From Thermoproteota archaeon (GTDB lineage Archaea; Korarchaeota; Korarchaeia; Korarchaeales; Korarchaeaceae), in assembly GCA_027492205.1 (NCBI GenBank), contig JAOZFN010000009.1, positions 62,001-126,000 on the forward strand: a stretch of DNA of 64,000 bases. The letters run 5' to 3'. Made by a program: the position numbers and the translations under genes. Shown here in pieces: positions 1-64,000 of the stretch. Within the stretch, counting starts at the first letter, position 1; each line of letters starts with the position of its first letter. The notes beneath the pieces were generated by a model. It was given only the letters and a program-made list of their open reading frames with translations, searched no databases and was not told the origin of the DNA.

Positions 1-1476
1 GAGTTCCCGCGCCCTCGCCTCCAGCTCCTCCAGCCTCTCCATGACCCTCTCCCGCTCCTCCAGCAGCTCTTCCAGCCTCCTCCTGAGGCGCCTCTCCTGC
101 GCTGGGGAGGGGGGAGAGGACAGGATGCTGCCGTCCCTCTCGAGGATCTCGCCGTGCAGGCTGACGAATCGGTACCTGCCAACGTCGGACCTGGGGATGG
201 AGTCCAAGTCCTCCACGAGCACGGCGTTCCCGACAATCGCCCCCACGAGTCCCTCCACGCCGGGCTCCGCCAGGACGTATTCTCTGAGCAGCCCGAGGGA
301 GTACTCGGGCGGGTTCACGGGTCTCGGAGGCCTCAGGACGTCAAGCGGGAGCACCCTTATCCTGCGGCTCAGTCTCGAGCCTCTGAGGGACCTCACCATC
401 TCGAGTCCGGCCTCCAGGGTTCTGACCACCGCATCGCCAACCCTCGCCCCGGCGACCGCCCTGTAGGCCATCTCGTAGCCCTCCACGGGCCTCACCAGTT
501 CCGCGACTATCCCTACGTAATCCGGGTGACTCGTCACCGACCTCGGGGGCGGGGAGGCCCCCATGGTCGCCAAGAGGGTTCTCACCCCCTCCAGCTCCGC
601 TTCAAGGGACCTGAGCCTCTCCCTGAGGGTCGCTATTCGGGCCTTGACCGTGGCGGCCTCACGGGCCCTCTTGAGTTCTTCCGAGCCCTCCAGCTTCCTG
701 AGTTCCGACTCAGCCCGCCTGACCTCCCTCTTAATCTCCTCGATCTCCTCCTCGGATATGGCGGGGGCCTCCGGGGGCTGCAGCTCTTCTAGGTCCCTCT
801 CGGTTCTCTCCATCCTCCTCAGTAGGACGGCCTTCTCCAGGGAAGCCAGTCTGCGCTCCAGCTCTTCCCTCTCGCGGTACGCCTCCGCCCTCCTCCTCAG
901 AAACTCCAGCCTCTCCAGCCTGTCCCTCTGGAGCGCCCTGAGCACCCTGATGCGCTCCTCCACTCGCTCTAACTCTCTCAGCGTCTCCTCTCTCTTCCTC
1001 TCGAACTCCTCGACTCCGCTGATCTCCAGAATCAGCGCTGCCCTCTCCCTCGGGGTCGACTCGATTACTGCAGTGACCTCGCCCTGGCTGACGAAGTTGT
1101 GTCCGTCGGCCCTTAGGCCGAGCTCTGCCAGGGCGTCTCTGACCTCGTTGGCGGACGCCAACCTGCCGTTGAGTCTGTAGGACCCTCCAGATCTAGTTAT
1201 CCTCCTCTCGAGCCTCAGCGCCCCACCGGGGTGTCTGAGGACCAGCTCGACGGAGCAGGTGGCGGCCCCCTTCCTGATCAGGCCCCTGAGCCCCTGGGAC
1301 CTGAGCCAGCTCCCCCTGGCGCCCATGGCGAACATGACCGCCTCCATCACGTTGGACTTGCCCGAGCCGTTGGGCCCTGTGATGGCGGTCAAGTCGGAGG
1401 GGAACTCTATGGCGGCGCTGCGGAAGGACTTGAAGTTCTTCAGCCTGATCTTCGTGAGCCTGACGCCTGTGGTCAG
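1..1476 (-). CDS. smc: Chromosome segregation ATPase SMC, N-terminal part (cut by left edge)
   Basis: SMC proteins are ring-shaped ATPases that organise and segregate chromosomes. I see 492 residues: a Walker A motif GPNGSGKS at about residue 34, a Q-loop region NFVSQGEV followed by PRERAALILEISGVEEF (typical of archaeal SMC), a long charged coiled coil, and a hinge-like segment at about residues 340-470. The second coiled coil and the ATPase tail lie off the window. No ATG, GTG or TTG exists between the upstream in-frame stop and the conserved start of the fold. The likely start is CTG at 1476-1474, overlapping the TGA of the upstream gene (CTGA) with GGAGG before it. SMC rather than Rad50, because the hinge replaces a zinc hook. 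Confidence 0.9.
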   Translation of the reverse strand, partial: MTTGVRLTKIRLKNFKSFRSAAIEFPSDLTAITGPNGSGKSNVMEAVMFAMGARGSWLRSQGLRGLIRKGAATCSVELVLRHPGGALRLERRITRSGGSYRLNGRLASANEVRDALAELGLRADGHNFVSQGEVTAVIESTPRERAALILEISGVEEFERKREETLRELERVEERIRVLRALQRDRLERLEFLRRRAEAYREREELERRLASLEKAVLLRRMERTERDLEELQPPEAPAISEEEIEEIKREVRRAESELRKLEGSEELKRAREAATVKARIATLRERLRSLEAELEGVRTLLATMGASPPPRSVTSHPDYVGIVAELVRPVEGYEMAYRAVAGARVGDAVVRTLEAGLEMVRSLRGSRLSRRIRVLPLDVLRPPRPVNPPEYSLGLLREYVLAEPGVEGLVGAIVGNAVLVEDLDSIPRSDVGRYRFVSLHGEILERDGSILSSPPSPAQERRLRRRLEELLEERERVMERLEELEARAREL

Positions 1477-2324
1477 GAGATCACCCTCCTGCCCTCCTCA
1501 GTGATCCTGAGGATGCTTCCCCTTGGGGTCTTCTCCATCTCGATGAAGCCCCCCTCGCTCAGCCTCCTAGCCCTGCGCCAGATCGTAGTCTTGGGCATCT
1601 CGAGGGCAGCCCTAAGCTCGGACAGGTAGGCAGATCCGCCCATCTGGTCCAGCTTCCTGAGGAGGGCTATGTCGTCGTACGAGAGCGGGGGCCTCTCTCC
1701 GGAGGTCCTCCTCCCCCGCGCCCGGAGGAGGAGTGCTATAGCGGCCGCCACGACGGCCCCGGCGGTCGCGATCCCGACCCAGAGGTATCTCAGCTCCCAC
1801 TCCGGCTGTGGTCCGTGAGATCTCGCCAGGAGGACGTAGGAGACCCAACAGGGGGTCTCCATGAAGACTATTGTCCTGTTGTCCACCGAGGTGACCGCGG
1901 AGGGCAGCTCAGACATCCCGACTAGGAGCGAGCCCTTCGGGAGTCGGATCTCGCAGGTACCCAGGTTGACGCTCAAGTTCACCGTCCAGACGTCTCCCTC
2001 CTTGGCAGTTATGGCCTGGGTCTCGTATGTGACGTTAACGAAGTCCGAGACCTCCCACACCAGGAGGATCCCTTCTGAGACGTTGTAGCCCAGAGGAACG
2101 CCTGCGTTGTCCGAGACGAGGAGAGACTCGGCCCCGGGTAGCAGGGGTATCGCGCTCACGAACCCCTCGGAGCTCCAATTCACAGAGACGAGGGCCCACC
2201 CGTCCTCGTACAGGGTGACCCTGCAGGGGGTCGGCTCGGCCTGAGCCTCGGCCACAATCAGCGGAACCAGAGCCATCAGCGCGATTGCCAGCGCGACACC
2301 CCGCCGCGGACGCAATGGATACAC
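1473..2324 (-). CDS. Membrane-anchored protein with extracellular domain and cytoplasmic winged-helix domain
   Basis: 283 residues. There is an N-terminal signal or anchor (about residues 9-28), an outer domain of about 160 residues with several N-glycosylation-type sites, one membrane helix (about 185-203), and a cytoplasmic C-terminus that reads as a winged helix (LSYDDIALLRKLDQMGG, then KTTIWRRARRLSEGGFIE). This architecture is seen in archaeal membrane-bound MarR/ArsR-like proteins, which may pass an outer signal to DNA. The ligand and targets are unknown. It lies directly upstream of smc and overlaps it by four bases, so the two are probably co-transcribed. Confidence 0.6.
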   Translation of the reverse strand: MYPLRPRRGVALAIALMALVPLIVAEAQAEPTPCRVTLYEDGWALVSVNWSSEGFVSAIPLLPGAESLLVSDNAGVPLGYNVSEGILLVWEVSDFVNVTYETQAITAKEGDVWTVNLSVNLGTCEIRLPKGSLLVGMSELPSAVTSVDNRTIVFMETPCWVSYVLLARSHGPQPEWELRYLWVGIATAGAVVAAAIALLLRARGRRTSGERPPLSYDDIALLRKLDQMGGSAYLSELRAALEMPKTTIWRRARRLSEGGFIEMEKTPRGSILRITEEGRRVIS

Positions 2325-2333
2325 CCCGGGGCC

Positions 2334-3071
2334 TCAATAGAACCCGGAGACCGCGTACTCCAGCCTCACCACACCCTTGCCCTTGCTCTTCCTCTTGAGG
2401 ATCTTGATGCCTCCTATCTCCCCGGTCCTCGCGACGTGAGTCCCGCCGCAGGGGTCCGCGCCCACGCCCACGATCTCCACGATCCTGATCTCTTCCATCC
2501 CCTCCTGAGCGGGTCCCAGGCCCGCGCCGTATCTCGCTAGGAGTTCCTCTGCCTTGTCCCTCGGCAGCACGTTGGCCCTGACCTCCGCGTCCATCTGGAC
2601 TATTCTATTGGCCTCCTCCTCTATCGCGGGGAGCTGATCTCGTGTTATCTTCGCAGCGAAGTCGAGCCGGCCAGAGCCCACACTCAGGCCGCTGCCGGCC
2701 AGCGCCGTTCGGCCGAAAAGTCGATCGACCGCGTGCATTAGCACGTGTGCCGCCGTGTGTGTCCTCATTATGGCGTACCGCCTATCCCAGTCCAGCACTC
2801 CCCTAACCCCATCACCCGGGGAGAAGGACCCCTCGAGTTCGCCGATGTGAAGCACGTCCTCTCCCCTATTCTCCGCCCAGACGACCTTGAGCTTGCCGGA
2901 GGGGCCCTCCAGAACCCCCGTGTCAGCTGGCTGTCCGCCGCCCTCGGGGTAGAAGGCGGTCCTGTCCAGCACCGCTCCTACCTTGCCGTCCGGGAGCTCC
3001 TCCACCGAGGCGACTATTGCGGTGAACTCCTTCAAGTACTGATCTTGGTAGTACAGCCTCTCCGTCGGCAC
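2334..3071 (-). CDS. alaX: Alanyl-tRNA editing protein AlaX
   Basis: A free-standing editing domain related to the C-terminal part of alanyl-tRNA synthetase; it hydrolyses mischarged tRNA-Ala (Ser or Gly). The metal-binding HxxxH is in RTHTAAHVLMH, and the partner CxxxH is in DPCGGTHV near the end. FYPEGGGQPADTG is the N-terminal signature of the medium (AlaX-M) form, and the length of about 246 residues fits it. I place the start at GTG 3071 because GGAGG lies six bases upstream; a TTG at 3083 keeps the frame open but lies inside that ribosome site. It follows a saccharopine-dehydrogenase-like gene on the same strand. Confidence 0.9.
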   Translation of the reverse strand: MPTERLYYQDQYLKEFTAIVASVEELPDGKVGAVLDRTAFYPEGGGQPADTGVLEGPSGKLKVVWAENRGEDVLHIGELEGSFSPGDGVRGVLDWDRRYAIMRTHTAAHVLMHAVDRLFGRTALAGSGLSVGSGRLDFAAKITRDQLPAIEEEANRIVQMDAEVRANVLPRDKAEELLARYGAGLGPAQEGMEEIRIVEIVGVGADPCGGTHVARTGEIGGIKILKRKSKGKGVVRLEYAVSGFY

Positions 3072-3122
3072 AGGACCCTCCAACGGCTCCTAAGTAAAAT
3101 GATTTTTCGGCTCGGGACGACC

Positions 3123-4343
3123 CTACTCCTTGCGCTGGAGGGAGAGTCTCTTCGTGGTTACGGTGAGGTCTACCGAGACTCCGAACCTGGCCACCTCTCG
3201 GAGGAAGGGCTCTGGGTCTATGGCGCGCTCGGGGAGGTGAACTCCAGGCTTCAGTTCTCCCTCTACCAGCATCCTGGCGGCCGTTATCGCTGGGGCGGCC
3301 ACCAAGATGCCGTGGGCCGACGCCGGAGGTTTCGTCCAAGACTCGGCCGATGCGGTGACAACGACTGTGGCTGGCCGATCTGAGATTGACCCCACGGCCG
3401 TGACGACCATCACGTCTACGTCGTCAGGGGTCCAGGATTTCCCCTGGATGGTCCTGTTGACTAGGTACTCCAAGATCTCCATAGGAGACCTTCCGCACCC
3501 CGGGAGATCAAGAGGATCCTCGGAGGCGAACCCCAGCTTAACCAAGAGACCGTACTTCTCGAGTAGGTCATCCGGGAATGAGAGCTTGTAGTCGACCAGC
3601 CTGATCCCGCGGTCCCTGAATGTCTCCCCGAGGCTCCAGGTCTCCGGGTGATCGACGTAGTAGCACGGCTGCCTCCCCACCGGTTCCGGGAACTCGAACT
3701 CCTCCCTGCCACCCCAGGGCAGCGTGGGCCTCGGCCCCTCCGCCGTCCACACCTCCCCCCCGTAGACGAACTCGTCCAGGATCGTCTCGAACGAGTAGGG
3801 AACCGGGAGCGGGATACCCAGGCCCTCGTAGTCAACCCGATCGACCCAACCCTCTCTCATCCGGATCTCTCGGACCTCCTCGAGCTGGTCAACGGCCAGC
3901 CTCGCGAGGACGTTGATCAGGCCCGGCGAGCCGCCCATGGCCGGGAGGGCCGGCACTCCGGCTCGCCGGAAGTCTTCGTCCAGAGAGAGCTGCCACTGGA
4001 GCGTCTCCCTGTCCGACCCGAAGTCTATGTATGGGATCCGCGCCTCCAAGGCCGCCTTCGTGAGCTGGGGGATCACCTTGAAGATCGCCCCGTTGATCAG
4101 GACGTCGTACTCCCTCACCAGGCCGACGACGGTGTCCACATCCCGCGCGTCGAGCTGGGCCCAGGAGACCTCCTTGGACCCAGTGAGGGTTCGACACTCC
4201 CCCGCAACTCTCTCGGCAGCCTCCGGGTCCTTGTCCGCTATCAGCAGCTCCCCCACCCATCCGGCGAGATCGTCTCTGGCCAGGGAGATCGCCACAACCC
4301 TCGACGTCATGCCCGCCCCGACCAGCGCCACCCGTGCAGACAT
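3123..4343 (-). CDS. Saccharopine dehydrogenase family oxidoreductase
   Basis: 406 residues with an N-terminal Rossmann fold beginning VALVGAGMTSRVVA, where the third glycine of the classic GxGxxG is serine. A middle domain has MGGSPGLINVLARLAVDQ and a late EGELKPGVHLPE, both typical of the saccharopine dehydrogenase/reductase-like family. Members act on saccharopine, carboxynorspermidine or related imines, and the substrate cannot be read from sequence. No lysine-biosynthesis gene is adjacent, so lysine or polyamine metabolism is only possible. The ATG at 4343 lies about 26 bases from a TATA element shared with the divergent M20 gene, indicating a leaderless transcript. Confidence 0.75.
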   Translation of the reverse strand: MSARVALVGAGMTSRVVAISLARDDLAGWVGELLIADKDPEAAERVAGECRTLTGSKEVSWAQLDARDVDTVVGLVREYDVLINGAIFKVIPQLTKAALEARIPYIDFGSDRETLQWQLSLDEDFRRAGVPALPAMGGSPGLINVLARLAVDQLEEVREIRMREGWVDRVDYEGLGIPLPVPYSFETILDEFVYGGEVWTAEGPRPTLPWGGREEFEFPEPVGRQPCYYVDHPETWSLGETFRDRGIRLVDYKLSFPDDLLEKYGLLVKLGFASEDPLDLPGCGRSPMEILEYLVNRTIQGKSWTPDDVDVMVVTAVGSISDRPATVVVTASAESWTKPPASAHGILVAAPAITAARMLVEGELKPGVHLPERAIDPEPFLREVARFGVSVDLTVTTKRLSLQRKE

Positions 4344-4365
4344 CCAGCCTTCACCCTCGTCAGTC

Positions 4366-4371
4366 TATTAA
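4366..4371. promoter_or_regulatory. Shared TATA element between divergent leaderless genes
   Basis: TATTAA centred at 4368.5. The minus-strand start (4343) and plus-strand start (4395) are each about 26 bases away, exactly where an archaeal transcript would begin. One near-symmetric box may serve both directions. Confidence 0.55.
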
Positions 4372-4394
4372 CCTGAACCACCGGAATTGACCGG

Positions 4395-5582
4395 GTGGGC
4401 CCATTGGATTGGGAGGTTGAGGTTCTCAGGCGCCTGGTCGCCCTCGACACCGACGCCACCCAGAGGAAGAACTACCGCGAGGCCGCCGAGCTGGTGGCCG
4501 GATACTTCAGGGAGATCGGCCTGAGCGTCGAGATCGTGGGGGAGGAGGTACCCAACGTCGTGGCGAGGCTCGACGTCGGCGCCGAGAGGGACCTCGCGCT
4601 CGTGAGCCACTACGACGTCGTCCCGGCCGGGGGACCGTGGGTCCTGAACGGCAGGGAGATCGACCCCTTCGAGCCCCTCCTGGTTAACGGCCGCCTCTAC
4701 GGGAGGGGTGCGGCCGACGACAAGTCTGCCATCGCGGCCACGCTGGGTGCCCTCAGGCGGATAGTCGAGAGCGGGCGGGGGGGTGAGCTGAGGTACAACC
4801 CCCTGGCCATCGTGGTCGGGGACGAGGAGGTCGGCGGCGCGGGGATAAGGGAGGTCGTCGAGGGGGCCGGGATCACGGGGGACGCCGCGGTCATACTGGA
4901 CGCCGCCATAGAGCACCTCAGCGTGGGCGCGAGCGGGGTGGCCGACGGCTGGATAACCGTCAGGGGGAAGGGAGGGCACGCCGGATACCCGCACAAGACG
5001 AGAAACCCCATCTACGGTCTGGTCAGGCTCATCTGCGAGCTGGAGAGCTTCTCGAGGCACAGGGCCACGAGGCTCTCCGACCTCCCGAGCCCGCCGGACT
5101 CCCCCGTGGAGAGGGTGTGGGGAAGGTTCACGGTCACGATGCTGCGCGCCGGGGAGAAGCACAACGCCGTGCCGAGCGAGGCCAGGCTAGGGTTCGACAT
5201 GAGGATCGTGCCCGGAGAGGATCCAGAGCGGGCGCTCGAGGAGCTGAGGTCCTTCCTCGCGGACGCCGCGGCCAGGCTGGGCCTCGAGGTGTCGATGGAG
5301 CTCGTGGGGGAGGTGAACACCGGTTGGATGACCCCGCCCGACCACCCCTTCGTGAGGGAGGCGCTCGACGCCATGGAGAGGGCCTTGGGCATGAGGAAGA
5401 TGGCCGCAGAGCTGGGAGGGAACGACGGCTACCTCTTCGCGTCGAGGGGGGTTCCCACGGTCGCCATAGGCGCCATCAGGGTGGACAACAACATACACGC
5501 CCCCCTAGAGTTCGTCTACCTGGAGGACGTAGCCGCGCTCGAGAGGTTCATCACGGAACTCCTAGTCCCAGGCGGGGCGTGA
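4395..5582 (+). CDS. M20 family metallopeptidase / deacylase (ArgE-DapE-like)
   Basis: 395-residue cytoplasmic zinc hydrolase of the M20 family (acetylornithine deacetylase, succinyl-diaminopimelate desuccinylase, carboxypeptidase). Metal ligands are visible: His in LVSHYDVVP, the bridging Asp in GRGAADDKSA, the catalytic Glu pair in GDEEVGG, and a late His near NNIHAPLEFV. The lid domain starts around VRGKGGHAGYPHK, which carries the dimerisation-loop His. The start is GTG 4395, about 26 bases from the TATA element and probably leaderless. A dipeptidase or amidohydrolase role in peptide use fits the window but is inference. The 3' end overlaps the convergent 5551-6240 gene by 32 bases. Confidence 0.85.
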   Translation: MGPLDWEVEVLRRLVALDTDATQRKNYREAAELVAGYFREIGLSVEIVGEEVPNVVARLDVGAERDLALVSHYDVVPAGGPWVLNGREIDPFEPLLVNGRLYGRGAADDKSAIAATLGALRRIVESGRGGELRYNPLAIVVGDEEVGGAGIREVVEGAGITGDAAVILDAAIEHLSVGASGVADGWITVRGKGGHAGYPHKTRNPIYGLVRLICELESFSRHRATRLSDLPSPPDSPVERVWGRFTVTMLRAGEKHNAVPSEARLGFDMRIVPGEDPERALEELRSFLADAAARLGLEVSMELVGEVNTGWMTPPDHPFVREALDAMERALGMRKMAAELGGNDGYLFASRGVPTVAIGAIRVDNNIHAPLEFVYLEDVAALERFITELLVPGGA

Positions 5583-6240
5583 GCCAGGCGAGCCCCGAGA
5601 CGACGAAGGGCACCTCGAGGTTGTCCTCCACTCCGTAGGCCTCAGACAACGCGGCGGCCGCGGACAGCAGAACGGCGCCCGCGGGGTCCCTGAACAGGAG
5701 GGCCACCGGGAGGATGGCCAGGAACCCGGCGACCGTGCCCTCCACCGTCGAGGTGGACGCGAAGGGCATTCTCAGCCTCCCCGCGTACGCCCCCACGACG
5801 GCCGAGGCGACGTCGGTAGTGGCGAGCGCCACGACCCCCCAGAGGAAGTTCCAGCCGAAGAGGAAGTAGGAGACCCCAACGCCTATGACCCCGTACATGA
5901 GGCCGACCCAACCGGCCCTCCTCTCGTACTCCCTCTCCAGCTGGCGTATCTTGGAGTCCAGCCACTTGACCACCGCGTCCACGCTCTGGCCCACCGGCGT
6001 CCTCTGCAGTATCCTCTCCAGCTCCTCCGGGGTGACCTCTATGGCGGGCCCCTTGACCCTCAGCGCGTTGACCCAGGCGGCGGCGATCATCAGGAGGCCG
6101 TAAACCTCGGCGGGAGACGGGCGATGGAGGAGAAACAGAGACTCCGGCAGCTTGGGGAGGATCACGGCCGGTGCGGCGAGGCTCAGGGCCATGACGGCGT
6201 GTATCATCTTGCGCAGCATCAGGCTCTTGAGATCCCGCAC
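5551..6240 (-). CDS. Dolichol/polyprenol kinase-like integral membrane protein
   Basis: 229 residues with about five membrane helices. FASTSTVEGTVAGFLA followed by ALSEAYGVEDNLEVPF matches the conserved C-terminal pattern of the SEC59/phytol kinase/CDP-archaeol-type family (EGTxA, then the E..DDN loop). Such enzymes phosphorylate polyprenols or transfer cytidylyl groups in lipid and glycan-carrier metabolism. A long charged stretch between about residues 60 and 115 follows the first helices and is less typical. A polyprenol role would fit the prenyltransferase at 11.5 kb. The start is GTG 6240, about 26 bases from a TATA element. Confidence 0.65.
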   Translation of the reverse strand: MRDLKSLMLRKMIHAVMALSLAAPAVILPKLPESLFLLHRPSPAEVYGLLMIAAAWVNALRVKGPAIEVTPEELERILQRTPVGQSVDAVVKWLDSKIRQLEREYERRAGWVGLMYGVIGVGVSYFLFGWNFLWGVVALATTDVASAVVGAYAGRLRMPFASTSTVEGTVAGFLAILPVALLFRDPAGAVLLSAAAALSEAYGVEDNLEVPFVVSGLAWLTPRLGLGVP

Positions 6241-6262
6241 GGACCGGTCGGGAGGGGCACGG

Positions 6263-6268
6263 TTAAAG
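6263..6268. promoter_or_regulatory. TATA element between divergent genes
   Basis: TTAAAG (plus) / CTTTAA (minus). It lies 26 bases from the minus start at 6240 and 33 bases from the plus start at 6299, so it could drive both genes. Confidence 0.45.
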
Positions 6269-6298
6269 TGATTTGCATCTCCATCGGCCGGAGATCGG

Positions 6299-6904
6299 AT
6301 GGGAAAAGAGGAGGAGAAGACCCCCCTCGCCTACCGCGTCGTCTACTCCCTTGGGCTCAGGAGCGTATACCGACCGGTCTCCGAGCTCATAAGCGTGGTC
6401 GGGCCCGGGGGGGTCGGAGTCGACGTGGGGGCCGGTTACGGTCTCTCCGCGGAGCTGATAGCCGACATGGTTGGCCACCTCATCCTGGTCGAGGTAGACA
6501 GGGAGATGGCCTCGTCGGCGAGGAGGCGCCTGGAGGACATGCCCAACGTCTCCGTGCTGAGGGCGGACGCCAGGATGCTGCCCCTCAGGGACGAGGTGGC
6601 CGATTTCGTCATATTCTTTGACTCCCTGCACCACATTCGAGGGCCGATGAGGGCCCTCAGGGAGGCTGTCAGGATCCTGAAAATCGGCGGTGTGCTTGGT
6701 ATCTACGATTTCGACGATTCTAGATTCGCCACTCGCATCTTGAGAAGGGTTGAGAAGATGATGGGGCTCCACTCGACCTTCCTCTCGCTGGATCGCCTGG
6801 TTGAGGGGTTGACGTCGCTCGGCATGCGCGTGGTGGGGGTGAGGGAGAGGTGGGCGGGACAGATCGACCTATTGGCCGTGAAGGTGGATTCGGTGTCCAC
6901 CTAG
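6299..6904 (+). CDS. Class I SAM-dependent methyltransferase
   Basis: 201 residues, a minimal Rossmann methyltransferase. Motif I is GVDVGAGYGLSAELIA, the acidic end of strand 2 is LVEVDREMASSARRRL, motif II gives VLRADARMLPLRDEV, and motif IV is FFDSLHHI, followed by RILKIGGVLGIYDFD. The pattern is of the UbiE/Methyltransf_11 type, and the substrate is not visible (small molecule, quinone or lipid are all possible). It ends overlapping the convergent PfkB gene by four bases. Confidence 0.75.
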   Translation: MGKEEEKTPLAYRVVYSLGLRSVYRPVSELISVVGPGGVGVDVGAGYGLSAELIADMVGHLILVEVDREMASSARRRLEDMPNVSVLRADARMLPLRDEVADFVIFFDSLHHIRGPMRALREAVRILKIGGVLGIYDFDDSRFATRILRRVEKMMGLHSTFLSLDRLVEGLTSLGMRVVGVRERWAGQIDLLAVKVDSVST

Positions 6905-7788
6905 CAGCTGAGGTAGGTTATTCGAACCTCCCTCTCGAGCCTCCCTATGAGATCCGACGGAATTGGATGCGGGCCTGCGAATTTCGTTGACGCGGCGGCT
7001 GCGGCGACGGCAAATCTTGCCGCGCCGTCGATTCGCCCACCGTTGATCAGGGCCGCTCCTAGCGCGGCAGAGAAGACATCTCCGGCGCCGACGTCGTCCT
7101 CGGCGTTAACTGCCGGAGGCCTGGCGACGAGGGTACCGTCTGGACCCGACACGACCGCGCCCCTCTCGCCTAGCGTGACGGCAGCCACCCCAAACCTTCT
7201 AGAGAGAGCTCGGGCCGCCAGTAGCGGATCAGTCAAACCGGTGGCCTCTTTTGCCTCCGACTCGTTGGCGTGTACGACCGCCTGAATCCCCCCCAAGGAA
7301 CTGAGCCCTTCGGGGGCAAGAGACACGTGACCAGACGGGTCAAACCTTCTCAGGAATCCTTGGAGGTCTATCACAAGCACCTCGCACGACGACGCGCACT
7401 GGAGCGCCACCTGCCTCGAGATTTCACCGGCCACCGAGCCCAGATGGGTGACCTTCCCACGAAACGACGCCACGTCGGCAACTTGCAGCGGCCGCGCCCT
7501 TGAAGAGAGGGAGGAAACCACTCTATTGGGCCCGAGAACGATCCTGAATCTTGTACTGGGGCCCTCTCCAACCCTGACGCCAGAGAGATCCACTCCCTGT
7601 CGTCTAAGCCAGTCCAACTTATCGCGCGGGAAGTCCTCTCCGACAACGGACACCACCCCGGCGGACAGACCCAAGCCGGCGGCGAAGACGGAGCCGTACG
7701 CCGCTGCCCCGCCAATCCTCAACCTTCCACGCCCTAGCTCGTCCAGCGTGAGGTGGCCAACCGCGAGGTAGTCGTACTCCCTGGTCAC
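6901..7788 (-). CDS. PfkB/ribokinase family sugar or nucleoside kinase
   Basis: 295 residues. The C-terminal signature AEDDVGAGDVFSAALGAAL contains the anion-hole GAGD with the catalytic Asp. The N-terminal GGAAAYGSVFAAGLG is the substrate-side PfkB motif, and HANESEAKEATG is the usual mid-protein element. Substrates in this family include ribose, nucleosides, fructose and ADP-dependent sugars; none can be chosen here. The start is GTG 7788, eight bases after the P-type ATPase stop, so the gene is probably the distal part of that transcript. Confidence 0.8.
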   Translation of the reverse strand: MTREYDYLAVGHLTLDELGRGRLRIGGAAAYGSVFAAGLGLSAGVVSVVGEDFPRDKLDWLRRQGVDLSGVRVGEGPSTRFRIVLGPNRVVSSLSSRARPLQVADVASFRGKVTHLGSVAGEISRQVALQCASSCEVLVIDLQGFLRRFDPSGHVSLAPEGLSSLGGIQAVVHANESEAKEATGLTDPLLAARALSRRFGVAAVTLGERGAVVSGPDGTLVARPPAVNAEDDVGAGDVFSAALGAALINGGRIDGAARFAVAAAAASTKFAGPHPIPSDLIGRLEREVRITYLSC

Positions 7789-7795
7789 CGGACCC

Positions 7796-10453
7796 TCACT
7801 CCCTCTCCAGCAGTCCAGGGTACAAGATTATCCCGCCCGACGCGCCGATCAGCACCAGTACCCAGTCCCTGAAGTTGAGCGGAGCGGTCTTGAACACGAG
7901 CTGAAGTGGGGGGAGGTATATCGCGGCCAGTTGAAGCGCGAAGGAGGATGCGACCGCCAGCAACAGGGCCTTGTTGGCGGTAATAGCGGACCGAGATGTG
8001 TAGACGTACTTTCTGGGAGACCTGCAGTTCAAGGCCAAGAACAGCTCAAAGACGACGGCTATGGTGAAGGCGAGCGTCCTTGCACGCGCAACATCTCCGG
8101 TCACCTTCAGCTCGAGCCAGAATGGCACGAGGGAAGCGGCGGCCGCGACCAAGGCGGCCACTACGATGTACCACAGCATGCCGTGATATATCTCCTCATT
8201 CGGGTCCCTTGGGGGCCTCTCCATAACGTCCTCGTCTGGCGGGTCAAGGCCGAGCGCCATGGCGGGCAGACCGTCCGTCAGCAGGTTGAGCCACAGGATC
8301 TGGAGCGGGAGGAAGGGCAGGGGGAGATCCAGAAATGCCGCGGTGGAGATCACCATTATCTCGTCCCAGTTCGCGGACAGGAGGAGCCTGATGAACTTCC
8401 GAATATTCTCGTAGATTCGCCTTCCCTCCTCAATGGCGTTTACGATTGTTGCGAAGTTGTCGTCCGTCAGGACCATGTCCGCGGCCTCTCTAGTCACGTC
8501 AGATCCCCTGACGCCCATGGCTATGCCTATGTCAGCCTTCTTGACGGCGGGGGCGTCATTCACGCCGTCTCCGGTCATGGCCACGATGTCGCCGCCGGCC
8601 TTTAGGGCCTTCAGTATCCGGAGCTTGTGCTCGGGGCTCACCCTGGCGAACACGGATACCTCTCTGACGACCTCTTGGAGCTCCTCGTCGCTCATTGAGT
8701 CGAGCTCCCACCCGGTTACGACCCTGCCGGAGTCGTCGATTCCCACCTCCTTCGCCACGGCGGCGGCCGTGAGCGCGTGGTCTCCCGTGACCATCACGAT
8801 CCTGATCCCAGCCCTCTTAGCCTTCCGCACCGCGTCTGGAACCTCCGGCCTCGGAGGGTCCATCATGCCCACCAGGCCAACCAGCACCATGCCTGACTCC
8901 TGGTGGGCCCCCAGCTCCTCCCCCTCGGGGATCCTCTTGTAAGCGACCGCGAGGACCCTCAGGGCTCTGGCCGCCATGTCCCTCGTGACCTCGTTTATCT
9001 TCGCCCGCAGCTCTTCGTCAAGCTCCCTGAGCTCGCCCCCCTCCCAGAGCACTCTGTCGCAGAGCGAGAGTACGACCTCCGGCGCGCCCTTCGTGAAGGC
9101 GAGCATCCCCCCTCCCGTGGAGTGGAAGGTCGTCATCCTCTTCCTCGACGAGTCGAACGGAACCTCAGCCACGCGGGGATAGAGCCTCCTGAGTTCCCTG
9201 TGGTCTACTCTAAGGTTCCGGGCCATTGAGAGAAGAGCCAGCTCCGTCGGATCCCCGACCCTCACCAACTCCTCACCGCGCTCCTCAACGTCTGAGTCGT
9301 TGCAGAGGACCGAACCCTTTACCAGGGCGTCGACCGGGGAGTGTAAGCTTATCTCAGGGGCCAAAGAGAACTCTATAGAGCCAACGTCCAGCAGCCTCCC
9401 CGACACCCAGACCTGCCGGACGGTCATCTCGTTCATGGTTATCGTGCCGGTCTTGTCGGTGGCGATGACCGTGGCGCTCCCAAGGGTCTCGACGGCGGCC
9501 AGCCTCCTGACGATGGCGTTCCTCGAGGCCATCCTCTGAACGCCTATGGCGAGGGCCACCGTGACGACGGCCGGGAGCCCCTCCGGAACGGCGGAGACTG
9601 CCAAGCTTATTCCGGTCAGCACGACCTCCTCGAGGACGGACAGGCTCTCAAGCCCTCCAAGCTCGTAGATTCCCTCGACGGTCACGAGGGCGGTAAGGAG
9701 GAGTATGAAGGCCCCCAGCTTCTTTCCGAAGCTGTCCAACCTCCTCTGCAGGGGCGTTTCCTCCTTCTCCTCCAGCTGCACCATGGCCGCGATCCTGCCC
9801 ATCTCCGTGTTCATTCCCGTCTCGACCACCACGGCCTTGCCGCGCCCGTAGGCCACGACGGTTGAGGAGTAGACCATGTTCCTCCGCTCCGGCAGGGGGG
9901 TGTCCTCGTCCAGCGCCAGGTCCGCGAACTTCTCGACGGGAACCGACTCTCCGGTGAGGACCGACTCGTCCACCTTCAGATGCGCGCTCTCGATGAGTCT
10001 GGCGTCTGCCGGGACCCTGTCGCCCGCCTGGAGGACGATTATGTCCCCGGGCACGACCTCTGTGGAAGCGATCTTCACCTGCACGCCGTCCCTGATCACG
10101 GTTGCCCTTGGGGCGGCGAGCCGTTTCAGGGCCTCAAGGGCTCGCTCTGCCCTGTACTCCTGAATCGTCCCCAGGATAGAGTTCACAACCAAGATTGCTC
10201 CTATTGCGGCGGCGTCCACATACTCCCCGATCAGGACGCTGAAGATGGCGGCGAAGATCAGGAGCGCCACCAGGACGCTCTTGAATTGGTCGACGAATAC
10301 CTCCAACACTCCCCTCTTCTTGGTCTCCTCGAGCTCGTTAGGGCCGAATTCCCGAAGCCTAACAGACGCCTCTCGGGAGGATAGACCATTGAGAGACGTC
10401 TTTAACTCGTTCAGGACCTCTTCGACGGTCATCGCGTGCCAGGGGCGTCCCAT
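7796..10453 (-). CDS. Cation-transporting P-type ATPase (type II, Ca2+/Mn2+-like)
   Basis: 885 residues, the usual length. Order: N-terminal cation-ATPase domain (about 1-70), actuator loop with LTGESVPVEK, helix M4 with AVPEGLPAVVTVALAIG, phosphorylation site ATDKTGTITMNEMT, nucleotide-binding domain with FTKGAPEV, hinge TGDGVNDAPAVKKADIGIAMG, and M5-M6 with ANWDEI and LWLNLLTDGLPAMALG. The M4 PEGL and M6 N..TDG residues are those of SERCA/PMR1-type calcium pumps, so calcium or manganese export is most likely. The start is ATG 10453 with a TATA box about 32 bases upstream. PfkB follows directly. Confidence 0.9.
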   Translation of the reverse strand: MGRPWHAMTVEEVLNELKTSLNGLSSREASVRLREFGPNELEETKKRGVLEVFVDQFKSVLVALLIFAAIFSVLIGEYVDAAAIGAILVVNSILGTIQEYRAERALEALKRLAAPRATVIRDGVQVKIASTEVVPGDIIVLQAGDRVPADARLIESAHLKVDESVLTGESVPVEKFADLALDEDTPLPERRNMVYSSTVVAYGRGKAVVVETGMNTEMGRIAAMVQLEEKEETPLQRRLDSFGKKLGAFILLLTALVTVEGIYELGGLESLSVLEEVVLTGISLAVSAVPEGLPAVVTVALAIGVQRMASRNAIVRRLAAVETLGSATVIATDKTGTITMNEMTVRQVWVSGRLLDVGSIEFSLAPEISLHSPVDALVKGSVLCNDSDVEERGEELVRVGDPTELALLSMARNLRVDHRELRRLYPRVAEVPFDSSRKRMTTFHSTGGGMLAFTKGAPEVVLSLCDRVLWEGGELRELDEELRAKINEVTRDMAARALRVLAVAYKRIPEGEELGAHQESGMVLVGLVGMMDPPRPEVPDAVRKAKRAGIRIVMVTGDHALTAAAVAKEVGIDDSGRVVTGWELDSMSDEELQEVVREVSVFARVSPEHKLRILKALKAGGDIVAMTGDGVNDAPAVKKADIGIAMGVRGSDVTREAADMVLTDDNFATIVNAIEEGRRIYENIRKFIRLLLSANWDEIMVISTAAFLDLPLPFLPLQILWLNLLTDGLPAMALGLDPPDEDVMERPPRDPNEEIYHGMLWYIVVAALVAAAASLVPFWLELKVTGDVARARTLAFTIAVVFELFLALNCRSPRKYVYTSRSAITANKALLLAVASSFALQLAAIYLPPLQLVFKTAPLNFRDWVLVLIGASGGIILYPGLLERE

Positions 10454-10481
10454 CTCCGTCGCGGGACCACTCCCATGCGGG

Positions 10482-10489
10482 ATAAATAC
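10482..10489 (-). promoter_or_regulatory. TATA box of the P-type ATPase gene
   Basis: On the minus strand GTATTTAT, about 32 bases from the ATG at 10453, giving a leader of only a few bases. Confidence 0.45.
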
Positions 10490-10543
10490 TTTGTAAGGGT
10501 GTAGATGCGGCAGAAGCGCCGCACGGAGAACGCAAAATCTTCC

Positions 10544-10551
10544 TTAAATAA
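10544..10551 (+). promoter_or_regulatory. TATA box of the 10576 gene
   Basis: TTAAATAA centred about 28 bases from the ATG at 10576. A leaderless start is expected, which favours that ATG over the TTG at 10570. Confidence 0.5.
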
Positions 10552-10575
10552 TCCCGAGGCGAGTCTCGCTTGAGC

Positions 10576-11505
10576 ATGATGAGGAGAGTCGCGGCCCTGG
10601 CGCTGGTTGCAGTAGCTGTAGCCTCTGTGGCGCTCCTCTACCCGCGACTCAGGAACAACCCCCTGAAGGAGTATACATTCCAACACGAGCCATGGATGGA
10701 TGTGGTGCCCACGGGCTGGGATCAGGTGACCGCCCTCTTCCTTGGGCGTTGGGCGGGGGATCCCGAGCTAGAGAAGCACCTCACCGGGCCGAGCATACAG
10801 CTTCTCGGTGTAAGAGGGGCGACCTTCGCACCAAAAGATGTGGAGGTGCTTGTCCTCCCGCCGGGCGTCTGCCTGGCCGATTGTGACTCTCCCGTCCCCA
10901 CCAGAGCCACGATTTACCTCCTGAAGAACGAGAGTGCGAGGCGGCTCTACAAGGCGATGGCCGTGAGCGGGACCCTGAGATACAGACACTCGGGCTTCAC
11001 CGTCTTCTTCGCCGTAGGCCGAATGCCGGATGGAAAGAGGGACAGGGACTACGCCTCCCTGGCTGCCTTCAGAGATGACCTGATGGTCCTGGTGTGGGGC
11101 CCCCCCAAAGAGGCCAAGGCCGCTCTGGAGCAGCTCCTGACGCTGTCCGAGGGTGAGAAGCTGTTTGACGACGAGGGGATGAGGAAGGCCTTCGCAATCA
11201 CGTCTTCCGGCCTCAGACAGCTGAAGCTCAGGGCGGGCGGCGGAGACCTCTTAGGCGTCCAGGCCAGGAGGGTTGTCCTCACACTCGGCATAGACGAGGA
11301 GGGGGGTGTGAGGCTGAGGGCCGCGGCGGCGACGGGGGGGACGGGTGAGCTGAGCCCAGAGATCCTCGAGCGCGCCGTATCCAACCTCTCCTCCCTGCAG
11401 GGCGTGAGCCTCTCTCCCACAGAATCCTACTCCGGCGACGGCGTCGTTGCGGTCGAGTTCGAGATCCCGAGGGAGCAGCTGGAGGTCGCGCTGAGCAAGC
11501 TCTGA
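10576..11505 (+). CDS. Membrane-anchored extracellular protein of unknown function
   Basis: About 310 residues. A short basic N-terminus precedes one hydrophobic segment (about residues 4-22), then a soluble, mostly outer domain of about 285 residues. I recognise no family. A CLADCDSP cysteine pair sits mid-domain, and the C-terminal third (after LLGVQARRVVLTLGI) looks like a separate alpha/beta unit. The start is the ATG at 10576 because the TATA box lies about 28 bases before it. It is followed after 21 bases by the cis-prenyltransferase, so the two probably form an operon; a role in envelope or lipid-carrier biology is only inference. Confidence 0.55.
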   Translation: MMRRVAALALVAVAVASVALLYPRLRNNPLKEYTFQHEPWMDVVPTGWDQVTALFLGRWAGDPELEKHLTGPSIQLLGVRGATFAPKDVEVLVLPPGVCLADCDSPVPTRATIYLLKNESARRLYKAMAVSGTLRYRHSGFTVFFAVGRMPDGKRDRDYASLAAFRDDLMVLVWGPPKEAKAALEQLLTLSEGEKLFDDEGMRKAFAITSSGLRQLKLRAGGGDLLGVQARRVVLTLGIDEEGGVRLRAAAATGGTGELSPEILERAVSNLSSLQGVSLSPTESYSGDGVVAVEFEIPREQLEVALSKL

Positions 11506-11526
11506 TAGCGCCTGGGGTGAGGTCCC

Positions 11527-12348
11527 ATCGCCGAGATCCGAGGAAGGTCTCTCACGGTCAGGCTGGGGGACCTCGTCTACTCCCTTCTGGGAAGGATACA
11601 GATCCCCGTATACGAGAGGTACCTGTCCCGCAAAGTCCGTGAGGGCGCGATTCCTGAGCACATCGGGATAATCCTCGACGGGAACAGGAGGTTCGCCAGA
11701 TCGATGGGGCTCGACATCGCTGAGGGCTACAGGCTCGGGGCCGCGAAGGTCAAGGAGGTACTGGAGTGGTGCGACGAGATCGGCGTCAAGCACGTCACCC
11801 TTTTCGCCTTCTCGACTGAAAACTTCTCGAGACCTCCGGAACAGGTCAGAGCCGTTCTGTCAGTCATCCGAGAGGAGATTGACCGGCTCAGAAGCGAGCT
11901 CGACGACCTCAGGAGGAGGGGGGTCAGGGTTAGGTTCATTGGCAGGCTCGATCTCCTCCCAGAGGACCTCAAGGAAGCGGCCCGACGGCTGGAGTCAGCC
12001 ACGAGGGACTTTGGGGAGCGGACGGTCAACGTGGCGCTCGCCTACGGAGGGAGGGCTGAGATAATCGACGCGGTGAGGGAGATCGCCAGGAGGGTAAAGG
12101 CTGGGGAGCTCAGCCCCGATGAGATAGACGAGGGGACGTTCAAGAAGTTCCTCTACCTCCCGGACGTTCCCGACCCGGACCTGATCATAAGGACCTCGGG
12201 GGAGGAGCGCATAAGCAACTTTCTCCTGTGGCACTCCGCCTACTCTGAGTTCTACTTCATGGAGGCCTATCTGCCAGCTCTAAGGAAGGTGGACTTCCTC
12301 AGGGCCATCAGAGACTTTCAGAGGAGGCAGAGGCGCTATGGGAAGTGA
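11527..12348 (+). CDS. uppS: Cis-prenyltransferase (undecaprenyl/polyprenyl diphosphate synthase)
   Basis: It makes long-chain polyprenyl diphosphate, the lipid carrier for N-glycosylation and S-layer glycans. The catalytic P-loop HIGIILDGNRRFAR precedes the first ATG (11704), so an ATG start would delete the active site. The later motifs LFAFSTENFSRP and LIIRTSGEERISNFLLW are intact. The frame is open back to 11521, and the family's usual N-terminus (LVYSLLGRIQIPVYERYL) is encoded, but no ATG, GTG or TTG exists there. ATC 11527, six bases after GGTGA, is the best-placed start; CTG 11563 is the alternative. It overlaps the next gene by 11 bases. Confidence 0.85.
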   Translation: MAEIRGRSLTVRLGDLVYSLLGRIQIPVYERYLSRKVREGAIPEHIGIILDGNRRFARSMGLDIAEGYRLGAAKVKEVLEWCDEIGVKHVTLFAFSTENFSRPPEQVRAVLSVIREEIDRLRSELDDLRRRGVRVRFIGRLDLLPEDLKEAARRLESATRDFGERTVNVALAYGGRAEIIDAVREIARRVKAGELSPDEIDEGTFKKFLYLPDVPDPDLIIRTSGEERISNFLLWHSAYSEFYFMEAYLPALRKVDFLRAIRDFQRRQRRYGK

Positions 12349-13720
12349 CGGCCTGCTGTCGCGCACCTGTTTCCGTGAGTACGACATCAGGGGGGTCTAC
12401 GGTAGAGACCTAGATGCGGGAGGGGCGTACAGGGTTGGACTCGCTCTGGGAGAGTACCTCAGGTGCGGCGACGTGGTGGTCGGCAGGGACGGCCGGCTGT
12501 CCTCCCCGCAATTGGCCTCCGGAGTGATTGAGGGCCTCTTGGATCGCGGGTGCTCCGTTCTGGACATAGGGATGGTGCCCACGCCCGCGTTCTACTGGGC
12601 CGTCAGGAGACTCGGGGCCAGAGGGGGAGCGATGGTGACAGCCAGTCACAACCCCCCCGAGTGGAACGGCTTCAAGCTCGTCAAAGAAGATGCTAAGCCG
12701 CTCGCTCGCGGGTTCGGACTGGAGGTAGTCGAGGAGCTGGCTCTTTCCGATCTCAGTATGCTCGTGTCCGGGGAGAGGGGCACCAGAAGAGGGCTCGAGA
12801 TCTTGGATGAATACGTCACGGAGATCTCCGGCCTGGCGTCCGTCGGCGGCTCGCACAGAGTCGCGGTGGATGCGTCGAACGGGGTGGCCGCTCTCACCGC
12901 CCCACAGGCTTTGAGTAAAATTGGATGCGAGGTGAGGGTTCTGAATGGAGAGATCGATGGGAGGCTCCCATCCCACCCACCGGAGCCCCTACCCGAGCAC
13001 TTGGGTGAGCTGAGGGATGAGGTTCGGAGGGGAGGGTACGATCTGGGCGTTGCGTTCGACGGCGACGGCGACAGGTCCGCCTACGTTGACGATCGCGGTA
13101 GGGTGCTGACGGGAGACCAAGCCCTCGCGATCCTGAGCATGATGTACCTGGAGGATCACCCGGGGGGGGCCGTCGTCTTCGACGTCTCGTCCTCGTCGGT
13201 CGTGAGGGAGGTGGTGGAGGAACTCGGCGGGGTACCCGTTGAGGTGAGGGTGGGCAGCGCGTTCGTCAAGGAGAAGATGCTGGAGGTTGGCGCGGTCCTG
13301 GGTGGGGAGCGGAGCGGGCACCTGTACTTCTCCGAACTCGGCGGGACGGACGACGCCACGTTCGCCGCGCTGAAGATGGTCGAGGTCGTCGACCGCCTGG
13401 GCCCCTTATCCGCCCTGGTTGATTCTCTCCCCAAGTACCACATGATCTCCGCCACGGTCGAGTGTCCAGACGAGCTGAAGGGGACCGTGGTGGAGGCCGT
13501 CGCCAAGAAGATTGCCGAGGCGGCAGACAGGGTCGATCGGCTGGATGGGGTGAAGGCCTGGTTCGGCGACTCGTGGGTGCTGATACGTGCGTCGAACACG
13601 CAACCCCTGATACGCGTGACCGCCGAGTCCAAGTTGAGAGGGGAGGCGGAGAAGCTCGTCAACGAGGTCCTGAGGGCGTTGCGCGAGGTGAGGCTCAATG
13701 GATGGGGAGAGAGGCGGTGA
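12338..13720 (+). CDS. Phosphomannomutase / phosphoglucomutase family
   Basis: 460 residues with all four domains of alpha-D-phosphohexomutases. It interconverts hexose 1- and 6-phosphates, giving sugar nucleotides for glycans. The phosphoserine loop is TASHNPPEWNGFK, the metal loop is FDGDGDRSAYVD, the sugar-binding loop is GGERSGHLYF (ExSGH), and the phosphate-binding loop near the end is SNTQPLIRVTAE. FREYDIRGVYG is the N-terminal signature. Sequence alone does not separate mannose, glucose and glucosamine specificity. It sits between the prenyltransferase and a Nudix hydrolase in one plus-strand operon, consistent with a glycan-precursor module. Confidence 0.88.
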   Translation: MGSDGLLSRTCFREYDIRGVYGRDLDAGGAYRVGLALGEYLRCGDVVVGRDGRLSSPQLASGVIEGLLDRGCSVLDIGMVPTPAFYWAVRRLGARGGAMVTASHNPPEWNGFKLVKEDAKPLARGFGLEVVEELALSDLSMLVSGERGTRRGLEILDEYVTEISGLASVGGSHRVAVDASNGVAALTAPQALSKIGCEVRVLNGEIDGRLPSHPPEPLPEHLGELRDEVRRGGYDLGVAFDGDGDRSAYVDDRGRVLTGDQALAILSMMYLEDHPGGAVVFDVSSSSVVREVVEELGGVPVEVRVGSAFVKEKMLEVGAVLGGERSGHLYFSELGGTDDATFAALKMVEVVDRLGPLSALVDSLPKYHMISATVECPDELKGTVVEAVAKKIAEAADRVDRLDGVKAWFGDSWVLIRASNTQPLIRVTAESKLRGEAEKLVNEVLRALREVRLNGWGERR

Positions 13721-14273
13721 GGTGCGCCCTGGGGGCGAGTTCGTTCTCTGGCCGATAAGAGTCAGGGCGATCCGAATCCGGACGAGGTCTGGAGAGAGGG
13801 AGAGGCCGCTCGTTGAACACCCGGGAGCCGCGGCCGTCGTCCCGGTGGAGGCGGGGGCTGTCTATCTCGTGAGACAGTGGAGGTACGCGGTGGGCGAGGA
13901 CCTCCTGGAGATCCCCGCGGGTACCAGGGAGGAGGGGGAGACCTTGGAGGAGTGCGCGTCCAGGGAGCTGATGGAGGAGGCGGGCCTGCGGGCGGGGAGG
14001 TTGGTCAGGCTCTTCGAAGGGTACCCCACCCCTGGATACGGGAGCGAGAGGTTGGCGATTTTCCTGGGGCTGGACCTGGAGCACGTTGAACGCGACTTAG
14101 AGGAGGACGAGTTCTTAGAGGTCGTGAGTATGCCGCTTCGAGAGGCCGTCCGCATGGTCCGAACGGGGCTCATTCGCGACATGAAGACTGCGCTCGGAAT
14201 CCTCTTGGCTTGGCAGGCGATTCAATTGGGGGAAGTCAGCCCGGGCTCGGGCCCCTCCAGCGGCGTACCCTGA
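13698..14273 (+). CDS. Nudix hydrolase (ADP-ribose/nucleoside-diphosphate-sugar pyrophosphatase type)
   Basis: 191 residues. The Nudix box is complete: GTREEGETLEECASRELMEE with AGL following. The preceding VYLVRQWRYAVGEDLLEIPAG is the pattern of ADP-ribose/NDP-sugar pyrophosphatases, which hydrolyse the pyrophosphate using Mg2+. The start lies inside the end of the phosphohexomutase gene (23-base overlap), so translation is probably coupled. The last 38 bases overlap the convergent FmdE-like gene. Confidence 0.82.
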   Translation: MDGERGGEVRPGGEFVLWPIRVRAIRIRTRSGERERPLVEHPGAAAVVPVEAGAVYLVRQWRYAVGEDLLEIPAGTREEGETLEECASRELMEEAGLRAGRLVRLFEGYPTPGYGSERLAIFLGLDLEHVERDLEEDEFLEVVSMPLREAVRMVRTGLIRDMKTALGILLAWQAIQLGEVSPGSGPSSGVP

Positions 14274-14670
14274 AGAGTGAATCCACCGGCTGAGAGAGGA
14301 CCCAGTCCACCGCCTCGCTCAGGCTTCCCTCCATCGACCGGAGCTTCACCAGGACCTCCTCTCTCACGGCGACCTCGAGCCTCTCGCCCGACTTGACGTT
14401 CAGAAAGGTGGCGGAAATCCCCTCGCCGGAGGGAGACTCAGCAACCTCGATGCTGAGCTTGCCCAGCGTGCAGCGCGACGAGCACTGGACGCCATCCAGG
14501 AAGCAGGTCTCCGGCCTCCTCGGGGGGAGCTCGACCCTGACCGTGAGGTCGAACTCCGACTGGGGATCGAGCTGAGAGACGGCCAGCTCCCCCGCAAGGT
14601 ACCCCAGGGTCAGGTAGGGCCCCAGGTGCCCGTGGAACACACCCGCTTCCTCAAGACTCAGACGACGCAT
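14236..14670 (-). CDS. FmdE-domain protein (formylmethanofuran dehydrogenase subunit E family)
   Basis: About 145 residues from the chosen ATG (14670); an ATG at 14718 would add a 16-residue basic extension. The domain shows the FmdE signatures VFHGHLGPYLTLGYLAG and LDGVQCSSRCTLGKL, where His and Cys bind metal. FmdE domains accompany formylmethanofuran dehydrogenase in methanogens but are also common as isolated proteins in non-methanogens with unknown function. No other Fwd/Fmd subunit lies in this window. It is divergent from the KaiC-like gene and overlaps the convergent Nudix gene at its 3' end. Confidence 0.7.
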   Translation of the reverse strand: MRRLSLEEAGVFHGHLGPYLTLGYLAGELAVSQLDPQSEFDLTVRVELPPRRPETCFLDGVQCSSRCTLGKLSIEVAESPSGEGISATFLNVKSGERLEVAVREEVLVKLRSMEGSLSEAVDWVLSQPVDSLFRVRRWRGPSPG

Positions 14671-14705
14671 CCTCGGTCGACCTCGCCCATCGGCAGAAGG
14701 ACCAC

Positions 14706-14710
14706 TTAAG
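14706..14710 (+). promoter_or_regulatory. TATA-like element of the KaiC-like gene
   Basis: TTAAG centred about 26 bases from GTG 14734, consistent with leaderless transcription. It lies about 37 bases from the FmdE start at 14670 and may act in both directions. Confidence 0.35.
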
Positions 14711-14733
14711 CGCGCCATTTATGAGCCCGAAGG

Positions 14734-15540
14734 GTGCCTCCTTACAAGGTGACCGTAGAGAGGCTGAGCACCGGCGTCCCCGGAATTGACGGCATGCTGG
14801 GCGGCGGTATACCCAGGGGGTTCCTCGTGGCAGTGACGGGAGAGCCCGGGACCGGGAAGACCATCTTCTGCCTGCACTTCTCGTGGCAGGGGGTGAGGGA
14901 GGGTGACAAGGTCGTCTACGTGACCACGGAGGAGAGCAGAGAGTCGATACTGAGCCAGGCCGAGCAGTTCAACATGGACCTCGGAGGCGCCGTAGCCGAG
15001 GGCAAGGCCGTGGTGATCGACGCCCTCATGGGCAGGGCCAGCGACCAGTGGTCCCTCCGCTCCCTCAACCCGGAGGACCTGGTGGAGATCGTCCTGAAGG
15101 CCAAGAAGTACCTGGGCTACGGGAGAGCGAGGCTGGTGATCGACAGCATGAGCGCCTTCTGGCTCGACAAGCCGGCCATGGCCAGGAAGTACAGCTACTA
15201 CGTGAAGAAGGTCCTGTCCAGGTGGGACTTCACGGTCCTGGCCGTCAGCCAGTACGCCATAACGACTTCAGAGGCCTTCGGCTGGGGAATAGAGCACGTC
15301 GCCGACGGCATCATCCGCTTTCGTAGGTTCGTGCGGAGCGGAGTCCTGCGCAGGTACGTGATGGTCGAAAAGATGAGGCAGACCCCCCACGACCTCAGAA
15401 TGTACGAGATCTCCGTCGAGGACGGGCGCGGGTTGGTCGTCCTCCGACCGGCTGACATGAGGGCGGAGGACGTTGCCCTCCCTCCCAAGGTGACTGAGAG
15501 GATAGTGAGGGCCAGGAGGAGGGAGGAGGGGGCCCTTTAA
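14734..15540 (+). CDS. KaiC-like RecA-superfamily ATPase
   Basis: 268 residues, one KaiC domain. STGVPGIDGMLGGGIPRGF is the N-terminal signature, GEPGTGKT (about residue 32) is Walker A, and ARLVIDSMSAFW is the Walker B strand. Single-domain KaiC homologues are widespread in archaea as RecA-like ATPases; roles in signalling, motility or DNA-associated processes are proposed, but there is no circadian context here. The GTG start is supported by the TATA-like element about 26 bases upstream. The gene stands alone. Confidence 0.78.
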   Translation: MPPYKVTVERLSTGVPGIDGMLGGGIPRGFLVAVTGEPGTGKTIFCLHFSWQGVREGDKVVYVTTEESRESILSQAEQFNMDLGGAVAEGKAVVIDALMGRASDQWSLRSLNPEDLVEIVLKAKKYLGYGRARLVIDSMSAFWLDKPAMARKYSYYVKKVLSRWDFTVLAVSQYAITTSEAFGWGIEHVADGIIRFRRFVRSGVLRRYVMVEKMRQTPHDLRMYEISVEDGRGLVVLRPADMRAEDVALPPKVTERIVRARRREEGAL

Positions 15541-15565
15541 TCTGATTTTGCTGAGTCTGCGCGTC

Positions 15566-15838
15566 TTACACACGTTGGGGCCTCGCAAAGAGACCGTACA
15601 GGCCTAGATAGCTCAGGACGGTTCCCGCCACGGCCGAAATAAACGCCACCATGACGCTTGGGAAATCTGGGGTCTTCCAGTTCATCACCATCGCGAAGGA
15701 CAGTGCCAGAGCGATCAAAAGGAGGATCAGACCCAGTAGAGTCAGCCTTACTGCCCGGGGAACGATCGCCTCCATCGGAGGCGGCTCAGAGAGCGCGAAA
15801 ATGGTGGGTGAGGGGTCGTGGTGGTTCAATTCTCCCAC
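15566..15838 (-). CDS. Small membrane protein, two helices
   Basis: 90 residues (GTG 15838), or about 69 from the internal ATG 15775. There are two hydrophobic segments, about residues 30-50 and 61-83. No family is recognised. It begins directly after the stop of the first peptide-transporter ATPase gene, so it is probably the last gene of that operon and may be a small accessory of the transporter; that is inference. Confidence 0.45.
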   Translation of the reverse strand: MGELNHHDPSPTIFALSEPPPMEAIVPRAVRLTLLGLILLLIALALSFAMVMNWKTPDFPSVMVAFISAVAGTVLSYLGLYGLFARPQRV

Positions 15839-16840
15839 TCACCTCTTGGAGTACAGGTGGCAGGCCACCCAGTGGCCCGGCTCGACCTCTATGAACGGAG
15901 GCTCCTCCTTGTCGCAGGGCTCGAACCTGTACGGGCAGCGGGGGTGGAACCTGCAACCAGGCGGAACGTTGGCGGCGCTTGGGACCTCGCCCTTTATGGG
16001 GATCTCCTTGATGACGTCCTTCATGCTGGGCTCGGGCTCCGGGACTGCGGCTATGAGAGCCTTAGTGTAGGGGTGGAGCGGGTTCTCGACCAGCGTGTCC
16101 GAATCGGCGAGCTCGACGATCTTGCCGAGGTACATTATGGCGATCCTGTCTGAAAAGTACCGAGCCGTGGACAGGTCGTGGGTGATGTAGAGGTAGGTCA
16201 GGCCGAACCTCTTCTTAACATCCTCCATCAGATTGAGTATCTCCGCCCTGATCGAGAGGTCGAGCATGGACACCGGCTCGTCGGCCACTATGAACTCGGG
16301 GTTGAGGATGAGCGCCCTGGCTATCGCAACTCTCTGCCTCTGACCCCCGGAGAGCTGATGCGGGAACCTACCCAGGAACTCCTCAGGGGGGACCATCCGC
16401 ACGCTCTCGAGGGCCCTTATGATCAGCTCCTCCCTCTCCGACCTGGTGTCTCCGATGCCCTGCAGGATGAGTGGCTCCTCCAAAACGTTGTAGACCCTGA
16501 ACCTCGGGTTGAGCGATCCGTAGGGGTCCTGGAAGATTATCTGAACCTTCTTCCTATACTCCCTCTCCTCCTCTCTGCTGAGGGTCGTTATGTCGGTCCC
16601 GTTGAAGTAGATCTTCCCGGAGGTGGGCTCGAGGAGCTTCACAATCAGCCTGCCGGTGGTTGTCTTCCCGCAGCCGGACTCGCCCGCCAGAGCGAAGACC
16701 TCGCCCTTGTGGATCTCAAATGAGACGTCGTCCACCGCCTTAACGCTCCGCGGGGGGGCTCCCTTGAGGAACTCTACGACGGACCTCCTGAGAGGGAAGT
16801 ACTTCTTCAGGTTCTCAACCTTGACCACCACTTCCGCCAT
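15839..16840 (-). CDS. Peptide ABC transporter ATP-binding protein (OppF/DppF), locus 1
   Basis: 333 residues. It powers oligopeptide import as one of two ATPases. Walker A is GESGCGKTTTGR, the signature is LSGGQRQRVAIARAL, Walker B is EFIVADEPVSMLD, and the H-loop is LYITHDLS. The C-terminal oligopeptide-transporter extension carries cysteines in GCRFHPRCPYRFEPCDKEEP and a final CHLY. The 3' end shares an 85-base perfect repeat with the neighbouring ATPase gene. Its start lies six bases after the upstream gene's stop. Confidence 0.9.
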   Translation of the reverse strand: MAEVVVKVENLKKYFPLRRSVVEFLKGAPPRSVKAVDDVSFEIHKGEVFALAGESGCGKTTTGRLIVKLLEPTSGKIYFNGTDITTLSREEEREYRKKVQIIFQDPYGSLNPRFRVYNVLEEPLILQGIGDTRSEREELIIRALESVRMVPPEEFLGRFPHQLSGGQRQRVAIARALILNPEFIVADEPVSMLDLSIRAEILNLMEDVKKRFGLTYLYITHDLSTARYFSDRIAIMYLGKIVELADSDTLVENPLHPYTKALIAAVPEPEPSMKDVIKEIPIKGEVPSAANVPPGCRFHPRCPYRFEPCDKEEPPFIEVEPGHWVACHLYSKR

Positions 16841-16846
16841 GCTCCC

Positions 16847-17818
16847 TCACCTCTTGGCGAACAGATGACACCTCACGTAGTGGCCCGGCTCGACCTCTAT
16901 GAACGGAGGCTCCTCCTTGTCGCAGGGCTCGAACCTGTACGGGCAGCGGGGGTGGAACCTGCAGCCCGATGGCGGGTGTATCAGGTTGGGCGGGGCTCCC
17001 GGAATGAACTCCAGTCTCTCCACCTTCTTCTTCAGCCTCGGAATCGCGCCCAGCAGCTTCTGCGTGTATGGGTGTCGCGGGTTGAGGTATAGGTTTTCGG
17101 AGGGTCCTATCTCAACTATCTCGCCGGCGTACATTATCGCGAGCCTGTCGGCTATCTCCGAGATGACCGCCAGGTCGTGGGAGATGAAGATTATGGAGAG
17201 GTTGAGCTTCTTCTTCAGGGACTTTAGCAGATTGAGGATCTGAGCCTGAACGATGACGTCGAGAGCCGTGGTCGGCTCGTCCGCTATGATGACGTCCGGG
17301 TGCTCCAGCAGGGCCATGGCGATGACGGCCCTCTGCTTCATCCCGCCGCTTAGCTCGTGCGGGTACCTCTTGTAGATGTCCGGATCGAGTCCCACCAGCT
17401 CAAGGTGTTCCTTCACCCTCTCTGTGGCCTCCTCCTTTGACACGCCCTGGTGATATATTAGAGGCTCCGAGAGCTGGTCGCCGATCGTCAGGACAGGGTT
17501 GAGGGCGTTCATGGCTCCCTGGAATATCATCGAGATCTTCTTCCACCGGACCTCCCTCCTAAGCTCCTCGTCCGGCTTGCCCACGACCTCTATCCCGTCT
17601 ATCTTTATGCTCCCGTCAACGATCTTCCCTGGCGGCGGAAGCAGGTTGATGAGGGCAAAGCCGAGGGTACTCTTCCCGCAGCCGGACTCGCCCGCAAGGC
17701 CCAGGGACTCTCCCCTCTCAAGATCAAAGGAGACGTTGTCCACGGCCTTGACGGGCCCTCTGCTGGTCAGGTAATAGGCCTTCAGGTTCCGTACCTCTAG
17801 CAGGGGCATCGCAAACAC
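16847..17818 (-). CDS. Peptide ABC transporter ATP-binding protein (OppD/DppD), locus 1
   Basis: 323 residues, the second ATPase of the same transporter. Walker A is GESGCGKSTLG, the signature is LSGGMKQRAVIAMAL, and Walker B is VIIADEPTTALD. The Q-loop segment MIFQGAMNALNPV is typical of OppD. The C-terminal extension has the same cysteine pattern as its partner. Its start is one base beyond the end of the permease gene (17820), in the order permease, permease, OppD, OppF. Confidence 0.9.
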   Translation of the reverse strand: MFAMPLLEVRNLKAYYLTSRGPVKAVDNVSFDLERGESLGLAGESGCGKSTLGFALINLLPPPGKIVDGSIKIDGIEVVGKPDEELRREVRWKKISMIFQGAMNALNPVLTIGDQLSEPLIYHQGVSKEEATERVKEHLELVGLDPDIYKRYPHELSGGMKQRAVIAMALLEHPDVIIADEPTTALDVIVQAQILNLLKSLKKKLNLSIIFISHDLAVISEIADRLAIMYAGEIVEIGPSENLYLNPRHPYTQKLLGAIPRLKKKVERLEFIPGAPPNLIHPPSGCRFHPRCPYRFEPCDKEEPPFIEVEPGHYVRCHLFAKR

Positions 17819-17819
17819 C

Positions 17820-19256
17820 TCACAGGGTCCTCATCTTCGGACTCAGGATCTTGTTCAGCGCCGAGCCAAGGAGCGCGAAGGAGAGGCCGAGCATCGCTAT
17901 GGCGAGCCCAGGGGGTACGACCCACCACCACATCCCGTTGAGGGCAGCGGCGGATCCCTGCGCGTCGTGGAGTATCTGCCCCCAGGTCACCCTGCTGACG
18001 TCGCCCAATCCCAGGAACGACAACCCCGCCTCTAGAAGCACGTAGCCGGGAACGCCCAGAGCTATGGAGGCGAAGACGTACGGCAGGATCTGGGGCATCA
18101 TGTGCCTCAGTATTATCCACCTGCCGCCGGCGCCCAGGGCCCTGGCCGCCTCAACGTACTGCATCTCCTTGAGCTGGAACCCCATGCTCCTCACGACCTT
18201 GTTGGTCCCAGGCCAGGAGAAGAGGGTCATCAGGATGATCACCGGCCAGATCGTGGGCTTGTAGAACTCGAAGATGATGATCAGGAGGGGCAGAACGGGG
18301 ATCGAGGCGACGATCTCCGCCACCCTCTGCATCGCCTCGTCGGTCCAGCCCCCAAAGTAGGCGCTTGCCACCCCGTAGACCACTCCAATTAGCGTGGTCA
18401 GGACGGAGCTCACGATCCCCACCGCAAGAGAGACCCTCGTTCCCCAGACCAGGCCGGAGAAGAGATCCCTCCGCAGGGTGTCGGTGCCCAAGAGTCCGTA
18501 GACCTTGCCTGCCATGACGAGCTTAGGCTCAGAGATCTCATCGGCCGGATTGAATGTGTACACCTTCGCGGTGAAGACGTACTTGCCCTTGAGGGGGACT
18601 GCGCCCTTGGCAGTCATGATGCCCTCCTTGGCCTCTGAGAAGAGTATCCTCATGGGATCTATGAGCTGGTACTCCAGCGTGGAGGCGACCTCCGGGTTCT
18701 CGTACTCCCTCGCAAAGCCCACTAGTCGGGCTTTGAAGTCCTTCAGCGATGAGATCAAGAGCCTCTGCTCTCCTACCCCGCTCCCGGCGAGCTTGGTGGA
18801 CACCAGGTCTACCGTGGTCCCATCGGGCCTAGTCACTGTGAGGACGAGTGTGGGCGGCTTCGCAGGGTCTGTTACGTTGGCGGATATCAGGAGCATTAGG
18901 TCCGTCGGATAATCGTCGTAGGTGAAGTCGTACTCGAACACGAATGTATTCTCCGTTATCTGCCCCATCTGGCGGACGTCGGTGGAGGCAGGCTGTAGGA
19001 TCAGGTGGGGCGGCTTCTTCTTGGTGGAGAACACGTTTGTCCAGGCGGGTGGCACGGCTCGGGGGAGGTTCTGCCAGTAGGGAACGTCTCGCCAATGGGC
19101 GCTTGCGTCGGCGGGAGCTATGTACGGCGCGAAGACTGCCAGAACTATGAAGAATATCAGGATGACCATCCCAACTATCCCGCTCTTCTCCCTCCTGAAC
19201 TCGAACCAGAAGTCCGATAGGCTAGCCTTGAAATCCTCCCAGCGCACGCCAAACAC
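17820..19256 (-). CDS. Peptide ABC transporter permease (DppC type) with large extracellular insertion, locus 1
   Basis: 478 residues against about 290 for bacterial DppC. After the first membrane helix (about residues 28-47) comes a soluble segment of roughly 190 residues, then the permease domain with about five helices. The cytoplasmic EAA-type loop is YVEAARALGAGG and the late helix region is LLEAGLSFLGLG, both typical of DppC. The insertion should face outside and may dock the binding protein. It is ten bases downstream of the other permease gene. Confidence 0.85.
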   Translation of the reverse strand: MFGVRWEDFKASLSDFWFEFRREKSGIVGMVILIFFIVLAVFAPYIAPADASAHWRDVPYWQNLPRAVPPAWTNVFSTKKKPPHLILQPASTDVRQMGQITENTFVFEYDFTYDDYPTDLMLLISANVTDPAKPPTLVLTVTRPDGTTVDLVSTKLAGSGVGEQRLLISSLKDFKARLVGFAREYENPEVASTLEYQLIDPMRILFSEAKEGIMTAKGAVPLKGKYVFTAKVYTFNPADEISEPKLVMAGKVYGLLGTDTLRRDLFSGLVWGTRVSLAVGIVSSVLTTLIGVVYGVASAYFGGWTDEAMQRVAEIVASIPVLPLLIIIFEFYKPTIWPVIILMTLFSWPGTNKVVRSMGFQLKEMQYVEAARALGAGGRWIILRHMMPQILPYVFASIALGVPGYVLLEAGLSFLGLGDVSRVTWGQILHDAQGSAAALNGMWWWVVPPGLAIAMLGLSFALLGSALNKILSPKMRTL

Positions 19257-19265
19257 CTCCTTTTC

Positions 19266-20333
19266 TCAGACCGCCACCTGGGCCCCGACTTTCACCCTCG
19301 GATCGAGCAGGCCGTAGATCAGGTCCATTATGACAAGCGACGCGAGGTAAAGGATTATGCTGAATGTGGTGTTTCCGAGGAGCACCGGGACGTCGTGCTC
19401 CTGCAGTGCGATCCAGTACAGCCTCCCCATGCCGGGCCAGTTGAACACTATCTCTGATATCATCGCGCCGCCCAGCGAGCCCAGGAGGCCGAAGACCATC
19501 ATCGTTACAATCGGCGGAGCCGCGGCCCTCAGCACGTGCTTGTAGAGGACCTTCCTCTCTGGCACGCCCTTGGCCCGAGCGGCCATGACGTAGTCCTCTT
19601 GGAACTGGCTGAGAACTACGCTCCTCGCAGTATACGCCCACCCCCCGAAGCTCACCAAGACGGCGGTCGACACCGGCAGGATCATGTGGTAGATTATGTC
19701 CGCAACCCTCTCCAGCGTGCCCTCCGGCGGGGGTATGGAGGTCATGCCTCCAGAGGGAAGCAGGTCGAGGTAGTAGGAGAACACGATGATGGCGAGCATC
19801 CCGACCCACCACATCGGGAAGCTGTAGGTGATAAGGGCGAATATGGACAGGGACTTGTCGAGCATGCTGCCGGCTCTTTGGGCCGCCTTGAGGCCGAGGA
19901 TCAGGCCGATTATCGTGACTATTATGGTCGCAGTGGTGAAGAGGAGGATCGTCCTCGGCAGGGCCTCCAGTATTATCCTAGACACGTCGCTGGATCCAGT
20001 GGCGGACCTGAGGGTGTGAGACTTCCCCATGTCTAGCTTGAGCTGGTCAATGGCCCGTGACATGACCCGTTGGAGCAAGGGCTTGTCGAGGCCGTACCTC
20101 TTGTAGAGGATCTCCTTCTGCGTCTGATACCATATATCCCTCGCGGTCTTGTTCACCGAGAAGATCTTCAGCAGTTCCGGGTTCTTCATTTGGGCAGCAA
20201 TCTGCTCCTCTATCTGCGCGCGGAGCTCCCTGTCGGCAACGCTGGAGAAGATCAGGGATACGAGAAAGACCGCTATAACCAGCACTAGCAAGGCGTTTAG
20301 CACCCTAACTACGATGTACCGGCCATACCCCAA
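19266..20333 (-). CDS. Peptide ABC transporter permease (DppB type), locus 1
   Basis: 355 residues with about six membrane helices. The N-terminal helix is followed by an outer segment that includes YKRYGLDKPLLQRV, a DppB hallmark. The EAA loop reads DYVMAARAKGVPERKVLYKH. It starts the minus-strand unit permease B, permease C, OppD, OppF, small protein. A TATA box about 37 bases upstream and a T-tract after the binding-protein gene suggest the permease operon is transcribed separately from the binding protein. Confidence 0.87.
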   Translation of the reverse strand: MGYGRYIVVRVLNALLVLVIAVFLVSLIFSSVADRELRAQIEEQIAAQMKNPELLKIFSVNKTARDIWYQTQKEILYKRYGLDKPLLQRVMSRAIDQLKLDMGKSHTLRSATGSSDVSRIILEALPRTILLFTTATIIVTIIGLILGLKAAQRAGSMLDKSLSIFALITYSFPMWWVGMLAIIVFSYYLDLLPSGGMTSIPPPEGTLERVADIIYHMILPVSTAVLVSFGGWAYTARSVVLSQFQEDYVMAARAKGVPERKVLYKHVLRAAAPPIVTMMVFGLLGSLGGAMISEIVFNWPGMGRLYWIALQEHDVPVLLGNTTFSIILYLASLVIMDLIYGLLDPRVKVGAQVAV

Positions 20334-20364
20334 TCGCCAGCACCGACGCGCGGCGTTCTAACAG

Positions 20365-20375
20365 GATATAAAATG
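20365..20375 (-). promoter_or_regulatory. TATA box of the locus 1 permease operon
   Basis: Minus-strand CATTTTATATC centred about 37 bases from the start at 20333; gives a short leader. Confidence 0.5.
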
Positions 20376-20442
20376 GTTAGCAGGGCAGCCTCAAAACGCT
20401 ATTCAAAACTGGCGGGGATTTTTGTTATAATTCTCTAAATTT

Positions 20443-20455
20443 AAAGAAAAAGGGG
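20443..20455 (-). terminator. T-tract terminator after binding-protein gene 1
   Basis: Minus strand CCCCTTTTTCTTT, about 24 bases after the stop at 20479. Archaeal transcription ends at such T-rich tracts. Confidence 0.5.
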
Positions 20456-20478
20456 AATGGGAGGCCCCTACACTCAAC

Positions 20479-23190
20479 TCAGGACTTCTTCCTCATGAGG
20501 AGGAAGGCGGCGACGACGATCACTATCAGCACTATGACGCCGCCGATGAGGGCCCAGTTCGGCCCTGCCGGCGGAGCGGTGGTCGGCGGCGGGGGAGCTG
20601 TGGTCGTGGCCGGCGGGGGAGCTGTGGTCGGCGGGGCGGTGGTGGTCGGAGCCTCGGTGGTCGGCGGCGGGGCGGGCGCGGCGATGATGATGTCGACGCT
20701 GGAGGTTCCAGTCACGAGGGTGGAGGTCTTGCCGGCCAGCACCTCGATGGTGAAGGCGCCCTCCTTGCCCTCGGTGGCGCTGCCAGGTATGGTGGCCTTG
20801 AACTGGCCGGGCGACACCATGGACATCTCGGTCTCGTAGACGATGTTGCCAGCGGAGTCCTTGAGTCTGACGGCCACGTACGCCTCCTCAGCCGGATACT
20901 CCTTGACCTCAGGATACTCCTGAGACTCTATCACGCTCGCGGTCACGTCGATCGCGTCACCGGCGGTTATGCTCGTTGGGGCGTTGATAGCCTCAACGCG
21001 CTCCCTGACTACGAAGAACTTGTTCACCCAGTAGTCTTCTGTGAACGGGTAGGTCGGGTCCCTGAAGGCGACGAGCCTCATGTACATCTTCTGAGGATCG
21101 TACTTCACGAGCATGAAGGGACCGTTGGAGACCCATGCAGTGCCATACTGGTCCATGAACCTGAGCAGTGCGTTGTACCTCTCGACAGCCTGAGTCGGGG
21201 TGATGCTTCCCTTCAGCGCGTCGGGTATGTGGCCCTCGAGCCTCAGCTCCTCTACGGCCGCCCTCAGGTCGACGAGGTGGGCCGGGGAGATGAGGTCGAG
21301 GTACTCCTTGCCCTCCTCCTTGTACCAGCTGTACTCGTTGCCGCTGACTGGGCCGCCGTTGGCTATGATGTAAGAGGCAGCCTCGTAGACCTCCCACGGG
21401 AGCACGGGCCACCAGACGTAGAAGCTGGCGGTCTCGTTCTCAGAGACAATGTGCAGGTAGTCGCCGTAGACGATGATGGTGTCGGGCTCCACGAACTGGA
21501 AGCCCTTGTAGTATTCAAGCTGAGGAGCCATGCCAGAGGCGTACTCTGGGTGGTAGTAGGGGTCGCCCTCCTCATCCTCGTGAGACCACTCGTAGGCGAA
21601 GGCGATGGCGTACTTGATGTCGTCGAGTGTCATCGGGATGCCGTGGTGCCAGTTACCGAGCTTGTACTTGATGACGGCCTTGACTACAGCCTTCTGGCCG
21701 GATCCCACACTGACCCACTCGTTCTTCACGGAGTCGTACACAACGGCGTCGGAGGGTACATCAATGTTGCCGACCTTGTTGCCCTCCTCATCGACGGTGT
21801 AGTCGATCTGAAGTTCCCAAGACGCCCTTACCGGCATGTACTCAGCGTTTGTTGGGTGTCTGGCAGCGCCCTGGTCGTAGGTGGCCCTAGCAACCAGGTG
21901 GGAGTAGACGTCGTCGAGACCCCCGAGCGGGTTCCAGGCGCTTGTGTACATCTGCGCCTGCTGGGCCTCGACCGCCACCCTAAGCTTCCCGTCAACGGTC
22001 TCTACGGTCCTCCAGGGCCAGAAGGACCACAGACCAGTCACCGCATCGTAGCCTATCCTGGTCACCCTCTCCTTGTTGACCGGGAAGTAGTCTATGGTGG
22101 TCGCCGTGAAGACCCTTATGCTCTCGCTCACTCCCATCTCCATTACCTTCCTAGCCTTGTCCCAGTACTCGTCGGCGCTAGCGACGTTCATGAACACCAA
22201 GTCCTCAGTCAACTTGTCGATCGTCTCGTTCTGCCACTCCCACCAACCGGCCATCTGGTAGGCCGGCATCCACCCAAACTCGGGCGAGTAGTACCAAGCC
22301 AAGTCGCCTTCAACGAACGGAGAAGCGGCGGTAGCGCCCCACCCGGCGGTGTAGAGGTTCCACTCGTAGTCCGCAGGGTTGCTGAAGTAGACCGTGTAGA
22401 TGCACTTGAGGAAGTTGGCCTCTATCCTCTCAACCTTGATGCCAGCCTTCTCTATCTGGCTGGCGACGTAGAGGCCCTCCTCGTGCCTCTCGTCCTCTAT
22501 TCTTATGAAGAACTTCACGGTGACAGGCTCGCCGTCGAAGGTCCACCAATAGCCAGCTGGGGCCCTCGGATCTGGTACCTTTCTGAGCCTACCGCCGAGC
22601 TCCTCGGCGGCCTGGGTGAGCGCCTCGTCGATCATCTGAAGTCCAAGTTCTTCGTTGCCCTCCGGAGTGAATCCAAAGTTCTTGAAGATGTCCTCGAAGT
22701 ACTTGTAGGCCGGGTGAGAGGGAGATATTGGCGAGTAGGCAACCTCGCCGCCTCCCTTGAGGACCTCGTCCACCAAGTACTTCCTGTTGATCAGGTAGTT
22801 CATCGCGAACCTGACCTTCCTGATGGCGAAGGGGTTGAAGTACGTCTTGCCCTCGACGTTGACGAGGTAGGGGGTTCCCTCCTCATAGTACGGGTTCAGA
22901 GTTATCTCCCAAGTACCTCCCGCGTTGGGTATGAGCCTCAGGTTCTCCTTGAGATACTCCGGGAGGCCCTCATAGACCGTTGGAGCCAGAGACTTAGAGT
23001 AGAAGTCGAGTCTGCCCGTGGCGACGTCGCCAACCGCTACCTCTCCAGTAGCCCTAGTCTCTACAATGACCTCGTCGACTGCCGGTCCCTTCCTCGGCTG
23101 AGCAGAGATGGCCCCGAGCGGAAGCAGGAGCACAGTGAGGACGAAGGCCAGTGCGGCTACACCTATTCTCTTTCTACCCCACATCTGCAT
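20479..23190 (-). CDS. Peptide ABC transporter substrate-binding protein, 903 residues, C-terminally anchored
   Basis: An SBP family 5 protein that captures peptides outside the cell. It has a signal peptide (about 1-31), a very long binding region, a beta-sandwich-like domain (about 745-830), a Thr/Pro/Ala stalk (about 832-875) and a C-terminal helix with MRKKS tail (about 878-903). Motifs appear in swapped order: the element usually in the second half (KVRFAMNYLINRKYLVDEVL) is near residue 140, while the first-half element (HHGIPMTLDDIKYAIAFAY) is near residue 560 and NGPFMLVKYD near 700, suggesting circular permutation. ATG 23184, seven bases from GAGGGGG, is the better start. The repeats in the stalk are coding. 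Confidence 0.85.
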   Translation of the reverse strand: MQMWGRKRIGVAALAFVLTVLLLPLGAISAQPRKGPAVDEVIVETRATGEVAVGDVATGRLDFYSKSLAPTVYEGLPEYLKENLRLIPNAGGTWEITLNPYYEEGTPYLVNVEGKTYFNPFAIRKVRFAMNYLINRKYLVDEVLKGGGEVAYSPISPSHPAYKYFEDIFKNFGFTPEGNEELGLQMIDEALTQAAEELGGRLRKVPDPRAPAGYWWTFDGEPVTVKFFIRIEDERHEEGLYVASQIEKAGIKVERIEANFLKCIYTVYFSNPADYEWNLYTAGWGATAASPFVEGDLAWYYSPEFGWMPAYQMAGWWEWQNETIDKLTEDLVFMNVASADEYWDKARKVMEMGVSESIRVFTATTIDYFPVNKERVTRIGYDAVTGLWSFWPWRTVETVDGKLRVAVEAQQAQMYTSAWNPLGGLDDVYSHLVARATYDQGAARHPTNAEYMPVRASWELQIDYTVDEEGNKVGNIDVPSDAVVYDSVKNEWVSVGSGQKAVVKAVIKYKLGNWHHGIPMTLDDIKYAIAFAYEWSHEDEEGDPYYHPEYASGMAPQLEYYKGFQFVEPDTIIVYGDYLHIVSENETASFYVWWPVLPWEVYEAASYIIANGGPVSGNEYSWYKEEGKEYLDLISPAHLVDLRAAVEELRLEGHIPDALKGSITPTQAVERYNALLRFMDQYGTAWVSNGPFMLVKYDPQKMYMRLVAFRDPTYPFTEDYWVNKFFVVRERVEAINAPTSITAGDAIDVTASVIESQEYPEVKEYPAEEAYVAVRLKDSAGNIVYETEMSMVSPGQFKATIPGSATEGKEGAFTIEVLAGKTSTLVTGTSSVDIIIAAPAPPPTTEAPTTTAPPTTAPPPATTTAPPPPTTAPPAGPNWALIGGVIVLIVIVVAAFLLMRKKS

Positions 23191-23203
23191 ACCCCCTCTA
23201 GGC

Positions 23204-23219
23204 CGGGGATATCACCCCG
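23204..23219 (-). promoter_or_regulatory. GGGG-N6-CCCC hairpin in leader of binding-protein gene 1
   Basis: CGGGG ATATCA CCCCG, a five-base-pair inverted repeat between the inferred transcription start (about 23235) and the start codon. Similar GGGG-N6-CCCC elements occur at 24084-24097, 28490-28507 and 30504-30517, all at starts of transcripts in the peptide-transport region. Confidence 0.4.
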
Positions 23220-23257
23220 CCCTTAGGGCTGGGCTGTTGAAGACTGCTGAAGATCAC

Positions 23258-23266
23258 AAATAAAAA
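23258..23266 (-). promoter_or_regulatory. TATA box of binding-protein gene 1
   Basis: Minus-strand TTTTTATTT about 75 bases from the start codon; predicts a leader of about 45 bases that includes the hairpin and GAGGGGG ribosome site. Confidence 0.45.
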
Positions 23267-23491
23267 GGCTATTTCATCAGGTCAACTCCGAAACCTCAGG
23301 ATTCAGGCGGTTTGACAGGCCTAATCTTTCAGGTCCCGGTGGCGAGGGGGCGCCGAGACCCAGTAGGCTAGAGCGCACGTGTCACCGTCCACTCAAAGTC
23401 AACGACCCCCGCGGATCTGAGCGGATCTGAGGGGCGCTGTGGTCGCGGTTGAACACTCCAGTCGAGGGGTTCTGTACCAAAGGAACCGCGC

Positions 23492-24061
23492 TCAGGCCCT
23501 AGCAGGTAGCTGGGCTATGCAGGCCTTTACGTCGTCTGCTATCCGCCTTCCTATCCCGCCGGACTCCCCAACTATCAGCTCAATGACCCAGTCGCCAGAG
23601 TACCACATCTCCCAGGTCAAGCCGGGGTACTCGAACCTCGCATGGCCCTCGTCACCCCCGACGTCGCACTCCCAGCTCGTGTAGTTCGCCGTGAAGTTGG
23701 CGGCGTAGTCCGCGATCTTCTCCCCTATCCGCCTGGCCGACGTACTGTTGTCGAACTTCATGAACGCTATCATGACCATGACCCTCGGGTACCTGTACTC
23801 GGCCAGGAACTGCACGCCCTCCCCGCCCTCGAGCGGAAAGCCCTCCGGGGTCGTCGAGAGCATCATGGCGCTGTTGATTACGGCCCTCCCGGGGCAGTCG
23901 AACGTGTACCTTATCTGCTCGATTGTCACGTCCTTGGGGGGGACCGGGTAGCTCTCGCCCATGAGAAGCGTGAGCCCATACGCCAAGGAGCCGAAGGCCA
24001 TGATCCCTATGAACGCCAAGGCCATCAGGCGCCTGGAGTTGGCTCCCTTCTTTCGGGGCAT
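23492..24061 (-). CDS. Membrane-anchored extracellular protein of unknown function between the two peptide transporters
   Basis: 189 residues. A basic N-terminus (PRKKGANSRR) precedes one membrane helix (about 11-33), followed by an outer domain of about 150 residues with three cysteines and several N-glycosylation-type sites (DNST, ANFT, ANYT). No family is recognised. GAGGAGGT lies just upstream of the ATG, and a TATA box sits at 24101-24110, so it can be expressed apart from the OppF gene that ends 61 bases before. Its position between two transporter loci hints at an accessory role in peptide capture, which is inference. Confidence 0.55.
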   Translation of the reverse strand: MPRKKGANSRRLMALAFIGIMAFGSLAYGLTLLMGESYPVPPKDVTIEQIRYTFDCPGRAVINSAMMLSTTPEGFPLEGGEGVQFLAEYRYPRVMVMIAFMKFDNSTSARRIGEKIADYAANFTANYTSWECDVGGDEGHARFEYPGLTWEMWYSGDWVIELIVGESGGIGRRIADDVKACIAQLPARA

Positions 24062-24083
24062 TCGAACCTCCTCTCAACGAACA

Positions 24084-24097
24084 GGGATCTTCCCCCC
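24084..24097 (-). promoter_or_regulatory. GGG-ATCTT-CCC element between TATA box and start of the 24061 gene
   Basis: GGGATCTTCCCCCC lies between the TATA box and the inferred transcription start at about 24079, a position where a bound repressor would block initiation. Same motif type as at 28490-28507. Confidence 0.35.
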
Positions 24098-24100
24098 GAT

Positions 24101-24110
24101 CAATAAAGAA
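24101..24110 (-). promoter_or_regulatory. TATA box of the 24061 gene
   Basis: Minus-strand TTCTTTATTG, about 44 bases from the ATG; leader of about 18 bases with a strong ribosome site. Confidence 0.45.
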
Positions 24111-24122
24111 TTTGGGCCGCCC

Positions 24123-25223
24123 CTACCCAGGCGGGTAGAGGTGGCAGGCCACCCAGTGGCCCGGCTCGACCTCAATGAGGTGCGGCTCCTCCTTGTCGCA
24201 GGGCTCGAACCTCTTGGGGCAGCGGGGGTGGAACCTGCAGCCTGACGGCGGATTCACTGGGCTGGGAACGTCGCCCTTCAGCACGATCCTCTTCTTCTTC
24301 CTTGCGAGCACGGGGTCGGGCACAGGCTTCGCGGAGAAAAGGGCCTGGGTGTACGGGTGCAGGGGCTTCTCGAAGATGGTCTGCGTGTCCGCAAGCTCGA
24401 CGATCTTGCCGAGGTACATCACGGCGACCCTGTCGCTGATCACCTGCACCTGGGAGAGGTCGTGGCTTATGAACAGGTAGGTAAGGCCGTACTTCTCCTG
24501 GAGTTCCCCGAGGAGCTTCAGTAGCCTGGCCCTGACCGAGACGTCAACCGCTGAGGTGGGCTCGTCGAGGACGAGGAACTCGGGCCTGAGGACCAGCGCC
24601 CTAGCGATGGCGATCCTCTGCCTCTGCCCCCCGCTGAACTCGTGGGGGTACCTCCTGAGATGCTCCCTGCCCAGGCCCACCGCCTGGAGCGCCTCGAGCA
24701 CGCGCTCCATCGCCGCCTCGCCCTTCGCGATTCCCTGGACGACGAGTGGCTCGGCGACGATGTCCTTCACCATCATCCTGGGGTTGAGGGCCGTGAGCGG
24801 GTTCTGAAACACAATCTGCATCCTTCTCCTATATTCCTTCAGCTTCTTGCCCTTCATGGCGGCCAGGTCGAACTGTTCCCTCAGCCTCTTCAGCTCTTGC
24901 TTGTCGCCGCGCTCCTCTGCTTCGATTATACGCTTTATCGTCTCCTCGGGCAGGTCGTAGAATATGTGACCCTCGGTCGGATCGAGCAGCCTGATTATGG
25001 TCCTCCCCAGGGTGGTCTTTCCGCAGCCCGACTCGCCCACCAGCCCGAGCGTCTCCCCCCTCTGAATCCAGATGTCCACGCCGTCGACGGCCCTGACCCA
25101 GGCCACCGGACGCTTGAGCACTCCCCCTAGGACTGGGAAGTGCTTCTTGAGTCCCATCGTTCGGAGCAGGGCACCCTGAGTCTTCTCCAGCCAGCTCTCC
25201 GCGTATTCCCTCGCGATCATCAC
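24123..25223 (-). CDS. Peptide ABC transporter ATP-binding protein (OppF type), locus 2
   Basis: 366 residues. Walker A is GESGCGKTTLGR, the signature is FSGGQRQRIAIARAL, Walker B is EFLVLDEPTSAVD and the H-loop is LFISHDLS. There is an extra charged segment of about 50 residues after Walker A (EETIKRIIEAEERGDKQELK onward), before the Q-loop IVFQNPLTALNPR. The C-terminal cysteine extension is present, and its DNA closely matches the locus 1 ATPases. The start overlaps the OppD stop by four bases (ATGA). Confidence 0.9.
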   Translation of the reverse strand: MMIAREYAESWLEKTQGALLRTMGLKKHFPVLGGVLKRPVAWVRAVDGVDIWIQRGETLGLVGESGCGKTTLGRTIIRLLDPTEGHIFYDLPEETIKRIIEAEERGDKQELKRLREQFDLAAMKGKKLKEYRRRMQIVFQNPLTALNPRMMVKDIVAEPLVVQGIAKGEAAMERVLEALQAVGLGREHLRRYPHEFSGGQRQRIAIARALVLRPEFLVLDEPTSAVDVSVRARLLKLLGELQEKYGLTYLFISHDLSQVQVISDRVAVMYLGKIVELADTQTIFEKPLHPYTQALFSAKPVPDPVLARKKKRIVLKGDVPSPVNPPSGCRFHPRCPKRFEPCDKEEPHLIEVEPGHWVACHLYPPG

Positions 25224-26476
25224 TCCTCGCCCCCCTCGTCGGCCACCTGATCGTGGTAGAGGAAGCAGGCAACCTTGTGACCCGGCCTCACCTCGATGAG
25301 CCTCGGCTTGTGCTCCTCACACTTCGGCATCGCGTAGGCGCACCTGGGATGGAATCTGCATCCCGTCGGCGGGTTGATCAGGTTGGGGACGGTGCCCGGG
25401 ATGGCCTTCAGCTCCCTGCCGGGCATCGGAATGGCCTCAAGCAGTCCCTTTGTGTAGGGGTGGAGGGGCTCCTTGAACAGCGTGAAGACGTCGGCGACCT
25501 CGCATATGTTGCCGGCGTACATAACAGCGACCCTGTCGGAGACCTCCGCTATGACCCCCATGTCGTGGGTTATGTATACGAGCGTGGAGCCGAACTGCTT
25601 CTTCAGCTCCTTCATGAGCTCGAGTATCTGGGCCTCGACCGTGACGTCCAAGTTGGTGGTTGGCTCGTCGGCTATGAGCATCCTGGGGTTGCAGGAGAGG
25701 GCTGTCGCTATCACTATCCTCTGCTGCATCCCCCCGCTCAGCTCGTGCGGGTACATGTCGTAAACCCGGTCCGGATCCGGGATCCCCATGAGGCCGAGGA
25801 GTCTAACAACGTCCCTCCTGGCCTCTGCGCTCACCGGAGACCAGTAGAGTCTCCTGAGGATTGGGACCCTTAGGAGGAGCTTCAGGCCGAGGCCACTAGG
25901 GCTTTTCTTGGCCATCCTCATGACTGCGAGCTTGGCCCTGGCCAGCGCCCCCCTCAGGCCGCCTGCCTTGGACTCCTCCTCGAGGGTCGCTATCGCCCTC
26001 CCGATCATCTCGTCCATCCTGTGTATCAGGATGGCCTCGGCCACCTGGTCACCGACCTTGAAGACTGGGTTCAGGGCGGCCTTCGGCTCTTGGAAGATCC
26101 TCGAGATCTCGGCCCCCCTCAGCTTCCTGAGGTCCTCCTCATCCATCTCCGTGAGGACCAAGGGCTTCCCATCCATGTAGTAGACGACTCTGCCGGCGAC
26201 GATCTTCCCGGGGGGCGGGATGAGGTTCATCATAGCGTAGGTAGTGACGGACTTCCCGCTGCCGGTCTCGCCGACGATCCCCAGGGTCTCCCCTTCCAGG
26301 ACGTCCAAGTCGACGCCGTCAATGGCCTTCACGACCCCCTCGTAGGTGTAGAATCGGACCTTCAGGTCCCTGACCTCCATCAGCACGTTCCTCTCCTGGG
26401 CCGAGGCTTTGACCTCGGGCCTCTCCTCAACCGCCTCAAGCGCGCCGGGATTGGAATCGGGGTTGGGCATTCTCAC
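25220..26476 (-). CDS. Peptide ABC transporter ATP-binding protein (OppD type), locus 2
   Basis: 418 residues, longer than the usual 325. Walker A is GETGSGKSVTTY, Q-loop IFQEPKAALNPV, signature LSGGMQQRIVIATAL and Walker B MLIADEPTTNLD. Two additions explain the size: about 32 extra N-terminal residues, and an insertion of about 60 residues between Q-loop and signature (around RAIATLEEESKAGGLRGALA). The cysteine-rich tail is PPTGCRFHPRCAYAMPKCEEH. Its start overlaps the permease stop by four bases. Confidence 0.9.
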   Translation of the reverse strand: MRMPNPDSNPGALEAVEERPEVKASAQERNVLMEVRDLKVRFYTYEGVVKAIDGVDLDVLEGETLGIVGETGSGKSVTTYAMMNLIPPPGKIVAGRVVYYMDGKPLVLTEMDEEDLRKLRGAEISRIFQEPKAALNPVFKVGDQVAEAILIHRMDEMIGRAIATLEEESKAGGLRGALARAKLAVMRMAKKSPSGLGLKLLLRVPILRRLYWSPVSAEARRDVVRLLGLMGIPDPDRVYDMYPHELSGGMQQRIVIATALSCNPRMLIADEPTTNLDVTVEAQILELMKELKKQFGSTLVYITHDMGVIAEVSDRVAVMYAGNICEVADVFTLFKEPLHPYTKGLLEAIPMPGRELKAIPGTVPNLINPPTGCRFHPRCAYAMPKCEEHKPRLIEVRPGHKVACFLYHDQVADEGGEE

Positions 26477-27414
26477 CTCCTCCTGAGGGTCGGATCCAGT
26501 ATGTCTCGGAACGCGTCGCCGAGCAGGTTCCAGCCGAGGACGAACGTGAAGATGAAGATGCCGGGGATCGTGTAGGTGTGCCAGTAGGCGAACGGGTTGC
26601 CAGCCTCTCCCAGTATCCAGTTTCGGGACATGGATATGAGCTGGCCCCAGTCCGCGTAGCCTATGGGCGCGCCCAGGCCGAGGAAGCTTAGCGCGGCCGC
26701 CGTGAGCACCATGGATCCGATGTCGAGGGTTGAGACTATTACGACTGGGTAGATGCTGTTCGGCAGGACGTGCTTCAGCAGTATCCTAGCGTTTGACGCG
26801 CCTATCGCCCTGGCCGCCTCGACGTAGTCCTCCTGCCTGACCTGAAGCACTCCGGCCCTGGTGAGTCGAGCGTAGGTGGGCCAGCCCACCAGGATTAGCG
26901 CCTTGATCACGTTGTCCAGGCCGACCCCAAAGGCCGTCACGAACGCCATGGCGAGGATCAGCCCCGGGAATGCGTACATGATGTCGGTGATCCTCATGAT
27001 TATCTCATCCAGGATACCGCCGAAGTACCCGGACAGGGCCCCGAGGGTCACCCCTATGGCCAGGGCCCCGCCAACGACTAGGAGGCCGACCCTGAAGGCC
27101 GTCCTAGTCCCCCAAATGCAGCCGTAGAACATGTCGTACTGGCCCTCGGTGGTCCCGAATGGGAACTCGTCGCTCGGGGGCTTTGGAGTCGCCAAGTAAC
27201 CATGCCTGGGCATGACGTATGGATCCCTGCCGGGTTGGGGCGGGGCTATCAGTGGCGCGAATATGGCTATGATCGCGAAGAACGCGACGATCGTCAGGCC
27301 CGCCAGAGAGAGCGGACTCTCCCTTATTCTCTTGAGGGTGAAAACCAGCTCCTTGAACCACGCCCTCTCTCGCAGAGGCACCCTGCCGAGCTCCTTCTCC
27401 TTACTCCCTGCCAC
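26473..27414 (-). CDS. Peptide ABC transporter permease (DppC type), locus 2
   Basis: 313 residues, normal DppC size, so it lacks the big outer insertion of the locus 1 paralogue. One N-terminal helix (about 38-56) is followed by the permease domain with about five helices. The EAA loop is DYVEAARAIGASNARILLKH and the late AALSFLGLGAP is characteristic. It overlaps the OppD gene by four bases and follows the DppB gene by seven. Confidence 0.88.
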   Translation of the reverse strand: MAGSKEKELGRVPLRERAWFKELVFTLKRIRESPLSLAGLTIVAFFAIIAIFAPLIAPPQPGRDPYVMPRHGYLATPKPPSDEFPFGTTEGQYDMFYGCIWGTRTAFRVGLLVVGGALAIGVTLGALSGYFGGILDEIIMRITDIMYAFPGLILAMAFVTAFGVGLDNVIKALILVGWPTYARLTRAGVLQVRQEDYVEAARAIGASNARILLKHVLPNSIYPVVIVSTLDIGSMVLTAAALSFLGLGAPIGYADWGQLISMSRNWILGEAGNPFAYWHTYTIPGIFIFTFVLGWNLLGDAFRDILDPTLRRR

Positions 27415-27421
27415 CTCAACA

Positions 27422-28453
27422 TCACCCCAGCCTTATCCTCGGATCCAGGTAGGCGTAGAGTATGTCCACCAAGAGGTTAGAGACAACGAACACTATCCCG
27501 GAGAACAGGGCGAACGCCAGCACGGCTGGGAAGTCCAGCTGCGTGGCGGCGTGGGCGGCCCAGTACCCGAGGCCCTTGAACTCGAAGACCGTCTCCGTGA
27601 TGACAAGCCCCGTCAGGAAGCCGGCCACCAGCACCCCGGCCATCGTGACGACCGGTATCATGGCGTTTCTCATGGCGTGCTTGTTTATCACCGCCTTCTC
27701 GGGCACCCCCTTGGTTCTGGCGGCCATCACGTACTCCTTGTGGAGCTCCTCGAGCAGGCTGGACCTCATCACCCTCATTATGCCGGCGTTTCCGACGATG
27801 ACGAGGTTGAGGACGGGGAGGAAGAGGTGTCTGAGCGCGTCGACGAACACGAACAGGTTCCTGTTGAGTATGGCGTCTATTGTGTAGAGCCCCGTGTAGC
27901 TCACCCACTCTGCAGAGTGGACAATGCTCTGCGCCTCGGGGCTCAGTCTCCCCGGCGGGAACCATCCCAGCGCCCCGTAGAATATGGCGAGAAGTACGAT
28001 CGCGGACCAGAAGGTGGGGAGGGACCAACCAACTATAGCGAATATCCTCGAGATGTGGTCGGGCCACCTGTCCCTGTGGACCGCCGATATCCTTCCCAGC
28101 ACGATGCCAGTTATCACTATGAGGGGGGCCGCGTAGATCGCTATCTCTACCGACGCGGGCCAGAGTTCGGTGAAGGCCCTGGCAACCGGGATGTTCAACG
28201 ACTTCGACCACCCGAGGTTGCCTTGGAGAACGTTCTTCAGCCAGTTATAGTACTGAACGTAGACTGGCTGGTCCAGGCCGTACTTCTTGATTATCGCCTG
28301 AATCCTAGCGGCCGCCTTGAACCCTCCCTCGCCGACGTACAGCGCGGCCCTCTCCTCGGGAGAGAACACCATTGATACGGAGAATACGAGTATTGAAACG
28401 CCAAGCAGCGTGGGGATTATTAGGAGGAGCCGCCTGATTATGTAAGTTCTCAT
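27422..28453 (-). CDS. Peptide ABC transporter permease (DppB type), locus 2
   Basis: 343 residues from ATG 28453, chosen because GGGAGGT lies just upstream; an earlier ATG at 28462 overlaps that ribosome site. TYIIRRLLLIIPTLLGVSIL is the typical first helix and KYGLDQPVYVQYYNWLKNVL the DppB outer-loop pattern. The EAA loop is YVMAARTKGVPEKAVINKH. It heads the cluster permease B, permease C, OppD, OppF and is separated from the binding-protein gene by a T-tract and an inverted repeat. Confidence 0.88.
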   Translation of the reverse strand: MRTYIIRRLLLIIPTLLGVSILVFSVSMVFSPEERAALYVGEGGFKAAARIQAIIKKYGLDQPVYVQYYNWLKNVLQGNLGWSKSLNIPVARAFTELWPASVEIAIYAAPLIVITGIVLGRISAVHRDRWPDHISRIFAIVGWSLPTFWSAIVLLAIFYGALGWFPPGRLSPEAQSIVHSAEWVSYTGLYTIDAILNRNLFVFVDALRHLFLPVLNLVIVGNAGIMRVMRSSLLEELHKEYVMAARTKGVPEKAVINKHAMRNAMIPVVTMAGVLVAGFLTGLVITETVFEFKGLGYWAAHAATQLDFPAVLAFALFSGIVFVVSNLLVDILYAYLDPRIRLG

Positions 28454-28489
28454 ACCTCCCATTCGGGTTCACCCGACGGATCTCCGAGG

Positions 28490-28507
28490 GCGGGGATCTT
28501 TCCCCGC
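28490..28507 (-). promoter_or_regulatory. Perfect 7-bp inverted repeat upstream of the locus 2 permease operon
   Basis: GCGGGGA TCTT TCCCCGC, seven-base arms and a four-base loop. It lies between a TATA-like CTTTTTTAC (28512-28520) and the ribosome site, so it could be an operator or an mRNA stem-loop that sets expression of permeases below that of the binding protein. Confidence 0.5.
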
Positions 28508-28511
28508 TATG

Positions 28512-28520
28512 GTAAAAAAG
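28512..28520 (-). promoter_or_regulatory. TATA-like or T-tract element before the locus 2 permeases
   Basis: Minus strand CTTTTTTAC. It could be a TATA box for the permease operon (start about 60 bases on) or a termination tract after the binding-protein gene; sequence cannot decide. Confidence 0.35.
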
Positions 28521-28609
28521 TGTTCCCAAAAGGTGCTTTCGGCCAGCCGGCTGGCGGAAGGTCCCGTGAACACCAGGAAATCGGGCAAACCCGGAGATTC
28601 TCTACCCGG

Positions 28610-28623
28610 CTTCAAAAAAGAAG
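28610..28623 (-). terminator. T-tract terminator after binding-protein gene 2
   Basis: CTTC TTTTTT GAAG on the minus strand, 14 bases past the stop codon. Confidence 0.5.
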
Positions 28624-28636
28624 TGGAAGGGTTGAC

Positions 28637-30478
28637 TCAGCCCTTCCAGAGCGGATAGGCGTAGACTCCTGGGTAGATCGGGTTGTAGTACCAGCCGTGG
28701 ACCCAGGTCCTCTCGTAGTGCCTGCCGAGCGGCTGGTAGATGATGAAGCTGGGTACCTCCTCGTAGTAGATCTGGGTGAGTTCCCTGCAGATCTCGATCC
28801 TCCTGTTCTGGTCCGAGGTCGTGATCAGCTCCTCGACGAGTTCGTCAACGTGCGGGTTGCTGTAGCCCTGCCAGGCGGCAAAGGTTCCGGAGGAGTGCAT
28901 GTACGGGAAGACGAAGTTGTACGGGTCGGGGTAGTCGGCGAGCCAGCCGATGATGAACATCGGCAGCTGGCGCCTGACCATGGCCTTGAGGTATTCGGGC
29001 CACTCGACGCCCCTTACGTAGACCTTAAACTTCGGATTGAGGCTCTCCACGTTCTCCTTGATCATCTCAGCAGCGGTCTTCCTCTGGACGTTGCCCACGT
29101 TGTAGAGCAGCTCGAAGTAGAAGCCCTTCTCCCAGACCTGGCCGTTCCAGGCCTTCTTGAAGTACTCCTCGGCCTTGGTCAGGTTGAACTCGTACATCGG
29201 CAGGTTGGGGTCGTAGCCAGGCAGGCCCTGCGGGATCGGACCAGGCGTCCTCACTGCCTCGCCGAACCAAGCCTCCTCTATGTACCTGTCGAAGTCGAAG
29301 GAGTAGGCGAACGCCTTTCTGAGGTTGATGTCGGAGAAGAAGTCGGGCGGGATCCCGTTGCCGTCGAGCTTGCCGCTGCCTATGTAGGGGCTGTTCGGAT
29401 CGACCTCGAAGGTGAAGAACACCGCGGCGTTGGACACCGTGGGCAGGTTCTTGACGACCCTGATGCCCTCGGCCCCCTCGATCTCCTTCATGTGCTGCCT
29501 GGGCACGTAGGCCATGTCAACGTCGCCCTTGAGGAACATGAGCTTCCTGGTGGCCCACTCGTCGACCTTCATGATGATGAACTCGCTGAAGTTGGCCGGA
29601 CCCCTCCAGTAGTCGTCGAACCTCTTCAGGACGACCTGCTTGCCGTGCTCCCACCTGTCGAGCATGAACGGACCGGAGCCGCAGTCGGCCTCCTGGAGCG
29701 GAGGTACCTCAGGGTTGTTGTAGTCCTGCCAGGTCTCCGGGGTCCCCGGCCAGGCCCCGTGCTCGATGGCGCACTGCTTGTCCACTATGCTGCTCCAAGT
29801 CTGGGACAGGATTTGGAAGAGCACGGTGATCGGGTAGGGCTTGGCCAGGTGGAGCACCACGTTGTTGCCCTCGACCTCGACGGCCTTGTCTATCTGGTCC
29901 CAGGTGACGACCAGGTTGCCCTCTCCATCCCTGGTGGTCTCAACGCCGAGGAGCGGGTCGAGGAGCATCCAGGACGGACCGCCGTCCCTGTCCATGACGA
30001 GGACGCGCTCTAGGGAGTACTCGACGTCCTCCGGGGTGAGCTCCCTGCCGGAGTGGAACTTGATGCCAGACCTGATCGGGAACACGATGGTCATGCCGTT
30101 GTCCCTGATCAGGCCGTTCTCGACGGAGGGAACCTGCTCAGCTATTATCGGTATGAACTGGTCCACCTTGTCCCTGTCGAAGAAGATGAGGGTCTCGTAG
30201 ATGTTGAAGATCACCTCTCCGCTCGCGGTGTCATACGCCCACGCCGGGTCGAGGGTCTCGGGCTCGCCGATGGTGGCCACTATGAGCTTGTCCGGGTTCT
30301 TCACCTCCATCGGCGGCGGAGTTGTCTCGGGCGGCGCCGTTGTCGTCGCTGGCGGAGCAGTCGTCGCGGGTGGGGCCGTCGTTGCAGGCGGCGCCGCCTT
30401 CTTGCCGGCTATGTAGGCCAGTCCCCCGACCACTATGAGGAGGACGATGAAAACGCCTACTAGGGTCTTTGTCTCCAT
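28637..30478 (-). CDS. Peptide ABC transporter substrate-binding protein, 613 residues, N-terminally anchored
   Basis: An SBP family 5 protein in normal domain order. It has an N-terminal membrane helix (about 7-26), a Thr/Ala/Pro stalk (ATTAPPATT repeats, about 30-56), then the binding fold. The early TIGEPETLDPAWAYDTASGE and IRSGIKFHSGRELTPEDVEY, mid DCGSGPFMLDRWEHGKQVV, and INLRKAFAYSFDFDRYIEEA follow the canonical sequence. The stalk is at the opposite end from that of the 903-residue protein. GGTGGGGGG lies seven bases before the ATG, and a TATA box lies at 30539-30546. Confidence 0.9.
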   Translation of the reverse strand: METKTLVGVFIVLLIVVGGLAYIAGKKAAPPATTAPPATTAPPATTTAPPETTPPPMEVKNPDKLIVATIGEPETLDPAWAYDTASGEVIFNIYETLIFFDRDKVDQFIPIIAEQVPSVENGLIRDNGMTIVFPIRSGIKFHSGRELTPEDVEYSLERVLVMDRDGGPSWMLLDPLLGVETTRDGEGNLVVTWDQIDKAVEVEGNNVVLHLAKPYPITVLFQILSQTWSSIVDKQCAIEHGAWPGTPETWQDYNNPEVPPLQEADCGSGPFMLDRWEHGKQVVLKRFDDYWRGPANFSEFIIMKVDEWATRKLMFLKGDVDMAYVPRQHMKEIEGAEGIRVVKNLPTVSNAAVFFTFEVDPNSPYIGSGKLDGNGIPPDFFSDINLRKAFAYSFDFDRYIEEAWFGEAVRTPGPIPQGLPGYDPNLPMYEFNLTKAEEYFKKAWNGQVWEKGFYFELLYNVGNVQRKTAAEMIKENVESLNPKFKVYVRGVEWPEYLKAMVRRQLPMFIIGWLADYPDPYNFVFPYMHSSGTFAAWQGYSNPHVDELVEELITTSDQNRRIEICRELTQIYYEEVPSFIIYQPLGRHYERTWVHGWYYNPIYPGVYAYPLWKG

Positions 30479-30503
30479 TCACTATCCCCCCACCGGGGTC
30501 TTA

Positions 30504-30517
30504 GGGGTCTTTGCCCC
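30504..30517 (-). promoter_or_regulatory. GGGG-TCTTTG-CCCC element at the start of binding-protein transcript 2
   Basis: An inverted repeat straddling the inferred transcription start (about 30516), of the same type as at 28490-28507, 24084-24097 and 23204-23219. Confidence 0.35.
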
Positions 30518-30538
30518 CGACGGGCAATCTGTCGATCC

Positions 30539-30546
30539 TAATTAAG
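30539..30546 (-). promoter_or_regulatory. TATA box of binding-protein gene 2
   Basis: TAATTAAG on the plus strand (CTTAATTA on the minus), about 64 bases from the ATG; leader of about 38 bases. Confidence 0.5.
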
Positions 30547-30611
30547 ACTTTTGTTGAAACGGAGGGATCGGAGGTGCAGAGAGGCGGGCCGCCCCATCCC
30601 CCCGCGTTTGG

Positions 30612-30618
30612 TTAATAA
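30612..30618 (+). promoter_or_regulatory. TATA box of the 30644 gene
   Basis: TTAATAA centred 29 bases from the ATG at 30644, which implies a nearly leaderless transcript. Confidence 0.5.
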
Positions 30619-30643
30619 CACAGCGATGCCCGTCTGACTGAGC

Positions 30644-31156
30644 ATGGACCGCTACCAGCTGGCCTACCTGCTGCTGGTGCTGGGATTGGCCACCTCCGTC
30701 ATCTACTCGGCGAGGACTAAGGAGGAAGCTCCCCCGGCGGTCAGCGAGGACCGCCTCCCCGTCAGCGGGGGGGATGCTGTCAGACTGACATACGAGACTG
30801 GGGAGGTCGTCGAGCTGTGGCTCAGGGAAGAGGAGGGTGGGGCTGGCCGACTCACAATCGCAGTGAGGGCGCACAAGGGCTCGCTCGTTGAGGCTGTGCG
30901 CGCAAACCTCACCGGAAGTTTCAGCTGGCTCGGGCTGTCGACCATGAGACCTCTGGAGGGGAGGCTCTACGTCAACGAGTCTCTTGGAGTCTACGAGTTT
31001 GCCCTAGAGGGGATAGGGGTCTCGGGGGCCGACGGCCTGGCGGTCGACTTCCTGCTGATCCCGCCGGGCCGGGTGTCAATCGAGCTGGAGGTGGACGTCA
31101 GGAGAGGGGCCACCCTGAGACACCTCCGGGCGAGCGAGACGCTGGCTCATCCGTGA
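30644..31156 (+). CDS. Membrane-anchored protein of unknown function
   Basis: 170 residues. An N-terminal helix (about 6-22) is followed by an acidic outer domain rich in beta-type segments (VRLTYETGEVVELWLREEEG and after). No family or catalytic motif is recognised. The gene is monocistronic, has its own TATA box and is convergent with the NTP phosphatase (four bases between stops). Its place beside peptide-transport genes may be coincidental. Confidence 0.5.
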   Translation: MDRYQLAYLLLVLGLATSVIYSARTKEEAPPAVSEDRLPVSGGDAVRLTYETGEVVELWLREEEGGAGRLTIAVRAHKGSLVEAVRANLTGSFSWLGLSTMRPLEGRLYVNESLGVYEFALEGIGVSGADGLAVDFLLIPPGRVSIELEVDVRRGATLRHLRASETLAHP

Positions 31157-31159
31157 GAC

Positions 31160-31705
31160 TCACGGCCCCTTGGAGCTGCTCCACAGGCTCTCGGCCAAGA
31201 ACGGGACCAGTGCCATGTAGACTCCATGCTCGTAGAGGTCCGCACGTGAGACGAGGCCTCTAGTGAATATACCGATTGCCCCCTCGGCCCTCTTTACTCC
31301 GCTCCGGCCAACTCTCTCGTCCATTAGCTTCCCCAGCTCGACCCCCTCAAGCATCCTCCTCACGAGGTAGTCAGGGCACTGAAACCACCCACTGGTGCCG
31401 AGCCCAGTCAGCCCGTCCCTGCGGACGATCGCCACGAAGCCGGTGCAGAAGGTCTGCCCGTAGAGTTCGACCAGCGCGCCCTCTATTCCGACTCCGAACT
31501 CCGCCCTTGGGACTTCGCGCAGGCTCTCCCGCGCCCTGTTCAGGGCCCCCACGGGCCCCTCCTCGTTGACCGGCTGAGGGGGGACTCCCGAACTAACCGA
31601 CACGGATACGACCTCCACCGACCCATATGCCCTGGTGAAGGCCCTCCTCACCGCCTCGACCTTAACCGGGTTCTCGGAACCGACGGCCACCACGACCCCT
31701 CGCAT
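31160..31705 (-). CDS. Inosine/xanthosine triphosphatase (YjjX/DUF84 family)
   Basis: 181 residues. This family hydrolyses non-canonical purine nucleoside triphosphates (ITP, XTP) and so cleans the nucleotide pool. Visible hallmarks are VAVGSENPVKVEAVRRAF at the N-terminus, the ...GPVGALNRARESL segment, EFGVGIEGALVE with the metal-side acidic residues, and EGAIGIFTRGLVSRADLYEHGV near the end. The ATG 31705 lies about 28 bases from a TATA element, so it is leaderless. It is divergent from the GTPase operon. Confidence 0.87.
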   Translation of the reverse strand: MRGVVVAVGSENPVKVEAVRRAFTRAYGSVEVVSVSVSSGVPPQPVNEEGPVGALNRARESLREVPRAEFGVGIEGALVELYGQTFCTGFVAIVRRDGLTGLGTSGWFQCPDYLVRRMLEGVELGKLMDERVGRSGVKRAEGAIGIFTRGLVSRADLYEHGVYMALVPFLAESLWSSSKGP

Positions 31706-31729
31706 CGGCCGACTCGCAACCCTGAGACG

Positions 31730-31737
31730 TTATTATG
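31730..31737. promoter_or_regulatory. TATA element between NTP phosphatase and the GTPase operon
   Basis: TTATTATG / CATAATAA. It lies 28 bases from the minus-strand ATG at 31705 and 42 bases from the plus-strand TTG at 31775, which also has GGGGGGT just upstream. It may serve both directions. Confidence 0.45.
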
Positions 31738-31774
31738 TAGACCTTTTGAGATCCCCAAGAGCCGGGGGGTCGGT

Positions 31775-32113
31775 TTGCGCAGGGTCCGGTGCCCCAAGTG
31801 CGGGAGGGTCCACGAGATTCCCCCTGATCACCCAGACGGGAGGTTCTTCCTGCCGTGCGGGGAGGATCACGACCTCGTCATCTGGGTGAGCGGCGGCATG
31901 GTGAGAGAGGTGGACGTGGCCGAGTCTGTCTTCGCCAGGGTGGGTTTCGAGCTGATTCCGGAGAGGGCCCCGCTGGCGCCCTCTTGGGTCGACATGGACA
32001 GGGTGAGGGCGCTCCTCTCCGGAAGGGTCAGGCCTAGCTCTGAGGACATAGACGTCCTAATGCTCTTGGAGGAGCTCGGCGTGGTGAGGAGGAAGGCGCG
32101 CGCCGCGACCTGA
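31775..32113 (+). CDS. Small zinc-ribbon protein, first gene of the GTPase operon
   Basis: 112 residues from TTG 31775, supported by GGGGGGT upstream. CPKCGRVHEIPP, then FLPCGEDH, gives a likely metal site near the N-terminus (two Cys, His, Cys, His within about 30 residues). The remainder has an acidic alpha-helical C-terminus (SSEDIDVLMLLEELGVVR). I recognise no named family. It is followed after 15 bases by the first methyltransferase-like paralogue and forms a four-gene operon ending in a Ras-like GTPase. Confidence 0.6.
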   Translation: MRRVRCPKCGRVHEIPPDHPDGRFFLPCGEDHDLVIWVSGGMVREVDVAESVFARVGFELIPERAPLAPSWVDMDRVRALLSGRVRPSSEDIDVLMLLEELGVVRRKARAAT

Positions 32114-32128
32114 CCAGAGGGAGTCCCG

Positions 32129-33151
32129 TTGTTCGCCCTCTACACGCGGGGCCTGTTCGGGAGGGGGACTTACTCCTCCACGCTCCGACACGCCGGGCTG
32201 GACAAGGGAGAGGTTAGGTCGGCCTCCAGGGAACTCAGGAGCTACGTTGTATACTGGATCTACGCGGCTCTATCCGACTCCGGGCTCCTCAAGGAGATAG
32301 AGGGAAGCTACAGGCGAAGGATGCGCCGGTCAGTTAGGAACCCAGCCCTTCTGGACGCCATCCTCGATCTCCTCCTCGACGCCGAAGTGCTGAGGTCGTA
32401 CGAAGATATATTCTCCTTTGAGGCTGAGCCTGACAGGCCCACTCTGTCAATTTGGTGGCTGAAGAGAGCCCTCACCGGAATGGAGGATAGGTTCAGCCAG
32501 CTCGCGGAAGATGTCAGGTCGGGGGTGAAACCTTCCCAAGACCCAGCGCACACGCTGGCGATGTACGACAACCCACTCACGCTCCTAGAGACGGGGCTCG
32601 CCGTTGAAGGTTTTGGGTTGGGGGCCGACATCAGTGCCCTCCTGCTCCCCTGGTCTGGACTCGGGGAGTACGTCTTCTCACTTAGATCCATCGTGGGCGA
32701 CGTAAGGATCATGGCCGCGGCTCCACCCGGGCTTGAGAGGGTGGTCAGGCTGGCGCTCAGGACAAGGGGGATCTATGAGGGCGGCACGATCACAATCTTC
32801 TCGGCCCGGCCGGAGGTGGCTGGACTGGAGTGCCTGAAGCAGGTGGAGGGAACTGGGACCCCTCCAGAGGCAGCCCTGCTCCTGAACGCGATTCAGTGGT
32901 CTTCATCCCCGGAGGCCGCGGTGCGATCGGCCGTTACCGGAGTGAGGTCTGGGGGGCGGGTCTACATTCTTCAGACGCTGAGATCGAGTGAGAGCCTCCC
33001 AATGGTTATATTGGGTCGGCTGCTCGGGGCTAACCTGCTTCCCACTTGGGAGGAACTGGAGAGGTCCCTCAGGGGGGCGGGCGTGAGGTGGAGGGTCATA
33101 TCGAGGACGGGCAGCGCGGTGGCACTGGAGGTGACCACGGGGGTGAGGTAG
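32129..33151 (+). CDS. Degenerate methyltransferase-like protein, paralogue A
   Basis: 340 residues. The N-terminal half (about 1-130) is alpha-helical. The C-terminal half reads as a Rossmann-type fold: ALLLPWSGLGEYVFSLRS in place of motif I, IMAAAPPGLERVVRLALRT in place of strand 2, LLLNAIQWSSSPEAAVRSAV for motif IV, and GGRVYILQTL for strand 5. The SAM-binding GxGxG and the acidic ribose residue are absent, so catalysis is doubtful. It shares LAMYDNP, LLPWSG and the AIQW/AVQW segment with the next gene, so the pair arose by duplication. The start TTG 32129 has GAGGGAG upstream. Confidence 0.6.
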   Translation: MFALYTRGLFGRGTYSSTLRHAGLDKGEVRSASRELRSYVVYWIYAALSDSGLLKEIEGSYRRRMRRSVRNPALLDAILDLLLDAEVLRSYEDIFSFEAEPDRPTLSIWWLKRALTGMEDRFSQLAEDVRSGVKPSQDPAHTLAMYDNPLTLLETGLAVEGFGLGADISALLLPWSGLGEYVFSLRSIVGDVRIMAAAPPGLERVVRLALRTRGIYEGGTITIFSARPEVAGLECLKQVEGTGTPPEAALLLNAIQWSSSPEAAVRSAVTGVRSGGRVYILQTLRSSESLPMVILGRLLGANLLPTWEELERSLRGAGVRWRVISRTGSAVALEVTTGVR

Positions 33152-33167
33152 CCTGTATGGGTCCCTG

Positions 33168-34220
33168 ATGACGGGGGCCGCCCCTGAGCTCGTCGAGGCG
33201 AGGGCCTTCGAGTACGCGGGGATTGAGCCGACGGAGCTGGCGGTCGGGCACGACAGCCTGGTGAAGTCCATAGGATACGAGTGCTATCGTGCCCTCTATG
33301 CGTCTGGCCTCGCTAGGCGAATGGAGGGGGTTAGCCTCTCCAAGCTCAAGGAGGTCTCGGCCTATCCCGAGCTAATGGAGGCCGTGGTAGGGGCCATGGC
33401 AAGGGGAGGATACGTTCGACTTGCCGGCGGGAGGGTTAGCAGGTTCCTAGATCTCACTCCGCCGCCAGAGACGGTTCCCTGGGTGGACCGGATCATGCGC
33501 TCCCTTAGGTCTGCATTCGAGGCCCTTCCCGATCTCCTCATATCCGGAGCCCAACCGAAGCTGGATCGCGAGACGAGGAGGTTGGCCACGCTGGCGATGT
33601 ACGACAACCCCGTAGCTAGATTCCAGTCCGCGCTCGCGCTCCTCGGGATGGGGATGACGGACGCTCAGCTCATCAGGAGATGGGCCGACGTGGGGCTCAT
33701 ACCGGCGACCGTGCTCCTCCCCTGGTCCGGTATCGGGATGGTGGCGGTCGACGCCCTGAGGCTCATCGGAGCCAAGATCGTCGCGGGTGTTCCCCCCGGA
33801 GACCTGCGGGCGGCGCGGCTCGTGGTGTCGACGCTGAAGGCGCCAGAGGCCGGCAGGCTCCGGCTGGTAGAGTCCGACCTCGAATCCTTTGGGCAGAAGG
33901 TACGATCGAGCCCGGGCCTGGTGGAGGGACAGGCCGACGCTGCCGTTCTCATAGACGCGGTTCAGTGGGCTGGGGCCGACTTTGAGGCCCTCATAAAGTC
34001 GCTCGATGGAGTTCTAGCCGAAGAGGCTCCCCTGTTTCTCCTCCAGGCCCTGCAGGAAGGGGACTCGCAGGTTATAGGTATCCTCTATGCCCTCCTCGGG
34101 GGCTCGCTCCCACCCACGAGGGGTGAGCTCGAGTACGCTCTAAAGCTATCCGGCTATCGCTCGCGAGAGCTGATTAAGGGGAGGGGGGTTGTGCTTCTCA
34201 GGGCCAGCAGGAGGGAATAA
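33168..34220 (+). CDS. Degenerate methyltransferase-like protein, paralogue B
   Basis: 350 residues, the same architecture as the preceding gene: a helical N-terminus, shared LAMYDNPVAR, then TVLLPWSGIGMVAVDALRL, IVAGVPPGDLRAARLVVS, VLIDAVQWAGADFEALIKSL and LFLLQALQE. As in paralogue A, the canonical SAM motifs are eroded, so a binding or regulatory role is possible. The gene begins 16 bases after paralogue A and stops one base before the GTPase ATG, so translational coupling to the GTPase is likely. A partnership with that GTPase is inference from this arrangement. Confidence 0.6.
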   Translation: MTGAAPELVEARAFEYAGIEPTELAVGHDSLVKSIGYECYRALYASGLARRMEGVSLSKLKEVSAYPELMEAVVGAMARGGYVRLAGGRVSRFLDLTPPPETVPWVDRIMRSLRSAFEALPDLLISGAQPKLDRETRRLATLAMYDNPVARFQSALALLGMGMTDAQLIRRWADVGLIPATVLLPWSGIGMVAVDALRLIGAKIVAGVPPGDLRAARLVVSTLKAPEAGRLRLVESDLESFGQKVRSSPGLVEGQADAAVLIDAVQWAGADFEALIKSLDGVLAEEAPLFLLQALQEGDSQVIGILYALLGGSLPPTRGELEYALKLSGYRSRELIKGRGVVLLRASRRE

Positions 34221-34221
34221 C

Positions 34222-34695
34222 ATGTCCGGGATAGTCAAAAAGAAGGTCGTCCTCGCCGGAAACAGCGGGGTTGGGAAGACGACCCTGGCCAAGAGGCTCA
34301 CAGGCAGGTACACCGAGGACACTAGGATGACGGTCGGGGTCGAGTTCTTCACGGTGAGGGAGGGAAACGTGAAGCTAGTGGTGTTTGACTTCGCGGGGCA
34401 GGACAGATTCAGGCCGGTCATCGAGGGGATGGGGAGGGGCGCCAGCATGGTCCTCCTGGTGTTTGACGTGAGCCGTCCGAGCACGCTGTACTCCCTGCGC
34501 GAGTGGGCCACCGTGTCTGGCGCCAGCGACGCGAGGATCCTGCTGGTCGGGAACAAGGTCGACCTCGGCATGAGGGTGGACTTGGAGGAAGTCCGGCGCG
34601 TCGCCGCCGAGCTGGGGGCAGACGAAGTGATTCTGGTGAGTGCCAACACCGGAGAGGGCATAGAGGAGCTGAGGAGAACATTGGTGAGCGCCTAA
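34222..34695 (+). CDS. Ras/Rab-like small GTPase
   Basis: 157 residues, essentially a bare G domain. G1 is GNSGVGKTT, G2 Thr is in DTRMTVGVEF, G3 is FDFAGQDRF (Ras-type with the catalytic Gln), G4 is NKVD and G5 is SANTG. No lipidation tail or membrane segment is visible. Archaeal Ras-superfamily GTPases are related to eukaryotic Rab/Arf and bacterial MglA proteins, which act as polarity or membrane switches. No roadblock-domain partner is present; instead the coupled upstream genes encode two methyltransferase-like proteins and a zinc ribbon. The ATG 34222 is preferred to the upstream 34189 TTG because it follows the previous stop. Confidence 0.85.
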   Translation: MSGIVKKKVVLAGNSGVGKTTLAKRLTGRYTEDTRMTVGVEFFTVREGNVKLVVFDFAGQDRFRPVIEGMGRGASMVLLVFDVSRPSTLYSLREWATVSGASDARILLVGNKVDLGMRVDLEEVRRVAAELGADEVILVSANTGEGIEELRRTLVSA

Positions 34696-34793
34696 AGCCG
34701 ACGTATCTGATCAAACGCCTCTGCCGCTGTCTTCCAGCACTTCCCCGCCCGACCTGAGTTTAGATTGGCGTAGTTGGGAGTTCAGAAAGGGGG

Positions 34794-34819
34794 TGAGGGC
34801 GCCCCGTTGGGGGCATCAC
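34794..34819. terminator. GC-rich stem-loop between the convergent GTPase operon and iorB
   Basis: GCCCC GTTG GGGGC at 34801-34814, with outer complementary GGTGA/TCACC segments. It lies just past the iorB stop and about 100 bases past the GTPase stop, so it could stop transcripts of either direction. Confidence 0.4.
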
Positions 34820-35436
34820 CTGACTGAACGCTCCCCGAGCTCAAAGGCCCTCCTGTTGACTTCCTGAGTTCCCTCAGGGACGCCCTCCATCAGGGCCTCG
34901 AGCAGCACGCCTCGGTCGATTGGGAGAACGCCGGTCGCGTAAAAGGCGCCGAGAACCACGGAGTTCATCGCCTTCGCAGTTCCCGCCTGAATGGCCAGGT
35001 CTGTGGCGTTGAGAGTGTAGACCTTGGCCCCCATCCCCTTGAGGCCCTCGACGATGGCGTCCACGTCTGGGTACCTGGCCCACCCGGCGTTGACGTCCAT
35101 GGGATACACCGGAACCACGTTCATGACTACGACCCCGCCGGGCCTGAGGTACGTCGAGGATATCCTCAGCCCCTCCAGCGGCTCCAGCGCCATGACGGCG
35201 TCCGCCTCCCCCTCCGGTATCAGAGGGGCGAGGTCGCCCTCCCTGAACATCCTGATGTGGCTGGAGACGGCGCCTCCCCTCATGGCCGCGCCGAACTTCT
35301 CCCCGACCCTGACCCTGTAACCCGACCTGATGGCCGCGTCTGCTATAACGTGAGATATCAGAACGGAACCCTGGCCGCCAACTCCGGCGACCAGCATCTG
35401 GAAGACGGCCCTTCCCGCTCCCACTCTCTCTCCCAT
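34816..35436 (-). CDS. iorB: Indolepyruvate ferredoxin oxidoreductase, beta subunit
   Basis: 206 residues, the gamma-type domain of 2-oxoacid:ferredoxin oxidoreductases. VAGVGGQGSVLISHVIADAA is the N-terminal signature, GAAMRGGAVSSHIR follows, and NSVVLGAFYATGVLP is near the end. With IorA it converts aryl pyruvates from aromatic amino acid transamination to aryl-acetyl-CoA, CO2 and reduced ferredoxin. Twelve bases separate it from iorA upstream. The start may be ATG 35436 or the internal ATG before LVAGVGGQG. Confidence 0.9.
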   Translation of the reverse strand: MGERVGAGRAVFQMLVAGVGGQGSVLISHVIADAAIRSGYRVRVGEKFGAAMRGGAVSSHIRMFREGDLAPLIPEGEADAVMALEPLEGLRISSTYLRPGGVVVMNVVPVYPMDVNAGWARYPDVDAIVEGLKGMGAKVYTLNATDLAIQAGTAKAMNSVVLGAFYATGVLPIDRGVLLEALMEGVPEGTQEVNRRAFELGERSVR

Positions 35437-35448
35437 GTGACCACCCCC

Positions 35449-37413
35449 TCAAGAGCCCTCCTTCGGGACTATCGCGTCGGTCGGACACACCTGCGCGCAC
35501 ATGCCGCATCCCACGCACAGGACTTGGTCGATGAAGGCCTTGTTCGTGTCCACGTCGAACGCGTTCGCCGGACAGCCGAACTGCACGCAGAGCCTGCAAC
35601 CGATGCACTTGTCCGGGATGACGACGTAGGTCCTCGTGGGCCTGTACTCCCTCAGCCTCATGGCCTGCAGGGTGCACACCTTGTCCGCGATCACCAGCGC
35701 GGGGCCGTCGGCCTCGGGACTGGACAGGTAGTCGAGGGCCTCCTCTATAGCCTGCTGGATGGCCTTGAGATCCCACGGGTTCGCCCTCCTGATGAAGCGG
35801 ACGCCCATGGACCTGGCGACCTCACCTATGTCCAGCCTGTTCGTGGGCTGACGCCTGGCCGTGATGCCCGTGGTGGGGCTGGGCTGGTGGCCGGTCATGG
35901 CCGTCCACCTGTTGTCCATCACCAGGAGGAGCACCTTGGCCTTGTTCACCACGGCCTCGACCACCGCCGGAAGGTCGGCGTGGAAGAACGTGGAGTCTCC
36001 CGCGAGGCCCACTATCTTTCCGTCCCTGTACCCGGCGTGGAACTCGCCTATCGAGGTACCGAACCCGCCGCCCATGATGTAGTTGGTGTCTATCATCTCG
36101 TACGGGGCCTCGGCGACGTACTTCCTGGACTCCTCGGAGAAGCTGGGCTCCACCTTCTTGGCCACTATGCCGTACCCTCCCTGCTCGTAGCACCCTATGT
36201 CGCCGTTCACGATGGGAACCTTGCCTCCCTTCCTGGCCAGAGCCAGCTTGAGGCCCCAGTAGGTCCCGAGGTGCGGACATCCGGCGCACAGCATCGAGGA
36301 TCTGGGGGCCACGAGGTCCTTCAGGGCCTCCCCCGCCGGCCTAAGGGGCTTGAACTCCACCCCCGCCAGCCTGGCCAGCGCCGCCGTGACCCTGTTGTGC
36401 GAGAGCTCGTCGTATGGCTCTATCAGGGAGTTCTCGTGCCTCCCGTAGATCTCGACGTCCGCGTGCATCCTCTGCGCGAGGTCCCTCAGCTGTAGCTCGA
36501 CCACGGGCTCGTTCTCCTCGACGACGAGGATCTTCTTGGAGCTCTCGATCAGCCTCCTGACCTTGGACTCCGGCAGCGGGAACGGGGTGGCGAGCTTCAG
36601 GAGGTTGACCTCGATTCCCAGGCGCTCGACGGCCTCCCTGACGTAGCCGTAGGCAATGCCGCAGGCCACCACTCCCACGTCGGAGTCGTTGATCTCTAGG
36701 ACGTTGAACGGCTCTCCAATCTCTTCGACGGCCCCCTTCACCTTGGGGAGCTGCTCGAATAGCCACTTGTGCTTGGCGACGGGCCCTGGGGGGCCGTAGA
36801 CGTTCCACCGGTAGGGCATCTTCCAGTGCCTGTCGAAGGCCAGCCTGTTCCTCTCCCTCCTCATCTCGCCGAGCGTGACGTCCCCACTGGAGTGGCTGAT
36901 CCTGGTCAGCGAGCGGACCATCACCGGGAGCTCGAGCCTCTCAGAGAGGTCGAAGGCCATCTTGGTGAGGTCCTTGGCCTCCTGCTGATTCGCCGGCTCC
37001 AGGCAGGGTATCTTGGCGTACATGGCGACCATCCTGGTGTCCTGCTCGTTGGACGAGTAGTGGGCGCCGGGGTCGTCGGCCACGTAGACGACGAGCCCTC
37101 CCCTCACTCCCCCGTACACGACGGTCATCAGCATGTCCATTATCCAGTTCAGGCCCGCGTTCTTCATGGTGGCCATGGATCTCGCGCCTACTATAGCCCC
37201 GCCGACGGCGACGTCGAAGGCAACCTTCTCGTTCGTCGCCCACTCGACATGGGCGTCTATGTCGGCCTCGCTGAGCGCCTCTATGACCTCGGAAGAGGGA
37301 GTGCCGGGGTAGCCGGAGACCAGCTGAACGCCAGCCTCTATGGCCCCCCTGGCCACTGCGTGGTTTCCCATCAGGAGCACTCTCTTTCCAGGGGCATCCT
37401 CATCGATCCTCAA
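35449..37413 (-). CDS. iorA: Indolepyruvate ferredoxin oxidoreductase, alpha subunit
   Basis: 654 residues. Order: pyrimidine-binding domain with SGYPGTPSSEV, a middle transketolase-C-like domain, the TPP-binding domain with CAGCPHLG, NGDIGCYEQG and the late GLAGDSTFFH, then a C-terminal ferredoxin domain with two 4Fe-4S motifs, CIGCRLCVQFGCP and CVGCGMCAQVCP. It is cytoplasmic and oxygen-sensitive in known relatives. The start is TTG 37413; a T-rich TATA-like element lies at about 37443-37452. It forms an operon with iorB and is adjacent to acdA, the enzyme that turns acyl-CoA into acid plus ATP. Confidence 0.93.
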   Translation of the reverse strand: MRIDEDAPGKRVLLMGNHAVARGAIEAGVQLVSGYPGTPSSEVIEALSEADIDAHVEWATNEKVAFDVAVGGAIVGARSMATMKNAGLNWIMDMLMTVVYGGVRGGLVVYVADDPGAHYSSNEQDTRMVAMYAKIPCLEPANQQEAKDLTKMAFDLSERLELPVMVRSLTRISHSSGDVTLGEMRRERNRLAFDRHWKMPYRWNVYGPPGPVAKHKWLFEQLPKVKGAVEEIGEPFNVLEINDSDVGVVACGIAYGYVREAVERLGIEVNLLKLATPFPLPESKVRRLIESSKKILVVEENEPVVELQLRDLAQRMHADVEIYGRHENSLIEPYDELSHNRVTAALARLAGVEFKPLRPAGEALKDLVAPRSSMLCAGCPHLGTYWGLKLALARKGGKVPIVNGDIGCYEQGGYGIVAKKVEPSFSEESRKYVAEAPYEMIDTNYIMGGGFGTSIGEFHAGYRDGKIVGLAGDSTFFHADLPAVVEAVVNKAKVLLLVMDNRWTAMTGHQPSPTTGITARRQPTNRLDIGEVARSMGVRFIRRANPWDLKAIQQAIEEALDYLSSPEADGPALVIADKVCTLQAMRLREYRPTRTYVVIPDKCIGCRLCVQFGCPANAFDVDTNKAFIDQVLCVGCGMCAQVCPTDAIVPKEGS

Positions 37414-37510
37414 AGTCGACCCCCCGACCGCCGAGTCCGGACTGTAAAAAACGGTGGCCCTACTTGAGGGGCACGGAGGCTATCGAAGAACTGCTCTGAG
37501 AGGTCGTTCT

Positions 37511-38854
37511 CTATCCCTTTCTGGACCTCCACAGGTTATAGAGCGCGACCACAGCCCTCTCCGGCGTGGGATAAACCGGTATCCCAGCTTCGTAGAACTT
37601 CCTCCTCTCCTCGACCTCGATGTCTCCTCCGCCCAGGTAGGCGACGAGGATTGGCTTCTCGGTCTCCCTGAGGTGCTTCTCAATCACCTCAAAGGCTCCC
37701 GGGATGGGGTCACCGAATATTAGTATGTAAGAGTCTATTCCATCGTGATCCTTCGTGATCTCTAGTGCCTTGTCGTAGAGCTCTGCGTATGCGCTCCCAG
37801 TGAGGTCTAGAGGGTTCCTGATCACGCAGAAGTATGGGAGCTCTTCTCTGAGCCTGCTGAGCACATCTTCAGACAGCTTAGCTAGCTCCATCCCTCTCGA
37901 CTCTATTGCGTCGGCGGCCAGTATGCCGGAGCCGCCGGAACTCGTAATCACCATGACCCTCGGGCCCTTAGGAGGCTTGAAGGCCGCGAGGGCCTTGGCC
38001 GCGTCGAAGAACTCCTCCAGAGTATCGACGGCTACGGCGCCTGTCTGCCTGAACACCGCCTCGTAGACCTCCGCCGAGCCGGCGAGCGTTCCCGTGTGCG
38101 ACGCCACCGCCTCCGCCCCGGCCTCCGTCCTACCGGCCTTGATAACCACCACGGGCTTCCTGGAGGCGCACCTCCTGAGGGCCTCCATGAGCTCCCGGCC
38201 CCTCGACGTGCCCTCCAGGTAGAGAGCAACGACCTCAGTGTCGGGGTCGTCGGCGAGGTAGTTCAGCATGTCCACCTCGTCCACGTCGGCCTTGTTGCCG
38301 AGGGCGGCGAACTTGCTCATGCCTATGCCCTCCCCCTCCAGGCCGGTGGCCATGAACGCGGCGACCGTCCCGCTCTGGGACACGACGGCCACGGGTCCCC
38401 TCCTTGTGGAGAGCGGCCAGGTGGCGCAGAGGCCGACGTGCGGATTGTTGATGCCTTGGCAGTTCGGCCCGATGAGCCTGGCCCCGCCCTCCCTCACCGC
38501 CCGGACGAGCCTCCTCTCCAGCTCGACTCCCTCGCCGCCTACCTCCCTGAACCCGCCCGAGATCACGACGAATCCCTTGACTCCCTTTTGAACAGCCTCC
38601 TTCACCGTGTCGGGCACGAACCGGGCGGGGATGACTATCACGGCCAGGTCAACGGGTTCGGGGATCTCGGAGATGGAGTGGTAGCACTTCAGCCCCATGA
38701 TCTCGTCCGCCTTCGGGTTTACCGGGTATATCTTGCCCCGAAAGCCCGCGTCGATTATGTTCTTCAGGATCTCGTACCCGAGCTTTCCGGGCGTCCTGGA
38801 GGCACCTACCACCGCCACAGAGCCCGGATTGAATATCGAGTCCAGCTCCCCCAT
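37511..38854 (-). CDS. acdA: Acyl-CoA synthetase (ADP-forming), alpha subunit
   Basis: 447 residues. CoA-binding domain begins IFNPGSVAVVGASRTPGKLG; the active-site phosphohistidine is in ASHTGTLAGSAEVYEAVFRQ; a second ligase domain follows with MVITSSGGSGILAADAIESRG. The beta (ATP-grasp) half is not fused and no beta gene is in the window, so the partner must be elsewhere. The enzyme makes ATP from acetyl-, aryl-acetyl- or branched-chain acyl-CoA, completing the pathway that starts with IorAB next door. A TATA box (about 38879-38889) and GAGGAGG precede the ATG. Confidence 0.9.
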   Translation of the reverse strand: MGELDSIFNPGSVAVVGASRTPGKLGYEILKNIIDAGFRGKIYPVNPKADEIMGLKCYHSISEIPEPVDLAVIVIPARFVPDTVKEAVQKGVKGFVVISGGFREVGGEGVELERRLVRAVREGGARLIGPNCQGINNPHVGLCATWPLSTRRGPVAVVSQSGTVAAFMATGLEGEGIGMSKFAALGNKADVDEVDMLNYLADDPDTEVVALYLEGTSRGRELMEALRRCASRKPVVVIKAGRTEAGAEAVASHTGTLAGSAEVYEAVFRQTGAVAVDTLEEFFDAAKALAAFKPPKGPRVMVITSSGGSGILAADAIESRGMELAKLSEDVLSRLREELPYFCVIRNPLDLTGSAYAELYDKALEITKDHDGIDSYILIFGDPIPGAFEVIEKHLRETEKPILVAYLGGGDIEVEERRKFYEAGIPVYPTPERAVVALYNLWRSRKG

Positions 38855-39133
38855 CTCGGGCCTCCTCGCGGTTTGGCTGGTTAAAAGTGGATAACCCCTC
38901 CCCTCACCTCGGAGGGGCGGACCCCAGTCCCTCCCGGTAATCGGCGAGCGGACCTCGAGGGGGTCCCCCTGATCGGATCTTGGTGGTGGCCCCCGTCGGC
39001 GGGGAACCCTCCCCCTTCTCCCCTTTCCTTTCTCTCTCAGTTTGTGATGATTGCTTACATCGAGCGCCTCTTTGGTACAGAGGGACGTGTTGTGGGCGGC
39101 GATCAGAAGGGGGGCGGGCCTTAAAGGTCGTCG
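38855..39133. other. Intergenic region with pyrimidine tract
   Basis: A 279-base divergent spacer. It holds the acdA promoter at the left, a GC-rich inverted repeat (CCCCTC...GAGGGG around 38897-38915), and a pyrimidine-only tract of about 31 bases (39007-39037). No RNA gene is recognised. Confidence 0.4.
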
Positions 39134-39865
39134 ATGTGGGGGGAGGGTGGGTTGTTCGACCCGGGGTCCTTCCGAATATTTGAGCGGCTGGCCGAGAGGT
39201 ACGACTCTTGGTATGACAGGCCGGAGAACGTGCCGCTCTTTGAGTCAGAACTCGCCTGCGTTCAGAGGATGTTGAGAGGGTTCCCCCGGCCCTGGATCGA
39301 GGTAGGGGTGGGCTCCGGGAGGTTCGCCGAGGGACTGGAGATCGACCTGGGGATCGACCCGGCCCTCGCCCCCCTTAGGCTGGCCAGGCGAAGGGGGGTA
39401 GAGGTGATCAGGGCGAGGGCCGAGAGCCTTCCGCTCGGGGGCTCGAGCGTCGGGGCTGTGGTGATGGTGGTCACCATGTGCTTCCTAGACGACCCCAAGA
39501 GAGCCCTCAGGGAGGCGAGCAGGGTTCTCAAGCCCGGAGGGGGACTCGTGCTGGGCCTGGTCCTCAGAGAGAGTCCCTGGGGCAGGTTCTACCTGAGAAA
39601 GAAGGAGGAAGGCCATCCCTTCTACAGGGCCGCCAGATTCTTCTCGTCAGATGAGCTGATTCGCCTCGTTAGGGAATCAGGCCTGAAACCCTTTGGGTGG
39701 AGCTCCACGATCTCCAGGCCGCCTGGCGATGGTCCCTACGTGTTTGAGGAGCCAACACCCGGTTTGGACTTGGAGAAGGGCTTTCACTGCCTTGCGGCCG
39801 TTAAGCCGCCTGGGGAATCCTCCGAAGGGAGAGACGGTCCAGACAGCGGCCTCTCCCCGAGGTAA
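39134..39865 (+). CDS. Class I SAM-dependent methyltransferase
   Basis: 243 residues from ATG 39134; TTG 39152 is an alternative start that would begin LFDPGSFRIFERLAERYDSW. Motif I is WIEVGVGSGRFAEGL, strand 2 gives LGIDPALAPLRLAR, motif II RARAESLPLGGSSV, and motif IV VVTMCFLDDPKRALREASRV followed by LKPGGGLVLG. It is a UbiE/Methyltransf_11-type enzyme with a substrate that cannot be named. It lies alone between acdA and the aminotransferase. Confidence 0.75.
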   Translation: MWGEGGLFDPGSFRIFERLAERYDSWYDRPENVPLFESELACVQRMLRGFPRPWIEVGVGSGRFAEGLEIDLGIDPALAPLRLARRRGVEVIRARAESLPLGGSSVGAVVMVVTMCFLDDPKRALREASRVLKPGGGLVLGLVLRESPWGRFYLRKKEEGHPFYRAARFFSSDELIRLVRESGLKPFGWSSTISRPPGDGPYVFEEPTPGLDLEKGFHCLAAVKPPGESSEGRDGPDSGLSPR

Positions 39866-39918
39866 AGTTATTGAGCACCCGGACCGGGCAACCTGGACCC
39901 CACATTAGGGGTGATCGC

Positions 39919-41259
39919 ATGGTTCGCAGGCCGAAGATCGTGGTTGAGCCCCCGGGACCCAAGGCGAGGGAACTCATCGAGATGGATCGTCAGTACCTCT
40001 CGCCAGCCCTCACCAGGACCGCCCCCCTCGTGGGATACGAAGCCGAGGGGGTGTGGGTGAGAGACCCGGACGGGAACCAGTATTTGGACTTTGGATCCGG
40101 CATAGCCGTCACCAACGTGGGGCACAGGCACCCCAAGGTCGTCGAGACCGTCAAGAGGGAGGTCGACAGGCTCATCTTCGTCAACAGCTGCGACTTCTAC
40201 ACGATCCCCCAGGTGCACCTGGCCAAGAAGCTGACGGAGATTACGCCCGGCAGCTTCAAGAAGAGGGTCTTCTTCGTGAACAGCGGGACGGAGGCGGTGG
40301 AGTGCGGGATCAAGGCCACGAGGTACTACACCCAGAGGTACTACTTCGTCGGGTTCATCAACGGGTTCCACGGCAGGACCATGGGCTCCCTGGCGTTCAC
40401 GACCACCTCACCCGCCGCCAGGAGGCGGTTCCAGCCCATGATGCCCGGCGTGGTGCACGCCCCCTACCCGTACTGCTACAGGTGCCCGCTCGGACACAAG
40501 GAGGGCTACCCGGAGTGCGGACTCGCCTGCCTCGATTACCTGGAGAACGAGATCCTCGGGCACGTGGCCCCGCCGGACGAGGTCGCCGGAATACTGTTTG
40601 AGCCCGTCCAGGGGGCGGGGGGCTACATCGTGCCGCCCGCGGAGTGGGTCAGGGGTCTCCGGAAGATAGCGGATGAGCACGGCATAGTCCTCATGGACGA
40701 CGAGGTCCAAGCCGGCATGGGCAGGACCGGGAGGTGGTGGGCCATTGAGCACTTCGGCGTCGAGCCCGACGTCGTGATGATCTCCAAGGCCATAGCCGCC
40801 GGCTTCCCCTTCGGCGCCTGCGTCGCCAGATCTGAGATACTGGAGTGGGGGCCAGGGGCCCACGAGAACACGCTCGGCGGGAACCCGGTGCTGGCCAGCG
40901 TCGCCCTGACCGTAATCGACATCATCGAGAAGGAGGGGCTGCTCGAGAACGCCAAGAAGGTGGGAGAGCACATGGTCAAGAGGCTGAGGGAGATGCAGGA
41001 GAGGCACGAGATAATAGGCGACGTCAGGGGCCTCGGGCTGATGGTGGGCGTCGAGTTCGTGAAGGACAAGCGCACCAAGGAGCCGGCGACTAAGGAGAGG
41101 AACAAGATAGTGCAGGAGGCCTTTAAGAAGGGCCTGCTGCTGCTGGGGGCTGGCAAGTCCAGCCTCAGGTTGGCCCCTCCGCTGATAATCACCGAGGAGG
41201 AGGCGGATGCGGGCCTCGACATCTTGGAGGAGACGATAAAGGAGGTCGCGGGGAGCTGA
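39919..41259 (+). CDS. Class III (4-aminobutyrate-type) aminotransferase
   Basis: 446 residues, PLP-dependent. The catalytic Lys is in VVMISKAIAAGFPFGA; the PLP-contact Asp is in IVLMDDEVQAGMGRTG; NSGTEAVECGIKATR and INGFHGRTMGS are family signatures. A four-cysteine insertion lies near residue 190 (CYRCPLG, then YPECGLACLDY), a feature known in archaeal and clostridial GabT-like enzymes and possibly a metal site. Substrates could be 4-aminobutyrate, ornithine, beta-alanine or L-leucine-type amino acids. The start is ATG 39919 with AGGGGTGAT upstream rather than the ATG at 39871. Confidence 0.85.
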   Translation: MVRRPKIVVEPPGPKARELIEMDRQYLSPALTRTAPLVGYEAEGVWVRDPDGNQYLDFGSGIAVTNVGHRHPKVVETVKREVDRLIFVNSCDFYTIPQVHLAKKLTEITPGSFKKRVFFVNSGTEAVECGIKATRYYTQRYYFVGFINGFHGRTMGSLAFTTTSPAARRRFQPMMPGVVHAPYPYCYRCPLGHKEGYPECGLACLDYLENEILGHVAPPDEVAGILFEPVQGAGGYIVPPAEWVRGLRKIADEHGIVLMDDEVQAGMGRTGRWWAIEHFGVEPDVVMISKAIAAGFPFGACVARSEILEWGPGAHENTLGGNPVLASVALTVIDIIEKEGLLENAKKVGEHMVKRLREMQERHEIIGDVRGLGLMVGVEFVKDKRTKEPATKERNKIVQEAFKKGLLLLGAGKSSLRLAPPLIITEEEADAGLDILEETIKEVAGS

Positions 41260-41303
41260 CGCGGGGCTCCCCGCACGTCGTTTTATGTCAAGAAGTGAAA
41301 GTC

Positions 41304-42386
41304 TCACTGGATGATCTCCCAGCGCTCCCTGGCCTCTCTCAGCTCCCTCGCCCTCTGGGCGTCGCGCACCACCTCGTGAGCCCTTTCAGGTATCCTCAGC
41401 TCCTTCTCCACGCCGAAGAGGGGGGTCGAGAAGTACCTGCGCCCGTCGTCGTTGACCATCGTGGCTATCCTCCGCAGTTCTGGCCTCCTCCTGGACAGCT
41501 TGATCGCGGCAGCCACGTTGGCTCCCGAGGATATTCCGCAGAGTATGCCCTCCTCCCGGGCCATCCTCCTAGACATCTCGATGGCCTCCTCCGAGGACGC
41601 CAAGATGACCCCGTCGACCACCCCGAGGTCCAGGTTGTCTGGGACGAAGCCGTCCCCTATGCCCTCTATTCTGTGAGATCCCCACCTCCCCTCCGCGAGC
41701 ACCGGGGCCTCTGCGGGCTCCACCACGTAGATCCTGACCCGCGGATCCCTCTCCTTTAGGTACCTGCCGACCCCGGTCACGGTGCCAGCTGTTCCGGCCG
41801 CCGCCAGGAAGGCGTCCACCTCCCCGCCCATCTGCTCCCAGATCTCGGGCCCCGTAGTCTTGTAATGCGCCTCCGGATTGGCCGGGTTGGAGAACTGGCC
41901 AGGCTCCCAGTACTTGCCGGGGTTCTTTTCCTTCAGCTCCCTGACCTTCTCGAGCGCCAGGTCGACATCGCTCTCTGCGCCGGGCACGAAGACGAGCTTG
42001 GCGCCGTACGCCCGCATCAGCATCTTCCTCTCCTCGCTCATCCCCTCGGGCATGACTATGGTCACCGGGTACCCAAGGAGCGAGCCCACCCACGCGCAGG
42101 CTATGCCCGCGTTACCAGTCGAAGCCTCGATCACCTCCATACCCGGCCTCAGCTCGCCCCTCTCGATGGCCTGTCTGAACATCTCTAGGTATATGCGGTC
42201 CTTCAGGCTACCGGTTGGGCTGAAGTACTCCAGCTTCACGTAGATGTCGGCGGAAACTCCCTCTTCCTTTGGAATCCTCCTCAGTCTGACCATCGGTGTT
42301 AAGCCAACGGCCTGCGTGATTTCATCCAGCGCCTTTGAGTGTCTCAGCCAGTCTACTCCTCCCAACAAGACACCCACGACTCTCAC
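41304..42386 (-). CDS. Cysteine synthase / cystathionine beta-synthase family enzyme
   Basis: 360 residues, PLP fold type II. GLTPMVRLRRI at about residue 28, the PLP Lys in FSPTGSLKDRIYLEM, the phosphate-side EASTGNAGIACAWVG, GTAGTVTGVGRYLKE for phosphate binding, and the late GISSGANVAAAIK are all intact. It makes cysteine from O-acetyl- or O-phosphoserine with sulfide, or cystathionine; no CBS domain is present. The GTG start at 42386 is uncertain: a second GTG at 42377 lies 27 bases from the box TCTTTTAAC (about 42400-42408). Confidence 0.85.
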   Translation of the reverse strand: MRVVGVLLGGVDWLRHSKALDEITQAVGLTPMVRLRRIPKEEGVSADIYVKLEYFSPTGSLKDRIYLEMFRQAIERGELRPGMEVIEASTGNAGIACAWVGSLLGYPVTIVMPEGMSEERKMLMRAYGAKLVFVPGAESDVDLALEKVRELKEKNPGKYWEPGQFSNPANPEAHYKTTGPEIWEQMGGEVDAFLAAAGTAGTVTGVGRYLKERDPRVRIYVVEPAEAPVLAEGRWGSHRIEGIGDGFVPDNLDLGVVDGVILASSEEAIEMSRRMAREEGILCGISSGANVAAAIKLSRRRPELRRIATMVNDDGRRYFSTPLFGVEKELRIPERAHEVVRDAQRARELREARERWEIIQ

Positions 42387-42588
42387 GTCGACCAGGAGTT
42401 AAAAGATTATCCAATATTAATCGAACTCCCAGCCAAGTGGCTGTTCAGAAGAGGTACTGAATGTCAACCGGGTATAGGCCAAAATCAGGTAGCTGTAATT
42501 GGTAATCATGCGAAAATGGTTCTTCGATCCCTCCTCGCATATGTCACCAAGTTAAATCGGCCCCTCTCTCCCGCCGCATGTGGTAACC

Positions 42589-43560
42589 ATGAGGGTTGGG
42601 CTGATCGGCTTGGGAAACATGGGGTACCGCATGGCCGAGCGCCTTCTGGATGAGGGCTTTCAGCTGATCGTGTACAACCGAACGAGGGAGAGGGCACTCC
42701 CACTGGCTGAAAGGGGAGCAGAGGTGGCCTCAAGTCCCAGAGAACTGGCCTATCGGGCGGACGTGATCATAGACATGGTCAGCGACGAGGCGGCGGTCAG
42801 GAATACGCTCTTGTCCGAGGATGGAGCCATCTACGGGGCCAGGCCCGGGGCGGTGGTGGTAGAGATGAGCACCCTCTACCCGCAGTTCGTCAGGGAGCTG
42901 GAGGAGGCGGCGAGGGAGAGGGATATAGGTCTGCTAGACGCCCCCGTGCTGGGCAGCACGACGCAGGCCAGAGAGGGTAGGCTGTCCATCATGGTAGGCG
43001 GCGATGAGGATGTCTACGAGAGGGCTCGCCCCGTTCTGGACGCGCTCGGCTCACACAGGCTGGTCGGGCCAGTCGGGATGGGGACTGCCTACAAGCTCGT
43101 GATAAACGCCATCCTGATCTCCATGGTCGGTGTCATGGCGGAGGGGCTCGCCCTCGCCGAGGCGATGGGCGTGGACCCGGAGTCGGCGCTTGAGGTGATG
43201 GGGGAGCACCCCGTGGGCAAGGCGGCCGGGTACTACTGGAGGAGGATGTTGGACGACTCCGCCCCAGTGAGGTTCGCCCTCAGGCTGGCCGAGAAGGACA
43301 TGAGGTACGTGCTCCGGACGGCGGCGGATCTCCTCAGGGAGCTTCCAATCATGGCGGAGGTCCAGCAGACCTTCCTTCGCGCGAAGAGGCTCGGCCTGGG
43401 AGATCTCGACTACTCGAAAGTGTTCAGATCGCTGGGGGACCGATCCCCGAGGCCCCCATCTAATAATCAACCATTCAGACCCGAAGGAGCACCTTCATCG
43501 ACCTCTTCGCCTCCTCGAAGGCCTCCTCGACCCTCTCCAGAGGATAAATCGCTGAGATGA
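42589..43560 (+). CDS. Beta-hydroxyacid dehydrogenase (3-hydroxyisobutyrate dehydrogenase family)
   Basis: About 323 residues. The NAD(P) motif is GLIGLGNMGYRMAERL, the substrate-binding motif is LDAPVLGSTTQAREG, and the catalytic Lys is in GMGTAYKLVINAI (GxxxxxKxxxN). The family reduces or oxidises short 3-hydroxyacids, including 3-hydroxyisobutyrate, tartronate semialdehyde and malonate semialdehyde. The natural end should be near SKVFRSLGDR; beyond that 30-odd low-complexity residues run antisense through the next gene, while a TAATAA stop pair sits in another frame at about 43460, so a recent frameshift is likely. ATG 42589 is preferred; GTG 42580 is possible. Confidence 0.8.
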   Translation: MRVGLIGLGNMGYRMAERLLDEGFQLIVYNRTRERALPLAERGAEVASSPRELAYRADVIIDMVSDEAAVRNTLLSEDGAIYGARPGAVVVEMSTLYPQFVRELEEAARERDIGLLDAPVLGSTTQAREGRLSIMVGGDEDVYERARPVLDALGSHRLVGPVGMGTAYKLVINAILISMVGVMAEGLALAEAMGVDPESALEVMGEHPVGKAAGYYWRRMLDDSAPVRFALRLAEKDMRYVLRTAADLLRELPIMAEVQQTFLRAKRLGLGDLDYSKVFRSLGDRSPRPPSNNQPFRPEGAPSSTSSPPRRPPRPSPEDKSLR

Positions 43561-44407
43561 GGTCGTCCACCCTCACCAGCCCGCGCCTGAGGAGCGAGAT
43601 CGCCGCCTCAAATGGCCCGCACCTGCTCCCCACTACTCTCACCTCCTTCACCACCAGGGATGGATCGACCACGGCGCCCTCCGCGGTGGTGGACTTCAGA
43701 ACGACCGTTCCCATCGGTTTGACCAGGCGCAGGGCCGTCTTCAGACCTTCTGGCCTGCCAGTGCACTCGACGACCACGTCTGCCGCGTTCTCTATCCCCT
43801 CCGCGCTGCCCCGTAGCTCCGCTCCCAGTCCGCGGAGGAGGCGGAGCTTCCAGTCGTTCCTGTCGATGACGGTGAGCCTGCACCCGGTGAGGGCCAGTAC
43901 CCTCGCCACCAGCTGGCCCAGCCTGCCCGCCCCCAGGACAACCGCCCGATCTCTGGGCCTCACCCGTGCGGACTCCAGCACCCTCAGGGCCGCCGCAAGG
44001 GGCTCTGTGAACACAGCCACCTCGTCTGGAATCTCATCTGGGACCGGATGGAGGTTCTCCTCGGGTATTGCCACGAGATCGGCCATGGCGCCGTCTCTGG
44101 TGAGGCCTATTACCTCTCTGCGGAGGCAGTGCTCCCTCACGCCGGCCCTGCAGAACTCACACTCGCCGCAGCCGACGTTGATCTCTCCGACCACCCTCAT
44201 CTCGGCGTACTTTCCGTACTGGGCCACGCCGACGAACTCGTGTCCCGGGACCCCGGAGAATCCCTTGTAGCCCCTGAGGAGTTCCAGGTCCGTCCCGCAT
44301 ATCCCCGCGAGCTTGACCCTAACCAGGACCTCGCCTGGCCGGGGCCTAGGGTCCTTGTAATCCGGGACGAACCTGACGCGCCCTCCCCCGATCACCGCCG
44401 CCCTCAA
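43475..44407 (-). CDS. Zinc-dependent medium-chain dehydrogenase (MDR family)
   Basis: 310 residues. The catalytic zinc ligand Cys and neighbourhood are GICGTDLELLRG with GHEFVG following; the structural zinc loop is CGECEFCRAGVREHC (four Cys). The Rossmann motif is VVLGAGRLGQLVARVLAL. This is the threonine/sorbitol/alcohol dehydrogenase group; the substrate is unknown. At 310 residues it is somewhat shorter than the usual 340. Its 3' end overlaps the convergent hydroxyacid dehydrogenase tail by 86 bases. Confidence 0.83.
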   Translation of the reverse strand: MRAAVIGGGRVRFVPDYKDPRPRPGEVLVRVKLAGICGTDLELLRGYKGFSGVPGHEFVGVAQYGKYAEMRVVGEINVGCGECEFCRAGVREHCLRREVIGLTRDGAMADLVAIPEENLHPVPDEIPDEVAVFTEPLAAALRVLESARVRPRDRAVVLGAGRLGQLVARVLALTGCRLTVIDRNDWKLRLLRGLGAELRGSAEGIENAADVVVECTGRPEGLKTALRLVKPMGTVVLKSTTAEGAVVDPSLVVKEVRVVGSRCGPFEAAISLLRRGLVRVDDLISAIYPLERVEEAFEEAKRSMKVLLRV

Positions 44408-44458
44408 ATCAACACCGAGGGGGCCGGGCGGGTGACACAGAAATAGGTGCGGGAGGGT

Positions 44459-45433
44459 TCAGTCCGGGACTATCCAGGTCCCGGTCTTCCCCTCCAGAGC
44501 GTCGAGGGCCTTCTCCAAGTGGGTGATTATAGCGGCCTTCCCGCCGGCCTCCTCGATGAACCTGATGCAGGCCTTGACCTTCGGGCCCATGCTACCGGGC
44601 AGGAAGTGTCCCTCCTCGAAATACTTCTTGGCCTCGGAGACGGTCATCCTGTCTATTTCCCTCTCGTCGGGCTTCCCGTAGTTCAGCTTGACCTTCTCCA
44701 CATCGGTGAGGATCACGAAGATGTCCACCCCCAGAACCTCGGCCAGCCTCTCGCCGGCGAGATCCTTGTCGATGACCGCCTCGACGCCCTTTATCTTCCC
44801 GTCCTCCTCGATGACCGGTATCCCACCGCCTCCGCTTGCGATCACTATGATGCCGCTGTCGTAGAGCTTCTTGATCGCGTCAGCCTCTAGCGGCCTGATG
44901 GGATCCGGGGAGGGGACGACCCTCCTGTAGGGCTTGTCGGCGTTGGGCTTCACCTTCTTGATGACCCACCCTCTCTCCTCCGCCAGCCTCTTTGCGGTCT
45001 CCTCGTCGTAGAACGGGCCCACGGGCTTCGATGGGTCCTGGAAGTCCGGGTCATCCTTCCGAACGAGAACCCTAGTGACGACCGTGGCCGCCAGCTTGTC
45101 GAGGCCCACCTTCCTGAACTCGTTCATGAGGGCCTGCTGGAGCATGTACCCGATCTGGCCCTGGGTCATGGCCCCGCACACATCCATGGGCTGAGGTGGA
45201 ATTCCAAGCCTCTGCCCCTCCTCCTGCTGAATGAGGAGCGCGCCCACCTGAGGCCCGTTCCCGTGGGTTATGGCCAGGTGGTACCCCCTCTGCACTAGCT
45301 TGGCCAGCTGGGCGGCGGTCTTCTCCACGTTTCGGAGCTGCTCCTCATAGGTGCCCTTCTCCTGAGCCTGCTTTATGGCGTTCCCTCCCAGGGCGACAAG
45401 TATCTTCTTCCCCAAGTCCGTCAAGCGCTTCAC
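44459..45433 (-). CDS. arcC: Carbamate kinase
   Basis: 324 residues, amino-acid-kinase fold. [14 protein letters not shown] opens the fold, [14 protein letters not shown] is the substrate loop, [13 protein letters not shown] and [15 protein letters not shown] follow, and the C-terminal [22 protein letters not shown] is specific for carbamate kinases. In catabolism it turns carbamoyl phosphate and ADP into ATP, ammonia and CO2. No arginine deiminase or ornithine carbamoyltransferase is adjacent, so its carbamoyl phosphate source is not shown. Start GTG 45433 lies 37 bases from a TATA element shared with the divergent M20 gene. Confidence 0.92.
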
Positions 45434-45466
45434 CTCCGAGAGCGACGAGGTCCGCCCTCCGGAGGG

Positions 45467-45473
45467 TTAAAAA
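45467..45473. promoter_or_regulatory. Shared TATA element between carbamate kinase and M20 genes
   Basis: TTAAAAA / TTTTTAA centred 37 bases from the minus start (45433) and 40 bases from the CTG start (45510). Predicted transcripts have leaders of about 10-13 bases. Confidence 0.5.
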
Positions 45474-45509
45474 CATGTATCCAATCAGCCCCCCGAGGGT
45501 GGAGGGGGC

Positions 45510-46658
45510 CTGGACGGTGGAGATGAGGTTGTCAAGTTCTGCTATAGGCTTGTCCAGACTCCAAGCCTCTCGGGGGAGGAGGGCGAGGTAGCTGGCCTGA
45601 TCAGAGATGAGATGAACTCACTGGGATTCGACAGGACGTGGGTGGATCGGGCTGGAAACGTCGGAGGTTTGATCAGGGGGTCTGGGTCGGGGCCCGTGGT
45701 GGTCCTGGAGGGGCACATGGACACGGTCCCCCCAGGGAGGGCGGAGGAGTGGGGGGTCGATCCCCTCTCCGGGGAGGTCAGGGACGGCTGGCTGTACGGC
45801 AGGGGGTCCGTCGACATGAAGGGGGCCATAGCGGCCATGGTTCACTCCGCCCTCCTACTGGACTCGGCGGACGCGGACGTGTACATGGCCTTCGTGGTGC
45901 ACGAGGAGGACCAGGAGGGCTTCGGAATCAGGGTGTTCCTTGAGGAGGCAGGAATAAAGCCTGATCTCGTGGTCTTGGGGGAGGCCACGAGGCTCAACGT
46001 GGCCGTGGGGCACAGGGGCAGGGTCGAGATCAGGCTCTCCGCCGGGGGAAGGACGGCCCACTCCAGCATGCCCGATCTGGGGGACAGCGCGCTCTACAAG
46101 TTGGTGGAGGCGCTGGTCAGGCTCAGGGGGATCTCGGGAGAGCTGCCCGAGCACGAGGTCCTGGGGAGGTCCACCGCCTCTCCGGTTGCGATACGCTGCT
46201 CGCCCGGGGTCATTCCCGTCATCCCAGACTCTTGCGAGGTCCTGGTGGACTACAGATTGGTGCCTGAGGAGACGCTCGAGTCGATCCTGTCTAGGATGAG
46301 GTCGCTGAAGCCGGGAATCGAGGCCTCGGTCGTAACCAAGACCATAAGGTGCTACACCGGCCTCGAGGAACGCGTGAGGGCGTACTTCCCGGCCTGGTAC
46401 ATGCCCAGCGAGTTCGCGAGCCTGGTGGTGGGGGAGCTGAGCGGCGAGCTGGTGACTTGGAGGTTCGGAACGGACGGTTCCTACACAGCCGGGGAGGCGG
46501 GAATCCTCACGATTGGGTACGGGCCGGGCGACGAGACCCTGGCCCACAGGCCGAACGAGAGGGTCAGGGTGGCCGACCTGAGGGCGGCCGCGCGGGGGTA
46601 CGCCAGCATAGTCAGGCTGGCCGAGGATCACCTGCCTAGGGGCTCGGGCAGGTCATGA
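45510..46658 (+). CDS. M20 family metallohydrolase (ArgE/DapE-like), probable CTG start
   Basis: 382 residues from CTG 45510. Metal ligands: His in VLEGHMDTVPPGR, Asp in YGRGSVDMKGAI, and a catalytic Glu in VVHEEDQEGFG; the lid domain begins at VAVGHRGRVEIRLSAGG. Starting at the first ATG (45612) would remove the conserved helix VKFCYRLVQTPSLSGEEGEV. The frame has no ATG, GTG or TTG between a TAA at 45468 and 45612, but CTG 45510 sits four bases after GGAGG and 40 bases from a TATA box. It could be an N-acyl or N-carbamoyl amino acid hydrolase. The 3' end overlaps the convergent stress-protein gene by 23 bases. Confidence 0.85.
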   Translation: MDGGDEVVKFCYRLVQTPSLSGEEGEVAGLIRDEMNSLGFDRTWVDRAGNVGGLIRGSGSGPVVVLEGHMDTVPPGRAEEWGVDPLSGEVRDGWLYGRGSVDMKGAIAAMVHSALLLDSADADVYMAFVVHEEDQEGFGIRVFLEEAGIKPDLVVLGEATRLNVAVGHRGRVEIRLSAGGRTAHSSMPDLGDSALYKLVEALVRLRGISGELPEHEVLGRSTASPVAIRCSPGVIPVIPDSCEVLVDYRLVPEETLESILSRMRSLKPGIEASVVTKTIRCYTGLEERVRAYFPAWYMPSEFASLVVGELSGELVTWRFGTDGSYTAGEAGILTIGYGPGDETLAHRPNERVRVADLRAAARGYASIVRLAEDHLPRGSGRS

Positions 46659-47082
46659 GGTCCCTGCTCACGAGCACCACTGGAATCCTGACGCTGTCGG
46701 CCAGCTTCTCCGCAGGACATCCTCGGAGGGCCCTCAGCAGGCCTGAGCCCATGGATCGAGTGGGGATGACCAGCAGGTCGTGCCCCTCCACGGACTCCAC
46801 CAGGGCGGTTTCGACGTCCCTCGACAGGGCCACCTTGGCCCTGGCCGTCAGGCCGTGCTCCGCCAGACTGCTGACCAGCGCGTCGAGCCACTCGAGCGCC
46901 TCACGGGAGGGCTCCCTCAGGGCGGAGGCCTCGAGGGGGCTCGTCCTGGGCACCGTCACCACGTGGAGTAGGGTCACCTCCGCCGAGGTCAGTCCGAGGG
47001 TCCCGGCCAGAAGGCCCACGAGGCACTCGGCGCTGACCGGCTCGTCCAAGAGAACCAGAACTCTCTTACCGGCCTCGCTCAC
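46636..47082 (-). CDS. Universal stress protein (UspA) family
   Basis: 148 residues, one Usp domain: KRVLVLLDEPVSAECLVGLL at the N-terminus and DLLVIPTRSMGSGLLRAL where the ATP-binding GxxGxxG-type loop occurs. The Gly pattern here (RSMGSGLLRAL) is partial, so nucleotide binding is uncertain. It is the last gene of a three-gene unit with an APC transporter that itself ends in a Usp domain, so it probably modulates that transporter. ATGA overlap with the preceding gene. Confidence 0.75.
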   Translation of the reverse strand: MSEAGKRVLVLLDEPVSAECLVGLLAGTLGLTSAEVTLLHVVTVPRTSPLEASALREPSREALEWLDALVSSLAEHGLTARAKVALSRDVETALVESVEGHDLLVIPTRSMGSGLLRALRGCPAEKLADSVRIPVVLVSRDLMTCPSP

Positions 47083-47348
47083 TCCTCCAGCAGCCTCCCC
47101 ATCCTCTTGTGCGTGTGGAGCACGACGAGGCTGTTGGAGCCGTTGATGCCCTGCTTCTTCAGAATCCTCTTCACGAGGACGCTCCTGAAGTGCTCTATGG
47201 ACTCCGCCTCGACTATCAGGACAAGGTCCTGGTCTCCCGTGACCTCGAACAGGTCGACCACCTCGGGCATCTGCTTGAGTTCGTCGACCAAGGACTCCAG
47301 ATACTTCGCCTCGACATAGAGGTTGATTATCACAAGCATGGAACTCAC
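47079..47348 (-). CDS. Stand-alone Lrp/AsnC ligand-binding (RAM) domain protein
   Basis: 89 residues (about 86 from the internal ATG giving MLVIINLYVEAK). The whole protein is the alpha-beta RAM domain that senses amino acids in Lrp/AsnC regulators; VVDLFEVTGDQDLVLIVEAE is its core. No DNA-binding helix-turn-helix is present. Isolated RAM proteins are known in archaea and probably act as amino-acid sensors or modulate full-length Lrp proteins. Overlap by four bases on both sides ties it to the amino-acid transporter and the Usp gene. Confidence 0.8.
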   Translation of the reverse strand: MSSMLVIINLYVEAKYLESLVDELKQMPEVVDLFEVTGDQDLVLIVEAESIEHFRSVLVKRILKKQGINGSNSLVVLHTHKRMGRLLEE

Positions 47349-49174
47349 CTCCTGAGGACCAACACCTTCCCGGGAAGCCTCGCCGACACCACCCTGGCCA
47401 GGCCCCTCTCTTTAGACTTCATGGCCCGCCTCGACGTGAGCACCACGACGAGGTCGTACCTGTCGCTCGCGCCCTCCATGACAGCCACTTCCACCGGCTC
47501 TCCGTACATAACGGAGGTCGTCGCGAGGATTCCCTTGGATCTCAGCATCTTAGCCGTCTCCGCAAGTAGGGCGAGCGTCCTATCGGTCTCCCTGGAGAGC
47601 TCGTCGGGTGACATGCCCGCGGGGTTGACGACGCTGAGCAGGTGAACCCTGAACCTCCCTCTGAGGCCCTCGGCAACGGCGCGGGCCACCTTCTCCGGAT
47701 CGTCGTAGGGCCTGAAGAGCACTAGGGCGTCCATGAGGTAGTTGGCGGGCCTGGACATCTCCCCACTTATCCTCCCGGTGATCGGAAGGCCCGCCGCCGT
47801 CCGGTAGGCCGCGAAGGCCACGAGGCCAGCCACGAACCACGCCGTTCCCAGGGATCGCCCGACCGGGTGGAGGGCAGCCACCAGGGCGAGCATCACGCCG
47901 GTGGCCAGGGCGCCCAGGAGCCCAACCAGTGGGATCTCCCTCCCACCGACCTTGATGGAGCCCGGCGCCCTCCACGGCCGGTAGGCGTCCCTGTCCAACT
48001 CCCTCAGCCGTATCATGGAGACGTTCACCAAGACGTAGGAGACGAGGGCCCCGAACGCGTACACATCCGCGATCTTCTCAAGACTGCCGAGCAGCGTCAA
48101 GAGCCCCCCGAGGAGGCCGAAGATCACTATGGTCCTCACCGGCGTCCTGAAGCGAGGGTGTATCGCCTTGAACCAAGAGGGCATCAGCCGGAACCTGCCC
48201 ATGGAGTAGACCACCCTCGAGACTCCGATTATCCCCGTGTTGGCGGAGACCAGGTTTATCACGAATCCGGTGGCAGCAACCAGCGCCGGGGCGACTCCGC
48301 CGATCACGGGGAGGGACTCCGCCAAGACGGTGAGGGGCCTCTCCGCGTTCTCGGCCAGGGGCCGCCAGCCGACGGTCCCCACCCCCACCAGGGAGAGCCC
48401 CAGCGCGAAGACCAGAACGGCGGCCACCGATAGCTTGGTGGCAAGCGGAATCCACTTGTAGGGCCTCTTTATCTCCTCGGCCGCCTGGGCGATGGACTCC
48501 ACGCCTATGAAGGAGCTCATGGCCAGCGTGGTGCCGTAGATGAAGTTCTGCTCCCTAACGCCGATGCCCGGTAGGTAGGCGACCTCCTCCCTCACCCCAG
48601 GGAAGCCCACCTGTGAGAGGTTCGCCCTGAGCGTTTCCGCCCTGACGCAGGCCAAGCCTATCAGAAGAAGGATGCCCTGAACTGCCAGGCCGAGGGAGAC
48701 CATTATCTCGTTCAACCTGGAGGACTCCCTGATCCCGACCAAGTTCAGCAGTATCAGGGCGGCTATCATGACTATGGAACACAGGGCGAACCCGTTCAGC
48801 TTGACGCCCAGTAGGCTGTGGGAGAATGAGGCTATTTTAGGGAAGAAATACGATAGGTAGCCAGCCGACGCCATGGAGAACAGGGCGATGTCCACGGTGT
48901 AGCTCAGGAGCAGGGCCCACCCCGCAACAAAACCGGCGAGGTCCCCCAGCCCCCTCGCCGCGTAGACCTGGGCTCCGCCGGCGTATGGGTAGGTTGAGGA
49001 CAGCTCAGCGTACACCAGCCCTGTGAGGACGTAGGCCACGGATGCGAGGCAGAAGGCAAGCGGGAGCCCTCCAGCCGCGTAGGCCGCCACCAGACCGAGC
49101 GCTATGAATATGTCGGCGCCGACATCGGCGTATCCCATGGCGAAGGAGCCGAACCACCCTACGTCCCTTTTCAG
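47345..49174 (-). CDS. APC superfamily amino-acid transporter with C-terminal universal-stress domain
   Basis: 609 residues from CTG 49174. About 12 membrane helices occupy residues 10-445 and end near GRSLGTAWFVAGLVAFAAYR; the remaining 150 residues form a cytoplasmic Usp domain (ALVLFRPYDDPEKVARAVAE to the end). Family-typical N-terminus KRDVGWFGSFAMGYADVGAD is encoded upstream of the first ATG (49138). The only credible start there is CTG 49174, four bases after GGAGGT, with a TATA box at 49235-49242. The Usp tail may gate transport by nucleotide or energy state. Amino-acid import is likely; which one is unknown. Confidence 0.85.
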   Translation of the reverse strand: MKRDVGWFGSFAMGYADVGADIFIALGLVAAYAAGGLPLAFCLASVAYVLTGLVYAELSSTYPYAGGAQVYAARGLGDLAGFVAGWALLLSYTVDIALFSMASAGYLSYFFPKIASFSHSLLGVKLNGFALCSIVMIAALILLNLVGIRESSRLNEIMVSLGLAVQGILLLIGLACVRAETLRANLSQVGFPGVREEVAYLPGIGVREQNFIYGTTLAMSSFIGVESIAQAAEEIKRPYKWIPLATKLSVAAVLVFALGLSLVGVGTVGWRPLAENAERPLTVLAESLPVIGGVAPALVAATGFVINLVSANTGIIGVSRVVYSMGRFRLMPSWFKAIHPRFRTPVRTIVIFGLLGGLLTLLGSLEKIADVYAFGALVSYVLVNVSMIRLRELDRDAYRPWRAPGSIKVGGREIPLVGLLGALATGVMLALVAALHPVGRSLGTAWFVAGLVAFAAYRTAAGLPITGRISGEMSRPANYLMDALVLFRPYDDPEKVARAVAEGLRGRFRVHLLSVVNPAGMSPDELSRETDRTLALLAETAKMLRSKGILATTSVMYGEPVEVAVMEGASDRYDLVVVLTSRRAMKSKERGLARVVSARLPGKVLVLRR

Positions 49175-49234
49175 AGAGACCTCCCGCCCTCCCTCGGCCA
49201 GCTGAGATCCCGGTCAGCCCGCTGATGCTCAGAT

Positions 49235-49242
49235 CATAAAAG
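49235..49242 (-). promoter_or_regulatory. TATA box of the APC transporter operon
   Basis: Minus-strand CTTTTATG, about 64 bases from the proposed CTG start, giving a leader of about 37 bases that contains GGAGGT. Confidence 0.5.
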
Positions 49243-49387
49243 GTGATCGCCCGTGAAGCGGAGAGACCGATCGGCGAACCCCCTCTGCTAAACCGGGGGT
49301 TCAGACGCTATCCTACACTACCGAGATTACCGGTTAACCCAAACGGACCCGGAGCATTCCGCGGGTTAGATTGTAAAGGAGTAGGGG

Positions 49388-49399
49388 GAGGAAAAAAGG
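49388..49399 (-). terminator. T-tract terminator of the AOR operon
   Basis: Minus-strand ACCTTTTTTCCT about 20 bases after the stop at 49415. The remainder of the spacer to 49243 shows nothing I recognise. Confidence 0.5.
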
Positions 49400-49414
49400 T
49401 AACATTGATGAGGA

Positions 49415-51364
49415 TCACGGCGGAATCCTGATTCCCCTCCTCTCAAGCTCTTCTGCCTCCCCCGTCAGCCCCAGCTCATCCAACCTCGCTCTCCTCGGGA
49501 TCCCCGTCTCAACGTCCCAATTTCTGTACTGGTAGTACTCGTCGAGCATCTGGTCGAGCTCCACCACCTGCCCCTTGGCGGGCCCTCTCGGCATCGGCTC
49601 CTTGGTGAACCTCTCCGGCAGCGAGTCGTCCTTCCTGGTCAGCCCCTCCCTCACGTTAAACAGCCTCTGGAGGTTCACGATCCTGGCGCCGATTAGCCTT
49701 AGGTCGGCCTCCGTGTACTTCTTCCCGGTCACCAGCGTCAGGGCCTCCGCCAGGTCCGGGTAGAAGAAGACCGGCGGGATTATGGTGCCGTACTTGCACA
49801 CGCCCACGGCCTCGACCACGGCCCCGAAGTCCTCCAGCTCCGCCACCATGATGCCCTTGTACTTGGGGTTCAGCCTGTCCGTCATCTCGGGGAGGTACTG
49901 CTCTCCGAACCTCTCGACTATGTCCTTCTCGAAGCCCACCTCGTCCAGCACCGGGAACGCGTAGAGGTGGTCAGCGCCCCTGTTGGAGGTAGCGTGAGCC
50001 AGCCCCATGCTCTTCTGGGCCCTGCCGTCCTGCGCAGCTATCTCCATCTTCTTCACGTGCATCGCGTACTTCTCGGTTCCCCTCCCGATCTTCTTGGCGG
50101 CCCGGTAGACGCCTTCGGCCAGTAGGTCCCCGAAGCCCTTCCTAAGGGCGATCATCTCGATCAGCTGGACTATCAGCTCAGGGTCTCCCCACTCGAGCTC
50201 CAGACCTCCGGTGTCCTCCTTGGTCAAGAGGCCGTTCTCCCAGCACTCCATGGCCCAAGCTATGACCCCTCCGGCGGATATGACGTCCATCCCGTAAAGG
50301 TTGCACAGGTGGTTGGCGTAGATCAGGGCCTCTAGGTCGCTGTTCCCCACGTTGGCCCCCAGCGCGTCCAGACCCTCGTACTCGGGCCCCTTACCTATCA
50401 TGGCGTACTTGCCGGAGGGCACTCGGACGAACCGGCCGCACCTCTGATAGCAGGCGAAGTCTGCCTTTGGCTTGAGCAGGTACTCCCTCGTCACCCTCTC
50501 CCCGGAGATCTTCTCCCACTCGTCGAACACGCCCTCCCTGTGGTTGTACGCCGGCAGCCTGCCTATGGCCTGCATGAGCTCAACCAGGCTGTTGGTGCCG
50601 TACTTCACCCTGTCCGGCGTGAATGGGTGGGCGAGCATCCTCTTGCCGTATTCGATCATGGTCTCGTAGAACTCGTCGGGCCTGGCCACCTTGATGGGTC
50701 TGTACCCCCTGGCCGCGATGGCCTTGAGCCTCTTGGAGCCCATGACGGCGCCGATGCCGGCCCTGGCCGCGGCCCTGCCGTGGTCGTTGAAGACGCCGGC
50801 AAACCTCACCAGGTTCTCCCCAGCCTGCCCTATCAGCGCCGCCTTGACCTGCCTGTCTCCGATCTCCTCCTTGATCATCTCCTCCGCTTCGTAGGTCGTC
50901 CTCCCCCACAGGTGGCTGGCGTCCTTTATCTCGGCCTTCCCGTCCTCGATGTATATGTAGACCGGCTTGTCAGACCTGCCGGTGACCACGACCGCGTCGA
51001 ATCCGGCGAACTTGAGCTCGGCGCCGAAGTGCCCGGCGGCGTGGGCCTCGCCGTAGACGTCGGTGAGCGGGGACTTGGCGGCGACTATGTGCCTGCTGGC
51101 CTGAGGGAATATCGTCCCGGTGAGAACCCCCGTGGCCAGTATGAAGACGTTGTCCGGGCTGAACGGGTCCACCTCCGGTCCGACCAGGTCGAAGAGCCAC
51201 CTGGCCGCGAACCCCGTTCCCCCGAGGTAGTTCAGCGCCAGCTCCTCGTCCAGCGGCTTTGGCACGACCTTCTGTCTGCTCAGGTCGACCCAAAGGATTT
51301 GACCGGCCCAGCCGCCGTACTTCCCGGCAACTCCGATCGACCCCGAATCCATAATCACCTCCAC
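49415..51364 (-). CDS. Tungsten-type aldehyde:ferredoxin oxidoreductase, paralogue 1 (altered cluster motif)
   Basis: 649 residues, AOR family. Domain 1 has GGTGFAARWLFDLVGP and SKRLKAIAARG; pterin and active-site regions include GPEYEGLDALG, GLAHATSNRGADHLY and EAVGVCKYGTIIPP. In the family the 4Fe-4S cluster is held by CxxCxxxC plus a later Cys. Here the first Cys is replaced: DFACYQRCGRF, so Asp occupies the position of ligand one. The late Cys (VGVCKYG) is present. It is the last gene of the seven-gene operon. The start among GTG 51364, GTG 51358 and ATG 51352 is uncertain. Confidence 0.88.
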   Translation of the reverse strand: MEVIMDSGSIGVAGKYGGWAGQILWVDLSRQKVVPKPLDEELALNYLGGTGFAARWLFDLVGPEVDPFSPDNVFILATGVLTGTIFPQASRHIVAAKSPLTDVYGEAHAAGHFGAELKFAGFDAVVVTGRSDKPVYIYIEDGKAEIKDASHLWGRTTYEAEEMIKEEIGDRQVKAALIGQAGENLVRFAGVFNDHGRAAARAGIGAVMGSKRLKAIAARGYRPIKVARPDEFYETMIEYGKRMLAHPFTPDRVKYGTNSLVELMQAIGRLPAYNHREGVFDEWEKISGERVTREYLLKPKADFACYQRCGRFVRVPSGKYAMIGKGPEYEGLDALGANVGNSDLEALIYANHLCNLYGMDVISAGGVIAWAMECWENGLLTKEDTGGLELEWGDPELIVQLIEMIALRKGFGDLLAEGVYRAAKKIGRGTEKYAMHVKKMEIAAQDGRAQKSMGLAHATSNRGADHLYAFPVLDEVGFEKDIVERFGEQYLPEMTDRLNPKYKGIMVAELEDFGAVVEAVGVCKYGTIIPPVFFYPDLAEALTLVTGKKYTEADLRLIGARIVNLQRLFNVREGLTRKDDSLPERFTKEPMPRGPAKGQVVELDQMLDEYYQYRNWDVETGIPRRARLDELGLTGEAEELERRGIRIPP

Positions 51365-52713
51365 CTCCCCATCCTGACGAACTCCCCGTGGCCGGGGCGC
51401 CCGACGGGCTCGCCGTCCTGGGCCACGACCTCACCCCGTACGGTGACCAAGACGGGCCAGCCCCTAACGACGATCCCCTCGAAGGGCGTCCAGCCCACCT
51501 TGTAGTGGAGCCTGTCGGCCCTGATCTCGACCTCCAAGTTCTGGTCGTAGATGACGAGATCCGCATCGGACCCGGGGGCCAGCTCGCCCTTCTTGGGGTA
51601 CATCCCGAACGCCCTCGCCGGGTTGGCGCAGAGGGCCGCGCAGAGCACGGTGGGCGGTATCCCCCACCTGTGGAGCCCCTCGCTCATGGAGATCGGCAGC
51701 AGCGTCTCTACCCCGGGGATGCCGCCCCAGGCCTCCCATATGTCGTCCCAGCCGACCTCCTTCTCTTCCCTGGTGCCGGGGGCGTGGTCCGTGGCGATCA
51801 TGTCCACGCCGCCGGTGAGCAGGGCCTCCCAGAGCCCCCTGACGTCCTCCTTCGTCCTGAGGGGCGGGGTCATCTTGAGGTAGGGCCCCCACCTCCCCAC
51901 ATCGTCCTTCGTGAATACCAGGTAGTGGACGCACGTCTCCGAAGTCACCCTGAGCCCCCTGGCCTTGGCGTGGGCCACCAGCTCGGCCCCCCTGGCCGTG
52001 TTTATGTGGGCAACGTGGTAGTGCCCGCCCACCCTGGCCACTGACTCGATTATCCGGGCCACGGCGACGGCCTCGGCCTCGGGCGGCCTCGAGTCGTGGT
52101 GGGCCAGAGGGTCCTTCCTTCCCTCTACGTCTCTGACCCTGTGGACGCCCCTCTCCACAACTTGGTCGTCCTCCGAGTGGACGACAATCCTGCCACCAAG
52201 CTCGGACGCCCTGATCAGGAGTTCCTCTATGTAGTCGTAGCTGGCCAGGAAGGGCTTGGTGGTGAACGCCTTGAAGGAGAGGACGCCCATCTCCGCAAGC
52301 TCGGGCATCCTCCTCAGGTGCTCCTCGCTCGTCATCATGCCCGCGTGCAGGCTGAAGTCTACGAGGGACTCCCTCCCGCCCACCTCTATCTTCTGCCTGG
52401 CCAGCTCCGGCATGACTGTGAGCACCAGGGGCATGTCCATGAGCAGGGTAACGCCACCGGCAGCGGCGGCCTCGCTCCCGCTCTTCCAGTCCTCCCTGTG
52501 CGTGTAGTCCGGATCGTAGATGTGCGCGTGCGCGTCCATGGCCCCAGGCATCAGGATCTTCCCGTTGGCGTCTATAACCTGGGAGGCCTCTGGCAGGTGG
52601 GGATCCTTGGCCAGGGTCACGATCCTCCCGTCCTGGACGGCGACGCCGGCGCCCTCTATCATGAACTGGGAGGTCAGGACCCTGGCGCCCCGGATCACGA
52701 GGTCAACCGTCAT
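51355..52713 (-). CDS. Hydantoinase/allantoinase/dihydropyrimidinase-type amidohydrolase
   Basis: 452 residues, cyclic amidohydrolase of the dihydroorotase superfamily. All metal ligands are visible: HxH in PGAMDAHAHIYDP, the carboxylated Lys in GVLSFKAFTTKP, His in IVVHSEDDQ, His in HYHVAHINTARGAE, and Asp in MIATDHAPGTREEK. KMTPPLRTKEDVRGLW is the allantoinase/DHPase-type substrate loop. Such enzymes open five- or six-membered cyclic amides or ureides. Position inside an AOR operon with a dihydropyrimidine-dehydrogenase-like gene suggests ring opening after ring reduction. It overlaps neighbours by four bases upstream and about ten downstream. Confidence 0.82.
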   Translation of the reverse strand: MTVDLVIRGARVLTSQFMIEGAGVAVQDGRIVTLAKDPHLPEASQVIDANGKILMPGAMDAHAHIYDPDYTHREDWKSGSEAAAAGGVTLLMDMPLVLTVMPELARQKIEVGGRESLVDFSLHAGMMTSEEHLRRMPELAEMGVLSFKAFTTKPFLASYDYIEELLIRASELGGRIVVHSEDDQVVERGVHRVRDVEGRKDPLAHHDSRPPEAEAVAVARIIESVARVGGHYHVAHINTARGAELVAHAKARGLRVTSETCVHYLVFTKDDVGRWGPYLKMTPPLRTKEDVRGLWEALLTGGVDMIATDHAPGTREEKEVGWDDIWEAWGGIPGVETLLPISMSEGLHRWGIPPTVLCAALCANPARAFGMYPKKGELAPGSDADLVIYDQNLEVEIRADRLHYKVGWTPFEGIVVRGWPVLVTVRGEVVAQDGEPVGRPGHGEFVRMGRWR

Positions 52714-54677
52714 CCGGCCTCTCCTACCCCTCCCTCGCCCTCAGGGGGCCGCTCACTCCTGGGCAGCTTACCGAGGCGCTCCAGCTCGGCGGCGACGTCC
52801 TCCAAGCCGAGTTCCACGAGCTTCTCCCTCGTGGGCAGCCCGGTCTTGAGATCCCACCCCCTCAGGGTGTAGTACTCGTCGAGCATCACGTCCAGGTTAA
52901 CGACCTGTCCCTTCGCTGGCCCGGCCGGCATCGGCTCCTTGGTGAACCTCTCCGGGAGGGTGTCGTCCCTTCTCGTTATCCCGAGCCTGACGTTGAAAGC
53001 CCTCTTGAGGTTGTTTATCCTCTCTCCGATCACCCACATCTCCCTGACGTCCTTAAAGGCCTCCTCTCCCGTGACCAGGTAGGCCAACCTGGCGAAGTCG
53101 TCCATCCAGAATATCGGCGGCCAGCCTACCGTGTACCAGCACACTATGAGCGAGTCCCTCACCGCGTAGGCGTCCTCGTGCATCTTCACGGCCAGACCCT
53201 TGTACGCCTCGGAGTACCCGTTGACCACGCCCTCGACCTTGTCCTCGCCAAACCTCTCCCTGGCAGTGTCCCAGTAGGCGAGCTGGTCCACGGTCACGAG
53301 GGACCTCATGTGGTCCGCGCCCCTGGCCGACACCGCGTGCGTCAGGCCGGCGGACCTGTGGGCCCTGCCGTCCTGGCCGGAGATCTCCAAGCCCTTGACG
53401 TGCATCGCGTACTTCTCGGCGCCCCTGCCGATCCTCTGGGCCATGGCCCTGACGCCCTCGGCCATCAGGTCCCCGAAGCCCTTCCTGAACACGATCATGT
53501 CGAGGGCCTCGAGCATGGCGTGGTAGTCCCCCCACCTGAGCTCGAAGCCCCCGGTGTCGTCCTTCGTTAAGATACCCTTCTCGAAGAGCTCCATCACGAA
53601 GGACATAGTCTTTCCAGCGGATATGACGTCGACTCCGTACTTGTTGCACAGCAGGTTTAGCCTGAGGATGGCGGGGAGGTTGTCGCACATGGCGCTGGAG
53701 CCGAAGGCGAAGACGGCCTCGTACTCGGGCCCCCCGGTGAAGGTGCCAGCGAACTCGCCCGCCCTCACGAGGTGCTTCTTCTTGCAGGCCGTGCTGCAGC
53801 CGAAGCAGGACTTAGTAGCCACCCAATACTTCTCTCTGAGCGTCTCGGCGTCTATGGAGTGGTAGCGGTCGAACACGCCCACCCAGTGGTTCTTCGTCGG
53901 GAGTTCGCCGATGGCCTGCTTAACCGCCACGAGCATGGGGGTGCCGAACCTCCTGAGCTCCATGGCCTGGTCCGACTCCAGGACCCTCCTGTGCCCCTCT
54001 AGGGCGAACTCGTAGAACTCGTCCGGGTGGGCCACCTCGACTGCCCCGAATCCCCTCACAGCAATGGCCTTGAGCCTCTTGGAGCCCATGACGGCGCCCA
54101 TGCCGGTCCTGCCGAACGCGTCGTGGTAGTTGGTGATTATGGCGGCGTACTTCACCAGGTTCTCGCCGGCCTGGCCGATGCTGGCCACCTGCACCGCCGG
54201 GTCCCCGAGCTCCTCCCTGATCATCTCGGTGGTCTCGTAGGTGTCCTTCCCCCACAGGTGGCTGGCGTCCCTGATCTCCACCTTTCCGTCATAGATGGAG
54301 AGGTAGACGGGCTTGCTCGACGCCCCCTCTACCACGATCATGTCGTAGCCAGCGTACTTGATCTCGGGCCCGAAGTGCCCGCCGGAGTGGGCCTCTCCCC
54401 ATATCCCGGTGAGCGGGGACTTGGACACCGCGACGACCCTGCCCGAGGTGTGCCATATGGTGCCCGTCACCGGACCCGTGGCTACGATCAGCTTGTTGTC
54501 CGGGCCCAGCGGGTTGACCCCCGGACCGACCTCCTCCCAGAGGAGCCTAGCCGCCATGCCGTCGCCGCCGAGGTACTTGCGGGCCCACTCCTTGGGAGTG
54601 TTCACCTCCCTGATCTTGCCTGAGGTGAGGTCGACCCGCAGTATCTTGCCCGCGTACCCCTTGTACGGGAACCGCAA
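52710..54677 (-). CDS. Tungsten-type aldehyde:ferredoxin oxidoreductase, paralogue 2
   Basis: 655 residues with a complete AOR pattern: the tungstopterin domain, the cluster motif SCFGCSTACKKKH (CxxCxxxC) plus the later Cys in SLIVCWYTVGWPPIF, and the active-site region GPEYEAVFAFG and GLTHAVSARGADHM. It oxidises aldehydes to acids, or the reverse, with ferredoxin-type electron transfer. It is closest in the window to paralogue 3 (shared CWYxVGWPPxF and KGAxH-type segments). Start TTG 54677. It follows a four-cluster polyferredoxin by four bases, its likely electron partner. Confidence 0.9.
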   Translation of the reverse strand: MRFPYKGYAGKILRVDLTSGKIREVNTPKEWARKYLGGDGMAARLLWEEVGPGVNPLGPDNKLIVATGPVTGTIWHTSGRVVAVSKSPLTGIWGEAHSGGHFGPEIKYAGYDMIVVEGASSKPVYLSIYDGKVEIRDASHLWGKDTYETTEMIREELGDPAVQVASIGQAGENLVKYAAIITNYHDAFGRTGMGAVMGSKRLKAIAVRGFGAVEVAHPDEFYEFALEGHRRVLESDQAMELRRFGTPMLVAVKQAIGELPTKNHWVGVFDRYHSIDAETLREKYWVATKSCFGCSTACKKKHLVRAGEFAGTFTGGPEYEAVFAFGSSAMCDNLPAILRLNLLCNKYGVDVISAGKTMSFVMELFEKGILTKDDTGGFELRWGDYHAMLEALDMIVFRKGFGDLMAEGVRAMAQRIGRGAEKYAMHVKGLEISGQDGRAHRSAGLTHAVSARGADHMRSLVTVDQLAYWDTARERFGEDKVEGVVNGYSEAYKGLAVKMHEDAYAVRDSLIVCWYTVGWPPIFWMDDFARLAYLVTGEEAFKDVREMWVIGERINNLKRAFNVRLGITRRDDTLPERFTKEPMPAGPAKGQVVNLDVMLDEYYTLRGWDLKTGLPTREKLVELGLEDVAAELERLGKLPRSERPPEGEGGVGEAG

Positions 54678-54680
54678 CCC

Positions 54681-55184
54681 TCACACCCCTGCCCTCTTCG
54701 GGGCCATCAGGTTCTGGGCCACCTCCTGCATCCTGAGGGCGACCATCCTCCTCTTGGTGTCGTCGGCCTGGTCGGCCCTGACCCACTTGATGGCGCCCGT
54801 GGGGCAGATCCTGGCGCACTGCGGGTCTCCGCCGCACCAGTCGCACTTCAGTATGCTGTTGGTCTCGGCGTCCCACCCCACGCCGCCGAACGGGCAGGCG
54901 GTGATGCAGGACTTGCATCCAATGCACCTCTCGGCCTCGTATACCACGAGCCCGGACTCCTCGTCCTTCCACAGCGCGCTGGTCGGGCACGCCGCGACGC
55001 ACGGCGCGTCGTCGCACTGGAGGCACGTGACGGGAACGTCGAGTCCGCGGTCCTCGAACTTCACCACCGTGATCCTAGACCTGGAGGGCTGGATCACACG
55101 GTAGTGATGGAAGGAGCAGGCCCCCTCGCAGAGCCTGCACCCGGTGCACAGCTCGGGCGTTATCAGCAACATCATCTGGGCCAC
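54681..55184 (-). CDS. Four-cluster polyferredoxin (HycB/AorA type), paralogue 2
   Basis: About 168 residues from GTG 55184, chosen because GGGAGGT lies about seven bases upstream. Sixteen cysteines form four 4Fe-4S motifs: CTGCRLCEGAC, CLQCDDAPCVAACP, CIGCKSCITACP and CDWCGGDPQCARICP. This is the HycB/DmsB-like electron-transfer subunit also found with bacterial AOR complexes (AorA). It is cytoplasmic, with no signal peptide. Position directly upstream of an AOR gene, four bases away, makes it the electron carrier for that enzyme. Confidence 0.85.
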   Translation of the reverse strand: MAQMMLLITPELCTGCRLCEGACSFHHYRVIQPSRSRITVVKFEDRGLDVPVTCLQCDDAPCVAACPTSALWKDEESGLVVYEAERCIGCKSCITACPFGGVGWDAETNSILKCDWCGGDPQCARICPTGAIKWVRADQADDTKRRMVALRMQEVAQNLMAPKRAGV

Positions 55185-55235
55185 AAAAACCACCTCCCAA
55201 CCCATTTCGCCTACCTCGCGGGACAAGGAAAAAAT

Positions 55236-56423
55236 TCAGGAGGGCGGGAAGGTAACCGCCCTGACGGGGCAGATGCTCACGCAGACGCCGCAGCCGTAGC
55301 AGGCGTACTGATCCACGACTGCCGTCTTCTTGCCGCCCCCTCCCTCTACCCTGATGGCGTTGTACCTGCAGGCCTGCTCGCAGATGCCGCAGGCGGTGCA
55401 CTTCTCCGGGTCCACCACCGGGTTCCGGACCTCGTAGTTGGGCTCCTCCCTCATGTGCTTCAGGGCGATGCCCCTGATGTCCTCCACCGAGTCGTAGCCG
55501 TGCTCCTCTAGCCACTTCGCTATCTCCCTGGCCACCCTGCCGTAGATCCCCGGGCCCTCGATTATGGCGCCGGTGCAGATCTGCACGGCCGAGGCGCCGG
55601 CCATGAAGTACTCTATGGCGTCCTCTCCCTTCGTGACGCCGCCCACCCCTATCACCGGCAGGTTCGTGTTCCTCGCGACCTCTGCAACCACTCTCACTCC
55701 CAGCGGCTTGATCGCCGGGCCGGAGAGCCAGCCGTAGCCGTACTTCCCGCCGAGCATAGGCTTGCCCTCCTCTATGTCGATGTGCAGCGTCGGTCCCAGC
55801 GAGTTTACCGCCACGATCCCGTCTACGCCTATCTTCTCCAGCTCCTTGGCGAACTCGGGCAGGTTGAGGATGTGCGGGCTCAGCTTCGCGAATATCGGGA
55901 TGTCAACCGCCTCCCTCAGGGCCTTGGCGATCTCCAAGATGGGCTTGTAGTCTACCCCCACGTAGTGGAGGGAGAACTCTATGCCGTCCACGCCCGCCTC
56001 CTGCACCTTCTTACCGAGGAAGCTGACCTCCTCGGCCGTGTACCCTATGCTGGCTATCAGGGGTAGGCCGGAGCTCTTGGCCAGCCTGTACTCAACGTCG
56101 AGCCAGCGCTGGTAGGGCAGGTCCGACCAGAGCTCGGTGTTCAGGAGGCCCCTCGGCATGAAGAGCTTGGTCCTGGTCCTCCTGACGATCCTCCCCCCCG
56201 CGGCGTAGAACACGTCGAAGTCGGTGAACCCCCTGTCCAGGACCACCATGGTGGGCCTTGGAACCTTGGCGGGCTCAACGCTGATGGTCTTGGCCACGAG
56301 CCCGCCAACCCCTGCCCTGGCCGCCGCGAGCAGGGCGGCCGCGTTCTGGCTGGGCGGTCCGGCGGCCGTGAGCACGGGGTTCCTGAACCTGATTCCGGCG
56401 ACCTCAACCGTCAGGTCCACCAT
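55236..56423 (-). CDS. Dihydropyrimidine/dihydroorotate-dehydrogenase-like iron-sulfur flavoprotein
   Basis: About 395 residues from ATG 56423 (GGAGGT upstream). The FMN barrel shows FRNPVLTAAGPPSQN, IFAKLSPHILNLPEFAKE, GIVAVNSLGPTLHID, GWLSGPAIKPLGVRVVAEVA and VIGVGGVTKGEDAIEYFMAGAS, all typical of PreA/PyrD. The C-terminus carries CTACGICEQAC and CYGCGVCVSICP. The normal catalytic segment after the glutamate, NxSCPN, is replaced by FSLHYVG, so the usual catalytic Cys or Ser is absent. Substrate and direction of electron flow are therefore open. Confidence 0.8.
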   Translation of the reverse strand: MVDLTVEVAGIRFRNPVLTAAGPPSQNAAALLAAARAGVGGLVAKTISVEPAKVPRPTMVVLDRGFTDFDVFYAAGGRIVRRTRTKLFMPRGLLNTELWSDLPYQRWLDVEYRLAKSSGLPLIASIGYTAEEVSFLGKKVQEAGVDGIEFSLHYVGVDYKPILEIAKALREAVDIPIFAKLSPHILNLPEFAKELEKIGVDGIVAVNSLGPTLHIDIEEGKPMLGGKYGYGWLSGPAIKPLGVRVVAEVARNTNLPVIGVGGVTKGEDAIEYFMAGASAVQICTGAIIEGPGIYGRVAREIAKWLEEHGYDSVEDIRGIALKHMREEPNYEVRNPVVDPEKCTACGICEQACRYNAIRVEGGGGKKTAVVDQYACYGCGVCVSICPVRAVTFPPS

Positions 56424-56428
56424 CGTGC

Positions 56429-58363
56429 TCACCTCCACCTACCGGCCAGCTCGCCTAGGCCGAGTTCCCTCAGGGTCTCGTCCTTGGGCACGCCTGTCTC
56501 CTTGTCTATGCCGGCGGCCTCGTAGTAGTCGTCCAGCATCTCGTGGAGCCTGCAGACGTGGCCCTTCGCCGGTCCGGTGGGCATGGGCTCTTTCAGGAAC
56601 CTATCTGGGAGCGTGTCGTCCTTCCTCCTGAGTCCCTCCCTCACGTTGAACATCCTCCTATGGATGGCTATCCTCTTGGCTATCCTCTTGACCTCGTTGG
56701 GGTCGCCGAACTCCGCTATGCCCGTGGCCGCGGCGGCGGCCCTGGCCATGTCGGGGTAGTAGAAGACGGGCGGCCAGCCGACCTCGTACCAGCATATTAT
56801 CAGGGAGTTGCCAAGCGCGTAGAGCATCTCAAGGTCCCAGACGAGCCAGCCCTTGTACCTGGTAGATTGGGGATCCACTAGATCCTTCACCTTGTCTGCA
56901 CCGTACCTCTCCGCGGCCACCTGCTCGTACCCCCTCTCCTCGAGGCAGGAGAGCGAGGTGAGGTGGTCGGCCCCCCTGGCGGCCGTCGCGTGCGTCAGCC
57001 CGGAGGACTGGTGGGCCCTGCCGTCTTGGGCGGAGATCTCGTTGCCCTTAACGTGCATCGCGAACCTCTCGGTCCCCCTGCCTATGATCTCGGAGGCCCT
57101 CTTGCTCCCCTCCGCTATCATGTTCCCGAACCCCTCTCTGAAGGCCGTCTTCTTCACCAGCTCGACCATGGCCTCCGCGTTGCCCCAGCTCAGGTCAAGT
57201 CCTCCCGTTTCCTCCTTCGTCAACAGGCCGTGCTCCCAGCTCTCCATGGCCCACGCAATCGTCATTCCCAGAGAGATCGAGTCCATCCCGTAGAGGTCGG
57301 CCAGGTGGTTGGCGTAGAAGACCGCCTCGACATCCTCGACGAGCAGGCTGGACCCAAACGACACCAGGGCCTCGTACTCAGGTCCCTTGTAGATCCCGGC
57401 GTAGGGCTCCTTCCTCGACCTCACGAAGTACTTGCACTGCACCAGGCAGCCGAAGCAGCTGGCCTGCTTGACCCTGAACTCCTCCCTGATCCTCTCCCCC
57501 CCAATGAGGTGCGCCTTCTCCCAGTAGCCGGTCCAGTGGTTCTTGACCGGCATCCTCCCCATGGCGTTTATGGCCTCTACCAGGTTTGGCGTCCCGTACT
57601 TGGTGAGCGTCTCCTTCAGCGCGTCGCCCCAGTCCACCAGGAGCTTCCTGTATGCGTCATCGACGACCTCCATGAAGAGCTCGGGCTTCGCGACCCGAAC
57701 CCCCCTGCTCCCCCTTACGGCTATGGCCTTGAGCCTCTTGGAGCCCATGACCGCGCCCATGCCCGTCCGGCCGGCCGCGTTGCCGAGGTCGTTGATGATG
57801 GAGGCGAACCTCACCGTGTTCTCTCCGGCCGGGCCGATGGCCGCGACCTTGAACGTCTCGTCCCCGAGCTCCTCCCTGATCATCTGTATGGTCTCGAAGG
57901 TCGTCTTCCCGCCGTAGAACCTACCGTTCCTCTCCTCGCCCCAGAGGTGGCTGGCGTCCCTCAGCTCGACGAGGTCGTCGTCGATGACCAGGTAGACCGG
58001 CCTCTCCGCCCTGCCCTGTATCACGATGAAGTCGTATCCTGCGAACTTGAGCTCGGGGCCGAAGAATCCGCCGGCGTTGGCGTGACCCCAGATCCCTGTG
58101 AGGGGCGACTTGGCGTTCACCTGGTACCTCCCCGCCGCCGGGAACATGGTGCCGGTCAGGGGGCCCGTGGAGATGACGAGCCTGTTGTCCGGCCCGAGCG
58201 GGTCCGTGTGCTCGTCCACCTCGTCCCAGAGTATCTTGACCGCGAACCCCAGACCGCCCAGGTAGTTTCTGATGAGCTCCTTCGGGGTCTCCTTTACCCA
58301 GACCTTCCCGGACGAGAGATCCACCCTCAGGTACCGCCCCGCGTATCCGCCCAACTCCACCAC
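56429..58363 (-). CDS. Tungsten-type aldehyde:ferredoxin oxidoreductase, paralogue 3
   Basis: 644 residues, complete AOR family pattern. Cluster ligands: ASCFGCLVQCKYF (CxxCxxxC) and the late Cys in SLIICWYEVGWPPVF. Active-site segments: GPEYEALVSFG and GLTHATAARGADHLTS. The N-terminus is VELGGYAGRYLRVDL. It starts with GTG four bases after the stop of the first polyferredoxin and ends with a short overlap into the flavoprotein gene. With 58367-58861 it forms an AorAB-like pair, mirrored by 54681-55184 and 52710-54677. Confidence 0.9.
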   Translation of the reverse strand: MVELGGYAGRYLRVDLSSGKVWVKETPKELIRNYLGGLGFAVKILWDEVDEHTDPLGPDNRLVISTGPLTGTMFPAAGRYQVNAKSPLTGIWGHANAGGFFGPELKFAGYDFIVIQGRAERPVYLVIDDDLVELRDASHLWGEERNGRFYGGKTTFETIQMIREELGDETFKVAAIGPAGENTVRFASIINDLGNAAGRTGMGAVMGSKRLKAIAVRGSRGVRVAKPELFMEVVDDAYRKLLVDWGDALKETLTKYGTPNLVEAINAMGRMPVKNHWTGYWEKAHLIGGERIREEFRVKQASCFGCLVQCKYFVRSRKEPYAGIYKGPEYEALVSFGSSLLVEDVEAVFYANHLADLYGMDSISLGMTIAWAMESWEHGLLTKEETGGLDLSWGNAEAMVELVKKTAFREGFGNMIAEGSKRASEIIGRGTERFAMHVKGNEISAQDGRAHQSSGLTHATAARGADHLTSLSCLEERGYEQVAAERYGADKVKDLVDPQSTRYKGWLVWDLEMLYALGNSLIICWYEVGWPPVFYYPDMARAAAAATGIAEFGDPNEVKRIAKRIAIHRRMFNVREGLRRKDDTLPDRFLKEPMPTGPAKGHVCRLHEMLDDYYEAAGIDKETGVPKDETLRELGLGELAGRWR

Positions 58364-58366
58364 GCA

Positions 58367-58861
58367 TCACCCCTGGGGGACTATCAGTGAGATCAGCCTG
58401 GCGGACCTCTGGGCCCCGTCCACCTTCTTCTGGTAGCCAACCTGGTCGGCCCTGACCCACTTGATGGCGCCCGTGGGGCACCTCCTGGCGCACTGCGGGT
58501 CTCCGCCGCAGAGGTCGCACTTCACCACCTGGAAGGTCACCGGGTCCACCTGAATGCCGCCGAACGGGCAGGCGTTGAGGCACTGCTTGCACTCTATGCA
58601 CTTGGACTTGTCGAGGAAGACGGCGTTGCCGAACTGGTATAGGGCGCCGGTCGGGCAGGCCTCGACGCAGAGGGGCTTGCCGCAGTGCTGGCAGGTCATG
58701 GGGATGAAGACGCCCTCGAAGTCATTCCTCAGGACCTGTATGTAAGATCGCCTGGGGTTGAACTCGCCGTAGTGATGGAAGGAGCAGGCCTCTTCACAAA
58801 TCCTGCACCCGGTGCACTTGTCGGGGTCTATTACCAAGAGGTTCTGAACCCCCTCAACCAT
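58367..58861 (-). CDS. Four-cluster polyferredoxin (HycB/AorA type), paralogue 1, first gene of the AOR operon
   Basis: 164 residues from ATG 58861, preferred because the TATA box (58913-58920) places the transcript start at about 58890 and GGTGATC lies just upstream. Sixteen cysteines form four clusters: CTGCRICEEAC, CQHCGKPLCVEACP, CIECKQCLNACP and CDLCGGDPQCARRCP. It is a paralogue of 54681-55184, with the identical GAIKWVRADQ near the end. It probably carries electrons for the AOR encoded four bases downstream. Confidence 0.87.
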   Translation of the reverse strand: MVEGVQNLLVIDPDKCTGCRICEEACSFHHYGEFNPRRSYIQVLRNDFEGVFIPMTCQHCGKPLCVEACPTGALYQFGNAVFLDKSKCIECKQCLNACPFGGIQVDPVTFQVVKCDLCGGDPQCARRCPTGAIKWVRADQVGYQKKVDGAQRSARLISLIVPQG

Positions 58862-58912
58862 GTGATCACCGCCAGCCCTGAATGGGCCGAACAAGGGGCT
58901 CCCACAGAGACC

Positions 58913-58920
58913 AAATAAAT
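58913..58920 (-). promoter_or_regulatory. TATA box of the seven-gene AOR operon
   Basis: Minus strand ATTTATTT about 55 bases before ATG 58861. No other promoter is evident inside the operon, where genes overlap or lie within about 50 bases of each other. Confidence 0.55.
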
Positions 58921-59035
58921 CATGGGATGGGAATTCGAATTCAGAACGTTATCCTCTCTGGGTATATCGAGTCAGGGGCAATGGAAAGGGCGCCATCTGA
59001 TAGAGCGGAGCTTGAGGAGAGGGCGGTTATCGCGA

Positions 59036-59047
59036 GAAAAAAGGGGG
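59036..59047 (-). terminator. T-tract terminator after the BMP gene
   Basis: Minus strand CCCCCTTTTTTC about 14 bases after the stop at 59061. Confidence 0.5.
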
Positions 59048-59060
59048 AGAGATTTTTGGT

Positions 59061-60365
59061 TCAGCCGCCCAGGGCCGGCCCGACTACGTTGTCGACCCAC
59101 CACTGCATGGACCAGAGCTCGTCGTGGCCTAGCCTCTGGCCGGCCATGACCCTCAGCGTCCCCTGGTCGTCGTAGATGGGACCGGTGAAGGGATCGAAGA
59201 CCTCGTCGTTCACGAACACCCACCCGCTGCCTGTCCAGACCGCGCCCATCTGGATGAGCCTGGCCATCACGAGGGTGTAGACATCCGGGTTCTCGATTAC
59301 GGTGCCGTTGGGCAGCTGGATGGTCTCCTGGACCCTGACGGACTTGAGCTCGTTGATGAACTTGGGGTTGATCGGCTGGTTGAAGGCGCAGCCCAGCTCG
59401 ACGGAGCCCTCCTTCAGCTTCCACCAGTAGTCTACGTTCTGCAGGTTCTGGGTGTTGTAGGAACCGGAGTATATCTTGCTCAGGATGTCGTCGTAGATCA
59501 CCTCCCAGTGCACCAGCTGACCGCTGACGCAGACGTCGGGACCGTATTCAAGCATCGGGCTGTAGTGGCCGAAGGCGAGGACCCTCTCGCCCCTCTCGAA
59601 GTGCTCCTGGGCGACCTGGACGACGGTCGGCGAGTCCTCCGTGAATGCCAGCACGTCGACGCCCTCGGAGATCAGGGCCTCGGCGGCCTGCCTGGCCTTG
59701 GTCGGATCGTACCAGGCGCCTATCTCCCTGACGTAGACCTTGCAGTCGGGGCAGACCTCCTTGACGCCCAGCGCGAAGGCGTTGATGTGCCTCACCACCT
59801 CGGGGATCAGGTGCGCGGCGACGTAGCCGATCTTCTTGGTCTGTGTCAGGGCGCCGGCCATCAGGCCGTTCAGGTAGTAGACCTGGTAGAAGTCGGCGAA
59901 GTAGGTGCCCATGTTGGGAGCCCTCTTGTAGCCGGAGCAGTGCCAGAAGATCTTGTCGGGGTGCTTCTGGGCCTCCTCGAGGGTCGGATCCATGAAGTCG
60001 AAGCTTGTGGTGAAGATCACGTCGTAGCCCTTGCCGATCAGCTGCTCTATCACTCCGGCGCACTCGGCCGGGGCGACCGACTCCACGTGGGTGGTCTCCA
60101 GCCAGTCGTACTTCTGGTCGACCATCTCCTTAGCGGCGTGGTGAGCGTAAGTCCAACCGATGTCCCCGATCGGTCCAACGTAGATCCATGCCGCCTTGAT
60201 CTTCTTGGCTGGGGGTGCCTCGCACGGAGGGCAGGTTGCCGGGGCCGGGGTTTCGGTCGGACACGGGGGGCACTCCGCCGCGCCCTTCGGCGCCGCAAGG
60301 TACCCGATCGCCGCCCCGACTATGATGCCGACTATAACTAAGGCAGCCCACTGGGAGGAGGTCAT
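59061..60365 (-). CDS. BMP/PnrA-family ABC substrate-binding protein (nucleoside type), N-terminally anchored
   Basis: 434 residues from ATG 60365, where GGGAGGGAT lies just upstream and a TATA box is at 60418-60425; an ATG at 60419 lies inside that TATA box and cannot be the start. A membrane helix (SSQWAALVIVGIIVGAAIGY) is followed by a linker with four Cys-containing PPC repeats, then the BMP fold: AAWIYVGPIGDIGWTYAHHA, VIEQLIGKGYDVIFTTSFDF, HPDKIFWHCSGYK. Family members bind purine nucleosides or related ligands. It lacks a canonical lipobox and is helix-anchored. It is the last gene of the transporter cluster. Confidence 0.87.
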   Translation of the reverse strand: MTSSQWAALVIVGIIVGAAIGYLAAPKGAAECPPCPTETPAPATCPPCEAPPAKKIKAAWIYVGPIGDIGWTYAHHAAKEMVDQKYDWLETTHVESVAPAECAGVIEQLIGKGYDVIFTTSFDFMDPTLEEAQKHPDKIFWHCSGYKRAPNMGTYFADFYQVYYLNGLMAGALTQTKKIGYVAAHLIPEVVRHINAFALGVKEVCPDCKVYVREIGAWYDPTKARQAAEALISEGVDVLAFTEDSPTVVQVAQEHFERGERVLAFGHYSPMLEYGPDVCVSGQLVHWEVIYDDILSKIYSGSYNTQNLQNVDYWWKLKEGSVELGCAFNQPINPKFINELKSVRVQETIQLPNGTVIENPDVYTLVMARLIQMGAVWTGSGWVFVNDEVFDPFTGPIYDDQGTLRVMAGQRLGHDELWSMQWWVDNVVGPALGG

Positions 60366-60417
60366 GTCTATCCCTCCCACGGAGAGCGTGGGTGAGTTGA
60401 TTGCCGATTTGATGCCC

Positions 60418-60425
60418 ATAAATTT
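60418..60425 (-). promoter_or_regulatory. TATA box of the BMP gene
   Basis: Minus strand AAATTTAT, transcript start predicted at about 60395, 30 bases before ATG 60365. It allows the binding protein to be expressed separately from the permeases. Confidence 0.55.
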
Positions 60426-60433
60426 TTCCCGGG

Positions 60434-60547
60434 AGTCGAAAAGCTAACCCCGCCGCCCGGGCGTTCGGCCGGGGGCGGCCAGCGACCCGTTATCGCGAGA
60501 TGGATAACGCAGTCGAAAAGCTAACCCCGCCGCCCGGGCGTTCGGCC
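60434..60547. repeat. Two 37-bp perfect direct repeats upstream of the BMP promoter
   Basis: Identical copies at 60434-60470 and 60511-60547, 77 bases apart. Each contains the palindrome CGCCCGGGCG. Between them lies CGTTATC GCGAGATG GATAACG (60489-60510 region), a seven-base inverted repeat. The copy nearer the gene ends nine bases before the TATA box. This is the main content of the 370-base gap between the BMP gene and the permease gene; the remainder (60548-60735) is AT-richer in the middle (about 60590-60640) and shows no gene. Confidence 0.6.
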
Positions 60548-60735
60548 CGGTAAAACGGACGTCTTACCCGAGAAAAGCGGGCATCGCCCCCAAATTGTTA
60601 AAATATTGTATCCATAATCGTTCGTTGTCAACATTTTCAAGAAGACTGCGGCAGGCGCTGATCGATCATAGGGCGAGTTCCCGACCCACCGGGGGCCCGC
60701 CGGCCCGGCCTCAAATGAGGGGTGAGGGGGAGGGG

Positions 60736-61680
60736 CTACTTCTCTCCCCTCACGTAGGGCACTCCGAGTGCTGCCGGAGCCCCCATTCTCCTCCTCATGG
60801 TCTCCGTGGCGCCGGCGGTGAGAACTATCACCGTTAATAGGTACGGCACTCCGTTCAGGAGCCACTGGCTGTACCCGTAGGCCTGCAGGGTGTACCCCCC
60901 GGCCTCGACGACTCCAAACAGGTAGGCCCCGAATATTGCCCTCAGCGGGTTCCAGAGGGCGAATATCGTGAGCGCCAGCGCTATCCATCCCCTGCCAGCT
61001 GTCATGTTCTCTATCCAGGCCGGGCTGTAGGCCACCGACAGGTAGGCCCCGGCCATGCCGGCCAGGGCCCCTCCAAGGGCTGTGCAGGCGTACCTCACGA
61101 GGTAGACGTTAATTCCGAGGGCGTCGGCGGCGGCGGGGTTTTCGCCCGTTGACCTGATAACTATCCCCACCTTGGTCCTGTAGAGGACGAACCAGAGGAC
61201 GACGGCGATAACTATGCTGAGGTAGAATAGCGGCTCCTGGTCGAACAGGGCCTTACCCACCAACGGGAGCTTGACTAGGCCCTCCGAGAGGGGCTTTGGG
61301 AGGAACCTCGCCTTGACGGGTAGCTGATAGCCGACGTACTTTCTCCCGATCACGCTGCTCAGCCCGAGCCCGAACATCGTGAGGGCCAGGCCGGAGACGA
61401 CCTGATTGCCCCGGAGGTGGATGCTGATTACCCCGTGTATGAGGGACATTAGTAGGCCGACCGCCGTCGCCACGGCCACGCCCAGCCAGGGGTTGCCCGT
61501 GGTCAGTGCGGTGATGAAGGCGGATACCGCCCCCATTATCATCATGCCCTCGACGCCCAGGTTGAGTATTCCCGACCTCTCGGCGTAGATCTCGCCGAGA
61601 GAGGCCAGGAGGAGGGGGGTCGCCGATCTGAAACCGACCCACAGGATGTTCTCAACCACCGACAGGTCCATCCGCATCAC
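60736..61680 (-). CDS. ABC transporter permease of the BMP/nucleoside family (second permease)
   Basis: 314 residues with about eight to nine membrane helices. LLLASLGEIYAERSGILNLGVEGMM is conserved in this permease type, cut here as LASLGEIYAERSGILNL; HLRGNQVVSGLALTMFGLG and VIRSTGENPAAADALGINVY (cytoplasmic loop) are further hallmarks. The family works with a duplicated ATPase and a BMP protein to import nucleosides or similar compounds. Its start overlaps the other permease by four bases. Confidence 0.87.
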   Translation of the reverse strand: MMRMDLSVVENILWVGFRSATPLLLASLGEIYAERSGILNLGVEGMMIMGAVSAFITALTTGNPWLGVAVATAVGLLMSLIHGVISIHLRGNQVVSGLALTMFGLGLSSVIGRKYVGYQLPVKARFLPKPLSEGLVKLPLVGKALFDQEPLFYLSIVIAVVLWFVLYRTKVGIVIRSTGENPAAADALGINVYLVRYACTALGGALAGMAGAYLSVAYSPAWIENMTAGRGWIALALTIFALWNPLRAIFGAYLFGVVEAGGYTLQAYGYSQWLLNGVPYLLTVIVLTAGATETMRRRMGAPAALGVPYVRGEK

Positions 61681-62753
61681 CTCCTGAGCTGGATCCTGTA
61701 TCGTAGGAGGAAGTCACCGGCGAGGACGAAGAAGAGGACGGCTCCGTTGAACATGTCCACGACGCCGATCGGGAGCTTGTAGTCGATCATGATGTACTGG
61801 CCACCCACCAGGAGCCCTCCGAAGAGGAAGTTGGCGATCAGCAGGCCGATCGGGTTGACGCCGCCGAGCCAGGCCGTGATTATGCCCGTGAAGCCGTACC
61901 CCGAGAGGAACTCGGGCGTGAACCGATGCTGGATGCCCGCGAACTCCCCGACGCCCGCCAGCCCGGCTAGGCCGCCGCTTATGATCATGGCCAGGGTAAC
62001 GGTCCTCAGGTAGCTGATCCCGGCCGCCCTAGCGGCCTCGGGGTTGTCGCCCACAACCTTCATCTCGTAGCCAGCTGTCGTGTAGTTCAGAAACACGTAC
62101 ACCCCAACGGCGGCGAGTATGGAGAGGATTAGCGTGGGCCAGTGGATCCTGGTCTCCCCGATCACAGGCAGCCAGGCGTTCTTGGATATGATCTCTGTGT
62201 GCGCGAACCCCCCGTACGTGAGCTGACCGACCCTCTCCCTGGCCTTCCAAGGCCCGTGAATGAGGTGCTGGAAGACCCAGTAGATGACGTAATAGAGCAT
62301 CAGGGTTGATATGACGTCGTTCACGTTCAGCTTCGCCTTCAGGACCGCGGGCGGGATTCCCCAGGCCGCGCCGGCCGCGAACCCGACCAAGAACATGGAT
62401 GGTATGAGCGCGATGGACGACGCGTCCGGGAACGTCCTGGCCACCACGTAGGCCGCCATCGCCCCCACCAGGAGCTGACCCTCGGCCCCTATGTTCCAGA
62501 AGCCAGTCTTGAAAACCAGCGCGAGTCCGGCGCTGACGAGCAGGAGGGGCATCATTCTCACTATGGTCTCGGTGAGGCCGACCTTTGTGCCAAACGCGTT
62601 GAAGAAGATGGACCTGTAGACGTCAAGCGGGTTCACCCCATACGCGTAGAATATGACGGCCACCGCTAGCAGGGCCAACACGACGGATCCTATCCTGACG
62701 GCGAGGGCGAACCTTCTGGGCACAACCACGCGCTTCCGAACTATCACCCTCAT
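61677..62753 (-). CDS. ABC transporter permease of the BMP/nucleoside family (first permease)
   Basis: 358 residues with about nine to ten membrane helices. The characteristic FKTGFWNIGAEGQLLVGAMA and KLNVNDVISTLMLYYVIYW are present, and the coupling loop reads MKVVGDNPEAARAAGISYLR. An outer segment of about 35 residues lies around HGPWKARERVGQLTYGG. The start overlaps the ATPase stop by four bases. Confidence 0.88.
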   Translation of the reverse strand: MRVIVRKRVVVPRRFALAVRIGSVVLALLAVAVIFYAYGVNPLDVYRSIFFNAFGTKVGLTETIVRMMPLLLVSAGLALVFKTGFWNIGAEGQLLVGAMAAYVVARTFPDASSIALIPSMFLVGFAAGAAWGIPPAVLKAKLNVNDVISTLMLYYVIYWVFQHLIHGPWKARERVGQLTYGGFAHTEIISKNAWLPVIGETRIHWPTLILSILAAVGVYVFLNYTTAGYEMKVVGDNPEAARAAGISYLRTVTLAMIISGGLAGLAGVGEFAGIQHRFTPEFLSGYGFTGIITAWLGGVNPIGLLIANFLFGGLLVGGQYIMIDYKLPIGVVDMFNGAVLFFVLAGDFLLRYRIQLRR

Positions 62754-64000
62754 GAGGCCATCTCCTCCCTGGCCAGCCTCCTGGCTCCGGCCATCATCAG
62801 CCCTATCTCCTCAATCGAGGCCTCTTCTGGCCTGACTATGCCGACGATTTCACCGTTGAACATCACCCCAACCCTGTCGCTGAGCTGGAGCACCTCCTCG
62901 AGGTCCTCGGAGATTAGGAGCACGGCGGCCCCTCTCTTCCTCTGTTCGAGCAGGATCCGGCGGATGTACTCGGTCGCACCGACGTCCAGCCCGTAGGTGG
63001 GGTGGGCGGCCACGATGAGCCTGGGCTCTTTGTGGAGTTCCCTGGCGCATATCAGCCTCTGGATGTTCCCCCCGGACAGGAGCTTCGCCGGGGTCAGGGG
63101 GCTTGGGGTCACTATGTCGAACTTGTTGATGAGCCTCTCAGCATCCTCGATCACCTTAGAGTGGTCCAGGAGCAGCCCCCTCCTGTAGGGCTCCTTGTAG
63201 TAGTCCTTGAGGATGAGGTTCTCGGCGACGCTCAGGTTGGGTACGATGCCGTGCCTCAGCCTCTCCTCCGGAATGTGGGCCACCCCCCTGGAGGCGATGA
63301 ACCTGGGCGACTTGTTTGTGACATCTACCCCGTCTATGAGTACTCGGCCCGCGGTGGCCTTCCTGAGTCCTACTACGACCTCCGCAAGCTCTCTCTGACC
63401 GTTCCCCGCGACCCCGGCTATGCCGAAGATCTCGCCCTCGTGGACCCTGAAGCTTACCCCCCTGACCGCGGGGAGCCCCCTGTCGTTCAGGGCGTGTAGG
63501 TTCTCCACCTCCAGGACGGGCTTACCCCTCGAGACGCGTTCCTTCTCCAACCTGAACAGGACTTCCCTGCCCACCATCATCCTCGCGAGCTCCTCCTTAG
63601 TCGTCTCGCTGGCCTTCAGGGTGCCTACGACCTTCCCCCTCCTCATGACAGTGACCCGGTCGGCGACCTCGAACACCTCGTCCAGCTTGTGCGTGATGAA
63701 GATTATGCCCTTGCCCTCGTCCCTCATCCTCTTGATGATCTTGAACAGCTCCCTCGTCTCCTGCGGGGTCAGCACCGACGTCGGCTCGTCGAGTATAAGT
63801 ATGTCGGCGCCGTGGTAGAGGGCCTTGATTATCTCGACCCTCTGCTGCTCGCCCGCGGAGAGCTGCCAGATGTAGGCGTCCGGATCGACCTTGAGCCCGT
63901 ACTTCTCGGCGAACTCCCTGAGCCTCTCCTTTATCTCCTTCAACGGGTTCAGCAGGCTCTCGGCGTACCCCAGGGCTATGTTCTCCGCCACCGTGTGCCG
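62750..64000 (-). CDS. BMP/nucleoside-type ABC transporter ATPase, duplicated (cut by right edge)
   Basis: About 417 residues in the window of an expected 500-510. The coding frame runs off the right edge; the GTG at 63991 is inside the protein. Visible first domain: signature LSAGEQQRVEI and Walker B DILILDEPTSVLT; its Walker A is off the window. Second domain: GVAGNGQRELAEV (the degenerate Walker A of this family), signature LLSGGNIQRLI and LIVAAHPTYGLDVGA. Two ATPase domains in one chain is normal for this transporter class (similar to RbsA/YufO). Confidence 0.9.
   Translation of the reverse strand, partial: RHTVAENIALGYAESLLNPLKEIKERLREFAEKYGLKVDPDAYIWQLSAGEQQRVEIIKALYHGADILILDEPTSVLTPQETRELFKIIKRMRDEGKGIIFITHKLDEVFEVADRVTVMRRGKVVGTLKASETTKEELARMMVGREVLFRLEKERVSRGKPVLEVENLHALNDRGLPAVRGVSFRVHEGEIFGIAGVAGNGQRELAEVVVGLRKATAGRVLIDGVDVTNKSPRFIASRGVAHIPEERLRHGIVPNLSVAENLILKDYYKEPYRRGLLLDHSKVIEDAERLINKFDIVTPSPLTPAKLLSGGNIQRLICARELHKEPRLIVAAHPTYGLDVGATEYIRRILLEQRKRGAAVLLISEDLEEVLQLSDRVGVMFNGEIVGIVRPEEASIEEIGLMMAGARRLAREEMAS

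Follow-up and report, generated by a model that had tools for sequence, protein, structure and literature searches.

Three paralogues of the AOR (aldehyde oxidoreductase) family, two polyferredoxins, a flavoprotein and a cyclic amidohydrolase are encoded together on the minus strand of the window, the 64,000-nucleotide stretch of a Korarchaeaceae genome analysed here, and probably supply the redox core for an archaeal version of reductive purine/uric acid degradation. In this reading, to which we assign a probability of about 0.64, the AORs would hydroxylate or dehydroxylate the purine ring and share electrons through the polyferredoxins with the flavoprotein UacX. That the pathway is of the reductive purine type is very likely, a strong assignment; that the AORs act directly on the purine ring we infer from their sequence and setting, as the somewhat more probable case.

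The seven-gene operon is real. All open reading frames were confirmed, with intergenic gaps of 3, −10, 9, 3, −4 and −10 nt, and the operon stands 166 nt from an upstream BMP gene and 276 nt from a downstream APC permease. In transcriptional order it encodes FdA (58367-58861), a polyferredoxin with Pfam Fer4 families resembling the AorA/WorS/BamC electron-transfer subunits; AOR3 (56429-58363); the UacX-like FMN/[4Fe-4S] reductase (55236-56438; DHO_dh plus two [4Fe-4S]); FdB (54681-55226), a second multi-[4Fe-4S] polyferredoxin paired by gene order with AOR2 (52710-54677); a HyuA-like cyclic amidohydrolase (51355-52713; Amidohydro_1, hydantoinase/allantoinase group); and AOR1 (49415-51364). Each AOR carries AFOR_N and AFOR_C domains, and in most cluster loci an FdA-type gene stands ahead of an AOR gene. 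A TATA-like box, TTTATTTG, was read directly at 58912-58919 on the minus strand; because it lies only 18-25 nt before the TTG at 58894 assumed as the first start, FdA more likely begins at the ATG at 58861. The box is identical in a same-genus genome (G001), and the same motif lies upstream of the same gene in a genome of another genus (G002).

Order and orientation of the operon are kept in G001 (96-100% identity) and in G002 (AOR3 78%, flavoprotein 80%, FdB 69%, AOR2 71%, amidohydrolase 68%, AOR1 79%), and a fragment is retained in a third genus; a chance arrangement is therefore excluded. All archaeal genomes named here are metagenome assemblies. The preliminary description had proposed one minus-strand operon behind a TATA box and one dedicated redox pathway, to be judged by gene order in relatives; the genes are linked rather than scattered in G001 and G002, and both proposals are supported.

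By its residues, we identify the flavoprotein as UacX, which serves as reductase in reductive uric acid degradation and is predicted to carry out reductive dearomatisation of a dioxopurine (yanthine). Its best NCBIfam name is PreA, below cut-off, and it shares with PreA/PydA the DHODH-type FMN barrel, the C-terminal pair of [4Fe-4S] clusters and the N609, E611, K709 and N736 positions. However, the catalytic Asn and Cys of dihydropyrimidine dehydrogenase (DPD N668/C671), present in the pig DPD and E. coli PreA controls, are missing: the C671 loop is deleted, N668 is Ser, S-x-H-Y replaces N668-x-S-C671, and the operon holds no PreT partner. S-x-H-Y is common to nearly all of about 80 UacX homologues, and bacterial homologues with this motif sit beside SsnA, HyuA, YgeY (60-70%), carbamoyltransferase, xanthine dehydrogenase (XDH) and YgeX (54% to E. 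coli). The identification rests on this motif and these bacterial neighbours; in the family, most complete loci also link UacX with SsnA.

The genes around the operon match the UacX-type reductive uric acid cluster described in bacteria (C. difficile-like; Li et al. 2025, PMC12507026). SsnA, a published marker of that pathway (PMC12507026), is encoded about 0.5 kb beyond the window end, divergent to the adjoining importer and at the same place in G001 (NF005540, 554.8 bits against a cut-off of 444; TIGR03314, 531 against 455.5); the G002 locus showed no SsnA and has a carbamoyltransferase in that position. For the HyuA-like hydrolase, NCBIfam allantoinase, dihydropyrimidinase and dihydroorotase matches all fell under their cut-offs, except for the broad subfamily TIGR00857; its orthologues in other UacX-SsnA loci are 44-68% identical, and identity to E. 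coli HyuA is 31%. Downstream of the operon lies a YgeY-family M20 hydrolase for ureido-group hydrolysis (45510-46658, plus strand), with a 57% orthologue downstream in G002. As the listed open reading frame it scored 296 on the YgeY model NF009555, under the cut-off of 321, because its start at ATG 45612 is too far in; the N-terminus reaches further upstream, lacking a common start codon, and the reading 45510-46655 passes with 329.7 bits. A YqeA-like carbamate kinase, yielding ATP from carbamoyl phosphate, follows at 44459-45433 on the minus strand (TIGR00746, 434 bits against 358; 44% to E. coli YqeA); the other AOR loci showed no carbamate kinase.

Transport genes adjoin the operon on both sides. 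Upstream and co-oriented are the BMP (PnrA-like) substrate-binding lipoprotein of an ABC importer (59061-60419; PF02608, 138 bits), at the same position in G001 and G002, and, by Pfam, two BPD_transp_2 permeases (60736-61680 and 61677-62753) and the importer ATPase (from 62750, past the window end to about 64318), which within the window occupy 60736-63991 on the minus strand. Downstream, an APC-family permease with a C-terminal Usp-like part (47345-49138, minus strand; Pfam; 60-69% at locus L067) is conserved in G002. The same-strand nucleoside-type ABC transporter, SsnA beyond the window, and the downstream YgeY and carbamate kinase genes had all been missed by the preliminary description.

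Like the bacterial cluster, then, the locus has SsnA, a UacX with PF01180 and a ferredoxin domain but no FAD domain, a HyuA-type and a YgeY-type M20 enzyme, a carbamate kinase (the E. coli cluster has YqeA) and a transporter alongside. It differs in being archaeal, in its BMP-type ABC importer, in having AOR-family proteins and polyferredoxins instead of XdhD/XDH, and in lacking a genuine YgeX. Scores for YgeX (TIGR01747) exceeded the cut-off in none of 17 genomes and those for YgeW in none of 14 AOR-type genomes; carbamoyltransferases of OTC/AcOTC type at C11:151467 and C3:109889 score below the YgeW cut-off. We rejected a PALP gene at 41304-42386 as YgeX, NCBIfam assigning it to cysteine synthase (TIGR01139, 356 against 351). 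A ThrC-like PLP protein is encoded in other UacX loci, and the window's genome (G000) holds a 58% relative of it at C7:16560. The preliminary description's remark that it knew of no described pathway with this exact set came close: without the AORs, the set is the bacterial pathway of 2025 (PMC12507026).

AOR takes the place of XDH across UacX loci: AOR occurs in 12 archaeal loci, XDH in 19 others, and both in none, with no XDH in the window locus or any AOR-type locus. In a Sporomusaceae locus (L126), SsnA, two permeases, BMP, ATPase, UacX, HyuA and XDH reproduce the gene set of the window with XDH for AOR. A single block in AUK039 (L075) combines two carbamoyltransferases, HyuA, three ferredoxin-AOR pairs, UacX, a deaminase-like gene, a PLP enzyme and SsnA. 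Genome-wide, only 3 of the 14 genomes whose UacX is AOR-linked have XDH (PF02738), against 44 of 54 others (Fisher p=4.9e-5); in the 11 AOR-linked genomes without any XDH, therefore, nothing else is recognised for XdhD's step. Two XDH-type proteins are encoded elsewhere (C4) in the window's own genome and in G001, and one in a Geothermarchaeota genome, and these genomes therefore need not rely on AORs. The simple argument that AOR is used because the genome lacks XDH thus fails for the window's own genome, and the case for AOR in place of XDH rests on its relatives.

The operon AORs fall in one tree clade (support 98/96) that includes the AOR1 orthologues (100/100), which span the window's family, Baldrarchaeota, AUK039 and Hermodarchaeota. 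Outside this clade lie P. furiosus AOR/FOR, Aromatoleum AOR and further AORs encoded in the same genome. Compared with AOR/WOR enzymes that have a polyferredoxin subunit (Aromatoleum AorAB, Eubacterium/Acetomicrobium Wor1LS, P. furiosus WOR5/ASOR), the window AORs share AFOR_N/AFOR_C, the [4Fe-4S] Cys motif, a small polyferredoxin partner gene and second-shell T243, E313 and H448, but sit in a purine-degradation context and carry Y427 to Q, C447 to D, Q482 to E and Y452 to L/F. Among 26 clade AORs, T243, E313 and H448 are kept throughout, with Q427, D447 and E482 instead of Y, C or H, and Q. The resulting EQDHE signature reads E331, Q446, D466, H467 and E512 in AOR3 and E320, Q435, D455, H456 and E501 in AOR2, and is also present in AOR1. 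Cluster cysteines C291, C295 and C494 occur in 26/26; C288, the first, is present in 21 and Asp in the five of the AOR1 group (Asp302 in AOR1). Within the 24-genome family of the window, the five genomes with UacX are the only ones to carry the signature (p=2.4e-5); the signature check left out seven UacX genomes without XDH. BamBC, the class II benzoyl-CoA reductase, likewise pairs an AOR-family catalytic subunit with a ferredoxin subunit and reduces an aromatic ring, but among the solved relatives BamB shows the lowest overall similarity (226 bits, where P. furiosus AOR scores 458), and no other Bam genes were recognised in the operon.

These residues bear on the alternative that survives best, although we consider it unlikely: that in a purine/urate operon the AORs perform conventional aldehyde oxidation, or acid reduction, and serve UacX solely as a source or sink of low-potential ferredoxin, with ring hydroxylation by an XDH elsewhere or unneeded. 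AOR-polyferredoxin pairs such as AorAB and Wor1LS are indeed known as aldehyde oxidoreductases (PMC12096430), catalytic E313 and H448 are retained, and the window's genome has its two XDH-type proteins. Yet second-shell Thr243, Glu313, Tyr427 and His448 characterise an aldehyde-oxidising AOR; the mechanism now accepted has Tyr427 hold the aldehyde in position, and where this residue differs, in WOR5/ASOR, the chemistry is new as well (PMC12096430). Tyr427 is Gln in all 26 clade AORs, and two further positions are newly acidic. Mere electron supply, moreover, would not need two or three conserved orthologous paralogues or track UacX presence, and it would leave the 11 XDH-free genomes unaccounted for. 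The loss of Tyr427 also speaks against the aldehyde or acid chemistry suggested by the preliminary description as the partner reaction; its low-potential ferredoxin electrons are supported, as is the successive action of a ring-reducing flavoprotein and a cyclic-amide hydrolase on an N-heterocycle.

It is improbable that the same architecture acts on another bicyclic or monocyclic N-heterocycle (e.g. another oxopurine, a pterin or a hydantoin derivative), urate being no intermediate. A second, divergent module in the window's genome (L039), with a UacX-like protein (T-C-L-Y/D736T), two signature AORs, ferredoxin, hydantoinase, deaminase, M20 and an ECF transporter, suggests a toolkit adapted to at least one other substrate, but the window module has the SsnA, YgeY and S-x-H-Y UacX of urate clusters. 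A reductive pyrimidine/hydantoin pathway (PreA/DPD, dihydropyrimidinase, ureidopropionase), with AORs handling a later semialdehyde, is highly improbable and, together with the hydantoin- and dihydroorotate-type substrates first proposed for the flavoprotein, was rejected on the UacX residues and the SsnA/YgeY linkage, despite the PreA name and the hydantoinase, M20 hydrolase, class III aminotransferase and hydroxyisobutyrate-dehydrogenase-like genes in the window, the last two of which lie outside the conserved G002 block.

For the reductive purine pathway, we infer substrates and products, the direction of each AOR, tungsten as the metal, the electron partners and the part played by carbamoyltransferases and PLP enzyme as follows. 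The BMP-type importer would take up purine nucleosides or bases. The AOR paralogues with their polyferredoxins would convert hypoxanthine to xanthine and urate, and urate to 2,8-dioxopurine (yanthine), thereby doing the job of bacterial XdhA and XdhD. UacX would reduce and dearomatise yanthine with ferredoxin electrons, SsnA would open the six-membered ring, and the HyuA-like hydrolase is predicted to open the hydantoin ring to 2,3-diureidopropionate. Removal of the two ureido groups may fall to carbamoyltransferases, the YgeY-like hydrolase or both, carbamate kinase would yield ATP, and the threonine-synthase-like PLP enzyme encoded elsewhere may convert diaminopropionate to pyruvate and ammonia. 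Counted from hypoxanthine, four electrons would leave in two hydroxylations and four enter in dehydroxylation and ring reduction, a balance that would explain co-transcription of AORs, ferredoxins and UacX.

More tentatively, at a little short of even odds, E313-Q427-D447-H448-E482 may mark a new AOR/WOR subfamily that hydroxylates and dehydroxylates purine carbons with ferredoxin and replaces molybdenum XDH in several archaeal phyla, allowing redox-neutral, ATP-yielding purine fermentation with paralogues split over C2, C6 and C8; a division of three ring positions among the three AORs is itself doubtful. Our literature search found nothing linking AOR with hydantoinase/DPD or uric acid/purine degradation, or Korarchaeota with purine, and on AOR with tungsten, purine and XDH only two historical reviews. 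The 2025 uric acid paper mentions neither archaea nor tungsten (PMC12507026), and the electron donor of the pathway's first enzyme is listed as open (PMC12990295). If the reading is true, that pathway extends to archaea, and a polyferredoxin shared by the (de)hydroxylase and UacX is suggested as its electron donor arrangement. The residue signature makes the idea of purine-acting AORs directly testable. AORs working where bacteria use molybdenum xanthine dehydrogenases would, if confirmed, be a new job for the family, which would then act on N-heteroaromatic ring carbons besides aldehydes, sulfonates and benzoyl-CoA. Purine hydroxylation, for a long time associated with molybdenum XDH enzymes, would gain a second, unrelated catalyst.

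Seven minus-strand open reading frames between 58.9 and 49.4 kb, encoding FdA, AOR3, a flavoprotein, FdB, AOR2, a HyuA-like protein and AOR1, were confirmed by ORF reading and domain search with the domain contents named in the preliminary description. Successive genes are spaced 3, −10, 9, 3, −4 and −10 nt, compared with 166 nt at the upstream edge and 276 nt at the downstream edge. A TATA-like box (TTTATTTG, 58919-58912, minus strand) lies ahead of the first gene; an identical copy is present in same-genus relative G001, and G002, from another genus, carries the same motif ahead of the same gene. Because the box is too near TTG 58894, ATG 58861 is the likelier start. Linkage, previously proposed from this genome alone, also holds in relatives: gene order is kept in both G001 (96–100% protein identity) and G002 (68–80%), and chance is therefore no serious option. 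The phylum-level set, presumably Korarchaeia-like, comprised 29 genomes; the window's own genome (1.94 Mb, 17 contigs; window at C11:62001-126000) contains 12 AOR matches.

The flavoprotein, previously described as PreA-like, proved to be UacX. PreA models matched it below cut-off. It retains dihydropyrimidine dehydrogenase (DPD) positions N609, E611, K709 and N736, but its active site argues against a DPD/PreA identity: where pig DPD and E. coli PreA carry N668-x-S-C671, it reads S-L-H-Y and lacks the C671 loop. Across 80 UacX homologue loci from a scan of GTDB genomes, S-x-H-Y occupies this position in nearly all, and SsnA lies beside the UacX gene in 53, many of the remainder being short contigs. 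Bacterial uricolytic clusters served as positive controls for family assignment: a Peptostreptococcaceae locus (L122) combines SsnA, YgeX (54% to E. coli), YgeY (70%), a carbamoyltransferase, UacX, HyuA and XDH, and the Acetomicrobium, L119, L121 and L127 loci resemble it. Judged by sequence, the window flavoprotein is a member of the UacX family, which with SsnA converts yanthine (2,8-dioxopurine) to ureidomethyl-hydantoin using a low-potential donor (PMC12507026).

Genes flanking the operon also relate to purines. A BMP/PnrA-type ABC importer, kept in G001 and G002, lies upstream in the same orientation; beyond it comes the divergently oriented SsnA, ~0.5 kb outside the end of the window (NF005540, 554.8 bits, cut-off 444; TIGR03314, 531.4 bits, cut-off 455.5). 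On the downstream side, an APC permease and an M20 hydrolase, each present in G002 too, are accompanied by a carbamate kinase (TIGR00746, 434 bits, cut-off 358). The start of the listed M20 ORF is too late; in an upstream-extended reading (45510-46655), the protein is YgeY-like, scoring 329.7 bits against a YgeY cut-off of 321. SsnA and the importer on one side, and the YgeY-like hydrolase and carbamate kinase on the other, thus give a purine context on both sides of the operon. The conserved N-terminus of the YgeY-like gene (45510-45612) has no ATG, GTG or TTG start, and a rare start codon may be in use.

In the published pathway, urate is first reduced to yanthine by a molybdenum XDH-family enzyme (PMC12507026). 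Among the 80 UacX loci, XDH is near UacX in 19, AOR in 12 and both in none, a count that leaves out two more loci in which the AOR is distant and unrelated. The 12 AOR-type loci belong to the window's family, Geothermarchaeota, Baldrarchaeota, Hermodarchaeota, Thorarchaeota and the 'Thaumarchaeota' genome AUK039, whose locus L075 brings together two carbamoyltransferases, HyuA, three Fd-AOR pairs, UacX, a deaminase-like gene, a ThrC-like PLP gene and SsnA. In a Sporomusaceae locus (L126) the window's set recurs (SsnA, two permeases, BMP, ATPase, UacX and HyuA), except that XDH replaces AOR. Genome-wide, 3 of the 14 genomes whose UacX is AOR-linked carry XDH, versus 44 of 54 others (Fisher p = 4.9e-5), these being related, not independent, genomes; collapsing to lineages leaves XDH in 2 of 8 on the AOR side. 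Among the three exceptions are the window's genome and a close relative, each with two XDH genes, which in the former lie on contig C4 alongside another hydantoinase.

The operon-linked AORs, read here as a new AOR subfamily, form a single clade (support 98/96) that excludes P. furiosus AOR and FOR, Aromatoleum AOR, E. coli YdhV and the window genome's other AORs; within it, AOR1 and AOR2 orthologues are each supported (100/100) and span several phyla. All 26 aligned members retain T243, E313 and H448 (P. furiosus numbering) and share Q427 (Y in six canonical comparators), D447 (C or H in comparators) and E482 (Q in comparators), while L or F replaces Y at position 452 in 24. In known AORs, Tyr427, Glu313 and His448 encircle tungsten; Tyr427 positions the aldehyde, and His in its place accompanies new chemistry in WOR5/ASOR (review PMC12096430). 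The operon AORs are AOR/WOR-family proteins, but their second shell does not fit the definition of an AOR sensu stricto. In AOR1 (49415-51364), Asp replaces the first [4Fe-4S] Cys at residue 302 (D-F-A-C-x-Q-R-C), as in most AOR1 orthologues, which suggests an Asp-ligated cluster of altered potential.

AORs with the E313-Q427-D447-H448-E482 signature are confined to the five UacX genomes within the 24-genome family of the window (p = 2.4e-5). Among 48 other UacX genomes, Hadesarchaea-type archaea and a single Anaerolineae genome also have the signature, but at a distance from the UacX locus. XDH is found in 7 of 20 UacX genomes with signature AORs versus 32 of 33 without, among genomes tested for both (p = 1.1e-6); this value is flattering, as seven XDH-less UacX genomes (G039, G050, G053, G057, G058, G062 and G084) fall outside the comparison, and would become 0.0012 if all seven lacked the signature.

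Related loci occur elsewhere. In the window's genome, a second, divergent module (L039, C5:1-20000; relatives L044 and L045) holds a UacX-like protein (T-C-L-Y, D736T), two AORs, a polyferredoxin, M20, an ATZ/TRZ-type deaminase, a hydantoinase and an ECF-type transporter, and is probably the same toolkit fitted to another heterocycle. L064 (C4:46000-65900), with two XDH-type large subunits, FAD-type subunits, a branched-chain-type ABC importer and a third hydantoinase (37% to the window's HyuA-like protein), is likely another heterocycle-degradation locus. The last 496 bases of C11, the contig that holds the window, overlap the start of C9 at 99.6% (L041, L046), and this join completes another Fd-AOR pair, with a signature AOR, ~40 kb from the operon. 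In L195 (G023:C1, 14335-17749), a carbamoyltransferase, a ThrC-like PLP enzyme and a carbamate kinase (74% to the window's) are adjacent and may form the energy-yielding end of the pathway. Conserved blocks stand in Desulfurococcales (L076-L090, OTC-OTC-carbamate kinase-SsnA-UacX-ThrC-like) and Hadesarchaea (L100-L112, HYD-SsnA-UacX); reductive purine clusters seem to be widespread in archaea, including at loci that have no AOR.

In the pathway proposed here, gene identities and linkage are established, and the substrates, reaction directions, metal and electron partners are inferred. After import, AORs would hydroxylate hypoxanthine to xanthine and urate, and an AOR would dehydroxylate urate to yanthine. 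The AOR family interconverts R-COOH and R-CHO at low potential, a chemical analogue of lactam C=O versus C-H. UacX would then dearomatise yanthine, SsnA and HyuA would open the rings to 2,3-diureidopropionate, carbamoyltransferases and/or YgeY would take off the ureido groups, carbamate kinase would yield ATP and the ThrC-like PLP enzyme would convert diaminopropionate to pyruvate. Two carbamoyltransferases are present in AUK039 and Hermodarchaeota, and the window's genome has two candidates (C11:151467 and C3:109889) and a ThrC-like enzyme (C7:16560) 58% identical to its AUK039 counterpart. From hypoxanthine, four electrons would come out and four go in, so the polyferredoxins could link oxidative AORs to a reductive AOR and UacX.

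In function the operon would parallel the reductive uric acid pathway, yet it is no member in the strict sense, because XdhD (the XDH-family member of the bacterial cluster) and YgeX were not found at its locus. In the open-access literature searched, no publication links AORs to urate or purine degradation. A new function for the AOR enzyme family is plausible here.
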